Assembly: GCF_002909485.1 (NCBI RefSeq)
Contig: NZ_PPXG01000001.1
Span: 434,001 to 498,000, forward strand
Reading direction: 5' to 3'
From: Stutzerimonas stutzeri
Lineage (GTDB): Bacteria; Pseudomonadota; Gammaproteobacteria; Pseudomonadales; Pseudomonadaceae
Length of the DNA stretch: 64,000 bases
Shown here piece after piece: positions 1 through 64,000 of this stretch. Below the pieces are notes generated by a model. That model did not search any database. It had not been told where the DNA came from and saw nothing but the letters and a program-made list of their open reading frames with translations. Position numbers and translations under genes: made by a program. Position 1 is the first letter of the stretch, and the number at the start of each line of letters is the position of its first letter.

Positions 1-1
1 A

Positions 2-394
2 GAAGCGTTGACGCGTCAGCACACGCCAAAGATTGCATTCGTTTCCGAGCCGAAAATCTATCGGGCGTCCTCCGGCAAGACCATCGAAGCAGGCGAGGTC
101 GACCTGCTTGTACGGGCGTTGTCCATGGGCAAGCTGCACCACGCAATGATGGGTACTTGTGCAGTGGCCATTGGTACCGCGGCTGCAGTGCCTGGCACCT
201 TGGTCAATCTGGCTGCGGGAGGTAGTGAGCGTGAGGCCGTACGTTTCGGCCATCCCTCTGGCACGCTGCGGGTCGGTGCCGAGGCCAAGCAGATCAATGG
301 GGAGTGGACGGTAACCAAGGCCATCATGAGTCGCAGCGCTCGGGTGCTGATGGAAGGTTGGGTGCGTGTGCCGGGCGATGTACTTTCCGCCTGA
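2..394 (+). CDS. prpF: PrpF-family 2-methylaconitate isomerase, C-terminal part (gene cut by window start)
   Basis: The open frame enters from the left edge and codes for the last 130 residues of a PrpF-type protein. In the 2-methylcitrate cycle PrpF isomerises 2-methylaconitate so that propionate carbon can be used when AcnD is the dehydratase. The visible part carries the family's small-residue segment around GTAAAVPGTLVN, then VRFGHPSGTL and the closing ARVLMEGWVRVP. The first ATG-like codon in the window is internal and is not the true start. A strong hairpin follows the stop codon, so the gene is the end of its operon. The rest of the prp cluster would lie to the left. The family call rests on recalled similarity. 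Confidence 0.8.
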   Translation, partial: EALTRQHTPKIAFVSEPKIYRASSGKTIEAGEVDLLVRALSMGKLHHAMMGTCAVAIGTAAAVPGTLVNLAAGGSEREAVRFGHPSGTLRVGAEAKQINGEWTVTKAIMSRSARVLMEGWVRVPGDVLSA

Positions 395-439
395 GGGCAA
401 GATCAGGGTCGATCAGACTGCTTTTTCTTGCGCGTAAAT

Positions 440-472
440 AACAAAAAGTCCGCACCAAGCGGACTTTTTGTT
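440..472. terminator. Bidirectional terminator between prpF and ppsR
   Basis: A perfect 14-bp stem (AACAAAAAGTCCGC with its complement at 459-472) closes a 5-nt loop. The A and T runs lie inside the stem, so it can work in both directions between the convergent genes prpF and ppsR. Confidence 0.85.
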
Positions 473-489
473 GTCTAGCGAAGCGGTAC

Positions 490-1308
490 TTATTTGAGTC
501 GACGCTCGACGCCTTTTTCCACAAGGATCTTGGCGGATATCTCCTCGACGGAGAAATGCGTGGAGTTGATGTAGTTGATGTTCTCGCGGCGGAACAGGCT
601 TTCCACCTCGCGGACTTCGAATTCGCACTGTGCGAAGCTGGCGTAACGGCTGTTGGGCTTGCGCTCGTGACGAATAGCGGACAGGCGGTCGGGGTCGATG
701 GTGAGACCGAACAGCTTGTCCTTGTACTCCTTGAGAACGCTGGGAAGCTGCAGACGCTCCATATCATCTTCAGTCAGCGGATAATTGGCGGCGCGAATAC
801 CGTACTGCATCGCCATATACAGGCAGGTTGGTGTTTTGCCACACCGGGAAACGCCGACGAGAATCAGGTCGGCCTTGTCGTAATAGCGGGTGCGGGCTCC
901 ATCATCATTATCGAGGGCGAAGTTGACGGCCTCGATACGCTCCATGTAGTTGGAGTTGTGGCTGATGGAGTGAGACTTTCCAACGGAATACGAGGAACGT
1001 GACATCAGCTCATGTTCCAGTGGAGCAAGGAAGGAAGAAAAGATGTCGATCATGAAGCCATTGGATTCGGCCAGAATGTCACGGATTTCCTGGTTTACCA
1101 GAGTGTCGAAGATGATCGGCCGCCCACCGTCCTTCTCCGCGGCATTATTGATTTGCTGTACCATGGCCCGCGCTTTTTCCGCAGTGTCTATGTACGGGCG
1201 GGTTAGCTTCGTGAAGGTTATGTTCTCGAACTGTGCCAGAAGACTATGGCCCAGAGTTTCCGCGGTGATACCGGTGCCGTCAGAAATGAAGAAAGCAGTT
1301 CGTTTCAT
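490..1308 (-). CDS. ppsR: PEP synthetase regulatory protein (bifunctional kinase/pyrophosphorylase, DUF299)
   Basis: 272 residues, the usual length for the PSRP family. These proteins inactivate phosphoenolpyruvate synthase by ADP-dependent phosphorylation and reactivate it by Pi-dependent dephosphorylation. The N-terminus has the family signature [15 protein letters not shown], and a P-loop GVSRCGKT lies at residues 152-159. The gene is divergent from ppsA, its known target, with 154 bp between the start codons, so control of gluconeogenic flux is encoded at one locus. The start is the ATG that opens the family's MKRTAFFIS. Function follows from the family and the neighbour. Confidence 0.93.
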
Positions 1309-1462
1309 GTGCCTTGGGCCTTAAGTCGAGAACGGTTCCCAGCTATAGTAGGCCCTTCGCCGAGCCCGGTTGGCGGGCATTGTTACTTATTTTGCAGGGT
1401 CGGGCCACAGTCGTGCGGCCAGGCCCCGGTTGAGTTTCCAACACTAATGTGGAGAGATCACC

Positions 1463-3832
1463 TTGGTAGAGTACGTAGTTTCCCTCGATAAGCTCGGCAA
1501 TCATGACGTTGAGCGCGTAGGGGGCAAGAACGCCTCCCTCGGCGAGATGATCAGCAACCTCGCAGGCGCGGGTGTATCGGTGCCTGGCGGTTTCGCCACT
1601 ACGGCCCAGGCCTATCGTGATTTCATGGAGCTCAGCGGTCTCAACGAGCAGATCCATGCGCTTCTCGATGCGTTGGACGTGGATGACGTCAATGCGCTCG
1701 CCAAAGCCGGCTCGCAGATTCGCGGCTGGGTCATGGAGGCGCAGTTCCCGCCTAAGCTGGATGCCGACATTCGCACTGCATTCGCAGAAATGTCTGACGG
1801 TAACGACAACATGGCGGTCGCGGTTCGCTCCTCGGCCACCGCCGAAGACCTGCCGGATGCTTCCTTTGCTGGCCAGCAGGAAACCTTCCTGAACATTCGT
1901 GGTGTGGACAATGTAATCCGTGCCACCAAGGAAGTGTTCGCGTCGCTATTCAACGATCGCGCCATCGCCTATCGCGTGCACCAGGGCTTTGATCACAAGC
2001 TGGTCGCCCTGTCTGCCGGCGTGCAGCGTATGGTCCGCTCCGAAACAGGCACTGCCGGTGTCATGTTCACTCTGGATACGGAATCCGGCTTCCGCGACGT
2101 GGTATTCATCACTGGCGCCTACGGCCTGGGTGAAACCGTTGTGCAGGGTGCGGTCAACCCGGACGAGTTCTATGTCCACAAGCAAACGCTTGAGGCCGGT
2201 CGTCCCGCCATCCTGCGTCGCAATCTGGGCAGCAAGGCGATCAAGATGATCTACGGCGCAGAAGCAAGCGCCGGTAAGTCGGTCAAGACCGTCGACGTCG
2301 ACCAAGCGGACCGCGTGCGTTTCTGCCTGAGCGATGAAGAAGTGAGCAATCTGGCCAGGCAAGCCATGACCATCGAGAAGCACTACGGCCGTCCGATGGA
2401 CATCGAGTGGGCCAAAGATGGCGATGACAATAAGCTGTATATCGTTCAGGCGCGCCCAGAAACCGTGAAGAGTCGCAGCAGCGCCAACGTGATGGAGCGT
2501 TACCTGCTGAAGGAAAAGGGTACCGTTCTCGTTGAGGGACGTGCCATTGGCCAGCGTATCGGCGCCGGTCCGGTCAAAGTCATCCACGACGTCAGCGAGA
2601 TGGACAAGGTTCAGCCGGGTGACGTGTTGGTTTCCGACATGACCGATCCAGATTGGGAACCGGTCATGAAGCGCGCCAGCGCTATCGTCACCAACCGTGG
2701 TGGACGTACCTGCCACGCGGCGATCATCGCGCGCGAACTAGGGATTCCAGCAGTCGTTGGCTGTGGTAACGCTACTGATCTGTTGAAAGACGGTCAGCGC
2801 GTGACCGTCTCCTGCGCCGAGGGCGATACCGGCCTGATCTTCGATGGAGAGCTGGGCTTCGACATCCGTCAGAACTCCATCGATGCCATGCCGGAGCTGC
2901 CATTCAAAATCATGATGAACGTCGGCAACCCTGATCGCGCTTTCGACTTCGCGCATCTGCCGAACGAAGGTGTTGGTCTGGCTCGCCTCGAGTTCATCAT
3001 CAACCGCATGATCGGTGTGCACCCCAAGGCGCTGTTGAACTTCGATGGCTTGCCTGCCGACGTGAAGAACAGCGTAGAGAAGCGCATTGCCGGTTACGAT
3101 GACCCGGTCAACTTCTATGTCGAGAAGCTAGTCGAGGGTGTCAGCACCCTGGCCGCTGCCTTCTGGCCGAAGAAGGTGATCGTGCGCCTGTCGGACTTCA
3201 AGTCCAATGAATACGCCAACCTGATTGGCGGCAAGCTGTATGAGCCTGAAGAAGAAAACCCGATGCTGGGCTTCCGCGGTGCATCGCGCTACATCAGCGA
3301 TTCCTTCCGTGACTGCTTCGAGCTCGAGTGCCGTGCGATGCGCAAGGTACGCGATGTGATGGGCCTTACGAACGTCGAACTTATGGTGCCATTCGTCCGC
3401 ACCCTGGGCGAGGCGTCGCAGGTCATCGACATTCTTGGTCAATTCGGTCTCAAGCGCGGCGAGAATGGCCTGCGCATCATCATGATGTGCGAGCTGCCGT
3501 CCAACGCTCTGCTTGCCGATGAGTTCCTGGAGTTCTTCGACGGTTTCTCCATCGGCTCAAATGATATGACTCAGCTGACGTTGGGCCTGGACCGTGATTC
3601 CGGCATCATTGCCCATCTGTTCGACGAGCGTAATCCGGCGGTGAAGAAGCTGTTGGCCAATGCTATCCAGGCGTGCAACAAGGCTGGCAAATACATCGGC
3701 ATCTGCGGGCAGGGCCCGTCGGATCACCCGGATCTGGCGAAGTGGCTGATGGAGCAGGGCATTGAAAGCGTGTCGCTGAACCCGGACTCGGTTCTCGATA
3801 CCTGGTTCTTCCTGGCCGACCGCGAGATCTGA
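1463..3832 (+). CDS. ppsA: Phosphoenolpyruvate synthase
   Basis: Makes PEP from pyruvate, ATP and water, the first step of gluconeogenesis from C3 substrates, in the cytoplasm. At 789 residues it has the standard length and domain order: N-terminal nucleotide-binding domain (about 1-345), swivelling phosphohistidine domain (about 380-470), C-terminal PEP/pyruvate barrel. The phosphoryl-transfer histidine is His418 in [20 protein letters not shown], and GSNDMTQL near the C-terminus belongs to the barrel active site. The start is TTG at 1463, with GGAGAG 7 nt upstream; the following [11 protein letters not shown] matches the N-terminus expected of Pseudomonas PpsA. No ATG fits better. Confidence 0.96.
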
Positions 3833-3850
3833 CGGCTCCAGGCTGTAGCG

Positions 3851-3880
3851 AAACGGGGCGTAAGCCCCGTTTTCGTTGGT
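3851..3880 (+). terminator. Terminator of ppsA
   Basis: AAACGGGGC and GCCCCGTTT (3851-3859 and 3864-3872) form a perfect 9-bp stem with loop GTAA, followed by a T-rich tail. It lies 19 bp after the ppsA stop codon. Confidence 0.85.
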
Positions 3881-4000
3881 GCCCAATAATCGTCGGCTCA
3901 GCAATCCCGTTTCGTGAGGCACGCGTAGCGGCTAAGATGTCGCGCCAATGGCTTTACGACTGGACATTCGCCCGTAATTTCCAAGCAGAAGGAGCTTCCC

Positions 4001-4489
4001 ATGCAATACGTCACGCCTGATCTGTGCGACGCCTACCCGGACTTGGTGCAGGTTGTCGAACCGCTGTTCAGCAACTTCGGTGGCCGCGACTCCTTCGGTG
4101 GAGAAATCGTGACCATCAAGTGTTTCGAAGATAATTCGCTGGTCAAGGACCAGGTCGATGTCGATGGAACCGGCAAGGTGCTGGTGGTCGATGGTGGCGG
4201 TTCGCTGCGCCGCGCCCTGCTGGGCGACATGCTTGCTGAAAAGGCGGCCCGCAATGGATGGGAAGGTCTGGTTATCTACGGCTGCGTCCGTGACGTCGAT
4301 GTTCTCGCTCAAACCGATCTAGGCGTCCAGGCACTGGCCAGCCATCCGATGAAGACCGACAAACGCGGTATCGGCGATCTCAATGTTCCAGTCACGTTCT
4401 GTGGTGTGACGTTCCGTCCTGGTGAATATGTATATGCCGATAACAACGGCATTATCGTATCCCCAGAGTCGCTCTCCATGCCGGAGTGA
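4001..4489 (+). CDS. rraA: Regulator of ribonuclease E activity A (RraA family)
   Basis: 162 residues, typical RraA length. RraA proteins are ring-shaped trimers related to aldolases; in E. coli RraA binds RNase E and lowers its activity. The sequence shows the glycine-rich core [22 protein letters not shown] and the following [11 protein letters not shown] that line the central cavity in this family. AGAAGGAGCTT (3986-3996) is a strong ribosome binding site before the ATG. The gene stands alone between two terminators. Some family members are 4-hydroxy-4-methyl-2-oxoglutarate aldolases, so the biochemical role is less certain than the family. Confidence 0.9.
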
Positions 4490-4528
4490 CGCCGGTCGCA
4501 ATAGGCGGATGCACTCGTCATTTTTTTG

Positions 4529-4553
4529 AGCCCGGCTATGCCGGGCTTTTTAT
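4529..4553 (+). terminator. Terminator of rraA
   Basis: AGCCCGGC (4529-4536) and GCCGGGCT (4540-4547) form a hairpin with a 3-nt loop, followed by a T run. It ends 21 bp before the next start codon. Confidence 0.85.
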
Positions 4554-4574
4554 GGGCTCCGACGGAACAGATTG

Positions 4575-5570
4575 ATGCAGGAAACTGATAGCGGGCAGAG
4601 TGGCCTGATCCACGCCTTTGTCCTCGACGGTAGCGGTGGTTCTCGGCAGATCAGCTTTGGCGACTTGGCTGGGCTGCAGCTTGCAGCTAACGAAAGCGTC
4701 TGGCTGCACTGGGATCGTAGCCAGCGGCAGGCACAGGACTGGCTGCGGGTGAAAAGCGGCTTGAGCACTTTCGCGTGCGACGTGCTGCTCGAAGAAAACA
4801 CGCGCCCGCGCATGCTGGCCTTGCCGCAGGAAGAACTGCTGCTGTTTCTTCGCGGAGTGAACCTCAACCCTGAGGCAGAGCCGGAGGACATGGTGTCCCT
4901 GCGCGTGTTCGCCGATCGTCAACGGGTCATCTCCCTGCGGCTCAGGCCGTTGCGCTCCACTGAAGTAGTGATTCGGTTGCTGACGGAGGGGAGGGGGCCG
5001 AAATCCGCTTCCGAGCTCTTGTTGTACCTGGCCGAGGCGATGACAGATCGCGTCGATGACCTGGTTACGCAGCTGGCTGAGCGCATAGATGTCGAGGAAG
5101 AAAGACTCGAGGCCAGCGAGCGCTACGCGCCTGAGCATGACTCAATGCTGTCCCTGCGCCGGCAGGCGGCAAGCCTGCGCAGGTTTCTGCTGCCTCAGCG
5201 CGAGCTATACGGACAGCTGACGCGAAACCGGTTGAGCTGGTTCGCCGACGACGACACTGAGTACTGGAACGAGCTCAGCAATCGACTCATCCGCTACCTG
5301 GAAGAACTCGACATGGTTCGCGAGCGGGTAAACCTGGTACTTGAGTCGGAGCACCGCAGACTCAGCGAGCGGATGAATCGCACCATGTATCTAATTGCCA
5401 TTCTCACTGGCTTTTTCCTCCCGCTGAGTTTTCTGACGGGACTGCTTGGGATAAACGTTGGCGGCATCCCTGGCGCCGAATTTCCCTACGGTTTTGTCGT
5501 GGCTTGCGTGCTCATCGGCGGCATCGCGCTATTGCAGTGGTGGATTTTGCGCCGCATGCGTTGGCTGTAA
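4575..5570 (+). CDS. cmaX: CorA-family metal-ion transporter (ZntB/CmaX type)
   Basis: 331 residues: a long cytoplasmic alpha/beta and helical domain, then two C-terminal membrane helices (about 270-298 and 305-325). The loop after the first helix carries GIN at residues 292-294, the ZntB-like form of the CorA-family GMN selectivity motif. The family moves divalent cations (Mg2+, Zn2+) through a funnel-shaped pentamer. It is the first gene of the cmaX-crfX-cmpX block that precedes sigX and oprF in Pseudomonas. The ATG at 4575 directly follows a possible TTG at 4572 and is preferred. The transported ion cannot be read from sequence. Confidence 0.88.
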   Translation: MQETDSGQSGLIHAFVLDGSGGSRQISFGDLAGLQLAANESVWLHWDRSQRQAQDWLRVKSGLSTFACDVLLEENTRPRMLALPQEELLLFLRGVNLNPEAEPEDMVSLRVFADRQRVISLRLRPLRSTEVVIRLLTEGRGPKSASELLLYLAEAMTDRVDDLVTQLAERIDVEEERLEASERYAPEHDSMLSLRRQAASLRRFLLPQRELYGQLTRNRLSWFADDDTEYWNELSNRLIRYLEELDMVRERVNLVLESEHRRLSERMNRTMYLIAILTGFFLPLSFLTGLLGINVGGIPGAEFPYGFVVACVLIGGIALLQWWILRRMRWL

Positions 5571-5625
5571 ATGTGACTTCTACCCCGTCATAGACCGTCT
5601 AGCCGACATACTTAGCGAGGTTTGC

Positions 5626-5868
5626 ATGAGCGATCCCTTTGAAGAATCCCTGCGAGACATGCTCAACAAGCCCTCTGTGCATGACGATGACGCTTGTCTG
5701 GGCCGCGTTCTCAAGACGGCCAACCGCCAGGTAGGCGCTGGCGATCTGTTTACCATGATTGGGCACTGGCTGGAGGCGTTGATGATTGCCGCAAATAGCG
5801 GCTCGCGACACCTCAGCCCGGTTTCTCGCCGAGCAGCCCCCACACGTTCGTTCGATAAGGCTGATTGA
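5626..5868 (+). CDS. crfX: Small CrfX-type protein of the cmaX-crfX-cmpX operon
   Basis: 80 residues, no signal peptide and no membrane helix. The ATG at 5626 has AGCGAGG upstream; the open frame extends further left inside cmaX, but that part is not translated here. It lies 55 bp after cmaX and 3 bp before cmpX, so co-transcription is very likely. The name comes from position: in Pseudomonas a small protein of this kind sits between the CorA-like and MscS-like genes upstream of sigX. Residues 1-57 (starting MSDPFEESLRDML) look conserved and acidic/amphipathic, while the last 20 are basic and low complexity. No biochemical role is known to me. Confidence 0.8.
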   Translation: MSDPFEESLRDMLNKPSVHDDDACLGRVLKTANRQVGAGDLFTMIGHWLEALMIAANSGSRHLSPVSRRAAPTRSFDKAD

Positions 5869-5871
5869 TCA

Positions 5872-6696
5872 ATGGAATTCAATCCCTGGACCCAAAGTCT
5901 TCTGTCAGCAATGAGCTCGCTCTGGGCTTCCGTGGCCGCCTTCATTCCGCGGCTGTTCGGCGCGTTGGTTGTCGTTCTACTCGGTTTTATCGTGGCCAAA
6001 CTCCTCGACACGTTGCTGTCAAAGGTGCTGGCCAAGGTAGGCCTTGACCGGTTGATGGCTGGCACCGGCCTGACCAAGCTGCTGAGCAGGGCGGGAATAC
6101 GCATCCCAGTTTCTGCACTGATTGGTAAAGTGGTTTACTGGTTTGTGTTGTTGATCTTTCTCGTCTCGGCGGCTGAGTCGCTGGGGCTTGAGCGGGTCTC
6201 TGCAACGCTCGACATGTTGGCGCTCTACGTACCCAAAGTATTTGGTGCAGCATTGATTTTGCTAGCAGGCGTGCTGTTGGCACAGGTGCTGAGCGGATTG
6301 GTGCGCGGCGCCGCGGAAGGGGTTGGACTGGACTACGCCAACGGCCTTGCGCGCATGGCGCAGGGGCTGGTGATCATCATCAGCATTTCCGTTGCGATCG
6401 GGCAGCTCGAGGTCAAGACCGAGTTACTCAACTACGTCATCGCCATCGTACTGATCACCGTGGGGCTGGCAGTGGCACTGGCGTTTGGTCTCGGTAGTCG
6501 CGAACTTGTCACTCAAATTCTGGCCGGCATCTACGTTCGTGAGCTTTACGATGTAGGGCAGCAGGTGCGTTTGGACGATGTCCAGGGGGTGATCGAGGAG
6601 ATCGGAACGGTCAAGACGTTGCTGCTAACAGATGACGGGGAGCTGGTCTCGGTGGCCAACAAAGTGCTGCTTGAGCAGCGGGTTGGCAGCCGTTAA
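5872..6696 (+). CDS. cmpX: MscS-like small-conductance channel family protein (CmpX)
   Basis: 274 residues with a conserved TM-helix repeat in the N-terminal half: hydrophobic segments near 20-45, 82-102, 118-142, 165-180 and 185-205. The short MscS-like beta domain follows (YDVGQQVRLDDVQGVIEEIG, about 228-248). It is shorter than classical MscS because the cytoplasmic vestibule is reduced, as in other CmpX proteins. It sits in the inner membrane. CmpX has been linked to envelope stress and SigX activity in Pseudomonas, which fits its place just upstream of sigX. Gating and ion selectivity cannot be inferred. Confidence 0.87.
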   Translation: MEFNPWTQSLLSAMSSLWASVAAFIPRLFGALVVVLLGFIVAKLLDTLLSKVLAKVGLDRLMAGTGLTKLLSRAGIRIPVSALIGKVVYWFVLLIFLVSAAESLGLERVSATLDMLALYVPKVFGAALILLAGVLLAQVLSGLVRGAAEGVGLDYANGLARMAQGLVIIISISVAIGQLEVKTELLNYVIAIVLITVGLAVALAFGLGSRELVTQILAGIYVRELYDVGQQVRLDDVQGVIEEIGTVKTLLLTDDGELVSVANKVLLEQRVGSR

Positions 6697-6780
6697 GCCT
6701 GCGTTTCTGGTAAAGTACGACGCCTTTTTTCCGGTTTCCAACAATGGCGGCCGTGATTTTGACTGCCGGCTCGAACCGTC

Positions 6781-7371
6781 TTGACTAAAACCTCATCGTC
6801 CATTTCGCGGTACGACCCTCGCCAGCTCACCGATGAAGAGCTGGTGCAGCACGCCCATGTCGAGCTATTTCATATAACACGTGCTTATGAAGAACTCATG
6901 CGGCGATATCAGCGTACACTGTTCAACGTATGCGCACGCTATTTGGGAAACGAGCGGGACGCCGATGATGTATGTCAGGAGGTAATGCTCAAGGTTCTTT
7001 ATGGCTTAAAGAACTTTGAAGGTAAATCGAAATTCAAAACCTGGCTATACAGCATCACTTACAACGAATGCATTACTCAATATCGCAAAGAGCGCCGCAA
7101 AAGACGCCTGCTCGATGCCCTAAGCCTGGATCCGCTTGAAGAGGCTTCCGAGGAAAAGGCACCGAAGGTCGAAGAAAAGGCGGGGCTGGATCGTTGGCTT
7201 GTACATGTCAACCCGATTGATCGAGAGATATTGGTGTTGCGTTTTGTTGCCGAACTAGAGTTCCAAGAAATCGCAGATATCATGCACATGGGTTTGAGCG
7301 CCACGAAGATGCGCTACAAGCGGGCACTAGATAAGCTGCGGGAAAATTTTTCCGAGCAAACTGAAACTTAA
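6781..7371 (+). CDS. sigX: ECF sigma factor SigX
   Basis: 196 residues with the sigma-70 region 2 (about 30-100, including FNVCARYLGNERDADDVCQE and KTWLYSITYNECI) and region 4 (about 140-188, EIADIMHMGLSATKMRYKRA). SigX is the Pseudomonas ECF factor that drives oprF and membrane/fatty-acid genes under envelope stress. It starts at TTG: upstream in-frame codons reach TGA after only six codons and the next ATG is 40 codons in. There is no clear Shine-Dalgarno. No anti-sigma gene lies next to it, as usual for SigX. OprF follows 99 bp downstream. Confidence 0.95.
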   Translation: MTKTSSSISRYDPRQLTDEELVQHAHVELFHITRAYEELMRRYQRTLFNVCARYLGNERDADDVCQEVMLKVLYGLKNFEGKSKFKTWLYSITYNECITQYRKERRKRRLLDALSLDPLEEASEEKAPKVEEKAGLDRWLVHVNPIDREILVLRFVAELEFQEIADIMHMGLSATKMRYKRALDKLRENFSEQTET

Positions 7372-7470
7372 TCCTGGAAACTTGTCTTATACCTTGCGAA
7401 CAGCTTGGGCATACAGACAGCCGGTTTCCTTAGATTGTTCTGATTCTAACCACCAGATGGGGATTTACGG

Positions 7471-8460
7471 ATGAAACTTAAAAACACCTTAGGCGTCGTT
7501 ATCGGTTCGATGGTTGCCGCCACTTCTTTTAGCGCGCTGGCCCAAGGACAGGGTGCCGTAGAGGTGGAAGCGTTCGGTAAGCATTACTTCACCGATAGCT
7601 CGCGTGATGTGCAGCGTGACGGCGAGCTCTACGGCGCTGGCGTCAGCTACTTCCTGACCGACGATGTTTCGTTGGGTCTCTCCTATGGCGAATATCACGA
7701 CCTGACCTCTAAGGATCCGGTTGATGGTGGCGGCCACAAGAACATCAAGGGCAGCCTGACTTCCCTTGACGCTGCCTACCACTTCGGCGCGCCGGGTGTC
7801 GGTCTGCGTCCTTACGTGTCCGCTGGCATGGCTCACCAGAGCATCGGTCAGGCTGACCGTGGCGGCCGCGATCGCAGCACCTTTGCAAACGTTGGTACCG
7901 GCCTGAAGTACTACTTCACCGAGAACTTCTTTGCTAAAGCCAGCGTTGATGGCATGTACAACATCGACGCAGACGAAGGCGAGTGGATGGCTGGCGTCGG
8001 TGTTGGTCTGAACTTCGGTGGCGGTGCTCGCCAGGTTGCGGCAGTCGAGCCGACCCCAGAGCCGGCCCCGGCTCCGATCGTCGACACCGAGCCAGAGCCG
8101 GCTCCGGAACTGGTACGTGTTGAGCTGGACGTCAAGTTCGATTTCGACAAGTCGCGCGTTCGTGAAGAAAGCTACAGCGATATCAAGAACCTCGCTGACT
8201 TCATGCAGCAGTACCCGCAGACCAACACCACCGTTGAAGGTCACACTGACTCCGTTGGTACTGATCAGTACAACCAGCGTCTGTCCGAGCGTCGTGCCGA
8301 AGCAGTTCGCAACGTTCTGGTCAACGAGTACGGTGTTGAAGGTGGTCGCGTGAACTCCGTAGGTTACGGTGAGTCCCGTCCGGTTGCCGACAACTCCACC
8401 GAGGAAGGTCGTCAGATCAACCGTCGCGTTGAGGCCGAAGTAGAAGCTCAGGTTCAGTAA
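7471..8460 (+). CDS. oprF: OprF, OmpA-family major outer-membrane porin
   Basis: 329 residues: signal peptide (1-24, cleavage after SFSALA), an eight-strand OmpA-like barrel (to about 186), a Pro/Glu hinge (VEPTPEPAPAPIVDTEPEPAPE), and a C-terminal OmpA peptidoglycan-binding domain with TTVEGHTDSVGTDQYNQRLSERRA. OprF anchors the outer membrane to peptidoglycan and forms a weak non-specific porin. The P. aeruginosa protein is about 20 residues longer and has four cysteines in the middle region. This one has none. A strong terminator follows. Transcription is expected from SigX-dependent and sigma-70 promoters in the 99-bp leader; I could not place them with confidence. Confidence 0.96.
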   Translation: MKLKNTLGVVIGSMVAATSFSALAQGQGAVEVEAFGKHYFTDSSRDVQRDGELYGAGVSYFLTDDVSLGLSYGEYHDLTSKDPVDGGGHKNIKGSLTSLDAAYHFGAPGVGLRPYVSAGMAHQSIGQADRGGRDRSTFANVGTGLKYYFTENFFAKASVDGMYNIDADEGEWMAGVGVGLNFGGGARQVAAVEPTPEPAPAPIVDTEPEPAPELVRVELDVKFDFDKSRVREESYSDIKNLADFMQQYPQTNTTVEGHTDSVGTDQYNQRLSERRAEAVRNVLVNEYGVEGGRVNSVGYGESRPVADNSTEEGRQINRRVEAEVEAQVQ

Positions 8461-8478
8461 TCTGAATTAGCTACTTCT

Positions 8479-8507
8479 AGAAAAGCCCGGCTAGTCCGGG
8501 CTTTTCT
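8479..8507 (+). terminator. Terminator of oprF
   Basis: AGAAAAGCCCGG and CCGGGCTTTTCT pair around the loop CTAGT, ending in a T-rich run 19 bp after the oprF stop codon. Confidence 0.9.
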
Positions 8508-8684
8508 TTGTCCGTAGAAAAGCAGTTCTTCAGCGGTGCCTTTGCGGCTTCGTGGTAAATGGCCGAATGCTTTGCCGACGAGAGAGCCAGCTTGCTGTTG
8601 TGCGTTCGTAGTGACCACGCCGATAGCGCTGATTGTCACTTCGGCAATAAGGGATCGGCGAACATAGAAGAAAAAACCATGAAT

Positions 8685-8712
8685 AAAAAACCCCGCCGGA
8701 GCGGGGTTTTTT
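8685..8712. terminator. Terminator of acnB (bidirectional)
   Basis: AAAAAACCCCGC (8685-8696) and GCGGGGTTTTTT (8701-8712) form a perfect 12-bp stem with loop CGGA. It ends 18 bp from the acnB stop codon on the minus strand. The 177 bp between it and the oprF terminator show no convincing gene. Confidence 0.88.
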
Positions 8713-8730
8713 CATTGCCTTACCGTGTCA

Positions 8731-11340
8731 TCAGACTTCGACGACTTTGATCTTGGCCTTCTCCGCGGCATCACGGAACTCAGCGATCTGGTCGAAGGAC
8801 AGGTAGCGATAGATGTCGGCAGCCATGCTGTCGATGTTCTTCGCGTACCCCATGTACTCCTCAACGCTCGGTAGTTTTCCGGTGATGGCTGCTACCGCTG
8901 CGAGCTCGGCCGACGCCAGGTAGACGTTGGTGGCATCGCCCAGGCGGTTCGGGAAGTTACGGGTCGAGGTGGAAACCACGGTCGATCCGGTCTGAACGCG
9001 AGCCTGGTTACCCATGCACAGGGAGCAGCCCGGCATTTCCATGCGCGCGCCAGCCTTGCCATAGATGCCGTAATAGCCTTCTTCGGTCAGTTGGTGAGCA
9101 TCCATCTTGGTTGGCGGAGCCAGCCACAGGCGGGTCGGGATGCCGCCCTTGACCTTGTCGAGCAGCTTGCCGGCAGCGCGGAAGTGGCCAATGTTGGTCA
9201 TGCAGGAGCCGATGAACACTTCATCGATCTTCTCGCCAGCTACGGTGGACAGCAAGCGCGCATCGTCTGGGTCGTTCGGAGCGCAAAGCACAGGCTCTTT
9301 GACTTCGGCCAGGTCGATCTCGATCACGGCCGCGTACTCGGCGTCCTTGTCCGCTTCTAGCAGCTTCGGATCGGCGATCCATGCTTCCATCGCCTGAGCG
9401 CGGCGCTCCAGGGTGCGGGCATCACCATAGCCCTCGCTGATCATCCAGCGCAGCATAGTGATGTTGGATCTCAGGTACTCAGCAATCGAATCTTCCGGCA
9501 GCTTGATTGTGCAGCCTGCAGCCGAGCGCTCCGCGGAGGCGTCGGACAGCTCGAACGCTTGCTCGACGGTCAGCTGATTCAGTCCTTCGATCTCGAGAAT
9601 GCGGCCGGAGAAGATGTTCTTCTTGCCCTTCTTCTCGACAGTCAGCAGGCCCTGCTGAATGGCGTAGTAGGGGATGGCATGAACCAGGTCACGCAGGGTG
9701 ATGCCAGGCTGCATCTGGCCCTTGAAGCGCACCAGTACGGATTCCGGCATGTCCAGCGGCATGACACCAGTGGCGGCAGCGAAGGCAACCAGGCCAGAAC
9801 CGGCCGGGAAGGAGATGCCGATCGGGAAGCGGGTGTGCGAGTCACCGCCAGTACCAACGGTGTCCGGCAGCAGCATGCGGTTCAGCCAGCTGTGGATGAT
9901 GCCGTCACCTGGACGCAGGGACACGCCGCTGCGGTTCATGATGAAGTCAGGCAGCGTGTGGTGCGTGTTGACGTCGATTGGCTTCGGATAGGCAGCGGTG
10001 TGGCAGAACGACTGCATGACCAGGTCGGCGGAGAAGCCCAGGCAAGCCAGGTCTTTCAGTTCGTCGCGGGTCATCGGGCCAGTGGTGTCCTGGGAGCCGA
10101 CGGTGGTCATCTGCGGCTCGCAGTAGGTGCCCGGGCGGACGCCTTTGCCTTCCGGCAGGCCGCAGGCACGACCGACCATTTTCTGCGCGAGGGTAAAGCC
10201 CTTGCCGCTGTCGGTCGGTGCATCCGGTTTCTTGAACAGGGTGGACGGAGCCAAGCCCAGCTCAGCACGGGCCTTCTCGGTCAGGCCGCGGCCGATGATC
10301 AGCGGAATTCGGCCGCCAGCACGGACTTCATCCAGCAGTACTTCAGTCTTCAGTTCGAAAGTAGTGATGACTTCATCGGTACCGTGCTTGCAAACCTTGC
10401 CGGCATACGGATAGACGTCGATCACGTCGCCCATACCCAGATTGCTGCAATCGAATTCGATCGGCAGAGCGCCGGCATCTTCCATGGTGTTGTAGAAGAT
10501 CGGAGCAATCTTGGTGCCGAAGCAGAAGCCGCCAGCGCGCTTGTTCGGTACGTTCGGGATGTCGTCACCGAAGAACCACAGCACGGAGTTGGTAGCGGAC
10601 TTCCGCGAGGAACCTGTACCGACTACGTCGCCGACGTAAGCAACCGGAAAGCCCTTGGCTTTCAGCTCTTCCATCTGCTTGATTGGGCCTACGGAGCCCG
10701 GTACGTCCGGGTTGATACCGTCGCGGGCCATTTTCAGCATAGCCAGCGCGTGCAGCGGAATGTCAGGGCGCGACCAGGCATCAGGAGCCGGCGACAGGTC
10801 GTCAGTATTGGTTTCGCCGGTCACCTTGAATACGGAGAGGGAGACCTTCTCGGCAACAGCCGGACGATTGGTGAACCATTCACCTTCAGCCCAGGATTGC
10901 ATCACGCCCTTGGCGTGTTCGTTACCAGCCTTGGCTTTCTCGGCCACATCGTGGAAAGCGTCGAACATCAGCAGCGTGTGCTTCAGTTGCTCGGCGGCAA
11001 CAGCGGCCAGCTCGGCGCTATCCAGCAGCTCGACCAGAGTAGCGATGTTGTAGCCGCCCTGCATGGTGCCCAGCAGTTCGACAGCGCGCTGCTTGCTCAG
11101 CAATGGCGAGGAGGTTTCACCCTTGGCCAGGGCGGACAGGAAGCCGGCCTTGACGTAGGCGGCTTCGTCGACGCCAGCGGGGACGCGGTTGGTGATCAGG
11201 TCAACGAGGAATTCTTCTTCGCCGGCTGGCGGATTCTTCAGCAGCTCGACCAGGCCTGCGGTTTGCTCGGCGTTCAGCGGCTGGGGCACGACGCCCTGGG
11301 CGGCACGCTCTTCTACGTGTTTGCGATAGGCTTCAAGCAC
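8731..11340 (-). CDS. acnB: Aconitate hydratase B / 2-methylisocitrate dehydratase
   Basis: 869 residues from the GTG at 11340, the normal AcnB length. It converts citrate to isocitrate through a [4Fe-4S] cluster and also hydrates 2-methylaconitate. AcnB domain order is visible: N-terminal HEAT-like domain, swivel domain ([20 protein letters not shown]), then the catalytic domains with cluster cysteines in [17 protein letters not shown] and GCSLCMGNQ near the C-terminus. An alternative ATG-ATG start lies at 11358-11353 behind GAGGGAC and would add six residues; GTG fits the family N-terminus [14 protein letters not shown] long structured leader precedes the gene. Apo-AcnB can bind mRNA in E. 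coli, so autoregulation is conceivable but unproven. Confidence 0.95.
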
Positions 11341-11747
11341 AGTTTTTACCCTCATCATTGGTCCCTCGGGTGTTTCGGGACGCGCATCCGGAAGCTGTTT
11401 TCAAAGTTTTACGCCGGGCGGGCGAAGCCGGATGGGCAGGGTACAGGCAGTTCTGCGCATCCGGCATGCAGCCGGTTCAACTGTGCTCGTGACGCTTTGA
11501 AAACAGCTTCTTATGGAATGTGGCGCCAAAAACGGCGGGCCGATTCTACTGGAAATGGGCTGCAAAGTTAAGTCGAGCGCCTGCGGCGGCTGATGCCGCA
11601 TGCTTTATCGGGGCGCGTGTTAGCGTGCTCCGAGAGCAGCCAGGCCGCGGGCTGCGGTCGGGTGTCGCCGATTCTGAGGGCAAACACAGGTGACCCTGGT
11701 AGGACAAAAGTCTAAGATGCCCGACCGCTCACCAATCCACTCCGCTC
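11341..11747. promoter_or_regulatory. acnB / DUF1289 divergent intergenic region with long inverted repeat
   Basis: 407 bp without a gene. GAAGCTGTTTTCAAAG (11391-11406) and its exact complement (11495-11510) enclose 88 bp. On the acnB strand this would be a leader RNA in which a 16-bp helix closes a domain with smaller hairpins (for example CCGG-CTGCATG-CCGG at 11463-11477) just upstream of the acnB ribosome binding site. A possible -10 TAGAAT for acnB lies on the minus strand near 11550. The right half should hold the promoter of the DUF1289 gene; no clear hexamers were found. Confidence 0.6.
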
Positions 11748-12224
11748 ATGTCCAGTCAGCGCATCAAGACTCCCTGCATCGGCCTTTGCTCGACGGTATA
11801 CGGCGATGTCGTCTGTCGTGGCTGTAAGCGCTTTCATCACGAGGTCGTTAATTGGAACGCCTATGACGAGCAGGAGAAGCGGGCGGTATGGCGACGTCTC
11901 GAGATTCTCTTGGCGCAAGTGATGGCGGCCAAGCTCGAAGTGTTCGACGCGCAGCTGTTGCGCCAACAGCTGGAGGCGCGGCAAATCCGCTTCGTGGTGG
12001 AGCAGTCGCCGTACTGCTGGGCCTATCATTTGATTGCCCGCGGCGCACGAGTCATTCAGCAGCTCGATGCATATGGGGTCGTGTTGCTGCCAGAGTTTCG
12101 CGACTGGCCGCTGCCAGATTTACGCGACGCCATTGATCGGGAGTTCTTCCTGTTATCCGAAGCGCACTACGAGCGCTACATCGCGCCACGCTTTCTGCTG
12201 GAGGGAATGGACGTCAGGATTTGA
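11748..12224 (+). CDS. DUF1289 domain protein
   Basis: 158 residues. The N-terminus is the DUF1289 cysteine module: Cys10, Cys14, Cys23 and Cys26 in TPCIGLCSTVYGDVVCRGCK, followed by RFHHEVVNWNAY. The four cysteines suggest a small zinc site. The rest is helical and has no recognised domain. A gene of this type follows acnB in Pseudomonas genomes, so this is core, but no function is established for the family. A hairpin (12228-12251) lies between its stop codon and the convergent stress-protein gene. Confidence 0.82.
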   Translation: MSSQRIKTPCIGLCSTVYGDVVCRGCKRFHHEVVNWNAYDEQEKRAVWRRLEILLAQVMAAKLEVFDAQLLRQQLEARQIRFVVEQSPYCWAYHLIARGARVIQQLDAYGVVLLPEFRDWPLPDLRDAIDREFFLLSEAHYERYIAPRFLLEGMDVRI

Positions 12225-12227
12225 CGA

Positions 12228-12251
12228 CGAAAGCCTCATGGGAGGCTTTCG
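12228..12251. terminator. Candidate bidirectional terminator, DUF1289 gene / usp
   Basis: CGAAAGCCTC and GAGGCTTTCG pair perfectly (10 bp) around a 4-nt loop between two convergent genes. No long T run follows, so strength is uncertain. Confidence 0.55.
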
Positions 12252-12261
12252 CTCAGCGGGC

Positions 12262-13122
12262 TCAGTGACGAACCAGATCCTCAAGGTGATCGATGATGTC
12301 GTTGGGCTTAAGGACCAAAACGTCGCTTTCCAGCGTGTCGAGCACCACCTCAGCGGTGTTGCCCATCAGGGCGCCGGAGAAGCCGGTTCGTGCCACGGTT
12401 CCAATGACGGTCACGACTGCTTTCAACTGATGGCAAACCCGTGGGATGAGCGCATCGGCGGGGCCTTCCTCGACGTGCAGCTGAGCGTCCGGGATATGGA
12501 ACTCTTCCTGGAACTGCTTGCATGCGTCGCGGTATCTCGCCTCGATGGTTTCCTTCAGCTGGAAAGCCGGATCGGCTGCGGAGAGCATCGCGGATGGGTG
12601 CGCGCTGATCACGTGCAGCTTGCCATCAGCCAGACTGGCAATCTCGTAGCCGTGATTGACGATGGTTGCATGCAAGGTGCGATGCTCAACATCGGAGTTG
12701 CCGACGTCTACTGCCGCAAGAATGTTGCCGCCTGTCCAAGGATTGTCGGTTTTCACCATCAGAACCGGGCACGGACAGTAGCGCAGCAGCTTCCAATCCT
12801 CAGGGGTGAGCAGGGCACGCTTCAAGGGGTTGTCCGGCACGTGTTGCTTGGCCACCAGACCACAGCCTTCTGCCTGCTGCACGGTGATAATGGTTTGGTG
12901 AACGCTTTCATGCCACGCCTGTTGTGTCGTGACCTGGTGGCCGCCACTCTCCAGCTGTTCGCGCAATGTCGCCAAGTGCGCGCTGTGATCGCGCTTGGTG
13001 TCACAGATCAGCAGGTGCAGGCGGGACTGGCTGACGGTAGATATCAGCCGGGCGCGTTTCAGTGCCAGCGCTTGCGGCTGGTTCGGGTCAATTACCACGA
13101 GGATGCAGCGAATGGCTTGCAT
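12262..13122 (-). CDS. Universal stress protein with two Usp domains (UspE-like)
   Basis: 286 residues from the ATG at 13122, which has GGAG 6 nt upstream. The frame opens earlier at a TTG (13155), but those 11 codons lack a good ribosome binding site. Two Usp domains are in tandem (about 1-140 and 150-286). The second ends with the ATP-binding signature of the family, GTVARTGFSGALMGNTAE (G-2x-G-9x-G-S/T type). A near-perfect Anr/FNR box lies 60-73 nt upstream of the start, so oxygen limitation should switch it on. Proteins of this type support anaerobic survival in Pseudomonas; the ligand and partner are unknown here. Confidence 0.87.
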   Translation of the reverse strand: MQAIRCILVVIDPNQPQALALKRARLISTVSQSRLHLLICDTKRDHSAHLATLREQLESGGHQVTTQQAWHESVHQTIITVQQAEGCGLVAKQHVPDNPLKRALLTPEDWKLLRYCPCPVLMVKTDNPWTGGNILAAVDVGNSDVEHRTLHATIVNHGYEIASLADGKLHVISAHPSAMLSAADPAFQLKETIEARYRDACKQFQEEFHIPDAQLHVEEGPADALIPRVCHQLKAVVTVIGTVARTGFSGALMGNTAEVVLDTLESDVLVLKPNDIIDHLEDLVRH

Positions 13123-13181
13123 GATCGGCTCCATTTCCAGATTCAGGTTGGTCAACTATAGACAAGCCTGCGATGCCGGCC

Positions 13182-13195
13182 GTGATGTATATCAA
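13182..13195 (-). promoter_or_regulatory. Anr/FNR box upstream of the universal stress gene
   Basis: On the minus strand TTGATATACATCAC matches the consensus TTGAT-N4-ATCAA at nine of ten defined positions. A -10 like TATAGT lies 21 nt downstream, which places the box near -41, the activating position for FNR-type regulators. Confidence 0.7.
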
Positions 13196-13300
13196 GCAAG
13201 GCTGGCTGCTCCGCGCGGCATTCGCAATAATGCCCGCCCGGCGTCGGGCGGTGCCATGTAACCGTCGGCTTATTTTGTTCCTGAATATGCAAGGTTCGAC

Positions 13301-13906
13301 ATGCTTCCTGATCTGAATGAATTTCTCGGTTGTGCCACGCCCGCAGCCTGGGTGGAGGCAGCATTGCGGAATCAGGATGTGATGCTGATCGACCATGGCA
13401 ACTGTGAGAAGAAAGCCGCGGGAGCGGCGTTTCAGTTGATGTTTCGCTACATCGACAAACCGGATCTGCAGAACAAGATGTCGCGTCTGGCGCGCGAAGA
13501 GCTCCGCCATTTTGAGCAGGTGCTAGCCATCATCCGCCGACGTGAGATTGCACTGCGTAACGTCGGTTCGTCTCGCTATGCCGCTGGCCTGCGCGAACTG
13601 GTGCGTAACCATGAGCCGTATCGCCTGACCGATACGTTGGTGATTGGCGCCTTTATCGAAGCGCGTTCCTGCGAGCGCTTCGCCATGCTGGTCCCGCACC
13701 TTGATGAAGAGCTGGGCAAGTTCTATCACGGCCTGCTGAAATCCGAAGCACGGCACTTTCAGGACTACCTGAAGCTGGCTTACCAATACGGTGAAGCGGC
13801 GGATGTGGATGCAACGATCATCCGAGTGCGCGAGCGTGAGCGTGATCTGATCGAAAGCCCGGACGCCGAGTTTCGCTTTCACAGCGGTGTGCCGCTGGCG
13901 GCTTAA
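13301..13906 (+). CDS. miaE: tRNA 2-methylthio-N6-isopentenyladenosine-37 hydroxylase
   Basis: 201 residues. MiaE is a carboxylate-bridged di-iron monooxygenase that hydroxylates the isopentenyl group of ms2i6A37 in tRNA using O2. The ferritin-like helices carry the expected ligands: two E-x2-H-type sites, EELRHFEQV (about 68-76) and EARHFQDY (about 149-156), with further glutamates in [10 protein letters not shown] (about 118-127). The ATG at 13301 follows AAGGTTCGAC, a weak ribosome binding site. Its stop codon overlaps the stop of the convergent lpxH inside the palindrome TTAA. In Pseudomonas miaE is next to the same neighbours. Confidence 0.92.
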
Positions 13907-14625
13907 TTCAAATCGAAGGGCGTCTGGTGGAAGCCGTTTTGATCGACCTGCAACGCCCAGCCTTGACGGTCCCAATCACCGAGTACGATCCGTCGTGCCC
14001 GAAGGCCGTGCACTTCCAGTTCATGTATCGCCGGACGATGGGTGTGGCCGTGAATCAGCGTCTGCACGCCATGCTCGATGAGCACGCGAGGAATCAGCTC
14101 CGGAGTGACATCAATGATGTCGGTGGCTTTCATGCGCGTCTGGGTGCGGCTCTCGTTACGCAGCTTGCGCGCCAGTTTTCGGCGAGTGGGCAGCGGTAGA
14201 TTGCGCAGGATGAATAGGCTGAGCGGATTGCGTAGCACCCGCCGCAGACGCATGTAGCCTTCATCACGGGTGCACAGGCTGTCGCCATGCATCAGCAGGA
14301 CGCGTTCACCGTTAAGCTCGACGACACTCGGGTCGGCCAGCAGCGTGCAGCCCGCTGCCCGGCAAAAGCCCTTGCCCAGCATGAAGTCACGATTGCCGTG
14401 CATCAGGTAGATGCGCACGCCACGACCGCTCAGGCCGCGCAAGGCCTCTGCGATCGAGCATTGAAAGGGTGTCATCGCATCGTCGCCAATCCAAACTTCG
14501 AAGAAATCACCGAGGATGTACAGCGCTTCAGCCTGGCAGGCGCGTGTTTCGAGGAAATGCAGAAACGCCCGGGTAATGTCCGGGCGCTTCTCTTCCAGAT
14601 GCAGATCCGAGATCAGCAGGATCAC
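13903..14625 (-). CDS. lpxH: UDP-2,3-diacylglucosamine diphosphatase
   Basis: 240 residues. LpxH cleaves UDP-2,3-diacylglucosamine to lipid X and UMP, the fourth step of lipid A synthesis, at the inner-membrane surface. All calcineurin-type metallophosphatase motifs are present: SDLHL (6-10), [11 protein letters not shown] (39-49), [14 protein letters not shown], and GHTHRP near residue 195. It lies 5 bp downstream of ppiB on the same strand and should be co-transcribed. The 3' end overlaps the end of convergent miaE by 4 bp. Confidence 0.95.
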
Positions 14626-14630
14626 TCGCT

Positions 14631-15125
14631 TTACTCGACGATCTCAGCCTTCTCGATCACCACGTCTTCCACCGGAACGTCCTGATGACCGGACTTCATG
14701 GTGGTCGCCACGGCTTTGATCTTCTCGACCACGTCCATGCCTTCGGTCACTTCGCCGAACACGGTGTAACCCCAACCTTGTACGGTCGGCGCGCTGTGGT
14801 CGAGGAAGTCGTTGTCCTTCACGTTGATAAAGAACTGCGCGGAGGCAGAGTGCGGCTCCATGGTACGGGCCATTGCCAGGGTGCCGATTTTGTTGGAAAG
14901 GCCATTGTTGGCCTCGTTCTTGATCGGCGCACGGGTGGGCTTCTGCTTCATGCCGGATTCGAAACCGCCGCCCTGAATCATGAAGTTGCTGATCACGCGA
15001 TGGAAGATGGTGCCGTCGTAGTGGCCGCTCTTCACGTATTCCTTGAAGTTGGCAGTGGTTTCCGGAGCCTTGTCTTCGAATAGATTGACGGTGATGACGC
15101 CGTAGTTGGTGTGCAGTTTGATCAT
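14631..15125 (-). CDS. ppiB: Cyclophilin-type peptidyl-prolyl cis-trans isomerase B
   Basis: 164 residues, cytoplasmic because no signal peptide is present. Cyclophilins speed the cis-trans step at proline during folding. Active-site motifs are present: [14 protein letters not shown] (including the catalytic Arg), [21 protein letters not shown] and the later [12 protein letters not shown]. It is the first gene of a ppiB-lpxH pair and is divergent from glnS, with 191 bp between the two starts. The ATG at 15125 is preceded by GGAACCTCACCCG, giving a usable ribosome binding site. Confidence 0.95.
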
Positions 15126-15316
15126 CGGGTGAGGTTCCGTTTTTGATGGTGCGGGACAGGCCGCTGCAAGGGTCGTCGTTACCGAGTGTCGTCAACCGCT
15201 GATGGCAGTGCCACCTGGACGCATTGCTCTGTCAGGGGGTTGACGGGTCCGCTATGATAAGCGCTTTGATTTGGTCGGCCTACCCTGAGCCGCACTCGCT
15301 GATCGTTAAGGACATC

Positions 15317-16984
15317 ATGAGCAAGCCCGAGACTCCCGCCGCTAGCAACTTTCTCCGTCCGATCGTCCAGGCCGACCTGGACTCCGGCAAGCACGCCAAG
15401 ATCGTCACCCGCTTCCCGCCTGAGCCCAATGGCTATCTGCATATCGGCCACGCCAAATCGATCTGCCTGAATTTCGGCCTGGCGAAGGAGTTCGGTGGCG
15501 AGTGCAACCTGCGCTTCGATGACACCAACCCGGCCAAGGAAGACCAGGAGTACATCGACGCCATCAAGAGTGATGTCGAATGGCTGGGCTTTCAGTGGGC
15601 GGGCGAGGAGCGCTATGCCTCCAACTATTTCGATCAGCTGCACGAGTGGGCCGTCCATCTGATCAAGGCGGGCAAGGCCTATGTCTGTGATCTGACGCCT
15701 GAGCAAGCGCGTGAGTATCGCGGCAGCCTGACCGAGCCCGGCAAGAACAGTCCGTTCCGCGAGCGATCGGTGGAGGAAAACCTCGATCTCTTTGCGCGCA
15801 TGAAAGCCGGTGAATTCCCGGATGGCGCCCGTGCGCTGCGGGCGAAGATCGACATGGCTTCGCCCAACATGAACCTGCGCGACCCGATCCTCTATCGCAT
15901 TCGCCATGCGCACCATCACCAGACCGGCGACAAGTGGTGCATCTACCCCAGCTACGATTTCACCCATGGTCAGTCGGATGCCATCGAGGGCATCACGCAT
16001 TCGATCTGTACATTGGAATTCGAGGATCACCGGCCGCTGTACGAGTGGTTCCTGGCCAACTTGCCGGTGCCGGCGCAGCCGCGTCAGTACGAATTCGCCC
16101 GCCTCAACCTGAACTACACCATCACCAGCAAGCGCAAGCTCAAGCAGCTGGTCGATGAGAAGCACGTGAACGGCTGGGACGATCCGAGGATGTCGACGCT
16201 TTCTGGCTTTCGTCGTCGCGGTTACACCCCGGCGTCGATCCGCAATTTCTGCGACATGATCGGTGTGAATCGCGCCGGTGGCGTCGTCGACATCGGCATG
16301 CTGGAGTTCGCCATCCGCGAAGATCTTGATGCCAATGCAGCCCGTGCGATGTGCGTGCTCAAGCCGCTCAAGGTGGTGATTACCAACTACCCGGAAGGCC
16401 AGGTCGAGAACCTCGAGCTACCGCGCCATCCCAAGCAGGATATGGGCGTGCGGGTGCTGCCATTCAGCCGGGAACTCTACATCGACGCCGGCGACTTCGA
16501 GGAAGTCCCTCCGGCTGGGTTCAAACGCTTGATTCCGGGCGGCGAAGTGCGCCTGCGCGGCAGCTACGTCATCCGTGCCGATGAAGCCGTGAAGGATGAT
16601 CAGGGCAATATCGTCGAGCTGCGCTGTTCCTATGACGAGAACACCCTCGGCAAGAATCCGGAGGGGCGCAAGGTCAAGGGTGTGATCCATTGGGTTCCGG
16701 CAGCCGAGAGCGTCGAGTGCGAAGTGCGTCTGTACGACCGGCTGTTTCGTTCGGCTAATCCGGAGAAGGACGAGGAGGGGGGCAGCTTCCTCGACAATAT
16801 CAACCCCGAGTCGCTGGTGGTGCTCAAGGGCTGCCGTGCCGAGCCTTCACTTGCCAATGCCGAACCGGAAGAGCGCTTCCAGTTCGAGCGCGAAGGATAT
16901 TTTTGCGCCGACATGAAGGACAGCAAGCCGGGCGCACCTGTGTTCAACCGCACCGTCACACTGCGTGACTCCTGGGGCCAATGA
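15317..16984 (+). CDS. glnS: Glutaminyl-tRNA synthetase
   Basis: 555 residues; class I synthetase that charges tRNA-Gln. The HIGH motif is at 42-45 (YLHIGHAKS) after PPEPNG. The KMSKS region has the GlnRS form [11 protein letters not shown], and the acceptor and anticodon-binding beta domains follow (for example [17 protein letters not shown] at the C-terminus). The frame opens 31 codons earlier, but the ATG at 15317 has AAGGA upstream and matches the family N-terminus. Its TGA overlaps the cysS start (ATGATG), which couples the two synthetases. Confidence 0.97.
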
Positions 16985-18369
16985 TGGCGTTGTCAATCTA
17001 CAACACCCTGACCAAGACCAAGGAAGCCTTCCGCCCATTGGAAGGCAACAAGGTGCGCATGTACGTCTGCGGCATGACGGTTTATGACTTCTGCCACATC
17101 GGCCATGCCCGGGTGATGGTCGCTTTCGATGTGGTCACTCGCTGGCTGCGCCACCGAGGTTATGACGTGACCTACGTGCGCAATATCACCGACATCGACG
17201 ACAAGATCATTCGCCGTGCCGGTGAGAACGGCGAGCCGTTCCAGGCCCTGGTCGAGCGCATGATCGCCGCCATGCACGAGGACGAGACGCGCCTCAACGT
17301 GTTGCGTCCTGATATCGAGCCGCGCGCCACTGATCACATCGCTGGCATGCACCAGATGATCCAGACGCTGATCGACAAGGGCTTCGCCTATGCACCAGGC
17401 AACGGTGACGTCTACTACCGCGTCGGCAAGTTCGTCGGTTACGGCAAGCTGTCGCGGCGCAAGATCCAGGACCTGAAGATCGGCGCGCGCATTGAGGTCG
17501 ATGAGGCCAAGGAAGATCCGCTGGATTTCGTGCTGTGGAAGGGCGCCAAACCCGGAGAGCCGAGCTGGGATTCGCCGTGGGGCGCTGGGCGTCCCGGTTG
17601 GCATATCGAGTGCTCGGTAATGTCCACCTGCTGCCTGGGTGAGACCTTCGACATTCATGGCGGTGGACCGGATCTGGTATTCCCGCACCACGAGAACGAG
17701 ATCGCGCAGAGCGAGGCTGCCACCGGCAAGCAGTACGCCAATGCCTGGATGCACGCTGGCGCAGTGCGAGTCGATGGCGAGAAGATGTCCAAAAGCCTGG
17801 GCAACTTCTTCACCATTCGCGAAGTGCTGGAGAAATACCAGCCCGAGGTGGTGCGTTACCTGCTGGTCTCAAGCCACTACCGCAGCCCGATCAACTACTC
17901 CGAGGACAGTCTGCGCGAGGCAAAGGGCGCCCTGGAGCGCTTCTATAACGGCCTCAAGGGTCTACCGAACGCGGCGCCTGCTGGTGGTGACGAATTCGCC
18001 GCGCGCTTCGGTACCGCGATGGACGATGACTTCAACTCGCCGGAAGCCTGCGCGGTACTGTTCGAGATGGTCCGCGAGGTCAACCGCCTGCGCGAGTCCG
18101 ATATCAATGCCGCCGCAGCGTTGGCAGCACGCCTCAAGCAGTTGGCTGACGTTTTAGGTGTGCTCCAGCTCGATCCCGACGCCTTCCTGCAGGCCGGTGC
18201 GGCTGGAAAGGTCGATGCCGCCGAGGTCGAAGCGTTGATCGCTGCACGCCTCACTGCGCGGGCGGAGAAGAACTGGGGCGAATCCGATCGCATCCGCGAC
18301 CAGCTCACCGCAATGGGTGTGGTGCTTGAGGATGGCAAAGGCGGGACGACCTGGCGCCTGGCTGAGTAA
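16981..18369 (+). CDS. cysS: Cysteinyl-tRNA synthetase
   Basis: 462 residues if the first ATG of ATGATG is used (461 from 16984). It is a class I enzyme specific for cysteine. HIGH is at 39-42 ([10 protein letters not shown]) and KMSKS at 268-272. Cys30 and the C/H residues of WHIECSVMS and [11 protein letters not shown] form the zinc site that recognises the cysteine thiolate. It overlaps the end of glnS by 4 nt, so translation is likely coupled. A bidirectional terminator separates it from convergent folD. Confidence 0.97.
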
Positions 18370-18375
18370 GGCAAA

Positions 18376-18406
18376 AAAAACGGCACCGAAAGGTGCCGTT
18401 TTTGTT
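18376..18406. terminator. Bidirectional terminator between cysS and folD
   Basis: AAAAACGGCACC (18376-18387) and GGTGCCGTTTTT (18392-18403) form a perfect 12-bp stem with a GAAA tetraloop, flanked by A and T runs on the two sides. Confidence 0.9.
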
Positions 18407-18420
18407 TTCAGTCCTGGCAG

Positions 18421-19275
18421 TTACCCATGCAGATGCTCCGCTGCATGCAGCGTATTTTCCAGTAGGCACGCGCGAGTCATCGGGCCTACGCCACCGGGGA
18501 CCGGGGTAATCCAGGCAGCTCGCTCGCTGGCTGGCCCGAACTCCACATCACCCAGCAGGCGACCGTCTGCCTGGCGGTTGATACCGACATCGATGACGAT
18601 CGCGCCAGGCTTGATCCAATCACCCTTGACCAAGCCGGTAATGCCAGTCGCTACGACCACCAGGTCGGCACGGCGAACGTGCTCTTCAAGGTTGCGCGTG
18701 AAGCGATGAGTCACGGTGGTGGTGCAGCCAGCCAGCAGCAACTCCAGAGCCATCGGACGGCCGACGATGTTGGATGCGCCCACCACGACTGCATCCAGTC
18801 CGTGCAGATCGACACCGGTGCTCTCCAGCAGCGTAATGATCCCTTTTGGCGTACAGGGTCGCAGTAGCGGCATGCGTTGAGCGAGACGACCGACGTTATA
18901 GGGATGGAAGCCATCCACATCCTTGTCAGGGCGGATGCGTTCGAGCAGCTGCGAGGCATCGAGGTGCTTGGGAAGTGGCAGCTGCACAAGGATGCCGTCG
19001 ATGGACGTGTCGTTGTTAAGTTGATCGATCAGAGCCAACAGATCTTCCTGTCGAGTATCGCTCGGCAGGTCATGGGCCACGGAGTTGAAACCTACCTCCT
19101 CGCAATCCTTGCGCTTGTGCGCCACGTAAACCTGGGAGGCTGGGTCGCTGCCCACCAGAATCACGGCGAGGCCGGGCGCTCGGAGCCCTTGGGCGCGCCG
19201 TTCGGCAACACGACCGGAGATCTGTTGGCGAATGTTGGCAGCAATCGTTTTACCGTCGATCAGTTTTGCGGTCAT
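18421..19275 (-). CDS. folD: Bifunctional methylenetetrahydrofolate dehydrogenase / cyclohydrolase
   Basis: 284 residues. FolD oxidises 5,10-methylene-THF with NADP+ and then hydrolyses methenyl-THF to 10-formyl-THF. The catalytic Tyr50 and Lys54 lie in [29 protein letters not shown] and the C-terminal [16 protein letters not shown] complete the folate site, and [13 protein letters not shown] is the nucleotide loop. Start ATG is at 19275. It is a single-gene unit between the cysS terminator and the tRNA promoter region. Confidence 0.96.
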
Positions 19276-19408
19276 GACGCGTGGTTAACCATTGGAGAGG
19301 ACTTGGAAAGGGTGCGTATTCTCGCATGCCATGGCGATGCGGCAAAGGCGAAGCAGCTACCGGCACCTGTAACTCCTTTATCTAACTGAAATTTTTTTGA
19401 ATTTGCTG

Positions 19409-19435
19409 TTGACGACTGTTTGGAGCCTCTATAAC
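19409..19435 (+). promoter_or_regulatory. Probable promoter of the tRNA array
   Basis: TTGACG (19409-19414) and TATAAC (19430-19435) are separated by 15 bp, shorter than ideal. A GC-rich stretch follows (GCCCCGC), as expected for a stringently controlled stable-RNA promoter. Together with its leader it fills the 274 bp between folD and the first tRNA. Confidence 0.55.
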
Positions 19436-19549
19436 ATTCGCCCCGCTTGTCGAGCACAGCCTGCTGCTGGGTGAGATGGCTTTCGAAGAGGGTAGCTTCT
19501 TCTAGGGCCGGAGCTTTAAAGTCTGCGCTCCGAACAGAATGCAGATAAA

Positions 19550-19626
19550 GCGCCCGTAGCTCAGTTGGATAGAGCATCCGCCTTCTAAGCGGATGGTCGC
19601 AGGTTCGAGTCCTGCCGGGTGCGCCA
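19550..19626 (+). tRNA. tRNA-Arg (anticodon TCT)
   Basis: 77 nt including an encoded CCA. The acceptor GCGCCCG pairs with CGGGTGC (one G-U pair). The anticodon arm CCGCC-TTCTAA-GCGG places TCT in the loop, and the T-arm GGTTCGAGTCC is canonical. It reads AGA codons. Confidence 0.96.
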
Positions 19627-19657
19627 TTTCGGGCTCTGGCACAAGCAAATGCAATAT

Positions 19658-19734
19658 GGTGGGCGTAGCTCAGTTGGTAGAGCACAGGATTGTGGCTCCT
19701 GGTGTCGAGGGTTCGATCCCCTTCGTCCACCCCA
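19658..19734 (+). tRNA. tRNA-His (anticodon GTG)
   Basis: GTGGGCG pairs with CGTCCAC. The extra G at 19658 (position -1) faces discriminator C, the hallmark of tRNA-His. The anticodon loop contains GTG, the T-arm is GGTTCGATCCC, and CCA is encoded. Confidence 0.95.
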
Positions 19735-19744
19735 TATTCCAGAG

Positions 19745-19770
19745 AACGCCAGGCGCTGCCTGGCGTTTTC
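19745..19770 (+). terminator. Hairpin between tRNA-His and tRNA-Leu
   Basis: AACGCCAGGC and GCCTGGCGTT form a perfect 10-bp stem with a 3-nt loop and TTTTC after it. It could end part of the transcripts or serve as a processing signal within the array. Confidence 0.65.
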
Positions 19771-19786
19771 GTTTAAGCCCTGTTTA

Positions 19787-19871
19787 GCGGACGTGGTGAA
19801 ATTGGTAGACACACCAGATTTAGGTTCTGGCGCCGCAAGGTGTGAGAGTTCGAGTCTCTCCGTCCGCACCA
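19787..19871 (+). tRNA. tRNA-Leu (anticodon TAG)
   Basis: 85 nt class II tRNA with a long variable arm. GCGGACG pairs with CGTCCGC; the anticodon arm CCAGA-TTTAGGT-TCTGG gives TAG, the variable arm is GCGCCGCAAGGTGT, and CCA is encoded. It is the last gene of the core block before the accessory region. Confidence 0.95.
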
Positions 19872-19914
19872 TTACATGATTCTCGAGACTTCTTATGGAG
19901 AATCGAAATCTCTG

Positions 19915-19940
19915 AAAGCCCCGTAATAGGGGCTTTTTTG
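19915..19940 (+). terminator. Terminator of the tRNA array
   Basis: AAAGCCCC (19915-19922) and GGGGCTTT (19929-19936) form an 8-bp stem with a 6-nt loop and a T run, 44 bp after tRNA-Leu. Confidence 0.88.
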
Positions 19941-20237
19941 TGCCTTGCGATTTTCTATGCGGTGTACGAACGCGCGCACCTGGATCTGCAGCAGGCTCTG
20001 TTATTGCAGGTCTTGGCTATTCGCGAAGCCGCAAAGATGGCATGCGCGTCGCGCACTGCCACTTCTCTGAGCGGAGCGAGTAGCCGGCAATCGTCCTTTA
20101 TGGCTTGGGTTCCACGGCGCAGTTGCGACCCTGTGCGTGCCAAAAGTTGCCGGTGATGCTCTGGCTTGGGCGCCGCATCAACTGCAGCTGCAGTGATGCA
20201 CACGCTAGCGTGAGGCCGCAGGCGATGTGGCGAAGTT
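19941..20237. other. Gene-free stretch after the tRNA array
   Basis: About 300 bp with no open frame that looks coding and no repeat of the tRNA-Leu 3' end. It is GC-rich and holds a short palindrome CTGCAGCTGCAG near 20181-20192. I see no other signal. It marks the left edge of the accessory block. Confidence 0.5.
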
Positions 20238-21662
20238 TTATCCTCGTCGCCACGGGCGAATCAGGCGATCCCACACGGAACGTCTTGACTCCGGCTGCTC
20301 AGGCCAATGCGCCTTCTTGTTCTCGCATTGCACGATGCCGTTGGTGCCGAGCCTCAGACGCCAGCGTTGGGCTGACGGAAAGTGCTCACCGGGCATGGTG
20401 TGCAGCAGCAGCAGGTTGTAGTCGTGCTGCTTCTCGATCGCGTGGGCCTGGACCGGGGCAGAGGCGTTATCGCCAGAGGAGTCGTCGTCCGTGCGAACGA
20501 ACAGCTTGTTGTGGCTGGCCTGGATCATTGCGCATAGCTGTTCGCAGTCCAGCGTAAGCCTCTCCCGAATTTCGTCATGTTCCAGCGCAGCCTTGTCCAA
20601 ATTGAGCAGCGCGCGATAGCAAATGACCTGCCGCTCCTCGTTGGTGGCCCATTTGCCGGAGTGTTCACGTACCAGCGGCGGCAAATTGGGCAGCTTGCGG
20701 TAGTCGAGCCAGACCCACTGCTGAGCAAGCAGCTTGCGGGTATAAGGCATGAGCAGGCGAATCTTCCAGCGCGGCTTGCCCTTGCGGAGCCTGCGGGTGA
20801 GAGCGGTGATCATGTCGTCACGCAGCAAGTCACGGATGGCGTAAACCAGGGCGATCACCAGCAGTAGGGCCAGGGAGAGCTTTTCGCTGGCGTCCCGCGC
20901 GTTGAACAGGAAGTAGGTGAATAGCGACATGATCAGCATCGTCGATGCTGCTTTGACCAGCTTGTGGGTGCCAGCCCCCAGTTCCGTGACCTTCGAACGC
21001 AACAGCACTGGGTACTCCAGCAACCGGTGATACAACGCCATGCGGTTCCATATGCGTGTCGGCGTACCGTGGAAATCGCTCAGGTACTCGCGCTCCTTGC
21101 GGTATTTGTGTTCCTGGCGCAGGAATTCGGCTACGGCCTGCTTGAGCTCATCATCAAGAGTGGCAAAACCCTCGAGGGTCATGCCTTCCAGCAGAAACTG
21201 CTCGGCGTGCCATGAGAAATAGATGTCCATCTGACGGAAGTAGCGCTGCTGATTGCTCTGGTTCGGGCTGGATTTGCGCAGGCGCTGCGCAAAGTTCTGA
21301 CTGAGCCGCAGGCCGCGCGCAATTGGCTCAGCAACGGCCCCGGAAGCGAGCATTTGCTGACGCAACCGCTCCATTGAGGCCTGGTATTGGAAGAACCAGG
21401 AGCCGTACATGATTTCGTAATGCGGTGAGAGCAGCACGAAGGATTGATCAGCCTTGCTGATGCGATCCTTCGACGGCATGCCGAGCAACCCGAAGCTGTG
21501 CTTCAGGGTGGTAAAGAAGAAGTGCTCCTCCGACAGGGTCCAGGCCGACAGATTGCTTTCATGCGGGGTGAACAGATACAGCTCGATCTTGTGCCGTCCA
21601 GGCTGCTTCAGCGTACGGGTCAGCTGCAGGCGGAAATCGCCCTTGCGCTTGAGTGAGAACAC
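20238..21662 (-). CDS. Unrecognised membrane protein (474 aa)
   Basis: I do not recognise a family. The protein has a soluble N-terminal part (about 1-230) and two closely spaced membrane helices (about 234-253 and 262-279, a hairpin). A basic stretch follows (RRLRKGKPRWKIR), then a soluble C-terminal half ending in a tryptophan/arginine-rich tail. There is no signal peptide. The hairpin-in-the-middle layout suggests that both ends are cytoplasmic and the protein is an inner-membrane scaffold or sensor; this is inference. Codon use looks normal for the window, and no co-directional neighbour is close. The start is the ATG at 21662. Confidence 0.75.
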   Translation of the reverse strand: MFSLKRKGDFRLQLTRTLKQPGRHKIELYLFTPHESNLSAWTLSEEHFFFTTLKHSFGLLGMPSKDRISKADQSFVLLSPHYEIMYGSWFFQYQASMERLRQQMLASGAVAEPIARGLRLSQNFAQRLRKSSPNQSNQQRYFRQMDIYFSWHAEQFLLEGMTLEGFATLDDELKQAVAEFLRQEHKYRKEREYLSDFHGTPTRIWNRMALYHRLLEYPVLLRSKVTELGAGTHKLVKAASTMLIMSLFTYFLFNARDASEKLSLALLLVIALVYAIRDLLRDDMITALTRRLRKGKPRWKIRLLMPYTRKLLAQQWVWLDYRKLPNLPPLVREHSGKWATNEERQVICYRALLNLDKAALEHDEIRERLTLDCEQLCAMIQASHNKLFVRTDDDSSGDNASAPVQAHAIEKQHDYNLLLLHTMPGEHFPSAQRWRLRLGTNGIVQCENKKAHWPEQPESRRSVWDRLIRPWRRG

Positions 21663-21978
21663 GGAACCCCCGATGACAGTTGGACGCGTCAGGATACCAA
21701 GCTTTGCCAGCGGAGGGCCCCAAGCCGGTCCGGGCTTTAGCTTGAGGTGCGAGCGCTATGCTCGCTTTAACGAACAAGCCACTTGCATCAGGGCCTAGCC
21801 AAACCTGTCGGATGATCGTGTACGAAGTGCGGAGCCGTTGCTGATCGCCTTTGGCAGGTTTGCTAAACGGCTCCGGCCCACTGACGTTTCATATAGCGTT
21901 TGGTCGGAACGCCGGTGTGCCGCCGCCGATAATTACGACGGGGTACCCCAATATGAAGGACGGGAGGCTCGGCTCTGA
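21663..21978. other. Intergenic region with a 10-bp inverted repeat
   Basis: 316 bp between two minus-strand genes. CGGAGCCGTT (21830-21839) and AACGGCTCCG (21866-21875) form perfect arms 26 bp apart; this could be a weak terminator for the MFS gene, although no T run follows. The promoter of the 474-aa protein should lie in the left part. Confidence 0.45.
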
Positions 21979-23184
21979 TCAGCGACAGGGCCTGGCGTGG
22001 GTAGCGCCCGCACAACCGGTCTGCCGCCGCAGATTGGCGATCTGAAGCAGCGCACCAGCCAGCGCAACCGTGGCGGCACTGACGGAAAGTGTCCAGGTCT
22101 GCATCTGCAGAAGCAGGACAAAGCCTCCAGCTGCTGCGCCGATGGCACTACCCAGGTACAGCGCTGACTCGTTCAAGGCAATCGCAAGGTTGCCGTCGCC
22201 CTGTACCTGACGAGCCAGGATGAGTTCATTGTTCTGGGGCACCTGCAATGCCCATCCAGCGGCTCCCCATATCGCGATGGGTAGCGCTGCGAACCACACA
22301 TTGAGCGAAGCAGAAATGGGCAATAGAAAAAGCGAAGCACTCAGGATCAGCATGATCGTAAGGACTATCACCGGTCCTCGTATGCGATCAACCACCGGCC
22401 CGATCAGAAGGCTGCCCATCACACCACCGATGCCCCAGATCCAGAGATACGGCTTTATCGAGCGAACGGAACCGTGATCGGTGTCGGTGAGCAGCGGCGC
22501 AATGAAGGTGTACATCCCGAGGCTGGCAATCGCCGCGAGCAACGATACGAGCAAGATGGTTAGCACGTGGCCGTCAGAGAGAATGGCGAGCTTTTCGCGA
22601 AGCGAACTGGTCGCCGCGCAGGGCAGCGAGGGGAGCAAGACTGATAACCCCACAAAGGCGAGCAGGCCCAACAGTGCGACCAGCCACAATGCGGCCTGCC
22701 AGCCCATCTGTTCCGCGATGACAAGGCTCAGCGGGACACCTAAAACCACGCCACTGGCCATCCCGCCCATAATGATGGCAATAGACTTGCCTCGCCGCTC
22801 TGCAGTCGATAACGCTGCTGATGCTCCGATCCCCATGGCCAGGTAGACGCCTGCGCCAGCCCCGGCGACCGCGCGCCAGATCATCAAGGTATTGAAATCA
22901 CGCGCTAGAGCACTTGCTGCATTAGCAATCACGAATAGACCCAGCGCAGCCAGGAGCCCAGTGCGTTGCCGATCAGGTGGCGTCAGCGCGACTAACAGCG
23001 GCGAGCCGAGGCCGTAGGCCAGGGTGAAGGCCGTTACCAGCTGTGCTGCGATCGCAACGGAGACTGAGAACGAAGCCTCGATCATGGGAATCAGCCCGGC
23101 CGTGACGTAGGAGGCCATCCCAAGTGCAAATGCGCCGATAGCTATGAGATAGACCGGATGAGAGTTGGAGGAGGGCGAGCTCAT
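21979..23184 (-). CDS. MFS transporter, drug:H+ antiporter-1 type
   Basis: 401 residues, about 12 hydrophobic helices and no signal peptide, as expected for a major facilitator of the DHA1 (AraJ/arabinose-efflux-like) group. The A-like motif between helices 2 and 3 is weak (GLGSPLLVALTPPDRQRT). RAVAGAGAGVYLAMGIG is the helix-4 motif, and GVVLGVPLSLVIAEQMGW is motif C, the mark of antiporters. It is divergent from an HTH regulator with 366 bp between them, the usual layout for a locally controlled efflux pump. The substrate cannot be predicted. Confidence 0.87.
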   Translation of the reverse strand: MSSPSSNSHPVYLIAIGAFALGMASYVTAGLIPMIEASFSVSVAIAAQLVTAFTLAYGLGSPLLVALTPPDRQRTGLLAALGLFVIANAASALARDFNTLMIWRAVAGAGAGVYLAMGIGASAALSTAERRGKSIAIIMGGMASGVVLGVPLSLVIAEQMGWQAALWLVALLGLLAFVGLSVLLPSLPCAATSSLREKLAILSDGHVLTILLVSLLAAIASLGMYTFIAPLLTDTDHGSVRSIKPYLWIWGIGGVMGSLLIGPVVDRIRGPVIVLTIMLILSASLFLLPISASLNVWFAALPIAIWGAAGWALQVPQNNELILARQVQGDGNLAIALNESALYLGSAIGAAAGGFVLLLQMQTWTLSVSAATVALAGALLQIANLRRQTGCAGATHARPCR

Positions 23185-23550
23185 AGGGCGACACCCCAGC
23201 GCAACGAGGAGGTGCGCGATCCCGTCCAGGCCCCATCCTGTCGGGGCAGGGGTGGCAACTCGAGTCGTGACCTACGCCAGATGCCGACTCTGCCAGTTTG
23301 TGTTCCATCCATATGCGCGTGTTGGGATGACCGGACAGCCGGCTTGAAGCGGTTAGTCTGGCAGCCTGATTTCTGCCACGTCAGCAGCTCGCAAATTGAT
23401 GCGTGGACCATCGATGTTCTCCTGGATGAGCAAAACCCGCATCAGCTTGGCCCTCGTTCTAGCGTAGCTTCGGCGGGCGAGAGGCTATTCTTAGTACCGG
23501 CCTCATACAGTTACAATTTGAGCGCTTATGCTGTTACTAGGAGTGATTGG
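23185..23550. promoter_or_regulatory. Divergent promoter region, MFS pump / HTH regulator
   Basis: 366 bp. The open frame that runs through it on the plus strand has no start or codon pattern worth calling. GTTAC occurs twice near the regulator start (23512-23516 and 23533-23537), and TACAAT (23514-23519) could be a -10. No clear operator palindrome was found. Confidence 0.45.
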
Positions 23551-24411
23551 ATGAGTGCGCCCCGTAGCCATGAACGAAACAGGGCAGAACTTGCGGTGTT
23601 TTTGCGTAGCCGCCGCGAGCGCATTGCGCCAGAGGATGTCGGGCTTCCATCGGGTGGACGGCGCCGCACACCTGGCTTGCGGCGCGAGGAAGTTGCAGCG
23701 CTGGCAGGAGTCGGACTGTCTTGGTACACGTGGCTCGAGCAGGGGCGGGATATCGGGGTTTCAGCGGCGTTTCTCGAAAACCTTTCCAGAACGCTAAAGC
23801 TCGATGCAACCGAACGTCGTCACCTGTTCCTGTTAGCCCACCAGCGGCTGCCTCCGGAACCAGGAAGAACTTGGTGCGTGGTGCCGCCTTTGGTCCATCG
23901 CCTGATGGACGATCTGCATTTGCGCCCAGCCTATGTGTTGAACCTGAGATGGGACGTGCTGGCCTGGAACGCGGCCGCCGATAAGGTGTTCGGTTTTTCG
24001 AGTTTCCCGATTGAACGACGCAACCTGCTCTGGCTGTTGTTCACTGAGTCTTCGTTCCGGACGTTGCTCGATCCATGGGGCGATCAGGCGTCACAAATCC
24101 TGTCGAGCTTTCGGCGTGACTTCGTCAGGGCGCCCCTGGATCCGGAAATCGGAACATTGGTCAAGGACCTGGAAAAGCTCGATCCGGATTTCAAAACGTG
24201 GTGGAAACAGCAGGATATCCATGGGCCTTGCCAGGGTGTCCGGTACTTGCAGATCAAGGAAGTCGGCGCTGTAGTGTTCGATCACACTTCACTGGTGATC
24301 GATGTCGACCGTGATTTGCGTCTGGTCTGCTATGCCGCGAAGGAAGGCCAGGTACAAAGCACGCGGTTCGAACACTGGCTGACAGCCAAGTCCGAGCGCT
24401 CCGACACCTAA
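23551..24411 (+). CDS. XRE-type helix-turn-helix regulator with MmyB-like ligand domain
   Basis: 286 residues from the ATG at 23551 (TAGGAGTG upstream). An N-terminal HTH (about 10-85) has the signature of this group, TPGLRREEVAALAGVGLSWYTWLEQGRDI. A MmyB-like, PAS-related ligand domain follows (about 105-275), with RPAYVLNLRWDVLAWNAAADKVFGF. Members often control a neighbouring oxidoreductase or pump, and some bind fatty acids. Here the divergent MFS gene is the obvious candidate target. The frame extends 131 codons upstream without a good start, so that part was left out. Confidence 0.88.
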   Translation: MSAPRSHERNRAELAVFLRSRRERIAPEDVGLPSGGRRRTPGLRREEVAALAGVGLSWYTWLEQGRDIGVSAAFLENLSRTLKLDATERRHLFLLAHQRLPPEPGRTWCVVPPLVHRLMDDLHLRPAYVLNLRWDVLAWNAAADKVFGFSSFPIERRNLLWLLFTESSFRTLLDPWGDQASQILSSFRRDFVRAPLDPEIGTLVKDLEKLDPDFKTWWKQQDIHGPCQGVRYLQIKEVGAVVFDHTSLVIDVDRDLRLVCYAAKEGQVQSTRFEHWLTAKSERSDT

Positions 24412-24494
24412 CGGCCCAAACGATCAGCCGGAATGACCGGACTGGTTCCAGGCGCGCCGTCTTGCGCATCACGGTTGGGGAAGGTGGCCCCGTA

Positions 24495-24518
24495 CCATGA
24501 CCCGCGTTCCGGTCATGG
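24495..24518. terminator. Candidate terminator between the HTH regulator and the chemoreceptor
   Basis: CCATGACC and GGTCATGG pair (8 bp) around an 8-nt loop between convergent genes. There is no T run, so this is a weak call. Confidence 0.35.
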
Positions 24519-24577
24519 CTGCTGTGATGTTCCGGAGCGCGAGGTCTAGCTCAGTCGACATCGAGCTGATGTCAGTG

Positions 24578-26575
24578 TCAGCGAACCTTGAATCGGCTTA
24601 CCACGGCCGTAAGTCGCCCGTTCGTGTTGAGCAGCGACTCCGTGCTTCGGTCCACGCTCACTCCGCTTTCCACCAATTCGTCGACAACATGCCGCACGGC
24701 AACCATGTTTCGGTTGATCTCCTCGGCCACTGCGCTTTGCTCTTCCGCGGCAGTGGCGATCTGCGTACTCAGGTCGTTGATATGAACTACCGAGCTGGCC
24801 ATCTCGTCCAGCCCGACAGTGACCTGGGCGGTTTTGTCTGCGGTTGTCTGGCAGCTGACTTTGGTTTGCTCCATGGCCTGAACCGCCAGCCCCACACCCT
24901 GCTGCAGCCGCTGGAGTGTCTCGTTGATTTCCGAGGTGCTCTGCTGGGTACGTGCTGCCAAGGCTCTGACCTCGTCGGCGACAACCGCGAAACCTCGTCC
25001 TTGCTCGCCTGCGCGCGCTGCTTCGATCGCCGCGTTCAGCGCTAGCAGGTTGGTCTGGCCGGCGATATCACCTATTACGCCTAGTACGTCATTGATGCGT
25101 TGAGCGTCGGCCTCCATGGCCTGCACCTTGGCGGTGGCACTTTCAACTTCGCCTACCAGTGCCCGAACACTGCTGGAGGCGTCGTCAACCACTCGCTTCG
25201 AGGATGCGGCGTTGTGATTGGCGGTTTGGGTGAATGTGGCCGTTTCGCTGGCGCTCTGTGCCACGGACTCGGCGGTCGAGCTCATTTCGTTGATCGCCGT
25301 GACCGCCTGATCGGTCTCTGACGCATGTCGGGCGAGGGCTTCATTGGTTGTGCGCGATAGCTGCTTGAGTTGGCCAATTTCGCTATGGATCTGGGTAGTG
25401 GCGTCGCTTACATCGATCATCATCTTTTGCAGATAGACGATGAACCCGTTTACCGAACGCGCAACCTGATCGACTTCGTCCTCGCCTTTGATATCGATTC
25501 GCTTGGTCAGGTCGGCATCGCCTGCGGACAACGCATCGATATTGGAGCGCAGCACGCCGAGTCGCTTCATCAACTGGTTGAGGGCAAAGATCATCAGCGC
25601 GAGCAGAATCATTACCATGGGGATCTGTAGCGAAGCGAGGGTCTTGAGCATGGCGTCGCTTCGTGCTTCAAGCTGCGCTGTGGGCAGTGCCGCGGCTAAT
25701 AGCCATGGTGTGCCCGCAATAGGTGTCAGAAAGAAACTGAAGTCTTCACCGGACTTGCTGATGTAGTCCAGGCGTTGCAGCTGTTGCGGCTTACCCAGCA
25801 GTGCCTGTTGGACCGACGCAATAAAGGGGGACTGGCCCGATAGCTCCGACACGTTTCTCAGCACCATGTTTCCGCTCACCTGCGGTTGGTTGCTGAGAAT
25901 CTTGCCGTCCGCTTCGACGATCATCACCTCGCCCTTGATCTCGTCCTGCTTTTCGGCAACCAGTCGATTGAAAAAGCCGAGTGTCAGATCGATTGTCGAG
26001 ACACCCCAAGCCGAACCGTCCTTGTAAATGGTCATGGCGCAATTGGTGCGTGGTTCTGCGCTCGCATCGTCTTTGTAAGCAGCGGCCCATACGCATTTTC
26101 CACGCGGGGCTTGCATGCCGTCTCTATGCCAAGGTTGTTCGAAGTAATTCAGGGATTCGGCAGAATTCCAGTGTGTATTGACCACCAGTTTCCCCGACTG
26201 GTCCCGATGGTAGAACGTACTGTGCTTTGCGCGTCCCGGCGTCCGTGCACCTGACATTGGCCAGATTCCGCCGCCGAACACTTTCACGTCACCGTATTGA
26301 TCGACCAGGCCCGGAAGAACTCGGTCAATCTCATCGCTTTCCAGCATGGGAACAGTCTGGGTGATGCTACGGGCCTGGGCTTCGACCCGCGCCAGCTCCA
26401 TTGTGATCTGTTCACCAATTTCACTGACCTGGGACAGCACGATCGATTCGCCTGCTGCCATAAGCTGCGGCGCGACGAAACGTTTGATGCCAAGCATCGT
26501 GAGCAGCATGACCAGCAATACGAAGCCGATGAAGGTGATTGTGTAACGTGACTTTATGGTTTTGAGCGCGAACAT
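24578..26575 (-). CDS. Methyl-accepting chemotaxis protein with periplasmic dCache-like sensor
   Basis: 665 residues: transmembrane helix 1 (about 12-32), a large periplasmic domain (about 33-315) that looks like dCache ([21 protein letters not shown] and the later [15 protein letters not shown]), helix 2 (about 318-340), HAMP (about 340-395), and a long cytoplasmic signalling domain. The highly conserved tip is [40 protein letters not shown] in parts. There is no C-terminal pentapeptide for CheR/CheB binding. dCache domains of this kind often bind amino acids, polyamines or organic acids; the ligand cannot be told. It is a single gene without che neighbours, typical for a stand-alone Pseudomonas receptor. 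Confidence 0.92.
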
Positions 26576-26595
26576 ATCTTGAGCCTTAAGACGGC

Positions 26596-26613
26596 CGCCC
26601 GCTTAAGCGGGCG
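26596..26613. other. 18-bp perfect palindrome upstream of the chemoreceptor
   Basis: CGCCCGCTTAAGCGGGCG is a perfect palindrome 20 bp before the chemoreceptor start codon. It may be the tail hairpin of the upstream kinase transcript, an operator, or an mRNA hairpin near the ribosome binding site. Confidence 0.4.
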
Positions 26614-26760
26614 TGGCGATGAACGCGCTATCGGCTGTCAAGTGCGTGGCTTGAGGCTCAACTGACCGATGGTGCGGCCGCTCAGCTGAGCTTGAAATGC
26701 CCATTGCCGGCCGAATCTGAGGCTGCACAACTTCCGCCCTAAACGCCGCATCGCAGAACG

Positions 26761-29049
26761 TCAATGGGATGGATACAGCTCCACCACCACACCTGAATCC
26801 GGTCGGTCCATTGCCTGGTTCATGGCGTGAACCAATGAAGTTTGGGTAAAGGGCTTGGCCAGGGTGTGAAGTCGGCGGTTACCCTCGGCGAGGTCCGCAT
26901 AGCCACTCACCAGAAGAACCGGCAACCCTGGACGCTCCGTGTGGATCGTTTCAGCCAGCTGGGCGCCAGTCATTCCCGGCATCATGTGGTCAGTCACCAG
27001 AATGTCGAAATTGCCCTGTCGGCGCAGGAGGCTGAGCGCCGCCTCGCCGTTGTCTACCGCCGTGACGCGATAGCCGAGGTCCTCCAGGAGCGCCGAAGTG
27101 TTTTCCAGCACGAGCGGATCATCGTCTACCACGAGTACTGCCAGTGAAACCCTCGACATCGTGTGGGGCAATAGCGTGCCGGGGACTTCGATCACCTCGT
27201 CGTCATGCTGGGTCTGCTGCGTCGTACCTTGTGGCAGCCATAGCTCGATGGTGGTTCCGTTGCCAGGACTGCTCTGGATTTCCAAGCGTCCACCCGACTG
27301 CTCGGCCAGGCCGTGGGCCATGGAAAGCCCCAGGCCAGTGCCTTTGTTCGGCCCTTTGGTGGTAAAGAACGGGTCCGTGGCACGCGACAGGATTTCCGCA
27401 GGCATGCCGCAGCCGTTGTCGCGCACGGTAAGTACGACATAGTCGCGCTGGGTATGGCCGTCGTGCGTGGTGGCAGACCGTCGGCTCTGACCTTCGATGC
27501 AGATGGTGCCGCCATTGGGCATCGCATCACGTGCATTGACCACGAGATTGATCAACACCATTTCCAGTTGGTTTGCGTCGACGAAGGCGGGCGGCAGGTT
27601 CAACGGAAAGCGCATGTCTACGGTTATATTCGCCTCCACCGAGCGCTGCAGCAATTCGCGCACGCCCATTACCAGATCAGGAAGGAGGATCGAACTGGGG
27701 CGTAGTTCCTGCTTGCGCGCGAAGGTGAGCAACCTCTGAACCAGACCAGCGCCTCGTTGTGTGGCCTGCAGGGCATTCGCGATCAGGCTATCGACACGCG
27801 TCTCGCCGCTCGGAATCCGTTTGCGCAGCAGCTCCAAGTTGCCGCCCACCACCGCCAGCAGGTTATTGAAATCATGTGCGATGCCGCCGGTAAGCTTGCC
27901 TACGGCCTCCATCTTCTGCGCCTGGCGCAGCGCAGCCTCAGCCTGCCTACGCTCGGTGACATTAACTAGGCCGCCGAGAATGAGCGAGCCTCCTGAGGTC
28001 GTTTCAATACGGGTCGAGGCGAGTACATCCACGAAAATGCCGGCCCTCGCGACGAGCCGATACTCGGCGTTCAGGCATTCGCCCGTTTCGAGCAGCACTG
28101 GCCAGTCCTGCTCGATCATCTGCCGGGCCGATGCTTCAGTCATGAAGCTGATCAGCTGGCGTCCAATCACATCTTCCCGGCGAAACCCGACAAGGGCGAG
28201 CCACGCGTCGCTCACCGACTCCAGGCGGCCGTCGTGGTCCAGGGAGTGCAGGGGCAGGGGTGTCTTGCTATAGAGCTCCCTGAAACGCTCCTCGCTCAGG
28301 CGCAGTGCCGACGCCTCACGTTCGCTGAGGATTGCCCGACGTCTGTCGTGCATCGAGGCGGCCAGGCCAAAGAACAGAACAATGAAGGTCGAACCGGATA
28401 CGGCCGAGGCAAGGGTCACAAGATCCAGACCGCCACCGGCCGTTACTGGTATCTCAAGATCTAAGGGCGTGAAGTGCGCGCCGATCATCGCAACGTAATG
28501 CATGCCAGCAATGGCGAAGCCCATCGCCACAGCCGATATCCCCTGCAACAGCGGTCGCGCACCCTTGGCCGACAACCACAGAGCAACCGTAGAGGCACCG
28601 ATCGCGATAGCAAAGGAAACCGCGACCCATGCCCAGTCATAGCTCAACTCGGCGTGAAGGGTCATGGCGGCCATACCCATGTAGTGCATCGCGCCAATAC
28701 CGAGGCCCATGAACAGGCCGCCTACGCCCAGGGTTGCGCCGTTCGAACCCTTGGCGCCGACAGCAAAGAAGCTGATGGCCGTTACCACCATCGGCAGGAC
28801 AAAGGACCAGACCGTCAAGCCGACGTCGTACTGAATCTCCACCCCAGGCATGCCGAAGGCGAGCATGCCGATGAAGTGCATCGACCATATGCTGCCGCCC
28901 ATGCAAGCGGCTGCGGCGGCTAGCCACGCATGCCGTGCCCAGCCATGGGCGACCCGGTTGCGGCTGGCGAGATCGAGGGCGGTGAAAGATCCGGCGATGG
29001 CGATCAGGATGGAAAGGCTGACCAGTGCGATGTTGTAGGTGGTATGCAT
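26761..29049 (-). CDS. MHYT-PAS hybrid sensor histidine kinase with C-terminal receiver
   Basis: 762 residues. The N-terminal MHYT membrane domain has seven hydrophobic helices (about 5-235) with three metal-site-like motifs: SMHFIGM (57-63), AMHYMGM (120-126) and GMHYVAM (182-188). A PAS domain (about 255-370), a HisKA domain with phospho-His392 in GGIAHDFNNLL, and an HATPase (GNGTTIELWLP near the end) follow. A receiver with Asp687 (LVTDHMMPG) closes the protein. MHYT domains are proposed to sense O2, CO or NO via copper, which would suit the denitrification genes nearby, but no link is shown. No HPt protein or separate response regulator is adjacent on the same strand. Confidence 0.9.
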   Translation of the reverse strand: MHTTYNIALVSLSILIAIAGSFTALDLASRNRVAHGWARHAWLAAAAACMGGSIWSMHFIGMLAFGMPGVEIQYDVGLTVWSFVLPMVVTAISFFAVGAKGSNGATLGVGGLFMGLGIGAMHYMGMAAMTLHAELSYDWAWVAVSFAIAIGASTVALWLSAKGARPLLQGISAVAMGFAIAGMHYVAMIGAHFTPLDLEIPVTAGGGLDLVTLASAVSGSTFIVLFFGLAASMHDRRRAILSEREASALRLSEERFRELYSKTPLPLHSLDHDGRLESVSDAWLALVGFRREDVIGRQLISFMTEASARQMIEQDWPVLLETGECLNAEYRLVARAGIFVDVLASTRIETTSGGSLILGGLVNVTERRQAEAALRQAQKMEAVGKLTGGIAHDFNNLLAVVGGNLELLRKRIPSGETRVDSLIANALQATQRGAGLVQRLLTFARKQELRPSSILLPDLVMGVRELLQRSVEANITVDMRFPLNLPPAFVDANQLEMVLINLVVNARDAMPNGGTICIEGQSRRSATTHDGHTQRDYVVLTVRDNGCGMPAEILSRATDPFFTTKGPNKGTGLGLSMAHGLAEQSGGRLEIQSSPGNGTTIELWLPQGTTQQTQHDDEVIEVPGTLLPHTMSRVSLAVLVVDDDPLVLENTSALLEDLGYRVTAVDNGEAALSLLRRQGNFDILVTDHMMPGMTGAQLAETIHTERPGLPVLLVSGYADLAEGNRRLHTLAKPFTQTSLVHAMNQAMDRPDSGVVVELYPSH

Positions 29050-29210
29050 AGGCGTCCGCTGGCAAAACGTCGTCGTTGTTTAGTCTTGCAGAGAGCGCCG
29101 TTTGATTCCTGGAACTCGACCAATGGCACATCACGGAACAGCGTAAGCGAGTTGTAGCCAGAGGCCGGCCCACATCCTTTTCCGCTGTCCACCCCTGTTC
29201 GCTTAAACTG

Positions 29211-29226
29211 GATGAGAATTATTATC
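29211..29226. promoter_or_regulatory. Fur box upstream of the response regulator gene
   Basis: GATGAGAATTATTATC matches the 16-bp core AATGATAATCATTATC at 13 of 16 positions. It lies 38 bp before the start codon of the response regulator, which suggests iron repression of the regulator-kinase pair. Confidence 0.65.
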
Positions 29227-29264
29227 TACAAGTGACGGGTGTATCTACCTGACAAGGAGTGGCG

Positions 29265-29960
29265 ATGGGCGGGTACCTGGCGGATGTGCTGGTCATCGAG
29301 GACGATCAGGTTCTGAACGCTCAGCTGGCTGAGCTACTGAGACTGCAAGGATATGCAGTGCGATCCAGCCTGTTGGGTGAAAGCGGACTGGCAATGGCAT
29401 TGGCCAGCGCGCCGGATCTGGTGCTGCTGGATGTCATGTTGCCAGACATGAATGGACTTTCAGTACTGCGCCGGCTGCGTGAACGGCAGCAAACGCCAGT
29501 GATCATGCTGACAGCGTGCGGCGCGGAGGAAGAGCGTATTCGCGGATTGCGGCATGGCGCGGACGACTATCTGGCCAAGCCTTTCAACCTGACCGAGCTG
29601 CAGCTACGTATCGATGCAATCCTGCGGCGTACGCGCAGCGCAGACCATCGTGTGACAGTGCCGTCGTCCCTGCAGGTTGATTCTCTGATTCTCGATCGCC
29701 ACAGCTTATGGGCGCGGGTTGGCGAGCATGATCTGGCGTTGACGCCGCTGCAGTTCCGGCTGCTCTGGCAATTTGTGCTCCAGCGCGGAGAAGTCCTCAG
29801 CAAACCTTACCTCTATCGAGTGGTTCTGGAGCGTGAGTACAGCGGCTACGACCGCAGCCTCGACATGCATGTCAGTCGCATTCGGCGCCGGTTGGGCGAG
29901 GCCGGGCTTGCCGCCGATCGTTTACAGACGCTTCACGGCCGCGGTTACAGCTTCCAATGA
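29265..29960 (+). CDS. OmpR-family response regulator (PfeR/PirR-like)
   Basis: 231 residues from the ATG at 29265, 5 nt after AAGGAG (a GTG at 29259 is the alternative). Receiver domain with acidic pocket EDD (12-14) and phospho-Asp56 in LVLLDVMLPD, and Lys in YLAKPF. It is followed by a winged-helix domain (about 130-231) ending GYDRSLDMHVSRIRRRLGE. It overlaps the kinase gene by 4 nt (ATGA). Position before a TonB-dependent receptor and the kinase's similarity to PfeS/PirS suggest control of ferric-siderophore uptake. Assignment to Pfe or Pir is not possible from sequence alone. Confidence 0.88.
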   Translation: MGGYLADVLVIEDDQVLNAQLAELLRLQGYAVRSSLLGESGLAMALASAPDLVLLDVMLPDMNGLSVLRRLRERQQTPVIMLTACGAEEERIRGLRHGADDYLAKPFNLTELQLRIDAILRRTRSADHRVTVPSSLQVDSLILDRHSLWARVGEHDLALTPLQFRLLWQFVLQRGEVLSKPYLYRVVLEREYSGYDRSLDMHVSRIRRRLGEAGLAADRLQTLHGRGYSFQ

Positions 29961-31297
29961 ACCGGCGCTTGTTCTGGAAGCTGTGCGTAGGGGTTGCGCT
30001 GGGCAGCGTAGCGCTGTTTTGGGTCATCGCGCGGCTCAGCGGTCAGGCCGAAGAGCAGATGAGTTTCATTGACGCCGAGCATCAGCACACGCTGCGCCAG
30101 TACGCGCAGCAAGCCGAGGCGCTCTACCGCGAGGGGGATGCTAAGGCGCTGCAGGATTGGCTGCGTTCCGTGCAACTGCAGGAGCAAACCTGGGCAGCGA
30201 TCGTCGAGCCGCACCTGCAGGCGCTGGCTGGCAGTGAGTTGTCCGAGCGGTTTCTCAGCGAATTCAGTCTGGGTCGAGACCCGTCGTGGAAGATTCACCT
30301 TTATTTCCAGGACAACCCGATCATGGACGTACCGTTCGCCGATGGGCAGCGGCGATTTCTGATCCAGCTGCCGCAACGTATGCGCCCCGGACATTACTGG
30401 TATCCCGCACGCCTGCTCCTGGAGCTGGTGTTGCCGCTGGTGTTGCTGGTGATCGGCTGCCTGTTGCTCTATCGCCATCTGATGCAGCCGCTGAATCGCC
30501 TGGAACAAGCAACCCGTCGATTCAGCGAAGGAGACTATGAAGCGCGGGCCGGTGCGCTGTTGGGCTCGCGTCGCGATGAACTGGCGGGGTTGGCCGAAAC
30601 CTTCGATGCGATGGCTGAGCGAATTGGCGGGTTGATCATCGATCAGCGTCAGCGCCTCGCCGAGATGTCTCACGAGTTGCGTACGCCACTGGCTCGTATC
30701 GAAATGGCGGTGGGGCTTGCCGAGCAGGGTGCGGACTCCGCTACCCTGTTGCCGCGTATACGCCAGGACTGCGCTGCGATGCGATGTCTGGTCGAGGATT
30801 CGCTAACGCTGAGCTGGCTCGAAACGGAGCGCCCCAGGTTGCGTGACGAGACGCTGGATCTGATCGATCTGCTGGATAGCATTCTTGATGACGCCCGCTT
30901 CGAATTCCCGGATCGCCATATCGACACGCAGCTTCCTACGGAGGCCGAGCTGGTTGGCAGCTGCCACCGTGCGCTTGGTCAGGCGATCGAGAATATAGTG
31001 CGCAACGCCCTCGACCACACGCCGCCTGGAGGAAGAGTACGCATTCATCTGCAAACCGTCCCCCAGGCCTATTGCCTTGAGATCATCGATCAGGGCCCTG
31101 GGGTGCCGGAGCAGTGGCTCGAGCGTATCTTCCTGCCGTTCGAGCGGCTGAGTGAAGATAGAGCCGGTTACGGCCTGGGCCTGGCGCTGGCGCAGCGTCA
31201 GGTACGTGCGATCGGCGGGAGACTGGCGGCGCGCAATGACGAGCAAGGTGGCTTGTGTATGGGGATCTGGCTGCCCCGCGAAGGGAGCGCTGCGTAA
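29957..31297 (+). CDS. Sensor histidine kinase (PfeS/PirS-like)
   Basis: 446 residues. Membrane helices near 8-27 and 152-172 flank a small periplasmic domain (about 28-150). HAMP follows (about 173-228), then HisKA with phospho-His239 in EMSHELRTPLARIEM, and an HATPase with N-box IENIVRNALDHTPP and G-boxes DQGPGVPEQ and GYGLGLALAQR. The N-terminus (RRLFWKLCVGVALGS, EEQMSFIDAEH) resembles the Pseudomonas kinases that sense periplasmic catecholate siderophore. It is coupled to the response regulator by an ATGA overlap. Confidence 0.88.
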   Translation: MNRRLFWKLCVGVALGSVALFWVIARLSGQAEEQMSFIDAEHQHTLRQYAQQAEALYREGDAKALQDWLRSVQLQEQTWAAIVEPHLQALAGSELSERFLSEFSLGRDPSWKIHLYFQDNPIMDVPFADGQRRFLIQLPQRMRPGHYWYPARLLLELVLPLVLLVIGCLLLYRHLMQPLNRLEQATRRFSEGDYEARAGALLGSRRDELAGLAETFDAMAERIGGLIIDQRQRLAEMSHELRTPLARIEMAVGLAEQGADSATLLPRIRQDCAAMRCLVEDSLTLSWLETERPRLRDETLDLIDLLDSILDDARFEFPDRHIDTQLPTEAELVGSCHRALGQAIENIVRNALDHTPPGGRVRIHLQTVPQAYCLEIIDQGPGVPEQWLERIFLPFERLSEDRAGYGLGLALAQRQVRAIGGRLAARNDEQGGLCMGIWLPREGSAA

Positions 31298-31344
31298 CAG
31301 TTGTAAAAGTGATTCTGCTGCTGCAGTCCTCCAGCGAGAATGAT

Positions 31345-31365
31345 GAATACGAAACGTTCGCATTC
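31345..31365. promoter_or_regulatory. Palindromic site before the TonB-dependent receptor gene
   Basis: GAATACGAA and TTCGCATTC flank ACG, giving 9-bp arms with one mismatch, 17 bp before the receptor start. It is a candidate binding site for the upstream response regulator. Confidence 0.5.
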
Positions 31366-31382
31366 TTGCTTCGAGGTCTTTC

Positions 31383-33338
31383 ATGCAACATTGTCCATGT
31401 CCGCGCGCGCTACTCGGGTCACTGTCGTTCGCCGCGCTTCTGACTACCGTGCCTTGCCAGGCTCAACCATCCGCACCTTTGGAGTTGAGCGGCACCGAGG
31501 TAACGGCGCGCCACGTGCAAGACGACAGCGTCGAATCCGAGCAGCTTCAGCATTACCAGGCGGCCGACCTGCAGGACGTGTTCGAGTCCAGTCCGGAGGT
31601 CTCTGTTGGCGGCGGCCCCGGCGTGGCTCAAAAGCTCTATCTGCGTGGCTTCGAGGATACCTTGCTCAACATCACCATCGACGGTGCCAGCCAGCCTGGG
31701 CAGACCTTCCACCATACAGGCCGTATTGGCATCGAGCCGGAACTGCTCAAGCGTGCCGAAGTGCGGGCCGGTACGGGCGATGCGACGTCGGGTCCCGGGG
31801 CTTTGGGTGGCTCGATTCGCTTCGTCACCAAGGATCCGGACGATCTGTTACGTGAGGGCGAGCGGGCTGGTGCGCTGGTAAAAGGTGGCTATTTCAGCAA
31901 CGCAGAGGGCTACAAGACCAGTACGAGCTTGTTTGGTCGGGTCAACGATGACTGGTCGGCATTGGCGGTGGCCACCTACCAGGATCAAAACGACTATGAG
32001 GATGGCAAGGGGCGCGATGTTCTCGGCACCGGAGCGCGGCAGCAACTGGGTTTCGCCAAACTGGTCGGGCGCCTGAGCGATGAGCAGACGCTGCGGTTGT
32101 CCTACGAAAAACGCACCGACGAAGGCGAACGCAGCCAGCGGCCGCAGTGGATCCCGAGTGGGTTCAATCCATTATTTCCGCTGGAAACGGAGCGCGAAAC
32201 CTGGACCTTGAACTACGGCTGGAATCCGCTGAGCGACGAGCTACTCGACCTCGAGGTTACGACCTATCACACCTCCACCGAGTTGCAGCAGGACGGACGC
32301 TGGGGACTGTACATCGGTGACACAACAAGTGCCGGACTGGACGTACGCAATACGAGTGAGTTTGGTGCTCATCGCCTGACTTATGGTGTCGATTATCGCG
32401 ATGACAAAACCAGCCTTGGCCCTGCTGGCGACCGCAAACTGGATGAGGAGGAGGGCAGCGTACTCGGCTTCTACCTCCAGAACAGTTATCAGGTCACGGA
32501 CAAACTGCTGCTCGGCATGGGTGTTCGCTATGATCGCTACCGTCTCGATGATCGTGACGGGCAGGATTTCTCGGACGCCGGCTTCAGCCCGAACGTGAAT
32601 CTGCGTTATCAACTGACGCCACAACTTGCGCTGCTCGCCGGTCATGCTCAGGCACTGCGTGGCGTGCAGGTACGCGACGCATTCAAGCTCGATGCCGCAG
32701 GTAACGACCCTGACCTTGATGCAGAAAAAGCGCGCACCAACGAGATGGGGATCGAGTTCCGCGAGGGCGGTCTGGAGCTGTCGGGCAAGCTCTACGACAC
32801 CCGTATCCGCGACGTGATCTATGACCCCAGCGGGCGACCCAATCTCTACGTGAACGGCGGCACGCTCAGAAGCCAGGGCGTGTTGTTGCAAAGCGCATAT
32901 CACTGGCAGCAACTGAGCATTGGACTGAGCTACCACCATAACGCCATCGAGCTCGATGGCGATGATCTGAACGTATACGAGCACAACGGCTTGGGCACGA
33001 CGCTTGGCGATACGTGGATAGGCTTTGCCGACTACCGTGCCAATGATGCGCTGAGTTTCGGCTGGCAGGGCCGCTTCGTCACCGCTGTGGACTCGCTACG
33101 CACTGGCGTCGGCAAGCTAGACAAACCCGGCTACGGCGTACACGACCTCTACGCCCAGTGGTCAGCGCTACCCAATGATCGGCTAGTGTTGAACCTGACA
33201 TTGAAGAATATTCTCGACAAGCAGTATCTGGACCACGCCAGCAACGAGGATTTCGAGCACATCCCGGGTTACGAAGGTGTGCGCGGCAGTTACGAGCCCG
33301 GCCGCGAGCTGCGCCTTGGTGTCGCGTTGCGGATCTGA
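31383..33338 (+). CDS. TonB-dependent outer-membrane receptor, siderophore type
   Basis: 651 residues: signal peptide (1-27, ending CQAQ), plug domain (about 45-160, with LYLRGFEDTLLNITIDGASQ and ATSGPGALGGSIRFVTKD), then a 22-strand barrel ending LRLGVALRI. It is shorter than the FepA/PfeA class (about 720) and close to haem or small catecholate receptors. The two-component pair just upstream and the palindrome before its start suggest ligand-induced expression. The ligand is not determinable by eye; iron-siderophore is the working guess because of the Fur box and the PfeS-like kinase. Confidence 0.85.
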   Translation: MQHCPCPRALLGSLSFAALLTTVPCQAQPSAPLELSGTEVTARHVQDDSVESEQLQHYQAADLQDVFESSPEVSVGGGPGVAQKLYLRGFEDTLLNITIDGASQPGQTFHHTGRIGIEPELLKRAEVRAGTGDATSGPGALGGSIRFVTKDPDDLLREGERAGALVKGGYFSNAEGYKTSTSLFGRVNDDWSALAVATYQDQNDYEDGKGRDVLGTGARQQLGFAKLVGRLSDEQTLRLSYEKRTDEGERSQRPQWIPSGFNPLFPLETERETWTLNYGWNPLSDELLDLEVTTYHTSTELQQDGRWGLYIGDTTSAGLDVRNTSEFGAHRLTYGVDYRDDKTSLGPAGDRKLDEEEGSVLGFYLQNSYQVTDKLLLGMGVRYDRYRLDDRDGQDFSDAGFSPNVNLRYQLTPQLALLAGHAQALRGVQVRDAFKLDAAGNDPDLDAEKARTNEMGIEFREGGLELSGKLYDTRIRDVIYDPSGRPNLYVNGGTLRSQGVLLQSAYHWQQLSIGLSYHHNAIELDGDDLNVYEHNGLGTTLGDTWIGFADYRANDALSFGWQGRFVTAVDSLRTGVGKLDKPGYGVHDLYAQWSALPNDRLVLNLTLKNILDKQYLDHASNEDFEHIPGYEGVRGSYEPGRELRLGVALRI

Positions 33339-33552
33339 ATGTATGCATGAAGGCTTGCGGTCGGATGACGACGATTGCGCGTGTTCCGGCAGCTCGCGCG
33401 GCTAGCAGGTGCCTCGCGGGCTGCAGTTGAAGCGCTCTCGGCACAGGCGCGACCGGTCATTCAGGCGGACACGCCGGCCCCTTCTAGGTTGTCCGCGGAT
33501 AGATGTGCCCCGCCGATCTCACAGCGAAGCGAAAGAGCTCGTCAGGGATGCA

Positions 33553-33873
33553 TCAGGGCGGGCTCGCTGCCTCGGGTACGTAGATCATTCTTCCGTCGTT
33601 CAGGCGGTAGGTGATGCCGGCTTTCGCTCCCTGGCCTTCGCCGATTTCCCCGCTGGATTCATATTGCGTCAGTTCCTGGCCTTCCTTGATCAGCATGCGC
33701 ATGTTTGTTTCGCCGGGGTTCTCGATGACCACGACCTTGTCCTGGCTGAACGGATTGAGCGGGTTTTGCACGATGACGATAAGCAGGATGCCGATCACTA
33801 CTAGGAACAGATCGATCAGGTTGACCACGGAAAGTAGCGGATCATCGTCGTCGTCATGGTCGAGAAAGCGCAT
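33553..33873 (-). CDS. DUF2149 membrane protein, last gene of the zinc operon
   Basis: 106 residues from the ATG at 33873; the longer frame upstream overlaps the ExbB-like gene and is not used. A very acidic start (MRFLDHDDDDDPLLSVVNLID) leads into one membrane helix (about 18-38), with a periplasmic C-terminal part. The layout (short cytoplasmic tail, one helix, periplasmic domain) is that of ExbD/TolR, so it may be the partner of the ExbB-like protein. Its ATG overlaps the upstream TGA (TGATG), indicating coupled translation. DUF2149 proteins are known next to CobN-like and MotA/TolQ-like genes; the biochemical role is not known. Confidence 0.82.
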   Translation of the reverse strand: MRFLDHDDDDDPLLSVVNLIDLFLVVIGILLIVIVQNPLNPFSQDKVVVIENPGETNMRMLIKEGQELTQYESSGEIGEGQGAKAGITYRLNDGRMIYVPEAASPP

Positions 33874-34349
33874 CAATGCAGCTCCACGGCACGTTCGATG
33901 GCGCGCAACTCCTGCAGTAGCCAGCGTCGCCGCACGGTAAGCACGTAGAAGGCGATGCTGGAGGCGACGAGCGCAAGAATCACGGCCGAAAAGGCGACCA
34001 CCAGGTTCTCGCCGATGCCTTTGGCGTCGCTCTCGGTGAGGGCGAGCAGGGCAGGTCCCATAGGGATCATGGTGGCGACAAGGCCGAGCATAGGCGCGCT
34101 GCGCGAGGTCACGCGCAGCCATTCGAGGCGCTGCATGATCCACAGCTCCAGATCATCACTGGTGCCGCCATGGATGGCCTGATGAGCAGCAAGTACCGAG
34201 CTGTAGCGGCCGCTGCGGCGTTGCCAAGCCTCCATGGCAAAGCTGCCCAGTGCAAGAAAGGCGTAAACCAGCGCAGCGAGGATTAGCAGCAAAACGGGCA
34301 CCAGAAAGATGCGGGTGAGTTCGTAGAGACTGGTTTCAAGTGCGTTCAT
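33873..34349 (-). CDS. ExbB/TolQ/MotA-family proton-channel protein
   Basis: 158 residues with three hydrophobic helices (about 14-36, 85-105 and 116-138). The conserved family stretch is in the second half: SRSAPMLGLVATMIPMGPALLAL and IGENLVVAFSAVILALVASSIAFYV, where ExbB/TolQ carry GLxGTVxGI and TALxTTxxGL. These proteins use the proton-motive force to drive TonB or Tol complexes. It overlaps the CobN-like gene by 4 nt (ATGA) and the DUF2149 gene at its end, so the three should be made together. No TonB gene is present in the operon. Confidence 0.86.
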   Translation of the reverse strand: MNALETSLYELTRIFLVPVLLLILAALVYAFLALGSFAMEAWQRRSGRYSSVLAAHQAIHGGTSDDLELWIMQRLEWLRVTSRSAPMLGLVATMIPMGPALLALTESDAKGIGENLVVAFSAVILALVASSIAFYVLTVRRRWLLQELRAIERAVELH

Positions 34350-37300
34350 TGGATGGGGTTCTTTCGGTCAGGAGTGGTAGCGATACGACGGTTGGCGAGT
34401 GCCTGACGCACTGCGCCGAGCAGCAGGCAAATGAGTAAGGCAGCGATGCCGAGGGCGAGTCGCCATGGGCTGGGTGCCTCGCTCGGTTGTTCGGCGACCT
34501 CCTGCATCACCTGCCCACGTACGGTCTCGCCTGGCATGGTGGCGTCAGAGGCGGGTGCGTCCGGCGAAGGCTGTGGCGCGTTGAGAGCGAGTCCGTACCC
34601 AATGGCCATCTGTTCAATGAATTCACGGGTCGCCGGTTCGCCTGTGTCGGCGCCGTGGTCACGGGTCAAGGCCTGCCAACGCTCGGTCAGCTCGCGGCGG
34701 GTCTCCTCGGATGCGTCCCAGTAGCCTTTGCGGATCGCCTCGACCATGCGCTCGATAAGCTGCGCCTGGGCGGTGGGGTTGTTGTCTTGGAACCATTGGC
34801 TCAGACCGAGCTCACGCTGGTCCTTGACGAAGGTGTCATGCAAGGCCTGCCATTGATCAGCGCGAACCATGCTTCTGTCAGCTGCTTGCCAGCCCCACAG
34901 ATTGTTGGCGACGTTGAGTATCTCTAATGTTCCGGCGTAGCCCTCCTGTTGCATGGCAGTGATCCATTGCGGGTTCAGGTAGCGGCTGCGCAGCTCTCGG
35001 GCGAGATAACTCGCCGCCCCAGTAGTCCGCGGTTCGCTTTTGCGTAGATCAGAGATATAGAGCGATGGGCTGGTGCCGTCGAGATGACGGATCGCCAGAG
35101 ACAGCCCGCCGAGAAACTCGAATGGATGATCCGTAGAAAGCACGCCATTCAGCTCGCTGGATCGGGCCATCACCGCCGCCTGGACACCCTTGAGTTGCTC
35201 AGCGAACAGGTTCTGACCGTCTATCTTTTCTCCCCAGCTCCTGGTGCCATAGCCATATTGCAGTCGTGAGAGGAATTGGTCGGCGAGCTGCGCCTCATCT
35301 TCCCATCGGGTCGAGTCAAGGGTGAGTTGAGATACGCCGGTACCGTAATCGCCAGGCTCATTGCCAAACAGCCGTAGCTGAGACAGTTGTTCTGCGCTAT
35401 CGGCATCGACGCCCTGGTCGCTTAGCCGTTGGGCCAGGGCTCTGCTATTGCTGGCCAGTACGTTGCCAGGCTCGTCGAGCGCCGCGAGCTGTTCAACCAC
35501 ATCGGCGAGCAAGCGCATGAAACCATCGAACTGGTCGCGATAAACGCTGGTGACCTGTACGACGACATCGATGCGCGGCCTGCCAAGTTCCGCTGCCGGA
35601 ATAATCTGCAGCGCACGCACGCGTCCCCCGGTGTCCCAGACCGGCCGTACTCCCAGGGCATGCAGGATCTGACTTTCGAGGACGCCGAGATGGCGCATGG
35701 CTTCCGACGACCACAGACTGAAGGCAAGCTTTTGCGGCGTCTCGCCTTCGTGTTCCTCCCGGTAGCTCGCAAGCAGCTGCTCCAATGCCTTGCCGCCGGC
35801 CTCGTATGCTGTACGGGTCGGTAGTTTGTCTGCTTCAAACGCGTACAGGTTGCGCCCGCTTGGTACGTCTGGGTTGCGTACCGGGTCGCCGCCGGGGCCG
35901 GGGGCAATGAAGCCGCCGGCCAGGCCGGCCAGCAGTGCTTCGATTTCACCCGTCTCGGCCAGATTGGCGTCCAGATCGATTGCTCGCACGATTTGTTCGC
36001 GCAGACCTGGGTCATTGATCGAACCAGCTTGTTCGCCATTCCGAAGAAAGCGTTGCAGGGTGCGGTAGGGCAGACTCTTTTGCAGACCTGTGAAGTCTTC
36101 GGCCAGCGGTTCATCTTCGCTCAGCTTCAGCGCCTGCAGAAACTGCGGTCCCAGCTGCTGTAGCACTGTGGCCAGGCGGTGCTCTGGCGACGCCGCTTCG
36201 CCAAAGGTGTGTAGGCCCAGTGGCACATTCGCCTCGGCCATGTCGTGCAATCTATCGTGCAGCGCCTGAAGGAAGCCGTCTGGCTCGGTGTGCGTTCGCT
36301 CTTCGTTCCAGCCCAGGTCATCGAGCATCCGACTTTGCAGCGCTAGCTGCCGGATACGCTCGACAGTGGCGTCGCGTACCGCGCCCTGATCGAGTTGCTG
36401 GTATTCGTGAATCAGTGCGTGCAGCTCTCGCAGCTCGTCGTAAAGACCGGCTGGGGCGAAAGGCGGCGTTTGGTGACTGATGATCACCGCACGACCGCGA
36501 CGACGTGCCTGAATCGCCTCGCCGATATTGTCCTGAATATAGGGGTAGAACACTGGCAGGTCGCCTAGCGCCAGGAAGGGGTAGTCGCCGGCCGCCAGCC
36601 CTTTATCCTTGCCGGGCAACCACTCCTGGGTCCCGTGAGTGCCAAAGTGGATCAGTGCGTCGGCCTTGAAGCCGACTCGCAGCGCCTGATAAGCCGCCAG
36701 ATAGAGGTGGTCCGGTGGGATCTTGCTGTCGTGATAAGCCTCGCCCGGGCGGCCGGCCCGCGGCGGTTGCGGTAGCAGCAATAACTTACCGAGGCGCGCG
36801 GCCGGAATCACGAAGTGCAGTGCTCCATCGATCTCGCGCAATGCCCAATGTGCCGCGGGATCACCCCAGCGCTCGTTCAGCGCGTGGCGGTCATGTTCGG
36901 GTAGGGTTGCCAGCCAGCGTTGGTATTGGTCCAACGACAACGTCAAGGCGAAGCCGTCAGCTAGCAATGTATCCAGTGTTTCCGGGCGGTAGTAACCGCC
37001 GAGCAGGCGCTGCGCGGTTTCGATCAGCTCACTTTCATCGCTGGGCAGCACGTCATAACCGGTTTGGCGCAATGCCAAGGAGAGCCGCGCCAGGCTGCGC
37101 GGCACGTTCAGATTTGATGCGGAAATGTTCTTTGCACCGTCGGGGTGGTTCCAGAACATCACGGCCAGGTGCTTTTCGGCCGGAGTCAGCCGGCGAAGAC
37201 GAGACAGGCTGGCGACCTTGCCGAGTAGGGCCTCGAGCTGCTCCGGGATCGGCGTAGGCTCGCCATTCTCGATAGCGGCGATCACCAGTGGATCGGTCAT

Positions 37301-38254
37301 GCCCCAGCTTTCCGGTACGGTCAGCATCGTCGCGGCGGTACGTGGCGTTACCCCGCTACTGGAGGCTCGCCAATGTGCCCGGTCCCCCTCGCGCCAGGTG
37401 AGAGTCGATAACACGGGGATACCTAGCGCCAGGAATTCCGCCTGTCGAGCTGTACCGTTCTGCATGTGCTGCAGGTTGACCAATACCTCACTGCGAGCCG
37501 GCACGAGAACCTTGCTAAGCGCTTGTGGGTCTTTGTCATCCGCCCAGAATGCCAACGGTGCCTGACCACGGGCCTCGCTACGGCGGATGAGCTCATCGAT
37601 CAGCTGAAGTTGGCCGTCGACCAGGGCACCGCGATGGATCGCGAACGCTACCCGTGGTGCCTGGGGCGTCCAGCGTTCGGCTCCCCAGGCTAGATAGTCG
37701 TCCAGAACTTCGAATGGGCCAGGTGCATCAGGATGGTGGAAACCCGTGCTGGCGAGCTCGGTCGGGGGCGCAATGGACTCATTTTCAGCTCCGTCGTGCC
37801 GGGCGCGAAGGTAAGCGAACAGGTTTCGCAGGTTTTGCTCGCCGCCGTTTTCGTAGTATCCGATCAGCAGCCTCGCCTCGGCGGCGGGCAAGTTACCGGA
37901 CGCGGGGGCGCCACCGCCTATGCGTATCCACGGTGTAGTAGTCGCGCTGAGTCGGTCGCCGAGCGCCTGCTGAACGGCGCTTAGGTCGGCGGGCCTAGGC
38001 GTATCCAGGATCAGTAGGGCAGCAGTTTCGTCCAGCCCCTTAGCGAAGGCGGCAGAGGATACCCGCGTACTACTCAGCGTAACGCCCGATTCGTTCGCCC
38101 AGCTGGCAAGCCGATCGAGCTTGCCTTGCAGCACGAAGTCGGTTGTCACGACCTGTACCCGAAGCGCCCTCGGCTGCGCTGGCTCGGCAAAGGCAAGCGC
38201 ACCCCAGCCGGCCAGCGCCAGGATGAGCAGGCTGGTTTGGATCAGGCAGTGCAT
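34346..38254 (-). CDS. CobN-like chelatase subunit with signal peptide and C-terminal membrane anchor
   Basis: 1302 residues. CobN and ChlH are the large porphyrin-binding subunits of cobalt and magnesium chelatases and are normally soluble cytoplasmic proteins. Family signatures are clear: FWNHPDGAKNISASNLNVPRSL, HFGTHGTQEWLPGKDKGL, LPVFYPYIQDNIGEA, and the C-terminal WITAMQQEGYAGTLEI. Here the N-terminus is a signal peptide (about 1-23, ...WGALAFA) and a membrane helix lies near 1268-1287, followed by a basic tail. The bulk should therefore face the periplasm. Neighbours are a TonB-dependent receptor and ExbB-like and DUF2149 genes, not CobS/CobT. P. aeruginosa has a similar zinc-starvation cluster (PA1922-PA1925). 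A role in stripping or handling metal after import is inference. Confidence 0.87.
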   Translation of the reverse strand: MHCLIQTSLLILALAGWGALAFAEPAQPRALRVQVVTTDFVLQGKLDRLASWANESGVTLSSTRVSSAAFAKGLDETAALLILDTPRPADLSAVQQALGDRLSATTTPWIRIGGGAPASGNLPAAEARLLIGYYENGGEQNLRNLFAYLRARHDGAENESIAPPTELASTGFHHPDAPGPFEVLDDYLAWGAERWTPQAPRVAFAIHRGALVDGQLQLIDELIRRSEARGQAPLAFWADDKDPQALSKVLVPARSEVLVNLQHMQNGTARQAEFLALGIPVLSTLTWREGDRAHWRASSSGVTPRTAATMLTVPESWGMTDPLVIAAIENGEPTPIPEQLEALLGKVASLSRLRRLTPAEKHLAVMFWNHPDGAKNISASNLNVPRSLARLSLALRQTGYDVLPSDESELIETAQRLLGGYYRPETLDTLLADGFALTLSLDQYQRWLATLPEHDRHALNERWGDPAAHWALREIDGALHFVIPAARLGKLLLLPQPPRAGRPGEAYHDSKIPPDHLYLAAYQALRVGFKADALIHFGTHGTQEWLPGKDKGLAAGDYPFLALGDLPVFYPYIQDNIGEAIQARRRGRAVIISHQTPPFAPAGLYDELRELHALIHEYQQLDQGAVRDATVERIRQLALQSRMLDDLGWNEERTHTEPDGFLQALHDRLHDMAEANVPLGLHTFGEAASPEHRLATVLQQLGPQFLQALKLSEDEPLAEDFTGLQKSLPYRTLQRFLRNGEQAGSINDPGLREQIVRAIDLDANLAETGEIEALLAGLAGGFIAPGPGGDPVRNPDVPSGRNLYAFEADKLPTRTAYEAGGKALEQLLASYREEHEGETPQKLAFSLWSSEAMRHLGVLESQILHALGVRPVWDTGGRVRALQIIPAAELGRPRIDVVVQVTSVYRDQFDGFMRLLADVVEQLAALDEPGNVLASNSRALAQRLSDQGVDADSAEQLSQLRLFGNEPGDYGTGVSQLTLDSTRWEDEAQLADQFLSRLQYGYGTRSWGEKIDGQNLFAEQLKGVQAAVMARSSELNGVLSTDHPFEFLGGLSLAIRHLDGTSPSLYISDLRKSEPRTTGAASYLARELRSRYLNPQWITAMQQEGYAGTLEILNVANNLWGWQAADRSMVRADQWQALHDTFVKDQRELGLSQWFQDNNPTAQAQLIERMVEAIRKGYWDASEETRRELTERWQALTRDHGADTGEPATREFIEQMAIGYGLALNAPQPSPDAPASDATMPGETVRGQVMQEVAEQPSEAPSPWRLALGIAALLICLLLGAVRQALANRRIATTPDRKNPIQ

Positions 38255-38255
38255 A

Positions 38256-40217
38256 TCAGAAACTCAGATTCACGCCGACGTGGTAAGTCCGGCCGGGTTC
38301 GGCGAAGCCGAAATTGTCGGACACATCGCTGAAGTCTTCGTCAGTGAGGTTTTCGATGCCGCCTCGAATGCTGAGATTTTCGGTGATGCGCTGGGTCAGT
38401 TCCAGGTGCCACAGGCTGTAGGCCGGCACTGCATAGGCGGTATTGCTGGAGTAGGTCAGCTGGCTGCCTACGTATTCGCCACGCAGTTGCCCGGTAAAGC
38501 GGGCGTTCGGTGTCCATTGCATTCGGGTGTTGGCCAGATGCCGAGCGCGATCACCCAGCCTGCGGTCGCCGCTACGGTCGATGGCGTCCAGATAGGTGTA
38601 GTTCAGATCCCAGCGCAGGTTGGCTGGTAGATCCAGGCCGCCACCCAGCTCGAGGCCGCGGATACGCGCCTTGTCGACGTTATCGTAGTTGCGTATCTCG
38701 CGGCCACGTTGGCCACAGCTCGCCACGCACACGGTCTGGATCAGGCCGCGAACGTTGTTCTGGAACAGCCCAGCATTCAGCGACCAGCCGTTCGCCTGGT
38801 AGTCTGCGCTGAGCTCATAGGTGGTGTTCGTTTCGGGTTCGAGGTCTGGATTCCCGAAAATAGTGAACATTCCGCCGCCGCCAACGGCCGAATAGCCTGG
38901 CGACAGCTGCTTGAGCGATGGCGCCTTGAAGCCGCGGCCGCCGCCACCCTTGATCGTCAGTTCATCGTTGACGTGATGGACGAGGTAGGCGCGCGGGCTG
39001 TTGTGCCAGCCATATTCCTCGTGGCGGTCAAAACGATTCCCCAGTACCAGCGACCAGGAAGGATCGAACTCGATTTCGTCCTGCAGAAACAACGCGCGAT
39101 GAATGATGCTCGCATCGCCGGTAGCGAATCCTCCGTCCTCCAGTTGCTCGTTGCGCCATTCGCCACCGAGCGTCACCAGGTGCATGTCGGCCACCGGCAT
39201 ACTCAGGCTGCCGTCGACGATATCGTCGGTGAGTTCCTGGCGCGGCGAAGTGGGAATGACATCGTTGGTAAAGCGGTTGTTACGCTCCAGGGTGTTGCGA
39301 TAGGCGCGAAGCGAGCTGGCGCCCCACGACCAATCGCCACTATGGGCGACGGAGAATCGTTCGCGCTCGATGCGATCGCTGGCCTCGTAGTCGACAGGCC
39401 TAGCACCTGCACGGCGCGTATTGCGCCAGCGATCTTCCAGCCCGTTGGCGTAGGTTAGGTCGATTCGCTGAGCGGCGTCTGGCGTCCAGCTCAGAGAGAC
39501 GCTGCCGCTATGGGCATCACGGCCTTCGATTTCCGACAGGGCTGCATCACGATGTAGGGGCGTTTCCTGCCGTCGCCGCGTCTCGCCGCTCAGTGACAGG
39601 CCCAGCACATCAGGTATCAGCGGGCCGCCGGTATACACACCCAGCTGGTGCGTCTGGCCGCCCCGATCATCCTCGCGCACGCCACCATTGAGCTGTGCCG
39701 CACCATGCCAGGCGTCCGTGCTGCGACGGGTAATGACGTTGACCACACCACCAAGCGCCTCGGAACCGTAGAGCGAGGACATCGGCCCGCGTATCACCTC
39801 GATTCGCTCGATGGCCTCCACCGGAACCCAGCCTAGATCGAAATCGGCATGGGCGACGGCGCCGCCGGCGGTATTGATGCGCTGTCCATTCACCAGCACC
39901 AACGTGTGCTCGCTCCCCATGCCGCGAATGCTCACACCGCGGCGAGTCATGCCGATGCCGGTGAATTGCAAACCTGGTGTGCCACGCAGGGCATCCTCCA
40001 GATCTTGAACCGGACGCAGGGTCAATTCCTCGTGAGTGATTACGGTAACGCTCGCCGGCGCATCGTTCAGCTGACGCACCGTAGAGGTTGCAGTGACGAC
40101 GGTGGGCTTCAGATGCAGCGCGTTGTCGGCGCCCAGCGCTGCCAGAGGCAGGCAAGCCAGAACGGAGAAGAGTCGAGCTGGGGAGCAAAGATCAGGAGTG
40201 CTGAAACGGCGGAACAT
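38256..40217 (-). CDS. TonB-dependent outer-membrane receptor (BtuB/CirA-like) of the zinc operon
   Basis: 653 residues: signal peptide (about 1-29), TonB-box-like TVVTAT (39-44), plug domain (about 50-165, with VSIRGMGSEHTLVLVNGQRI and MSSLYGSEALGGVVNVITRR), and a barrel ending in the insertion signal VGVNLSF with C-terminal Phe. The stop codon is 1 nt from the CobN-like start, and rpmE2 is 76 bp upstream. The shared Zur-type palindrome before rpmE2 suggests that it imports a zinc chelate. BtuB-like receptors also carry cobalamin or colicin-type ligands, so the substrate is open. Confidence 0.88.
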   Translation of the reverse strand: MFRRFSTPDLCSPARLFSVLACLPLAALGADNALHLKPTVVTATSTVRQLNDAPASVTVITHEELTLRPVQDLEDALRGTPGLQFTGIGMTRRGVSIRGMGSEHTLVLVNGQRINTAGGAVAHADFDLGWVPVEAIERIEVIRGPMSSLYGSEALGGVVNVITRRSTDAWHGAAQLNGGVREDDRGGQTHQLGVYTGGPLIPDVLGLSLSGETRRRQETPLHRDAALSEIEGRDAHSGSVSLSWTPDAAQRIDLTYANGLEDRWRNTRRAGARPVDYEASDRIERERFSVAHSGDWSWGASSLRAYRNTLERNNRFTNDVIPTSPRQELTDDIVDGSLSMPVADMHLVTLGGEWRNEQLEDGGFATGDASIIHRALFLQDEIEFDPSWSLVLGNRFDRHEEYGWHNSPRAYLVHHVNDELTIKGGGGRGFKAPSLKQLSPGYSAVGGGGMFTIFGNPDLEPETNTTYELSADYQANGWSLNAGLFQNNVRGLIQTVCVASCGQRGREIRNYDNVDKARIRGLELGGGLDLPANLRWDLNYTYLDAIDRSGDRRLGDRARHLANTRMQWTPNARFTGQLRGEYVGSQLTYSSNTAYAVPAYSLWHLELTQRITENLSIRGGIENLTDEDFSDVSDNFGFAEPGRTYHVGVNLSF

Positions 40218-40293
40218 CTAATCATCTTCCTTGGCTGATTGGGTGTAGCGATGCAAGCCGCACCGGCAGGGCGACTTTGCATCCGAGGGTGCA

Positions 40294-40551
40294 TCAGTTC
40301 TTTTTCGCGAAACCGGCGAAGCGCTTGTTGAAGCCGGCAATGCGGCCTTCGGTGGTGGTTTTGCGCTGTTTGCCCGTGTAGATCGGGTGCGACGCACTGG
40401 AAACATCGAGCGCGATATACGGGTAGGTATTGCCGTCCGTGTGCTGCTGGGTGCGATTGGTGTCGGCGGTCGAACCGATCAGAAAAAAGACGTCCGCCGC
40501 GGTGTCGTGAAACAGCACTGGGCGGTAGTCGGGATGGATACCTGGTTTCAT
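40294..40551 (-). CDS. rpmE2: 50S ribosomal protein L31 type B (zinc-independent)
   Basis: 85 residues. Type B L31 lacks the zinc-ribbon cysteines (there is no Cys in the protein) and replaces the zinc-binding type when zinc is scarce, freeing metal from ribosomes. Family signature: [28 protein letters not shown] and the C-terminal [23 protein letters not shown] lies upstream of the ATG at 40551. It is the first gene behind a Zur-type palindrome and is followed by the receptor/CobN-like genes, so the whole run reads as one zinc-starvation operon. Confidence 0.95.
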
Positions 40552-40593
40552 GAGTCCGTCCTTTCAGGAAGTACAATGTCGATGTCAGAAACA

Positions 40594-40608
40594 CGTTATA
40601 ACATAACG
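40594..40608 (-). promoter_or_regulatory. Zur-type operator of the zinc operon
   Basis: CGTTAT-AAC-ATAACG is a perfect 6-3-6 palindrome matching the core of proteobacterial Zur boxes (GTTATA-type arms). It lies 43 bp before the rpmE2 ATG; on the minus strand it contains TATAAC, a good -10, so bound Zur would block the promoter. Confidence 0.75.
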
Positions 40609-40991
40609 ACAATGAGGCGAGCGAGACCCCACTGGTGCTTAGCTGGGTGAAGCAGGGTAGGTATCGGAAAGGTAGCCTTGCCGCAAACCCATACGCATGT
40701 CGGGTGTAGTGGTGGGTGACTGAATGCGATATCGCGATGAGCGATCAGACGTTCTGCTCGTGATGCTCACTGCTCGACAGATTGGCAGTCAGCAGACGCA
40801 TGCGTCAGGTCAGGTCAGGTTACATATTGCGGATGTAGGTAATTGCGGAGTGGGGCGCGGTTCTGGATGAGCCCTGCAATCTCACCAGAAGCACCGCGAT
40901 GACATTCCGGTTATCCCATTTGAAACAGGGGGCGCCTAGGTAATTCCTTCAGGCTTATCTGGGCGCCTGTTCGCTGGTTTTCGCTATACGG
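40609..40991. other. Gene-free stretch between the zinc operon and ohr
   Basis: 383 bp between the rpmE2 promoter and the end of ohr. It holds three tandem copies of CAGGT (40808-40822) and a GGCGCC repeat pair (40931-40936 and 40960-40965) that could form the ohr terminator. No coding frame was accepted. Confidence 0.45.
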
Positions 40992-41417
40992 TCACTTCAA
41001 CACCAGCCGCACGTCGATATTCCCGCGCGTTGCATTGGAGTAGGGGCAAACCTGATGCGCCGCGTCGATCAGGCTTTGAGCCAGATTACGGTCAAGCCCA
41101 GGCAGGCTGATCTGCAGCTCGACTTCCAGGCCGAAGCCCCCGGGGATCTGGCCAATACCGACATTGGCGGTAACGGCGGTCTCAGCCGGCAGCGCCTGTT
41201 TCTGTTGGCCCGCGATGAACTTCATTGCCCCGATGAAGCAAGCCGAGTACCCGGCCGCAAACAGCTGCTCCGGGTTGGTCGCTTCGCCGCCTTGGCCACC
41301 CAGCTCGCGAGGAGTGCTGAGGTTGACATCCAATGCACCGTCAGACGATAAGGCTCGGCCGTCGCGACCTCCAGTGGTGGTTACGGTAGCGGTATAGAGA
41401 GCTTGGATGGATTGCAT
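40992..41417 (-). CDS. ohr: Organic hydroperoxide resistance protein
   Basis: 141 residues from the ATG at 41417. Ohr is a thiol peroxidase that reduces lipid and other organic hydroperoxides with lipoylated partners. The two reactive cysteines are in YSACFIGAM (about Cys60) and [12 protein letters not shown] (about Cys124). The frame runs 59 codons further upstream across the operator, but that part is not coding. The gene is directly downstream of ohrR on the same strand and is preceded by a perfect OhrR-type palindrome, so induction by organic peroxides is expected. Confidence 0.95.
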
Positions 41418-41445
41418 GGTCTTCTCCGTGGATGCCTTGTGATAA

Positions 41446-41463
41446 TACTTTGCGCGCAAAGTA
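41446..41463. promoter_or_regulatory. OhrR operator upstream of ohr
   Basis: TACTTTGCGCGCAAAGTA is a perfect 18-bp palindrome 28 bp before the ohr start. A partial second copy (TTGGCGCGCAAGGTA, 41493-41507) lies further upstream, as expected for two OhrR sites. Confidence 0.8.
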
Positions 41464-41556
41464 ATTAGCTGAAGAAGGTATGCTTGATTTAGTTGGCGCG
41501 CAAGGTATTTTCGGGGCGGTTTGGGATACTCGAATAGGGGCAGCGACGAGCGGACG

Positions 41557-42006
41557 TCAGACCAGCTTTTGCAGCGCGCTGCGCAGCGCGACAATCTGGT
41601 CCTTCAGCGCAGCGATGGTTTCAGGGGACTGACCGCTTGCACCAAGGATATTCGTGGGAAAGCACTCGGCTTCTGCCTGCAAAGCGCGACCCTTCTCGGT
41701 CACTCGTAATTCGACTACGCGCTCGTCGTCGGTGCGTCGGGTCCGGGTGATAAAACCTTCAGCCTCAAGCCGTTTCAGTAGCGGTGTCAGTGAACCTGGG
41801 TCAGTCAACAGACGCGCACTGATGTCACCAACGGTGATGCCGTCCTCTTCCCAAAGCACCAGCATGGCCAAGTATTGCGGATAGGTCAGCCCAATTCGCT
41901 GGAGCATGGGTTTGTAGACCTTGGTCATCAGCAGCGAGGTTGAATGCAATGCGAAGCAAAGTTGATTGTCCAGCTGCAGTGCCGGGCAGGAGCGGGGCTT
42001 GGTCAT
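41557..42006 (-). CDS. ohrR: MarR-family organic peroxide sensor OhrR
   Basis: 149 residues from the ATG at 42006. OhrR represses ohr until its reactive cysteine is oxidised; that residue is Cys17 in [13 protein letters not shown]. The winged helix follows (about 55-110) with [31 protein letters not shown] 35-codon upstream extension of the frame has no ribosome binding site and lacks family similarity. The gene lies 139 bp upstream of ohr with the operator between them, so separate promoters are likely. Confidence 0.93.
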
Positions 42007-42645
42007 GATCGAAGAGGTCAGAGCGAGGTGAGCCGTAACGTTATCGCCCAAACTCTTGGGGCGCAAATGTAATGCACTGCTGACGACGGTAGCGACGATG
42101 CATCCGTACATTCTTGCAGAGTCATCTATTCCGTTGAAAAAACGAATGCATAAAGGCAGAACTGAAATCAGTGAGCCTTGCTTATCGTTCTTTGCAAAAT
42201 TGCATTCAACAGATTAGTTGGCGCTTATGACATCTTTTCGGTGTGATGGTGTTTTCAGCACGAAATAAAAACCGATCTCGATGCGGTTTTCTACAAAAGT
42301 GCTGCGCTGTAATTTTAGCGATTCTATAACCTTTAATTTCGTCGCTTACAGCGCCGCAAGTGGAACCCCAAGCATACCGTCTGTCGGCACTTTTCTTGGT
42401 CTTCGTGACTTCATTTTTCACGAAGGTATTAATCCTATGTTTGTGAAAGCCCATCAATACAAGCCTACGGCATTGATTCAAAACATTTCTACCTATCTTA
42501 GGGATTAATTCTCAATCACTTATTTTGCGCTATTTCTCAATATATTTTTATAGAATGAAATGGGTGGCGAATTCTCAATCTGACGTGACTTATTCCTGTG
42601 GCTAGACTGCCGATCGAGATTAACTCGTTGCTCAAGAGGCCAGGC
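42007..42645. promoter_or_regulatory. AT-rich region upstream of nirK with repeated TTCTCAAT
   Basis: About 640 bp, visibly richer in A+T than its surroundings. TTCTCAAT occurs three times (42509-42516, 42534-42541, 42572-42579), all within 140 bp of the nirK start. A hairpin AAAACCG/CGGTTTT (42268-42290) may be a terminator remnant. No perfect TTGAT-N4-ATCAA box was found. A minus-strand frame at 42206-42481 looks like chance. Confidence 0.5.
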
Positions 42646-44025
42646 ATGCGTCATTTATCAATAGCCTTATTGCTCGCGTTGCTTGTTTTACCTACTGCCC
42701 TTTGGGCGCAGACGAAATCCAGTAGCGATGTAAGTTATCGACCCGACGTCACGATTACATTGAGGACGGATATTGCTGACGGAAAGCTCGTTTACGTTAG
42801 TGAATCCGGCCCTACTCGTGGGCAAGTGAACCCCGAACTACGGGTTCCCGAAGGCGCCGTGGTGCAAATCAACTTGATAAACGGCGACGGCGCGGTTCAT
42901 GACATAGCGGTGCCGGAATTCGATGCCGGCTCCGGTGAGATTTCCGGGAAGGGTTCCGCGACTGCAATCGTGTTTCGCGCTACCAAAAGTGGAACCTTCG
43001 AGTATTACTGCACGCTTCCAGGGCACAAGGCCGCCGGTATGTTCGGGAAGTTCATCGTTGGAGATGGCCCAGAGACGGTCGTCGAACAGGGCAAGGACCT
43101 TTCCAAGGACCCGACACAGGTCGGTGAGCCGGTCGGCAGTCGCGAACCGAAGAGCATCACCCTCGACTTGCGGACCACCGAGGAGGAGGGGCGGTTGAGC
43201 GATGGCAGCACCTACAAGTTCTGGACCTTCGACGGCACGGTGCCCGGGCCGATGGTGCGCATTCGCGAGGGCGATACCGTCACGTTGAATCTCAGCAACG
43301 AGCCTGACAGTGCGCATATCCATTCCATCGATCTGCATGCGGTGACCGGTCCCGGTGGCGGCGCCGCGGTCACTCAGGTTGCGCCTGGGCAGACCCGTTC
43401 GTTCACCTTCAAGGCGTTACAGCCAGGCCTCTACGTCTATCACTGCGCCACACCGATGGTTGCGCAGCACATCAGCAACGGCATGTATGGGTTGATTCTG
43501 GTCGAGCCCGAGGGCGGGCTACCGAAGGTCGACCACGAGTTCTATGTGATGCAGGGCGAGCTGTACACGGCAAACCCGAGAGGAGCCCGCGGGCTGCATG
43601 AGTTCTCGCTGGACATGCTACTGCGCGAGACGCCGCAACATCTGATGTTCAATGGTTCGAAGGACGCTCTCACCAGTATCCATAAGATGGAAGTCAACAC
43701 CGGTGACAGCGTGCGCATCTTCTTTGGTGTCGGCGGCCCGAACCTGATTTCCAGCTTCCATGTGATTGGTGAAATCTTCGACAAGGTCTTCGATCAGGGG
43801 TCGCTCTCCAGCCCGCCACTGACGGATGTGCAGACGACCCTCGTGCCGGCCGGCGGCGCCACCATGGTCGAGTTCGTCGCGGACTACCCAGGCAAGTACA
43901 TCCTGGTGGACCACGCCTTGTCGCGCGCAGAGAAAGGCCTGATGGGTGTGTTGACGGTGAAGGGCGATGCGGACGCTTCGATCTTTTCCAGCCCCGAACC
44001 GATTGACCCGCATTCCGGGCACTGA
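42646..44025 (+). CDS. nirK: Copper nitrite reductase with extra N-terminal cupredoxin domain
   Basis: 459 residues from the ATG at 42646 (AAGAGG upstream, signal peptide 1-22 ending LWA); a GTG at 42598 would spoil the signal peptide. NirK reduces nitrite to NO in the periplasm. The core (about 165-455) has type-1 ligands His226, Cys267, His of AQHISNGMYG and its Met, type-2 ligands His231 and His266 plus the His of VDHALSRAEKG, and the catalytic Asp229. Residues about 30-145 form another cupredoxin with a complete type-1 site: His85, Cys122, His127, Met132. Normal NirK is about 340-380 residues. This layout resembles the Hyphomicrobium denitrificans enzyme; the extra domain probably relays electrons. 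Confidence 0.93.
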   Translation: MRHLSIALLLALLVLPTALWAQTKSSSDVSYRPDVTITLRTDIADGKLVYVSESGPTRGQVNPELRVPEGAVVQINLINGDGAVHDIAVPEFDAGSGEISGKGSATAIVFRATKSGTFEYYCTLPGHKAAGMFGKFIVGDGPETVVEQGKDLSKDPTQVGEPVGSREPKSITLDLRTTEEEGRLSDGSTYKFWTFDGTVPGPMVRIREGDTVTLNLSNEPDSAHIHSIDLHAVTGPGGGAAVTQVAPGQTRSFTFKALQPGLYVYHCATPMVAQHISNGMYGLILVEPEGGLPKVDHEFYVMQGELYTANPRGARGLHEFSLDMLLRETPQHLMFNGSKDALTSIHKMEVNTGDSVRIFFGVGGPNLISSFHVIGEIFDKVFDQGSLSSPPLTDVQTTLVPAGGATMVEFVADYPGKYILVDHALSRAEKGLMGVLTVKGDADASIFSSPEPIDPHSGH

Positions 44026-44068
44026 GAGCGGTTTCCCATACTGCAGCTGATGCTGCAAAGGAGAAGGC

Positions 44069-44194
44069 ATGCAGGCTCGAAAGTTATATGGCCCATTGAA
44101 GATTCTGAGTGTTGTCGTACTCGCGCTGATGTTTGGCGCAATGCTCTACGCGTTCACGATGACGCTCATTCACTGGACAGGCATCAATGTCTGA
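44069..44194 (+). CDS. 41-residue membrane peptide between nirK and norC
   Basis: ATG at 44069 behind AAAGGAGAAGG, an excellent ribosome binding site; 41 codons to TGA. A short basic N-terminus (MQARKLYGPLKIL) precedes one hydrophobic helix (about 12-34) and a short tail ending HWTGINV. It starts 43 bp after nirK and ends 9 bp before the norC ATG, so it fits between them as a translated gene. I do not recognise a family. A small accessory subunit for the NO-reductase or an assembly factor is possible, as in other haem-copper oxidases with single-helix peptides; this is inference. Confidence 0.7.
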   Translation: MQARKLYGPLKILSVVVLALMFGAMLYAFTMTLIHWTGINV

Positions 44195-44203
44195 GGGCAC
44201 GCC

Positions 44204-45046
44204 ATGAACAACCGCCAAGCGAGGCTCTTCGCGATTGCCGCAACCGGTGTGGCCACGCTCGTGTTCATCGGGCTGACAGTGGACAGTCACCGGCAGTTTC
44301 CAAAACTGACCAATGCCGAGAACATCACCGCGGAGGTCAAACACGGGATGGATGTCTGGCATAAGTACAACTGCATCAACTGCCACACGCTGTTCGGTGA
44401 GGGGGCCTACTACGCGCCTGATCTGACCAAGATCACCCAGCACCGCGGCGAGCCTTATCTCAAGGCTTATATGCGCGATCCATCGAAGTTCTATGACGAG
44501 AAGATCCATCGTCGCCTGATGCCCAAGCAGGATCTGGCGGAAGATGAAATCAGCGATCTAATCGCTTTTCTCGACTGGGTGAGCAAAGTCGATAACCAGG
44601 GCTGGCCACCTCGACCGATCCTGGTCACCGGTAGCTTCGTTCCGGGTGCCGACACTGGTGGTGGGCAGCGTGACGACCTGCCGGCGGGCGCGCGCCCGGT
44701 GGATGCTGACGATGACGAGCGTGCGTTGGGCGAGCAGGTGTTTCGCTCTGCCGTGCCTGCGTGCAACGCCTGCCACTCCATCGCGCCCGGGGCCAACATG
44801 GCAGGACCGACGCTGGCAGGGCTTGCCACCCGTGCGGCGGAGATCGTGGCATCTCCCGACTACCAGGGCCAGGCCAGCGATGCTCGCGGCTATATTCGCG
44901 AGTCCATCGTGGACCCTAGTGCGCACATCATTCCCGGCGCTATGTACTCAGCCGACGGCACGTCATTCATGCCAACGGGTTATGACAAGAGCCTGACGGA
45001 CGAGCAGATCGATCAGCTGACGGCCTATCTCGAAACACTCAAGTGA
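44204..45046 (+). CDS. norC: Nitric oxide reductase subunit C fused to a second c-type cytochrome domain
   Basis: 280 residues; typical NorC has about 145. Residues 1-145 are NorC: membrane anchor (about 8-26), haem motif CINCH (57-61) and Met106 (RRLMPKQ). After a Gly/Asp-rich linker (about 146-172) comes another class-I cytochrome c domain with CNACH (187-191) and Met256 (SFMPTGY), reaching the C-terminus. Both haems should face the periplasm. The start ATG has GAGG upstream. It is followed by norB, norQ and norD in the usual order. The second haem would be an electron entry module. Confidence 0.92.
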   Translation: MNNRQARLFAIAATGVATLVFIGLTVDSHRQFPKLTNAENITAEVKHGMDVWHKYNCINCHTLFGEGAYYAPDLTKITQHRGEPYLKAYMRDPSKFYDEKIHRRLMPKQDLAEDEISDLIAFLDWVSKVDNQGWPPRPILVTGSFVPGADTGGGQRDDLPAGARPVDADDDERALGEQVFRSAVPACNACHSIAPGANMAGPTLAGLATRAAEIVASPDYQGQASDARGYIRESIVDPSAHIIPGAMYSADGTSFMPTGYDKSLTDEQIDQLTAYLETLK

Positions 45047-45105
45047 CACGCGTACGGCCAAGCCTAATTCGGCCCGACCCACGTTCGCTTTAAGGGGAAA
45101 CTACG

Positions 45106-46473
45106 ATGCGCTATCAGTCCCAATCGGTCGCCTACTGGTACTTCGCCGTCGCGATGGTGCTGTTCGGCCTGCAGCTGGTGTTCGGCCTGCTGTCGGCGAC
45201 CAAATACATCGGGCCGGACCCGCTGCTGTACATCCTGCCGTTCGACGTGACCAAGGTGATCCACACCAACCTGCTGATCGTATGGGTGCTGACCGGCTTC
45301 ATGGGCGCGACCTACTGGATGATTCCTGAGGAGTCCCGCGCTGAGCTGCACAGCACCAAGCTGGCCTATGTGCAGTTGGTGCTTTGGACGCTGATGGGTG
45401 TTACGGCAATCATCGGCTACCTGTTCCGCTATGGCACCGGCAACAAGCTGCTCGAACAGCCGCTGCCGCACAAGATCGTCATCGTCATCTGCATGCTGAT
45501 CTTCCTCTATAACATCGGCATGACGATCCGAAAATCGGGGCGCTTCACCACGACCGAGGCGGTGCTGATGATCGGTTTCGTCAGTGCTGCGCTTTTGTAT
45601 CTGCCGGCATTGCTGCACTACGAGAACTACACGGTTTCGATCTTCTATCGCTGGTGGACGATTCACCTCTGGGTTGAAGGCGTATGGATGATGATCATGG
45701 GCGGCTTCCTGGCCTACCTGCTGATCCGCTTGTCCGGTGCGGATCGGGAAGTCATGGAGAAGTGGCTGTATGTGATTGTCGGCCTGGTGTTTATTGCCGG
45801 CATCCTCGGCACGGCACACCACTATTACTGGGTCGGCGTACCGACCTACTGGCTGCCGATCGGCGGGTTCTTCAGCGCGCTGGAGCCGCTCGCACTCGTC
45901 GGCATGGCCGCCTATGCCTACGGCGCCATGCGGCGCTCGGGGCTGGCGCACCCGAATACACTGGCGCTGCACTGGACGATCGGCAGCGCGCTGTTCTCCC
46001 TGTTCGGCGCCGGGCTGCTGGGCCTGGCGCACACCTGGCCGAGCGTCAACAAATGGACCCACGGCACCTTGATCACCGCCATGCACGGCCATGCGGCGTT
46101 CTATGGGGCCTACGCGATGATTGTCATGGCGATGATCACTTATGCCTTGCCATCGCTGACTGCCGGGCGCCGGGAGCAGGGCACTGCGCTGGGCTACTGG
46201 GCGTTCTGGCTGCAGATCACCGGCATGTTCGGTATGACGCTGTCGTTCGCCACGGCTGGTATCGCGCAGGTCTATCTGGAGCGGATCATGGGCATGGGCT
46301 ATCTGGATGCACAGCTCAAGATCCAGATCCATTTCGTGATGCTCATCGCCACCGCCTCGCTGTTCACGGTGGGCGTTGCGCTGTTCATCTACGACTTCTT
46401 CCGCTACACGCCACGCTTTGTCCTGAACGATACGGAGCCTGTGCTGGCAGAGACGGAGGTGCGCCCAACGTGA
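45106..46473 (+). CDS. norB: Nitric oxide reductase catalytic subunit
   Basis: 455 residues, 12 membrane helices, a haem-copper-oxidase relative that joins two NO to N2O. Haem b and b3 ligands and the FeB histidines are present: His53, His187, His238, His239, His327 and His329, plus FeB-site Glu191 and Glu260. All sit 20 positions before their counterparts as I recall the P. aeruginosa NorB numbering (His207, His258/259, His347, Glu211, Glu280). AAGGGG precedes the ATG. Its stop overlaps the GTG of norQ. Confidence 0.96.
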   Translation: MRYQSQSVAYWYFAVAMVLFGLQLVFGLLSATKYIGPDPLLYILPFDVTKVIHTNLLIVWVLTGFMGATYWMIPEESRAELHSTKLAYVQLVLWTLMGVTAIIGYLFRYGTGNKLLEQPLPHKIVIVICMLIFLYNIGMTIRKSGRFTTTEAVLMIGFVSAALLYLPALLHYENYTVSIFYRWWTIHLWVEGVWMMIMGGFLAYLLIRLSGADREVMEKWLYVIVGLVFIAGILGTAHHYYWVGVPTYWLPIGGFFSALEPLALVGMAAYAYGAMRRSGLAHPNTLALHWTIGSALFSLFGAGLLGLAHTWPSVNKWTHGTLITAMHGHAAFYGAYAMIVMAMITYALPSLTAGRREQGTALGYWAFWLQITGMFGMTLSFATAGIAQVYLERIMGMGYLDAQLKIQIHFVMLIATASLFTVGVALFIYDFFRYTPRFVLNDTEPVLAETEVRPT

Positions 46474-47285
46474 CGTTGCCCGAATACCCGCCATTGGCGC
46501 AGGCAAGCGAGGAGGCGCCGTTCTACGTAGCGAGCGGTAATGAGGTCGCGATGTTCGAGCGCTGCCATGCGCGCGACCTGGCGGTCATGCTCAAAGGGCC
46601 GACCGGCTGCGGTAAGACCCGCTTCGTCGAGCATATGGCCTGGAAGCTGGGGCGGCCGCTGATCACGGTGGCCTGCCACGATGATCTGTCTGCCAGCGAT
46701 CTGATCGGGCGCTTCCTCATTCGCCATGACGGCACCGTCTGGCAGGACGGCCCTCTGACCCGGGCTGTACGTGAGGGAGCCATCTGCTATCTGGATGAAG
46801 TTGTCGAAGCGCGGCAGGACACGGTGGTCGTCCTGCACGCTTTGACCGATCACCGGCGCCTGTTACCGATCGACAAGACCGGTGAGTTGCTGATGGCATC
46901 ACCAGGCTTTCAGTTGGTGATCTCCTACAACCCGGGCTACCAGCGCATGCTCAAGGACCTCAAGCCAAGCACGCGTCAGCGTTTCGTGGCTATGGATCTG
47001 GATTTCCCGGGCGAAGAGGAGGAGGCGAGGATCGTCCAGCGCGAAAGTGGTGTCGATGCACCGACCGCGCGCGCCTTGGTCACGCTGGCGCGCAGGCTGC
47101 GAGCGCTGCGTGACCGTGGCTTGGCCGAGGTGCCCAGCACCCGCCTGCTGATCGCCGCAGGCGCACTTTGCGCCGATGGCATAGCAGTTCGGGAAGCTTG
47201 CCTGGCGGCAATCGTCTCGCCCCTTTCGGACGACGAAGCGCTGGTCGGGGCGATGCGCGATCTGGTCGACGGAACCTTCATCTAG
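46470..47285 (+). CDS. norQ: MoxR-type AAA+ ATPase for NO-reductase activation
   Basis: 271 residues from a GTG that overlaps the norB stop (GTGA), with GGAGGTG upstream. Walker A GPTGCGKT (43-50), Walker B AICYLDEVVEA and sensor sequences place it in the MoxR/NorQ group. NorQ works with the VWA protein NorD to insert the non-haem iron (FeB) into NorB. The longer frame that runs through norB to the left is not the gene start. norD follows 3 bp later. Confidence 0.93.
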   Translation: MTLPEYPPLAQASEEAPFYVASGNEVAMFERCHARDLAVMLKGPTGCGKTRFVEHMAWKLGRPLITVACHDDLSASDLIGRFLIRHDGTVWQDGPLTRAVREGAICYLDEVVEARQDTVVVLHALTDHRRLLPIDKTGELLMASPGFQLVISYNPGYQRMLKDLKPSTRQRFVAMDLDFPGEEEEARIVQRESGVDAPTARALVTLARRLRALRDRGLAEVPSTRLLIAAGALCADGIAVREACLAAIVSPLSDDEALVGAMRDLVDGTFI

Positions 47286-47288
47286 ACC

Positions 47289-49310
47289 ATGGCCGAAGCC
47301 GAAGAAGTTCTTACCGACGCTGCGCGGCATGCGACGGTCTTCGCCCAACGCCTTTGGCGCCGCTACAGCCCAGCGCCGGACGCACCGGCAAGTCTGCCCC
47401 TTAGCGAAGTGGCTGAGCGCCTGGAGTTGCTACTGGCGGCAGTATTCGGCAACAGCTATCGGCTGCGTATCGCCCAGCCGCCGGCACGACCGACCTTGCT
47501 GGCAGACTGGTTCGGCCGAAGTCCCAGGCCGCAGCGACTCGCGGCAGTGCCGGCAACCGATGGTGCGAGTATCTGGTTGCCGCGCACGCTGGATATCCCT
47601 GATCGCACACTTGCATCGACTCTCTACAAAGTGATGGCCTTGCAGCAGGCCATGCGTATTCGCCGGGGCTGTGCACTGCCCCAATGGCACAGTCTGCCGC
47701 CACTGGCTGGTGCGCTGTACCACCTGCTGGAAGCCTATGCGGCCGAGCGCGAGTTGTTAGAGGAAATGCCAGGGCTTGCCGACTCGGCGCAGGCATTGCG
47801 GGCCTGCGCACTCGCGCGTCGTCCACCGCTGAGTGCATTCGGTTCGGCACGGCGGCCTTTGGAGGCTCGCGTGCGAGCGCTGTTGGTGGGCGAAGCGGAT
47901 GGTTTTCCGCAATCGCCTACGCCAGAAACCTCATGCGAGTGGGCGACTCGATTGGTGGCCGAATGGGCGTTGGAACCTGCTTCTGGAGGACGCATCGGCC
48001 AGGAGCCGCTGTTCGCGGACTGGTGGACCGGAACGTTGCTGGCTCCTGCGATGCGCCATCAGCAGCATACGGTCGCTGCCCAGGCTTCACTCGACCCCAC
48101 TCAGCCGGCGCCGCAGAGCGTGCGGCTCGAACGGCGACCCGATATTCGTCAGGCGCGCCCCGATGAGGATGAATCGGAGGAAAGCGGACCACTGATGATC
48201 CAGTTGGACGAGCCCCATCCCCATGCGGAAGACCCGATGGGCTTGCAGCGGCCCATCGATCGGGACGATGCGGATGCCGAGCTGTTCGGTGAAATGCTCG
48301 GCGATCTTCCTCAGGCGCGCCTGGTGGCTTCGCCTGGGCGACCCAAAGAGGTGCTGCTGGCTGATGATCCTCCTGACGCTTCGGCCACCGTGCTTGCGCC
48401 CGGCATTTCGGCTGCGCAGCTAGGGATCGCCTATCCCGAATGGGATTACCGTACGCAGCATTACCGCGAGCAGAGCGCGCTCGTGCAGGTACGCGCAGCT
48501 CCGCCGGGTAGTGCAGCCTGGGTAGCGGAAACGCTCGAATCCCATCGAGGATTGCTCGAGGGGATTCGTCGCCGTTTCGAATTGCTGCGCACCCATCGGG
48601 CCTGGTTGCGCGGTCAGGTCGATGGAGACGAGCTGGATCTGGATGCCTATGTCGATGCGCTAGCGAATCTGCGGGCGGGTAGCGGGCTGACCGACCGTCT
48701 GTACCGCACGCAACGTTGTGCGGAGCGGAACCTGGCCATCCTGCTGCTCATCGATGTCAGCGGGTCGACGGACAGCTGGATTTCCCAGGGGCGACGCGTG
48801 ATAGATGTCGAGCGCGAAGCCCTGTTGCTGGTGAGCATCGCGCTGCAGAGCCTGGGTGCGCCCTATGCGATACAGGCATTTTCAGGGCAGGGCAGGGAAG
48901 CGGTCTTGGTCCGTAATATCAAGACCTTCGAGGAGGCTTACGGGCAGGACGTGGCACTCCGCATAGCCTCCCTGGAGCCGGAGCATTACACCCGCTGCGG
49001 CGCGGCTATCCGCCATGCCAGTGCCAGCCTGATGCGCCAGCCAGCAGCCCGTCGACTACTGCTGGTGCTGTCCGATGGAAAGCCCAGTGACAATGATGAC
49101 TACGAAGGCCGATATGGAATCGAAGACACCCGCCAGGCGGTTCTGGAAGCGGTGCTGCAGGGAATATCGCCGTTCTGCCTGACCATCGACCGGCAGGCCA
49201 GCGCCTACCTGCCACGGATATTCGGCGCCACCCGCTACGCGCTGCTACCCCGTCCAAACTTGCTGCCTACGGTATTGCTCGACTGGATGAAGCGCCTGGT
49301 ACAGGGCTAG
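47289..49310 (+). CDS. norD: VWA-domain NO-reductase activation protein
   Basis: 673 residues. A long variable N-terminal region (about 1-480) precedes a von Willebrand A domain with a complete MIDAS, DVSGSTDSW (Asp489, Ser491, Ser493), and the later LVLSDGKPSDNDDY. NorD pairs with NorQ as an AAA+/VWA chaperone for NorCB. The ATG at 47289 is 3 bp after norQ. It is the last gene of the denitrification run; no nnrR, norR, nirV or dnr gene is in the window. Confidence 0.93.
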   Translation: MAEAEEVLTDAARHATVFAQRLWRRYSPAPDAPASLPLSEVAERLELLLAAVFGNSYRLRIAQPPARPTLLADWFGRSPRPQRLAAVPATDGASIWLPRTLDIPDRTLASTLYKVMALQQAMRIRRGCALPQWHSLPPLAGALYHLLEAYAAERELLEEMPGLADSAQALRACALARRPPLSAFGSARRPLEARVRALLVGEADGFPQSPTPETSCEWATRLVAEWALEPASGGRIGQEPLFADWWTGTLLAPAMRHQQHTVAAQASLDPTQPAPQSVRLERRPDIRQARPDEDESEESGPLMIQLDEPHPHAEDPMGLQRPIDRDDADAELFGEMLGDLPQARLVASPGRPKEVLLADDPPDASATVLAPGISAAQLGIAYPEWDYRTQHYREQSALVQVRAAPPGSAAWVAETLESHRGLLEGIRRRFELLRTHRAWLRGQVDGDELDLDAYVDALANLRAGSGLTDRLYRTQRCAERNLAILLLIDVSGSTDSWISQGRRVIDVEREALLLVSIALQSLGAPYAIQAFSGQGREAVLVRNIKTFEEAYGQDVALRIASLEPEHYTRCGAAIRHASASLMRQPAARRLLLVLSDGKPSDNDDYEGRYGIEDTRQAVLEAVLQGISPFCLTIDRQASAYLPRIFGATRYALLPRPNLLPTVLLDWMKRLVQG

Positions 49311-49359
49311 CGGCTATTTCGAGCCGTCGATGAGCGACATGGAATCGCCTGCGTGAATA

Positions 49360-49375
49360 CTGTATAAATAGACAG
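49360..49375. promoter_or_regulatory. LexA box of the imuA-imuB-dnaE2 operon
   Basis: CTGT-ATAAATAG-ACAG is a perfect CTGT-N8-ACAG SOS box; flanking bases extend it to TACTGT...ACAGTA. It lies 34 bp before the small GTG frame and 90 bp before imuA. Confidence 0.92.
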
Positions 49376-49393
49376 TATTCAGAGGTGAACTCC

Positions 49394-49465
49394 GTGAGCA
49401 GTGCATTCATTTCTTTGCTTAATAAGGCATTTCCTGGCCGAACGCTGATAGCGAGGTTCGCCTGA
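49394..49465 (+). CDS. Possible 23-residue leader peptide coupled to imuA
   Basis: A GTG at 49394, with GAGG at 49383-49386 upstream, opens 23 codons (VSSAFISLLNKAFPGRTLIARF and a final Ala). The frame ends in TGA whose last base is the first base of the imuA ATG (TGATG). It lies between the LexA box and imuA. The exact stop/start overlap and the ribosome binding site support translation, but a chance frame of this length is quite possible. No similarity to LexA2 was seen. Confidence 0.35.
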   Translation: MSSAFISLLNKAFPGRTLIARFA

Positions 49466-50082
49466 TGGGAACGGTCGCAGCGCTCGAAGTCCTGCTCGAC
49501 CAGCGTCGTGTATGGCGGGGGCAGTCGGTTGCGCCCGCTGCCGGAGCGCAGCCGACAGGCCATGCTCAATTGGACAGGCGTCTGCCTTCGGGCGGCTGGC
49601 CGCGAGCTGCACTGACCGAGATCCTGATGCCCGCTGCCGGGACAGGAGAGCTGCGCTTGCTGTGGCCAACCATCGCCCGTCTTACCGCTGCTGGTCAGCG
49701 CGTCGTGCTGGTGGCGCCACCTTTCATTCCCTATCCGGCTGCATGGCTGGCAGCCGGTGTCGCCTTGCAACACCTGGTGATTATCCAGGCGACCGGCAAG
49801 GAAGTGCTGTGGGCCGCGGAGCAATGCCTGCGTTCCGGGTGTTGTGCAGCCGTGCTGTGCTGGCCGCAGCGTGCGGATGACCGCGGCATGCGTCGCCTGC
49901 AGGTGGCGGCCGAAAGCGGAGATAGTTTGGGTTTTGCTCTTCGTGATGCCGGCGAGGCAGTCAATCCGTCACCAGCGGCATTGCGCCTTGTGCTGGATAC
50001 GCCGCCTGGATCGGTGCGGCTACTCAAATGCCGAGGCGGTGTGGTGCCGCAGACCTCGTTTGCCCTGGCTGAGGGAGCCTGA
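49465..50082 (+). CDS. imuA: ImuA, SulA/RecA-like translesion mutagenesis protein
   Basis: 205 residues. ImuA is a RecA-fold relative that works with ImuB and DnaE2 in damage-induced mutagenesis. The family pattern is visible: an early GHAQLDRRLPSGGWPRAALTEIL (the lid of a degenerate P-loop), LVAPPFIPYPAAW, and the C-terminal GSVRLLKCRGGVVP. The Walker A lysine is missing, as is normal in ImuA. imuB follows 5 bp later. Unlike many pseudomonads, no lexA2 precedes it here. Confidence 0.92.
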   Translation: MGTVAALEVLLDQRRVWRGQSVAPAAGAQPTGHAQLDRRLPSGGWPRAALTEILMPAAGTGELRLLWPTIARLTAAGQRVVLVAPPFIPYPAAWLAAGVALQHLVIIQATGKEVLWAAEQCLRSGCCAAVLCWPQRADDRGMRRLQVAAESGDSLGFALRDAGEAVNPSPAALRLVLDTPPGSVRLLKCRGGVVPQTSFALAEGA

Positions 50083-50087
50083 CGGCA

Positions 50088-51500
50088 ATGCGCTGGGCCT
50101 GCATTGTTCTGCCGCAACTGGCACTCGACGGCGTGCTGCGTGCGCAAGAAGTTGGCGATGCGCCGCTGGCCATGATCACCGGGGGGGTGCAACGACGATT
50201 GTTGCAGGCAGTCAACGCACCGGCACGCCAGCTTGGGCTACGTCCAGGCATGACACTGACGGCGGCACAGGCCCTGGCGCGAGACTTCATCCGGGTTGAG
50301 TACGACACTCGCGAAATAGAACGTTCGGAGCGCTTGCTGGCCGCCTGGGCCTATCGCTTCAGTTCGCATGTCAGCCTGTTCTATCCGCGCACCCTGCTGC
50401 TGGAGGTGGAATCCAGCCTTGCACTCTTCGGTCCCTGGCCGCGGTTCGAGGCCAGATTGCGTCAGGAACTCACCGATCTGGGTTTCCGTCACCGCATCGT
50501 AGTGGCACCAAATCCCGTTGCGGCACGTGTGCTGGCGAATGTTCACGATGGCCTGGTGGTCGATGAGCAGGGCCTGCTCGAGACGCTCATGCCTCTTTCG
50601 CTGGAGCGACTCGGTTTGCCGCGCGACGCTACCCGAAGCTGCCAGCGCATGGGAGTACGCACGCTTCGCCAGTTGCTGGCACTGCCTCGCTCGGGGCTGG
50701 CGAAACGTTTCCCTGCAGAAGTACTGCTGCAACTTGATCGCCTGCTGGGGCAACAACCTATAGCGCTGGATTATTTCCTGCCGCCTGAGCGTTTCGAGCA
50801 GCGGCTGGAGTTCAATTTTGACGTCGAGTCGCATCAGGCACTGCTGTTTCCGTTGCGACGGTTGTGCGCGGATCTGGCGGCTTTCCTGCACGGCCGTGAT
50901 TGTGGTGTGGAGCGCTTCGTGTTGCACATGGAGCATCGTTCAGCTGCGGACACTCGGCTCGATGTGGGGTTGCTGAGCCCGGAGCGCGCGAGCGAGCGGC
51001 TTTTCGAGCTGGCGCGTGGGCGCCTGGAGCGTTTGCAACTGCCGACGGCAACGCAGGCGCTACGGTTGGTAGCCGAAGACCTGCCCGTGTTCGTGCCTGA
51101 GTGCCGAGAGCTGTTCGATGACCGCCCGCAGCGTAGCCTGGTCTGGCTGCAATTGCGGGAGCGATTGCGAGCCCGCCTGGGTGAGGAGGCGGTTCTGGCG
51201 TTGCATGCGCGGGACGATCATCGTCCGGAACATGCCTGGCGATTGGCTACCGAGGATGGTTCGGGCAGTCATGGGTCTGCGGATAAGCGCCCCGGATGGT
51301 TGCTGCCACAGGCGAAGCAGCTGAAGGAAAATGAGGTCCGGATTCTGAGCGGTCCAGAGCGAATCGAGTCCGGCTGGTGGGACGCGGACGATATTCGACG
51401 TGACTACTTCCTGATCGAAACTCGCACTGGGCAGCTGGGTTGGGCCTATCGAGCGTTCGGGGAGGCAGGCCCTCTGATGCTGCAGGGGTGGTTCGCATGA
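50088..51500 (+). CDS. imuB: ImuB, inactive Y-family polymerase-like protein
   Basis: 470 residues. ImuB has the fold of DinB-type polymerases but lacks the catalytic acidic residues. It acts as a hub that binds the beta clamp, ImuA and DnaE2. Family features: [18 protein letters not shown] at the start (position of the missing first catalytic Asp), [13 protein letters not shown], and a helix-hairpin-helix-like [19 protein letters not shown]. Its stop overlaps the dnaE2 start (ATGA). Confidence 0.92.
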
Positions 51501-54500
51501 ACTTGCCCGATTACGCGGAGCTGCATTGCCTGTCCAACTTCAGTTTTCAGCGCGGCGCTTCCAGCGCAGGTGAACTGTTCAAGCGCGCTCACCAACAGGC
51601 CTACAAGGCGCTGGCCATCACCGATGAGTGCTCCCTGGCGGGGATCGTGCGTGCGTGGCAGGCCGCCAGAGAGGCGGGCGTTCCATTGATCGTCGGCAGT
51701 GAAGTAAAGGTCGAGGACGGCCCCAAACTGGTGCTGTTGGTGGAGAACATCAAGGGCTACCAGAATCTGTGTCGCATCATCACCCTGGCACGTCGGCGTG
51801 CGCAGAAAGGGCAGTACCGTTTGCTGCGCGAGGATATCGATCAGTCCGCGCAGGGGCTTCTAGCGCTCTGGCTGCCGGAGCTCGATGACAACGAAAGCCA
51901 TGGCCGTTGGCTCAGTGAGCGCTTTGCCGATCGCCTCTGGCTGGCGGTCGAACTGCACTACGGTAGTGATGACGCACGGCGCCTCGCACATTGTCAGGCT
52001 TTGGCTCGATCGCTTGGCATCGCCTTGGTGGCTGCCGGCGATGTTCATATGCACGCCCGCGGGCGGCGTGCGCTGCAGGATTGCCTGGCAGCCATCCGCC
52101 ATCACTGCAGCGTTGCCGAAGCCGGGCACCGACTTTTTCCCAATGGCGAACGTCACCTTCGTTCACGGGATCAACTGGCCGAGCTGTACCCAGCCGCGCT
52201 GCTCGATGAAACGCTGAGAATTGCCGAGCGCTGCCGATTCGACCTTGGCCAACTGCGCTATGAGTATCCCCACGAGCTGGTACCGTATGGGCAGACCGCT
52301 ACCCACTGGCTGCGCCATCTGACAGAGCAGGGTGCGCTTTCTCGCTGGCCCGGAGGCACTCCCGCGGTCGCCCGTGATCGGATCGAAAGCGAACTCCAGC
52401 TGATCGCCGAGTTGGGTTACGAAAGCTACTTTCTGACCGTGCACGACATCGTTCGCTTTGCGCGCGAACGCAGCATTCTCTGTCAGGGGCGCGGGTCTGC
52501 CGCCAATTCCACGGTCTGTTACGCACTTGGCATCACCGAGCTGGATCCGTCGCAGCGGCACATGCTGTTTGCCCGCTTTCTATCGAAGGAGCGTAACGAG
52601 CCGCCGGATATAGATGTCGATTTCGAGCATGAGCGGCGCGAGGAAGTCATTCAGTACATCTTCCGTCGCTATGGTCGCGAACGTGCGGCATTGACCGCTG
52701 TGGTCAGCAGCTATCGGGGAGCTGGAGCTGTGCGAGACGTGGCCAAGGCGCTGGGTTTGCCGCCCGATCAGGTCAGTGCGCTGGCGGATTGCTGCGGTCA
52801 CTACAGCAGCGCGCCGCCAGCTCCTGAGCGCCTTCGCGAGGCGGGCTTCGACCCCGACAATCCGTTACTGCGTCGGGTGCTGGTGCTGACCAGCCAGCTG
52901 GTGGGGTTTCCCCGTCATCTGTCGCAGCATCCAGGCGGTTTCGTCATTTCCGAGCGGCCGCTGCAGACGCTGGTGCCGGTTGAAAATGCCGCAATGGCAG
53001 AACGCACCATCATTCAGTGGGACAAGGATGATCTGGACCTGATGGGGCTGCTCAAGGTCGATGTTCTGGCGCTGGGCATGCTCAGCGCGTTGCGTCGCTG
53101 CTTCGATCTGATCGAGCGATATCGAGGCCAGCGCTGGACGCTGGCGAGCCTGCCACAGGAGGACCCGGCGACCTACGCCATGATCTCGCGCGCCGATACC
53201 GTCGGCGTGTTCCAGATAGAGTCCCGTGCGCAGATGGCCATGCTGCCCAGGCTTCGTCCGCAGACCTTTTATGACCTGGTCATTCAGGTGGCCATCGTGC
53301 GGCCAGGGCCGATCCAGGGCGATATGGTGCATCCCTATTTGCGTCGGCGTAACGGTGAGGAGCCGGAAACCTATGCGTCCGAAGAGCTTCGTGCCGTGCT
53401 CGAACGAACGCTGGGTGTTCCGCTGTTTCAGGAGCAGGTCATGGAGCTGGCCATCGTCGCGGCCGACTACACGCCAGGCGAGGCAGACCAGCTGCGCCGC
53501 TCCATGGCGGCATGGAAGCGTCATGGGGGTCTCGAGCCGCACCGGCAGCGGCTGACCGAGCGCATGCGCGCCAATGGTTATCAGGCTGAATTCGCCGCGC
53601 GCCTGTTCGAACAGATCAAGGGCTTCGGCAGCTATGGCTTCCCCGAATCCCACGCAGCCAGCTTCGCCTTGCTGTCCTATGCCAGCAGCTGGTTGAAGTG
53701 TCACGAGCCGGCGGCCTTTGCCTGTGCCCTGATCAACAGCTGGCCTATGGGCTTCTACAGTCCTGACCAGATTCTTCAGGATGCGCGCCGTCACGGCATC
53801 GAAATACGTCCGGTCGATATTCGTTTCAGTGACTGGGAATGCTCGTTGGAGAGTGGCGAGCAGGGTGACGCTGCCATCCGGCTGGGCTTGTGTCTAGTGC
53901 GCGGGCTCAAGGGCGAAGACGCTCTACGCTTGGTGCGGAGTCGTCAGCAGGCAGCGTTTGCGGATGTTGAGGACGTCTGTCGACGCGCGGCGCTGGATCG
54001 CCGGTCGCGCGAGTTGCTGGCTGATGCCGGCGCATTGCGTGGCCTTGCGGGCCATCGCCACCGAGCCCGCTGGGCCATTGCCGGCGTCGAGGAACAGTTG
54101 CCTCTGTTCGCCGGACTGGTGACGCAAGAGTCCGTGGTGACACTGCCGCTGCCGAGCGTGGCTGAAGATCTGCAGAGCGATTACGAGCTGCTGGGCACCA
54201 CGCTGGGCCCGCATCCACTGCAGTTGTTGCGTGGGACCTTGCGAGCACGGCGCTGCCTGGCTTCAAGGGATCTGGCCGGCGTTGACAGCGGACGTCAGGT
54301 GCGTGTGGCAGGGCTGGTGACTGGACGGCAGAAACCGCAAACAGCCAGCGGCGTGATCTTCGTGACGCTGGAGGACGAATTCGGCATGGTCAACGTCGTG
54401 GTGTGGCATGAATTGGCCGAGCGGCAGCGGCGGGCGCTCGTCGGCTCACAACTGCTGGAGGTCGAAGGCAAGCTGGAAAGCCAGGACGGGGTCAGACATC

Positions 54501-54574
54501 TCATAGCCGGGCGCCTGACCGATCTGAGCGTGTTGCTGAGCGGCCTAGACATACGCAGTCGTGACTTTCGCTGA
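51497..54574 (+). CDS. dnaE2: Error-prone DNA polymerase DnaE2
   Basis: 1025 residues from the ATG at 51497, the usual DnaE2 length and shorter than replicative DnaE. Order: PHP domain (about 5-200, [17 protein letters not shown]), palm with catalytic Asp371 and Asp373 in [14 protein letters not shown], and a C-terminal OB fold ([27 protein letters not shown]). It extends primers past lesions together with ImuA/ImuB under SOS control. The operon is compact (5-bp gap, then a 4-nt overlap), so the LexA box at 49360 governs all three genes. Confidence 0.96.
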
Positions 54575-54616
54575 ATGGCTTGCCTAGCCGCCATTCGGTT
54601 CGGCGTGACAGGCAGG

Positions 54617-54645
54617 GTGACTTATGTCAACCGAGCCACTAGAAT
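54617..54645 (+). promoter_or_regulatory. Probable sigma-70 promoter of tig
   Basis: GTGACT (54617-54622) and TAGAAT (54640-54645) with 17 bp between them, 57 bp before the tig start. Confidence 0.55.
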
Positions 54646-54702
54646 GCTTGCCCATTCTGGGGCCGGAACGCCCGGCTTATGTCTGTGCAACGAGGAAAAT
54701 CC

Positions 54703-56013
54703 ATGCAAGTTTCTGTTGAAAGCACCTCCGCTCTTGAGCGCCGCATGACCATCGGCGTGCCGGTCGAGCGCATCGAGACCGAAGTCAACAAGCGTCTGCA
54801 ACAGACCGCCAGCCGTGCCAAGATTCCTGGATTCCGCCCCGGCAAGGTGCCGATGAGCGTGATCCGTCAGCGTTACGAAGAAGCCGCTCGCCAGGAAGCC
54901 CTGGGTGACCTGATTCAGTCGACCTTCTATGAAGCCATCGTCGCCGAGAAGCTGAACCCGGCCGGTGCTCCATCTGTCGAGCCGAAAGTGTTCGAAAAAG
55001 GCAAGGACCTGGAGTACGTCGCTACCTTCGAAGTATTCCCGGAGTTCGAGGTCGCTGGCCTCGAAGCCATCGAGATCGAGCGCCTGCAGGCTGAAGTGGC
55101 CGATAGCGACGTCGACAACATGCTGGAAATCCTGCGCAAGCAGAACACTCGCTTCGAGAACGTCGAGCGTGCTGCCGAAGACGGCGACCAGCTGAACATC
55201 GATTTCGTCGGCAAGATCGACGGCGAGGCCTTCGCTGGTGGCTCGGCCAAGGGCACTCAGCTCGTTCTGGGCTCGGGTCGCATGATCCCTGGTTTCGAAG
55301 ACGCCCTGGTCGGTGCCAAAGCCGGTGAAGAGCGCGTGATCAACCCGACTTTCCCCGAGGATTACCAGAACCTCGATCTGGCAGGTAAAACCGCTGAGTT
55401 CACCGTTACCGTGAACAGCATTGCCGCTCCGCAGCTGCCAGAACTCAATGACGAGTTCTTCGCTCAGTTCGGCGTGCAGGAAGGCGGCGTAGAAGGTTTC
55501 CGCGCCGAAGTCAAAAAGAACATGGAGCGCGAGCTGCGCCAGGCCATCAAGACCAAGGTGAAGAACCAGGTCATGGAAGGTCTGGTAGCTGGCAATCCGA
55601 TCGAAGTGCCCAAAGCACTGATCGACAACGAAGTGAACCGTCTGCGCGTCCAGGCCGTTCAGCAGTTCGGCGGCAACATCAAGCCCGACCAGCTGCCGGC
55701 CGACCTCTTCCAGGAGCAGGCCAAGCGCCGCGTCGTTCTGGGCCTGATCGTGGCTGAAGTGGTCAAGCAGAAAGAGCTGAAGCCTGATGAAGCGCGTGTC
55801 CGTGAGCTGATCGAAGAGATGGCATCTGCCTATCAGGAGCCGGAGCAGGTTGTTTCCTGGTACTACAAGAATGACGAGCAGTTGAACGAAGTGCGTTCGG
55901 TTGTGCTCGAAGAGCAAGTTGTAGATACTGTCCTGCAGCAGGCCAAGGTGACCGACAAGTCGGTCTCTTACGAAGAAGCTGTCAAGCCTGCGGAAGCCCC
56001 GCAAGCAGCCTGA
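54703..56013 (+). CDS. tig: Trigger factor (ribosome-associated chaperone)
   Basis: 436 residues from the ATG at 54703 (GAGGAAA upstream). The N-terminal ribosome-binding domain has the signature [12 protein letters not shown] (about 43-54). The central FKBP-type prolyl isomerase domain follows (about 160-245, [20 protein letters not shown]), then a helical C-terminal chaperone domain. It meets nascent chains at the exit tunnel. The order tig-clpP-clpX-lon is conserved in Pseudomonas. A hairpin follows the stop. A 466-codon antisense frame is a codon-bias shadow. Confidence 0.97.
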
Positions 56014-56038
56014 TTTCTTCACGTATTCGAGTGCACAA

Positions 56039-56072
56039 ACATAAGCCAGCCTCGTGCTGGCTTATGTCTTTT
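56039..56072 (+). terminator. Terminator or attenuator between tig and clpP
   Basis: ACATAAGCCAGC and GCTGGCTTATGT form a perfect 12-bp stem with loop CTCGT and CTTTT after it. clpP starts 31 bp later, so part of the transcription may read through. Confidence 0.8.
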
Positions 56073-56102
56073 AAGGCATGACATAGGGAGTATCGTTGGA
56101 AC

Positions 56103-56741
56103 ATGTCCCGCAATCCTTTTATGCAAGCTCCGGACATTCAGGCCGCCGGCGGCCTGGTCCCGATGGTGATCGAGCAATCCGCACGCGGTGAGCGCGCCTA
56201 TGACATCTATTCCCGCCTCCTTAAAGAGCGGGTGATCTTCATGGTTGGCCAGGTCGAAGACTACATGGCCAACCTGATCGTCGCGCAGATGCTGTTCCTT
56301 GAGGCCGAAAACCCCGAGAAGGACATTCACCTGTATATCAACTCCCCAGGTGGCTCGGTCACTGCCGGTATGTCGATCTACGACACCATGCAGTTCATCA
56401 AGCCGGACGTGTCGACCATCTGTATCGGTCAAGCCTGTTCCATGGGCGCCTTGCTCTTGACCGGTGGCGCCGCAGGCAAGCGTTACTGCCTGCCGCATTC
56501 GCGCATGATGATTCACCAGCCACTGGGCGGTTTCCAGGGTCAGGCTTCGGATATTGAAATTCACGCACGTGAAATTCTCACCATCCGTGAGCGCCTGAAC
56601 AAAGTGCTGGCTCACCATACCGGTCAGCCCATGGATGTAATTGCCCGTGACACCGACCGCGACAACTTCATGAGTGGAGAGGACGCCGTCAAGTACGGGC
56701 TGATCGATCAGGTTCTGACTCAGCGTCAAATGGCCGTTTAA
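56103..56741 (+). CDS. clpP: ATP-dependent Clp protease proteolytic subunit
   Basis: 212 residues. Serine protease that forms a double heptameric barrel fed by ClpX or ClpA. Catalytic triad Ser113 ([11 protein letters not shown]), His138 (SRMMIHQP) and Asp187 (DRDNFMS). A short N-terminal propeptide (about 14 residues) is expected to be cut off. The ATG at 56103 is 9 nt after a weak TTGGAAC site. clpX is 97 bp downstream beyond a hairpin. Confidence 0.97.
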
Positions 56742-56770
56742 TCTCCACAGCCAGCGATATGCGGCTGCTC

Positions 56771-56792
56771 CGTGGGCTTGAAAAAGCCCACG
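56771..56792 (+). terminator. Hairpin between clpP and clpX
   Basis: CGTGGGCTT and AAGCCCACG form a perfect 9-bp stem around GAAA. There is no T run, so it may act as an mRNA stability or attenuation element rather than a full terminator. Confidence 0.55.
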
Positions 56793-56838
56793 ATTGCCTT
56801 CATCTTGTGTTTCAAGCCTTCCCGATTGGATCGATCGA

Positions 56839-58119
56839 ATGACTGACACCCGCAACGGCGAGGACTCCGGCAAACTGCTCTATTGCTCTTTTTGCGGCAA
56901 AAGCCAGCATGAAGTACGCAAGTTGATCGCCGGGCCCTCCGTTTTCATCTGCGACGAGTGCGTCGACCTGTGCAATGACATCATCCGCGAGGAGGTGCAG
57001 GAAGCCCAGGCCGAGAGCAACGCGCACAAACTGCCTGCGCCGAAGGAGATCAGCGGCATTCTCGACCAATACGTCATTGGTCAGGAACGTGCGAAGAAGA
57101 TCCTGGCAGTAGCCGTTTACAACCATTACAAACGCCTGAACCAGCGCGACAAGAAAGAAGAAGTCGAGTTGGGTAAGAGCAACATTCTGCTGATTGGCCC
57201 GACCGGATCCGGCAAGACGCTGCTGGCCGAAACGCTGGCGCGCCTGCTCAATGTTCCGTTCACCATCGCTGACGCGACCACCCTCACCGAGGCGGGTTAT
57301 GTGGGCGAAGATGTCGAGAACATCATCCAGAAATTGCTGCAGAAGTGCGATTACGATGTAGAGAAGGCTCAGATGGGCATCGTTTACATCGACGAAATCG
57401 ACAAGATCTCCCGTAAATCAGACAACCCGTCGATCACTCGCGACGTGTCAGGCGAAGGTGTGCAACAAGCCCTGCTGAAGCTGATCGAGGGTACGGTTGC
57501 ATCTGTGCCGCCACAGGGTGGTCGCAAGCATCCGCAGCAGGAGTTCCTGCAGGTTGATACGCGCAACATCCTGTTCATTTGCGGTGGCGCTTTTGCTGGC
57601 CTGGAAAAGGTGATTCAGGGTCGTTCTACGCAGGGCGGTATCGGCTTCAATGCCGAGGTGCGCAGCAAGGATCCGGGTAAGAAGATTGGCGAGGCACTAC
57701 GTGCCGTTGAACCGGATGATTTGGTCAAGTTCGGCCTCATCCCCGAATTCGTCGGTCGTCTGCCTGTGATCGCCACGCTTGACGAACTCGACGAAGCAGC
57801 TCTGATCCAGATTCTCACCGAGCCGAAGAACGCGCTGACCAAGCAGTATGCCAAGCTGTTCGAACTCGAAGGTGTGGATTTGGAGTTCCGTTCGGACGCG
57901 TTGAAGGCTATTGCTTCTCGCGCACTCGAACGCAAGACTGGTGCGCGCGGACTGCGTTCGATTCTCGAAGGTGTATTGCTGGACACCATGTACGAGATTC
58001 CTTCGCAGAAGGATGTCAGCAAGGTGGTCATCGATGAAAGCGTTATCGAAGGCACGTCTCAGCCGTTACTGATTTACGAGAACGCTGAACCGCCAGCCAA
58101 GGCTGCGCCTGACGCGTAA
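56839..58119 (+). CDS. clpX: Clp protease ATP-binding subunit ClpX
   Basis: 426 residues from the ATG at 56839; the frame opens 15 codons earlier without support. The N-terminal zinc-binding domain has Cys16, Cys19, Cys38 and Cys41. A single AAA+ module follows with Walker A GPTGSGKT (about 117-124), Walker [11 protein letters not shown], and the ClpP-contact IGF loop in the stretch [10 protein letters not shown]. It unfolds tagged substrates for ClpP. A terminator follows. Confidence 0.97.
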
Positions 58120-58124
58120 TCGAA

Positions 58125-58150
58125 CAAAGGGGCCTGCGGGCCCCTTTGCA
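58125..58150 (+). terminator. Terminator of clpX
   Basis: CAAAGGGGCC and GGCCCCTTTG (58125-58134 and 58139-58148) pair around a 4-nt loop, 6 bp after the clpX stop codon. Confidence 0.75.
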
Positions 58151-58163
58151 TTTGGTCTGCCTC

Positions 58164-58192
58164 CTTGTTTTTTGCGGTGCGTGCCCTCATCT
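58164..58192 (+). promoter_or_regulatory. Candidate heat-shock (sigma-32) promoter of lon
   Basis: CTTGTTT (58164-58170), 13-bp spacer, then CCCTCATCT (58184-58192). This fits CTTGAAA-N11..16-CCCCATnT and lies 60 bp before lon, a classical heat-shock gene. Confidence 0.6.
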
Positions 58193-58251
58193 TTGCTGCA
58201 AGGGTATTGCCCGTCCGTTTACCGCCGTATGGCCGTCGTAGAGCTGAATTT

Positions 58252-60648
58252 ATGAAGACAACCATCGAATTGCCCCTTTTGCCGCTGCGAGATGTGGTGG
58301 TCTATCCCCACATGGTGATACCGCTTTTCGTTGGCCGTGAAAAATCCATCGAAGCGCTCGAATCCGCCATGGCCGGCGATAAGCAGATTCTGCTGTTGGC
58401 GCAGAAGAATCCTGCGGATGACGATCCTGCTGAAGACGCGCTGTATCGCGTAGGTACCGTGGCTACGGTGTTGCAGCTGCTCAAGCTGCCGGACGGCACC
58501 GTCAAGGTGCTGGTCGAGGGGGAGCAGCGGGGCGTGATCGAACGATTTGTCGAGGTCGACGATCATTGCCGCGCCGAGGTCTCGCTGATCGATGAGACCG
58601 AGGTCGATGCACGTGAGTCCGAAGTTTTCACCCGCAGCCTGCTTAGTCAGTTCGAACAGTACGTTCAGTTGGGCAAGAAGGTGCCCGCAGAGGTTCTGTC
58701 CTCGCTGAGCAGCATCGATGAGCCGGCGCGCCTGGTGGATACCATGGCGGCGCATATGGCTTTGAAGATCGAGCAAAAGCAGCAGATTCTCGAGATCACT
58801 GATCTGCCGGCCCGAGTCGAGCATGTGCTCGCTCTACTGGATGCAGAGATCGATCTGCTGCAAGTGGAAAAGCGCATCCGCGGTCGTGTGAAAAAGCAGA
58901 TGGAGCGCAGCCAGCGAGAGTACTACCTGAATGAGCAGATGAAGGCCATTCAAAAAGAGCTCGGTGATATAGACGAAGGCCATAACGAAATCGATGACCT
59001 GAAGAAACGCATCGAGAATGCCGGACTGAGCAAAGACGCCTATACCAAAGCGCAGGCCGAGCTCAACAAGCTCAAGCAGATGTCTCCGATGTCCGCTGAA
59101 GCCACAGTGGTGCGTACCTACATCGATTGGCTGGTAAACGTGCCATGGAAAGCTGCCAGCAAGGTCCGCCTGGACCTCGCCAAGGCCGAGGAAGTGCTCG
59201 ATGCTGACCACTACGGCTTGGAAGAAGTGAAGGACCGTATCCTCGAATATCTCGCCGTGCAAAAGCGGGTGAAGAAGCTCAAGGGACCTGTGCTCTGCCT
59301 AGTCGGCCCGCCCGGCGTCGGCAAGACTTCTCTGGCCGAGTCCATCGCCCGATCGACCAATCGCAAGTTCGTGCGCATGGCGCTTGGCGGTGTGCGTGAC
59401 GAAGCCGAGATTCGCGGGCATCGCCGCACATACATCGGCTCCATGCCTGGCCGCCTGATTCAGAAAATGACCAAGGTCGGAGTGCGCAACCCGCTGTTCT
59501 TGCTCGACGAGATCGACAAGATGGGCAGCGACATGCGTGGTGATCCAGCATCGGCACTGCTCGAGGTGCTGGATCCAGAGCAGAACCACAACTTCAACGA
59601 TCACTATCTTGAGGTCGACTACGACCTATCCGACGTGATGTTCCTCTGTACCGCCAACTCGATGAACATCCCGGCGCCGCTGCTCGACCGCATGGAGGTC
59701 ATCAGGCTGCCCGGTTATACCGAGGATGAGAAGATCAACATCGCGACACGTTACCTGGCCCCCAAGCAGGTCCAGGCCAATGGCCTGAAGAAAGATGAGT
59801 TGGCGTTTCAGGAATCTGCGATCCGGGACATCATTCGCTACTACACCCGTGAAGCCGGGGTGCGCAGCCTGGAGCGGCAGCTGGCTAAAGTTTGCCGTAA
59901 GGTAGTCAAAGAGCACGCTTCGGATAAACGCTTCCACGTGAACGTGGATGCCGACGCCCTAGAGCACTTCCTGGGCGTTCGCAAGTTCCGCTATGGTCTT
60001 GCGGAGCTGCAGGATCAGGTGGGTCAGGTCACAGGGCTGGCCTGGACTCAGGTCGGCGGTGAGCTATTGACCATCGAGGCTGCTGTAGTGCCCGGTAAGG
60101 GCCGCCTGACCAAGACCGGCTCTCTGGGTGAGGTCATGGCTGAATCGATCACTGCAGCGCTTACCGTGGTTCGTAGCCGTGCTACAAGCCTGGGTATACC
60201 CGCAGATTTCAACGAGAAACAGGATATTCACATCCACGTGCCAGAAGGCGCGACACCGAAAGATGGTCCGAGTGCGGGTATCGGCATGTGCACATCGCTA
60301 GTATCTGCGCTGACTCAGATACCCGTGCGCGCAGATGTCGCAATGACCGGTGAAATAACATTGCGCGGGCAAGTGCTTGCCATCGGCGGATTGAAGGAAA
60401 AACTACTTGCTGCTCACCGTGGCGGGATCAAGACGGTGATCATTCCGGAAGAAAATCAGCGTGACCTGAAAGAGATTCCTGAAAATATTAAGCAGGACTT
60501 GCAGATTAAACCGGTGAAGTGGATTGACGAAGTCCTGCAAATTGCGCTGCAATACGTGCCGGAGCCCTTGCCCGATGCGGCTCCCGAGATTGTTGCAAAG
60601 GACGACAAGCGCGAGCCTGATTCCAAGGAGCGAATCAGCACGCATTAG
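58252..60648 (+). CDS. lon: ATP-dependent Lon protease
   Basis: 798 residues from the ATG at 58252; the upstream frame extension crosses the promoter. N-terminal LON substrate domain (about 7-200), a helical part, the AAA+ module with Walker A GPPGVGKT (about 350-357) and Walker [10 protein letters not shown], and the C-terminal peptidase with the Ser674-Lys717 dyad ([20 protein letters not shown]). Degrades misfolded and regulatory proteins. It is separated from clpX by a terminator and probably has its own heat-shock promoter. Confidence 0.97.
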
Positions 60649-60662
60649 TCTGGAAGGCCACG

Positions 60663-60691
60663 TTGACACACTTCAGGTGCCCTTGTTTAAT
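60663..60691 (+). promoter_or_regulatory. Sigma-70 promoter of hupB
   Basis: TTGACA (60663-60668), exactly 17 bp, TTTAAT (60686-60691). It lies 87 bp before the hupB start and is the best consensus promoter seen in the window. Confidence 0.8.
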
Positions 60692-60778
60692 CGGCCTCTT
60701 GTGTCATTGCCATCCAGCACCGCTTTGCTTACACCCGAAAATTAAAGATACGACTCAACAGAAATAAGGGGACTTAGA

Positions 60779-61051
60779 GTGAACAAGTCGGAACTGATCG
60801 ATGCTATCGCTGCATCTGCTGATATCCCAAAAGCTGTTGCTGGCCGCGCGCTGGATGCAGTGATCGAATCCGTCACCGGTGCCCTGAAGGCTGGTGACTC
60901 CGTGGTACTGGTTGGTTTCGGTACTTTCGCTGTCAAGGAGCGCGCTGCGCGCACCGGCCGCAACCCGCAGACTGGCAAGCCGATCAACATCGCCGCTGCC
61001 AAGATCCCGGGTTTCAAAGCTGGCAAGGCTCTGAAAGACGCCGTTAACTAA
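60779..61051 (+). CDS. hupB: DNA-binding protein HU-beta
   Basis: 90 residues from a GTG start (AAGGGGACTTAG upstream). HU bends and compacts DNA as a dimer. The helical N-terminus [19 protein letters not shown] is followed by the beta-arm signature [21 protein letters not shown], which includes the conserved arm residues. Its position between lon and ppiD is conserved in gamma-proteobacteria and Pseudomonas. Confidence 0.97.
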
Positions 61052-61170
61052 GCGTTTTTCTACCCGGCCAGTCAGCTTGCGCTGCTCTGGTTCGGGGCGG
61101 TTGTCGAGCAGGCCTGGCCTGCTGCAGTCTGGCTTGGGGGAATAAGCCCAACCGCTCCAAAAGCTCCGAG

Positions 61171-61200
61171 AAGGCGCATCCCTGGATGCGCCTTTCTTTT
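61171..61200 (+). terminator. Terminator of hupB
   Basis: AAGGCGCATCC and GGATGCGCCTT form a perfect 11-bp stem around CT, with a T-rich tail, 120 bp after the hupB stop and 57 bp before ppiD. Confidence 0.88.
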
Positions 61201-61256
61201 ATCTGGTTTCCACCCGTGTTGCGCATCCCATCGCGCCGCAGACTCCTGGGGGTCGC

Positions 61257-63113
61257 ATGCTTCAAAACATCAGGGACAATTCACAAGGCTGGATAGCCAA
61301 AACTATCATCGGCATCATTGTGGTGCTGTTGGCACTGACCGGCTTCGATGCCATCTTCAACGCCGCCAGCAATAGTCAAAATGCAGCAAAGGTCAACGGC
61401 GAGGAGATCTCGCGCTACGACCTTGACCAGGCGATGAACATGCAGCGTCGCCAGCTGGCCCAGCAGCTCGGCCAAGACTTCGATGCCTCGCTGCTTGATG
61501 ACCGCCTGTTGCGCGACTCCGCACTAGGCTCATTAATCGATCGCATGTTGCTGCTGCAGGGTGCCAAGGACGCGGATTTCGCCTTTTCTCGCGAAGCACT
61601 CGATCAATTGATTCTCCAGACCCCCGAATTCCAGGTTGAAGGCGCCTTCAGCGCCGCGCGTTTCGATCAGGTCATCCAGCAGATGGGCTATTCCCGCCTT
61701 CAGTTCCGTCAGCTGCTTGAGCAGGAAATGCTGATCGGCCAGTTGCGCGCAGGCATTTCCGGAACCGGATTCGTGACTGATCAGCAGGTCGATAACTTTG
61801 CTCGCCTCGAGATGCAGACGCGTGACTTCGAGACCCTCACCATCCCCGCACAGTACGAGTCGATCGAAGTCAGCGATGAGCAGATCGAGGAGTATTACGA
61901 GGCAAACGCTGACCGTTTCCGCACGCCTGAGCAAGTCATCGTCGAGTACGTCGAGCTGAAGAAAGAGTCATTCTTCGATCAGGTCGAAGCGTCCGACGAG
62001 GAATTGCAGAATCTGTATCAACAGCAGATCGCCAATCTGGACGAGCAGCGTCGTGCAGCGCACATCCTCATCGAAACCAGCGGTGAGCTGAGCGACGACG
62101 AGGCTAAAGCGAAGATTGACGAAATCGCCGTTCGGCTGAAAGGTGGCGAGGACTTTGCCGCTGTCGCCAAGGAAGTTTCGCAGGACCCAGGCTCTGCCAA
62201 CGAAGGTGGTGATTTGGGCTTTGCCGGCACTGGCGTGTATGACCCTGCGTTTGAAGAAGCGCTGTATGCGTTGAACGAAGGGGACATCTCGTCGCCGGTC
62301 AAATCTGAATTTGGCTGGCACATCATCAAGTTGCTCGGCGTACAGTCGCCCGAGGTTCCCTCCTTTGAAAGCATGAAGCCTGAGCTCGTGCGCGAGCTGA
62401 AGGCACAGCAGGTTGAGCAGCGTTTTGTTGAAACCAGCAAACAGCTGGAAGATGCTGCATTCGAAGCATCTGACCTGGCGCAGCCCGCTCAGGAGCTCGG
62501 CCTGATGGTGCAGACTACTGAAGCATTCGGTAGAGAGGGTGGTGACGGTATCACTGCCAATCGCCAGGTCATCCAGGCAGCCTTTAGCGATGAAGTTCTG
62601 GTGGATGGTGCCAACAGCAGCGTCATTGAGCTCGACCCTGAGACCTCTATCGCCTTGCGTGTCAAAGAGCATCTGAAGCCAGCGGCGATTCCGCTCGCGG
62701 ATGTGCGTGACAATATCGTCCAGCAGCTTCAACGAAGCCTGGCTGCGGAAACAGCGCGCACGCAGGGTGAGCAGCGGCTAGCGGACCTGCGTGACGGTAA
62801 GCAGTCCGATGGCCAGTGGCAACCCGTAGAGGCAGCGTCGCGCAGTCAGGAAGGCGTTGCGCCTGCGCTGCTGCAGGCGGTGTTCCGCATGCCGCGTCCA
62901 GAACAACAGGACAAGCCGAACTACACTGGTGTGGCGTTGAGCAATGGTGACTATGTCGTTGTTCGGTTGAATGGCGTCAATGAGCCAGAAACCGCTCTGA
63001 CCGATGAAGAGAAGCTGAACTACCGTCGTTTTCTGGCTTCACGCATTGGTCAGCAGGACTTCGCGGCCTACCGTCAGAAACAGCAGGCCGAGGCAGACAT
63101 CGAAAGATTCTGA
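61257..63113 (+). CDS. ppiD: Membrane-anchored periplasmic chaperone PpiD
   Basis: 618 residues. A short cytoplasmic N-terminus and one membrane helix (about 14-35, AKTIIGIIVVLLALTGFDAIF) lead into a SurA-like helical region. The parvulin domain (about 265-360) has EQRRAAHILIETSG and GSANEGGDLGFAGTGVYDPAFEEALY. PpiD sits at the Sec translocon exit and helps outer-membrane and periplasmic proteins fold; its isomerase domain is usually inactive. The ATG at 61257 follows TGGGGGTCGC. Confidence 0.94.
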   Translation: MLQNIRDNSQGWIAKTIIGIIVVLLALTGFDAIFNAASNSQNAAKVNGEEISRYDLDQAMNMQRRQLAQQLGQDFDASLLDDRLLRDSALGSLIDRMLLLQGAKDADFAFSREALDQLILQTPEFQVEGAFSAARFDQVIQQMGYSRLQFRQLLEQEMLIGQLRAGISGTGFVTDQQVDNFARLEMQTRDFETLTIPAQYESIEVSDEQIEEYYEANADRFRTPEQVIVEYVELKKESFFDQVEASDEELQNLYQQQIANLDEQRRAAHILIETSGELSDDEAKAKIDEIAVRLKGGEDFAAVAKEVSQDPGSANEGGDLGFAGTGVYDPAFEEALYALNEGDISSPVKSEFGWHIIKLLGVQSPEVPSFESMKPELVRELKAQQVEQRFVETSKQLEDAAFEASDLAQPAQELGLMVQTTEAFGREGGDGITANRQVIQAAFSDEVLVDGANSSVIELDPETSIALRVKEHLKPAAIPLADVRDNIVQQLQRSLAAETARTQGEQRLADLRDGKQSDGQWQPVEAASRSQEGVAPALLQAVFRMPRPEQQDKPNYTGVALSNGDYVVVRLNGVNEPETALTDEEKLNYRRFLASRIGQQDFAAYRQKQQAEADIERF

Positions 63114-63172
63114 CCTGGCTCTGATAGTGGAATGATTGCTCAGGCGACCCGATCCTGACGATCGCATGATGC

Positions 63173-63208
63173 GACAACGCCCCGACTGGTTCGGGGCGTT
63201 GTCGTTTT
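63173..63208. terminator. Bidirectional terminator after ppiD
   Basis: GACAACGCCCCGA and TCGGGGCGTTGTC form a perfect 13-bp stem around CTGGT with a T-rich tail. It lies between two convergent genes. Confidence 0.9.
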
Positions 63209-63227
63209 CAAAGGGCGCATTAGCGCA

Positions 63228-64000
63228 TTAGCGCAGCAGGCGATGTGCCAACCATGGGCCCTGATGCAACAGAGCCGAATGAACCTGCACCAACTGTGCC
63301 CCGGCCGCCATACGTGCCTGCAGTTGATCCGCTGCCTGAATACCGCCAACCGAGATCAACGCCAGTCCCTCGCCGCAGAAGCGCCGTAAATGGGCGATCT
63401 GCTCACATGCCTGCGCTTGCTGTAGCCCGTGTTGCCAGTCCTGGTAGCGCTCGCGTGTCGCGGGCGGGCCAGGGTCATGGGCGGCGAGCAAGCCGTCGAA
63501 GCCCAGCTCCAACAGCATCTCAGTGATTGAGAACGGAACACGCCCAGGCAGACAGCGGAGCTTCACCACCAATGGTATTTGGCGTGAGCCTGCCTGGTTC
63601 AATTCGTGCTGGTCGGCTCGAAGCGCAGCCAGCAACAGACGCAAGCGCGTGGGCTGTTGCAGCAACGGCGCGCTGGCTGGGCCCATCAGATTGAGTACCA
63701 GATAGTCACCGTACGCGCGGGCGGCACGTAAAAGCGTACAGCTTTCAGCTGTCGAGTTTCGGGCATCCAGGGTTAGATTGATGCCCAACTGCGCTTCGCC
63801 ATGGGGCGCAAGCTGCAGTCTGGCCAAGCCCTGAGCAGTAAGACTGCCGATTTCGTTAAAGCCAAAGCCAAGTGCCGCCACCCGCCGGGCGAGGCGCCCG
63901 CTACGGTCGAAACCGGCGGCAATGCCCAGCGGGGAGGGGAAATCCAGCCCCATTACCCTGAGCGGACGGCCAAACTCCGACCTGGGCAAGCGACACGCAA
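63228..64000 (-). CDS. Dihydroorotate-dehydrogenase-like flavoprotein (5' end outside window)
   Basis: The frame covers at least 256 residues and stays open to the right edge, so the N-terminus is missing. The class-2 PyrD fold is recognisable: VMGLDFPSPLGIAAGFDRSG (N-terminal flavin loop), FGFNEIGSLT, and the C-terminal phosphate loop VGGIQAADQLQARMAAGAQLVQVHSALL. The active-site stretch NISSPNTPG with the catalytic Ser is replaced by NLMGPASAP, and the substrate Asn-Thr-Thr region by AAHDPG. It is therefore probably a paralogue with another substrate rather than the pyrimidine enzyme. It is convergent with ppiD across a strong terminator. Confidence 0.75.
   Translation of the reverse strand, partial: ACRLPRSEFGRPLRVMGLDFPSPLGIAAGFDRSGRLARRVAALGFGFNEIGSLTAQGLARLQLAPHGEAQLGINLTLDARNSTAESCTLLRAARAYGDYLVLNLMGPASAPLLQQPTRLRLLLAALRADQHELNQAGSRQIPLVVKLRCLPGRVPFSITEMLLELGFDGLLAAHDPGPPATRERYQDWQHGLQQAQACEQIAHLRRFCGEGLALISVGGIQAADQLQARMAAGAQLVQVHSALLHQGPWLAHRLLR

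Follow-up and report, generated by a model that had tools for sequence, protein, structure and literature searches.

Operon layout and zinc control

Gene calls and profile searches in the window, that is, the whole 64,000-nt stretch of Stutzerimonas stutzeri DNA analysed here, revealed a set of five genes on the minus strand, for which the coordinates, strands and families proposed in the initial annotation were borne out, together with a Zur-type palindrome in front of the first gene:

40595..40608, no strand assigned: Zur-type palindrome fitting the published P. aeruginosa Zur consensus GWWAYWNNNTWHCR
40294..40551, minus strand: rpmE2, type B Cys-free ribosomal protein L31 (NF002462, 124 bits, cut-off 86)
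38256..40217, minus strand: TonB-dependent outer-membrane receptor (PF00593, PF07715)
34346..38254, minus strand: CobN-like, HmuS-type class I chelatase homologue (PF02514, 1026 bits)
33873..34349, minus strand: ExbB-like proton-channel family protein, HmuU-like (PF01618, 26.1 bits, cut-off 22.9)
33553..33873, minus strand: DUF2149 protein, HmuV-like (PF09919, 98 bits)

The junctions of the last four genes are as tight as had been described, with a gap of 1 nt between the receptor and CobN-like genes, an overlap of 4 nt between the CobN-like and ExbB-like genes and an overlap of 1 nt between the ExbB-like and DUF2149 genes. The gap between rpmE2 and the receptor gene measures 76 nt; its coding strand showed no terminator-like site, although a stem could fold there without a T run, and no sigma-70-like promoter was found in 33300-41000. 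Co-transcription of rpmE2 with the other four genes is possible. The assignment of the first gene to type B L31 agrees with its score above the NF002462 cut-off and with a count by eye of zero Cys codons, compared with four Cys in the second L31 copy, on C22. Gene calls and profiles detected no tonB, hmuY or hmuT among the operon genes, and no further widely conserved neighbour of the operon emerged among the compared loci. A gene for a heme-type receptor (NCBIfam match under cut-off) adjoins the operon at 31383-33338. A recent plasmid origin was rejected, as 33000-41000 has no near plasmid match, and so was a recent virus origin, as the CobN-like protein matched no viral contig.

The Zur-type palindrome lies 43 bp before the rpmE2 ATG, and the 64 kb contain one second match to the consensus, at 58065. 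A strict consensus match within 400 bp ahead of the operon was present at 55 of 78 loci, while Markov shuffles predict 1.4, so that an occurrence by chance is unlikely. These 78 loci were drawn from 82, four having been left out because they were truncated or their start could not be placed; an earlier, less well anchored start placement had given strict matches in 50 of 72 operons. The published consensus was used instead of a weight matrix, which was dropped because two palindrome registers were mixed in it. The strict box is absent from 20/75 operons whose chelatase homologue carries the D-H-x-x-E site described below, and loci L124 and L125 have no Zur box in front. A palindrome scan of the own genome returned eight places (reversed control: 0), near genes that score over cut-off for DksA and FolE2 and under cut-off for AztA- and ZnuD-type proteins; the window box differs from the scanned palindrome by three mismatches and is not one of these eight. 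In P. aeruginosa, mutation of znuA is reported to raise the expression of PA1922-PA1925 45-147 fold, with no significant rise for exbB1/2, exbD1/2 and tonB1-3. Taken together, the conserved box, the zinc-type genes near the genomic palindromes and this published induction lend good support to the zinc control suggested initially. For the window operon itself, Zur control is indicated by the box, induction having been reported for PA1922-PA1925 in another organism. A review states that within Pseudomonas Zur control of PA1922 is unique to P. aeruginosa, having used 150 bp upstream.

The CobN-like protein carries an HmuS-type site

The best PDB relative of the CobN-like protein is HmuS (9d26, E 1.5e-135), reported as a heme dechelatase of gut Bacteroides that removes iron from heme, followed by CobN (7c6o, 1.8e-121). 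BLAST placed actinobacterial CobN (420 bits) and Bacteroides HmuS (288 and 174 bits) about equally near. The following features of the protein could be located:

37466..37468, minus strand: codon of His263, aligned with the HmuS heme ligand His254 (alignment)
36635..36637, minus strand: codon of His540, equivalent to HmuS His538 (structure match and alignment)
35117..35131, minus strand: codons of Asp1042-His1043-x-x-Glu1046, equivalent to HmuS Asp1208/His1209/Glu1212 (structure match and alignment)
34496..34525, minus strand: linker TVRGQVMQEV, conserved before the C-terminal helix (alignment, 40 rows)
34409..34465, minus strand: C-terminal hydrophobic helix (hydropathy)

Hydropathy alone also indicates an N-terminal hydrophobic stretch. 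The D-H-x-x-E site occurs in 79/82 proteins of the first set and in 81 of the 128 aligned proteins, where the site itself defines the class (FastTree tree of 126 rows, midpoint root, after removal of two short rows from the 128). Within this class the equivalent of His540 is present in all 81 members and that of HmuS His254 in 76; of the HmuS heme ligands Met79 and His254, the latter is the one that could be placed. The motif LSLDHxxEFMGG of HmuS is not exact in the window protein (LSTDHPFEFLGG), and Ser1032 and Asn1036 stand where HmuS has its strictly conserved cleft residues Gln1198 and Trp1202, which makes heme itself an unlikely ligand. With HmuY, HmuT and these two pocket residues missing, the CobN-like protein is, by sequence, a member of a sister class of HmuS rather than HmuS. 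The HmuS-type site supports the earlier proposal of a chelatase-like protein that takes the metal from its carrier, and makes it more specific.

The protein exceeds the cut-off of the NCBIfam CobN equivalog NF004644 (2043 bits, cut-off 1248). Despite this name, a true CobN of B12 synthesis was rejected, because the site residues differ, CobT is missing and the gene neighbours do not fit, and the "CobN" of the operon is probably not a B12 cobaltochelatase: the 17 true CobN sequences aligned show GKHG and mostly S-D-D-Y-x-Q, while the window protein shows GTHG and T-D-H-P-F-E. CobT had no match in this genome, and the four matches to the ChlID-type TIGR02442 were weak, none over cut-off. No cobalamin riboswitch was found in the window; related classes stand behind such riboswitches, seen at 5/7 loci examined.

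The ExbB-like/DUF2149 pair accompanies the chelatase homologue

The nearest NCBIfam model of the receptor is CirA, under cut-off. At least five loci hold a different TonB receptor in the same slot, and the three of these run against NCBIfam were best matched by siderophore receptors (under cut-off), which gives no pointer to a porphyrin. An ExbB-like gene, in turn, was found near 99/102 dechelatase-type homologues (D-H-x-x-E class, 79/81; D-D-x-x-Q class, 9/9; HmuS, 1/1; riboswitch class, 10/11) vs 0/23 CobN/ChlH homologues (CobN, 0/17; ChlH, 0/6). Of 82 loci, eight have rpmE2 ahead of the operon: the window and seven from Stutzerimonas. In Trichlorobacter, one and the same operon also holds a TonB-ExbB-ExbD set. 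As the ExbB-like gene tracks the chelatase homologue and Trichlorobacter has this set besides, we suspect that the ExbB/DUF2149 pair works for the dechelatase and not for the receptor. Given in addition the lack of tonB and the swapped receptor family, the initial idea of a receptor with its own energiser appears doubtful.

33811..33813, minus strand: codon of the DUF2149 membrane Asp21 (invariant in 78/78)

The DUF2149 protein did not match PF02472 (ExbD family), and its similarity to ExbD profiles was weak (hhalign, P 0.0029 and 5e-4; riboswitch class, 0.03). Neither DUF2149 nor the ExbB-like protein yielded a useful hit in searches of the PDB, and the DUF2149 structure model was of too low quality for use (mean pLDDT 66.9, pTM 0.31). 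At the level of gene content, the control genome of Methanosarcina acetivorans matches PF09919 and PF02514; archaeal occurrence is also mentioned in one literature passage.

Proposed mechanism and alternatives

We favor, with some confidence, an uptake system for zinc starvation on the pattern of the Bacteroidota HmuR-S-U-V, in which the HmuS-type protein would release zinc from a ligand. When zinc is short, Zur would release the operon, and the receptor would carry into the periplasm a ligand loaded with zinc, probably a tetrapyrrole-like ring with bound metal. There, the presumably membrane-anchored HmuS-type protein would bind the ligand between the two histidines His540 and His1043, partnered by Asp1042/Glu1046, and extract the metal, the freed zinc passing to ordinary zinc permeases. 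The ExbB-like/DUF2149 pair may form a proton-driven inner-membrane unit tied to the chelatase homologue and may supply the power that CobN/ChlH draw from AAA+ motors. We infer that the reaction acts on zinc and that the ligand may be a zinc porphyrin; the idea of zinc coproporphyrin stems from the title and abstract start of one paper, in which a term search returned no hit for zinc acquisition, zinc uptake or zincophore.

Less likely, in our judgment, the operon is a free-zinc importer, whose receptor takes up zinc ions or a simple chelate, energised by ExbB-like/DUF2149 with a TonB from elsewhere, while the CobN-like protein does no more than bind zinc or hand it over. Such an importer resembles what has been published on PA1922-PA1925 and is in line with the ExbB family protein adjoining the receptor in most loci and with an EMBO J. 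figure legend in which HmuU/HmuV power the receptor. However, it leaves the HmuS-type site unexplained and sits poorly with the near-perfect association of the ExbB-like gene with dechelatase-type loci, the separate Trichlorobacter set and a window operon without tonB. A heme dechelatase yielding iron or porphyrin and placed under Zur by happenstance is quite improbable: although HmuS is the nearest solved relative, the His254 equivalent is widely kept and a heme-type receptor gene adjoins the operon, the Zur-type box, the zinc regulon neighbours, the replaced Gln1198 and Trp1202 and the lack of HmuY and HmuT speak against it. Still more improbable is cobalt or cobalamin handling by a cobaltochelatase recruited so that cobalt can replace zinc, as suggested in the literature and by the NF004644 name and the riboswitch-linked related classes, since the window has no cobalamin riboswitch and the CobN residues and CobT are absent.

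Building on the favored zinc-releasing system, a rather speculative extension is that of one family of class I chelatase homologues, periplasmic and membrane-anchored, in which the AAA+ motor of CobN/ChlH was swapped for proton-driven ExbB/DUF2149 and which works in reverse on scavenged tetrapyrroles, stripping iron (Hmu) or zinc (Zur operon) or doing a corrinoid-related job (riboswitch class). Its members under Zur would then be zinc dechelatases, and bacteria would draw zinc from zinc porphyrins, zinc coproporphyrin among them.

While the zinc-starvation induction of PA1922-PA1925 has already been reported, the tie of the CobN-like protein to HmuS is new, and raises the possibility that zinc is taken from scavenged molecules by some bacteria much as HmuS is reported to take iron from heme. 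This link provides a specific reaction that can be put to the test, the release of zinc from a ligand shaped like a ring, and points to the residues to mutate. The mechanism had been called undescribed; this holds in part, since HmuS, a reported heme dechelatase, has a matching gene set.

Comparison with known systems

With TonB-ExbB-ExbD the window pair shares an ExbB family channel and a one-helix partner with an invariant membrane Asp; the window operon, however, lacks TonB, and its DUF2149 protein shows weak profile similarity without a PF02472 match. CobN and ChlH, which are described as working with AAA+ partners, have PF02514 and the HxGxHG histidine in common with the window protein, but differ in site residues and, at 23/23 loci, lack an ExbB-like gene.

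PA1922-PA1925, named initially as a similar zinc-responsive set, do resemble the operon according to the published descriptions, with receptor, CobN-like, ExbB/ExbD-like and hypothetical genes, a Zur site and induction under zinc shortage. These accounts portray a zinc importer with a putative cobaltochelatase, and the window set differs in standing behind rpmE2.

The Bacteroidota operon, ordered hmuYRSTUV, includes HmuY and HmuT, which the window operon lacks, and its genes are reported to be iron-responsive, in contrast to the Zur-type box found here. The CobN-like protein (1302 aa) is also shorter than HmuS (1469 aa), in addition to the two replaced residues, and HmuT and DUF2162 showed no useful similarity. 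HmuS dechelation is reported to be ATP-independent and dependent on the membrane fraction and NADH, and HmuS made in a heterologous host is reportedly active with NADH, which argues against an obligatory HmuU/HmuV motor; the EMBO J. legend assigns this pair to the receptor. Nevertheless, both operons unite a TonB receptor, a bis-His/Glu chelatase homologue, an ExbB-like protein and a DUF2149 protein, the receptor, ExbB-like and DUF2149 genes of the window corresponding to hmuR (24% identity to a Bacteroides HmuR), hmuU (E 1e-14 over 74 aa) and hmuV (39% identity, E 6e-24).

Operon structure and probable zinc control

Gene calls and profile matches confirmed the five-gene set on the minus strand, with the junctions claimed in the initial annotation, and the Zur-type palindrome proposed before rpmE2 fits the published Zur consensus and lies 43 bp ahead of that gene. 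Two operons of this kind were located in the 4.80 Mb genome:

Window, minus strand: rpmE2, TonB-dependent receptor, PF02514 protein (CobN-like, 1302 aa), ExbB-like, DUF2149
Contig C28, positions 8428-15256 of locus L005: second receptor/CobN-like/ExbB/DUF2149 operon, without rpmE2

The C28 set stands behind a Pseudomon-groES RNA element and then, by eye, groESL, and no Zur-type box was found in the 400 bp before it, even with one mismatch allowed. Operons were compared across 82 loci, namely the window, C28 and 80 named loci (the best 80 of 167 relatives); the operon start could be placed in 78, and the box was sought in the 400 bp upstream. A strict Zur consensus match precedes 55 of these 78 operons versus 1.4 expected, rising to 71 versus 21.4 when one mismatch is allowed. 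Sorted by the site motif of the CobN-like protein, the strict box occurs in 55/75 operons of the window's D-H-x-x-E class and 0/3 of the D-D-x-x-Q class (Fisher p 0.023, kinship ignored). According to a review that surveyed Pseudomonas with 150 bp of upstream sequence, only P. aeruginosa has PA1922 under Zur control; a scan of that kind would miss the boxes of the window and of seven Stutzerimonas loci, where rpmE2 separates box from receptor.

The palindrome ATGTTATANNATAACAT, with up to two mismatches, was found at eight places in the genome (reversed control, 0), from which the window's own box is absent as it carries three mismatches. Among the genes near these places, where seven proteins were scanned, DksA and FolE2 matched above cut-off, whilst a zinc ABC ATPase of the AztA type and a receptor of the ZnuD type (truncated by the locus edge) matched below it. 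Two receptors of the siderophore type and one AraC-type regulator also lie nearby.

Among the best 80 of 167 relatives, Stutzerimonas proteins are the closest named ones to the CobN-like protein (75-79% identity in seven loci, 66% in an eighth). DUF2149 was matched in 29 of 56 genomes of the genus, 27 above cut-off; ten of the 29 gave a weaker match only (24-42 bits, eight above cut-off), which perhaps represents the partner of a different class. Elsewhere in the window, 29259-33338 encodes a response regulator and a sensor kinase and, after them, a heme/hemoglobin-type TonB receptor (below cut-off), convergent with the operon end. In the stretches 42598-49310 and 50088-54574 lie genes for a copper nitrite reductase that has an additional cupredoxin-type domain, for an AAA protein of the CbbQ/NirQ/NorQ type and for a VWA protein; an IMS gene of the ImuB type and a gene for DNA polymerase III alpha, DnaE2-like by position, follow.

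A chelatase homologue with an HmuS-like site

NCBI model NF004644 names the protein CobN (2043 bits, cut-off 1248), and its top solved-structure match is the Bacteroidota heme dechelatase HmuS (9d26, E 1.5e-135), followed by CobN (7c6o, 1.8e-121). By plain BLAST it is about equally near to an actinobacterial CobN (420 bits) and to a Bacteroides HmuS (288 and 174 bits). A midpoint-rooted FastTree of 126 proteins sets CobN, ChlH and an archaeal CobN (24 proteins, support 0.989) against all others (102, support 0.88).

In HmuS, His538 and His1209 are reported to oppose each other across the cavity, Glu1212 hydrogen-bonding His1209, and the His538 to Ala exchange to abolish heme conversion (PMC12583661). 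The window protein has His540, Asp1042, His1043 and Glu1046 at the HmuS site positions. Classes were assigned by site motifs in 128 aligned proteins: D-H-x-x-E 81, D-D-x-x-Q 9 (including C28), GRHS with N/D-D-x-F-D 11, CobN 17, ChlH 6, HmuY-linked HmuS 1 and three unclassed (two truncated proteins and one archaeal CobN). Within the D-H-x-x-E class, the histidine corresponding to the HmuS heme ligand His254 is kept in 76/81, the Gln1198 position is Ser or Thr in 81/81, and Trp1202 is replaced by His in 57 and by Asn in 21. The metal-facing residues thus agree with HmuS, while two cleft residues that are reported to be strictly conserved differ. The C28 protein lacks the His254 equivalent and has a D-D-x-x-Q site; in L042, L044 and L046 (one named Alcaligenaceae, two Advenella) Met takes the His254 position, and these loci have no strict Zur box.

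Linkage and possible role of the ExbB/DUF2149 pair

An ExbB-like gene was counted at up to 6 kb in gammaproteobacterial and plasmid loci (of 369 gamma genomes 42 had a match, and 39 of those 42 supplied 40 regions) or, for the 82 loci, at any distance on the same strand. Across genomes the ExbB-like gene tracks the D-H-x-x-E homologue (79/81, the two others on cut contigs). The receptor is less constant, a different TonB receptor filling its slot in five alphaproteobacterial loci (82 loci, best 80 of 167 included). The three of these that were scanned with NCBIfam match siderophore receptors best, below cut-off. The ExbB-like neighbour was also found for 9/9 D-D-x-x-Q, 1/1 HmuS and 10/11 GRHS proteins (the exception being a Marinobacter plasmid B12 cluster) and near both truncated proteins, and not near the archaeal CobN; with a model built from the window's class, which a highly divergent ExbB might escape, none was found in 17 CobN loci (three with less than 1.5 kb on one side) or 6 ChlH loci. 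No further neighbour is widely conserved in the 82 operons, the widest cluster (15/82) being LysR-like by eye and one with a tonB gene reaching 3/82.

In Azospirillum brasilense Sp7 (L178, 5673-5924), the receptor match directly before cobN covers only the last 84 residues, exbB and DUF2149 being retained; the match is long in L016, also from A. brasilense.

In one HmuS paper, HmuU/HmuV are given the role of powering the receptor, and HmuS from a heterologous host is reported to be active with NADH; both points count against a motor for the chelatase. We nevertheless suspect that the ExbB-like/DUF2149 pair is a proton-driven unit serving the chelatase homologue. The DUF2149 membrane Asp is invariant (78/78), and a methanogen set lists DUF2149 as TolQ-linked (PMC9425974). 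In 40 aligned sequences, a V-x-G-Q-like stretch ahead of the C-terminal helix of the CobN-like protein (window 34496-34525 and the following helix) recurs, as does G-A-x-x-Q near the end of this helix; together they are a possible contact for ExbB/DUF2149.

In the GRHS class the partner reads NLVDIMLV (NLADIMLV in one) and by eye resembles ExbD, profile comparison being weak. Cobalamin riboswitches were found in five of seven loci scanned (class total 11). Two such riboswitches also precede the Trichlorobacter lovleyi pGLOV01 set (receptor, DUF2162, ExbB-like, DUF2149, CobN, ExbB, ExbD, TonB, second receptor). The seven loci scanned, L133, L137, L142, L144, L152, L157 and L158, each encode a long CobN-like protein (GRHS; N-N-D-x-F-D) with ExbB-like neighbours; L157 holds a TPP riboswitch, L137 neither type.

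Comparison with known systems

In the sources consulted, PA1922-PA1925 is presented as serving the uptake of zinc or cobalt, one of its genes being termed CobN-like or a cobaltochelatase, and PA1923 is tabulated as cobN2. No link to HmuS was found in the literature covered for PA1923 or for PA1922 and zinc, a coverage that excludes preprints and most subscription papers, and the two HmuS papers name Pseudomonas solely in reference lists; the connection may already have been made elsewhere.

The hmuYRSTUV operon of P. gingivalis and P. intermedia is given as HmuY, receptor, CobN, hypothetical, ExbB family and DUF2149 (PMC10434189), and the same order occurs on a Bacteroides finegoldii plasmid. 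Window and plasmid proteins share 39% identity for DUF2149 (E 6e-24), 28% across 74 aa for ExbB-like (E 1e-14), 24% for the receptor (E 1e-37) and 26-34% in two stretches for CobN-like and HmuS. The earlier reading as an import system with its own energiser and chelatase-like protein is partly supported: the operon, an hmuR-S-U-V-like set without hmuY and hmuT, is a sister of the Hmu dechelatase system that is probably under zinc control, its reaction, ligand and motor role being putative.
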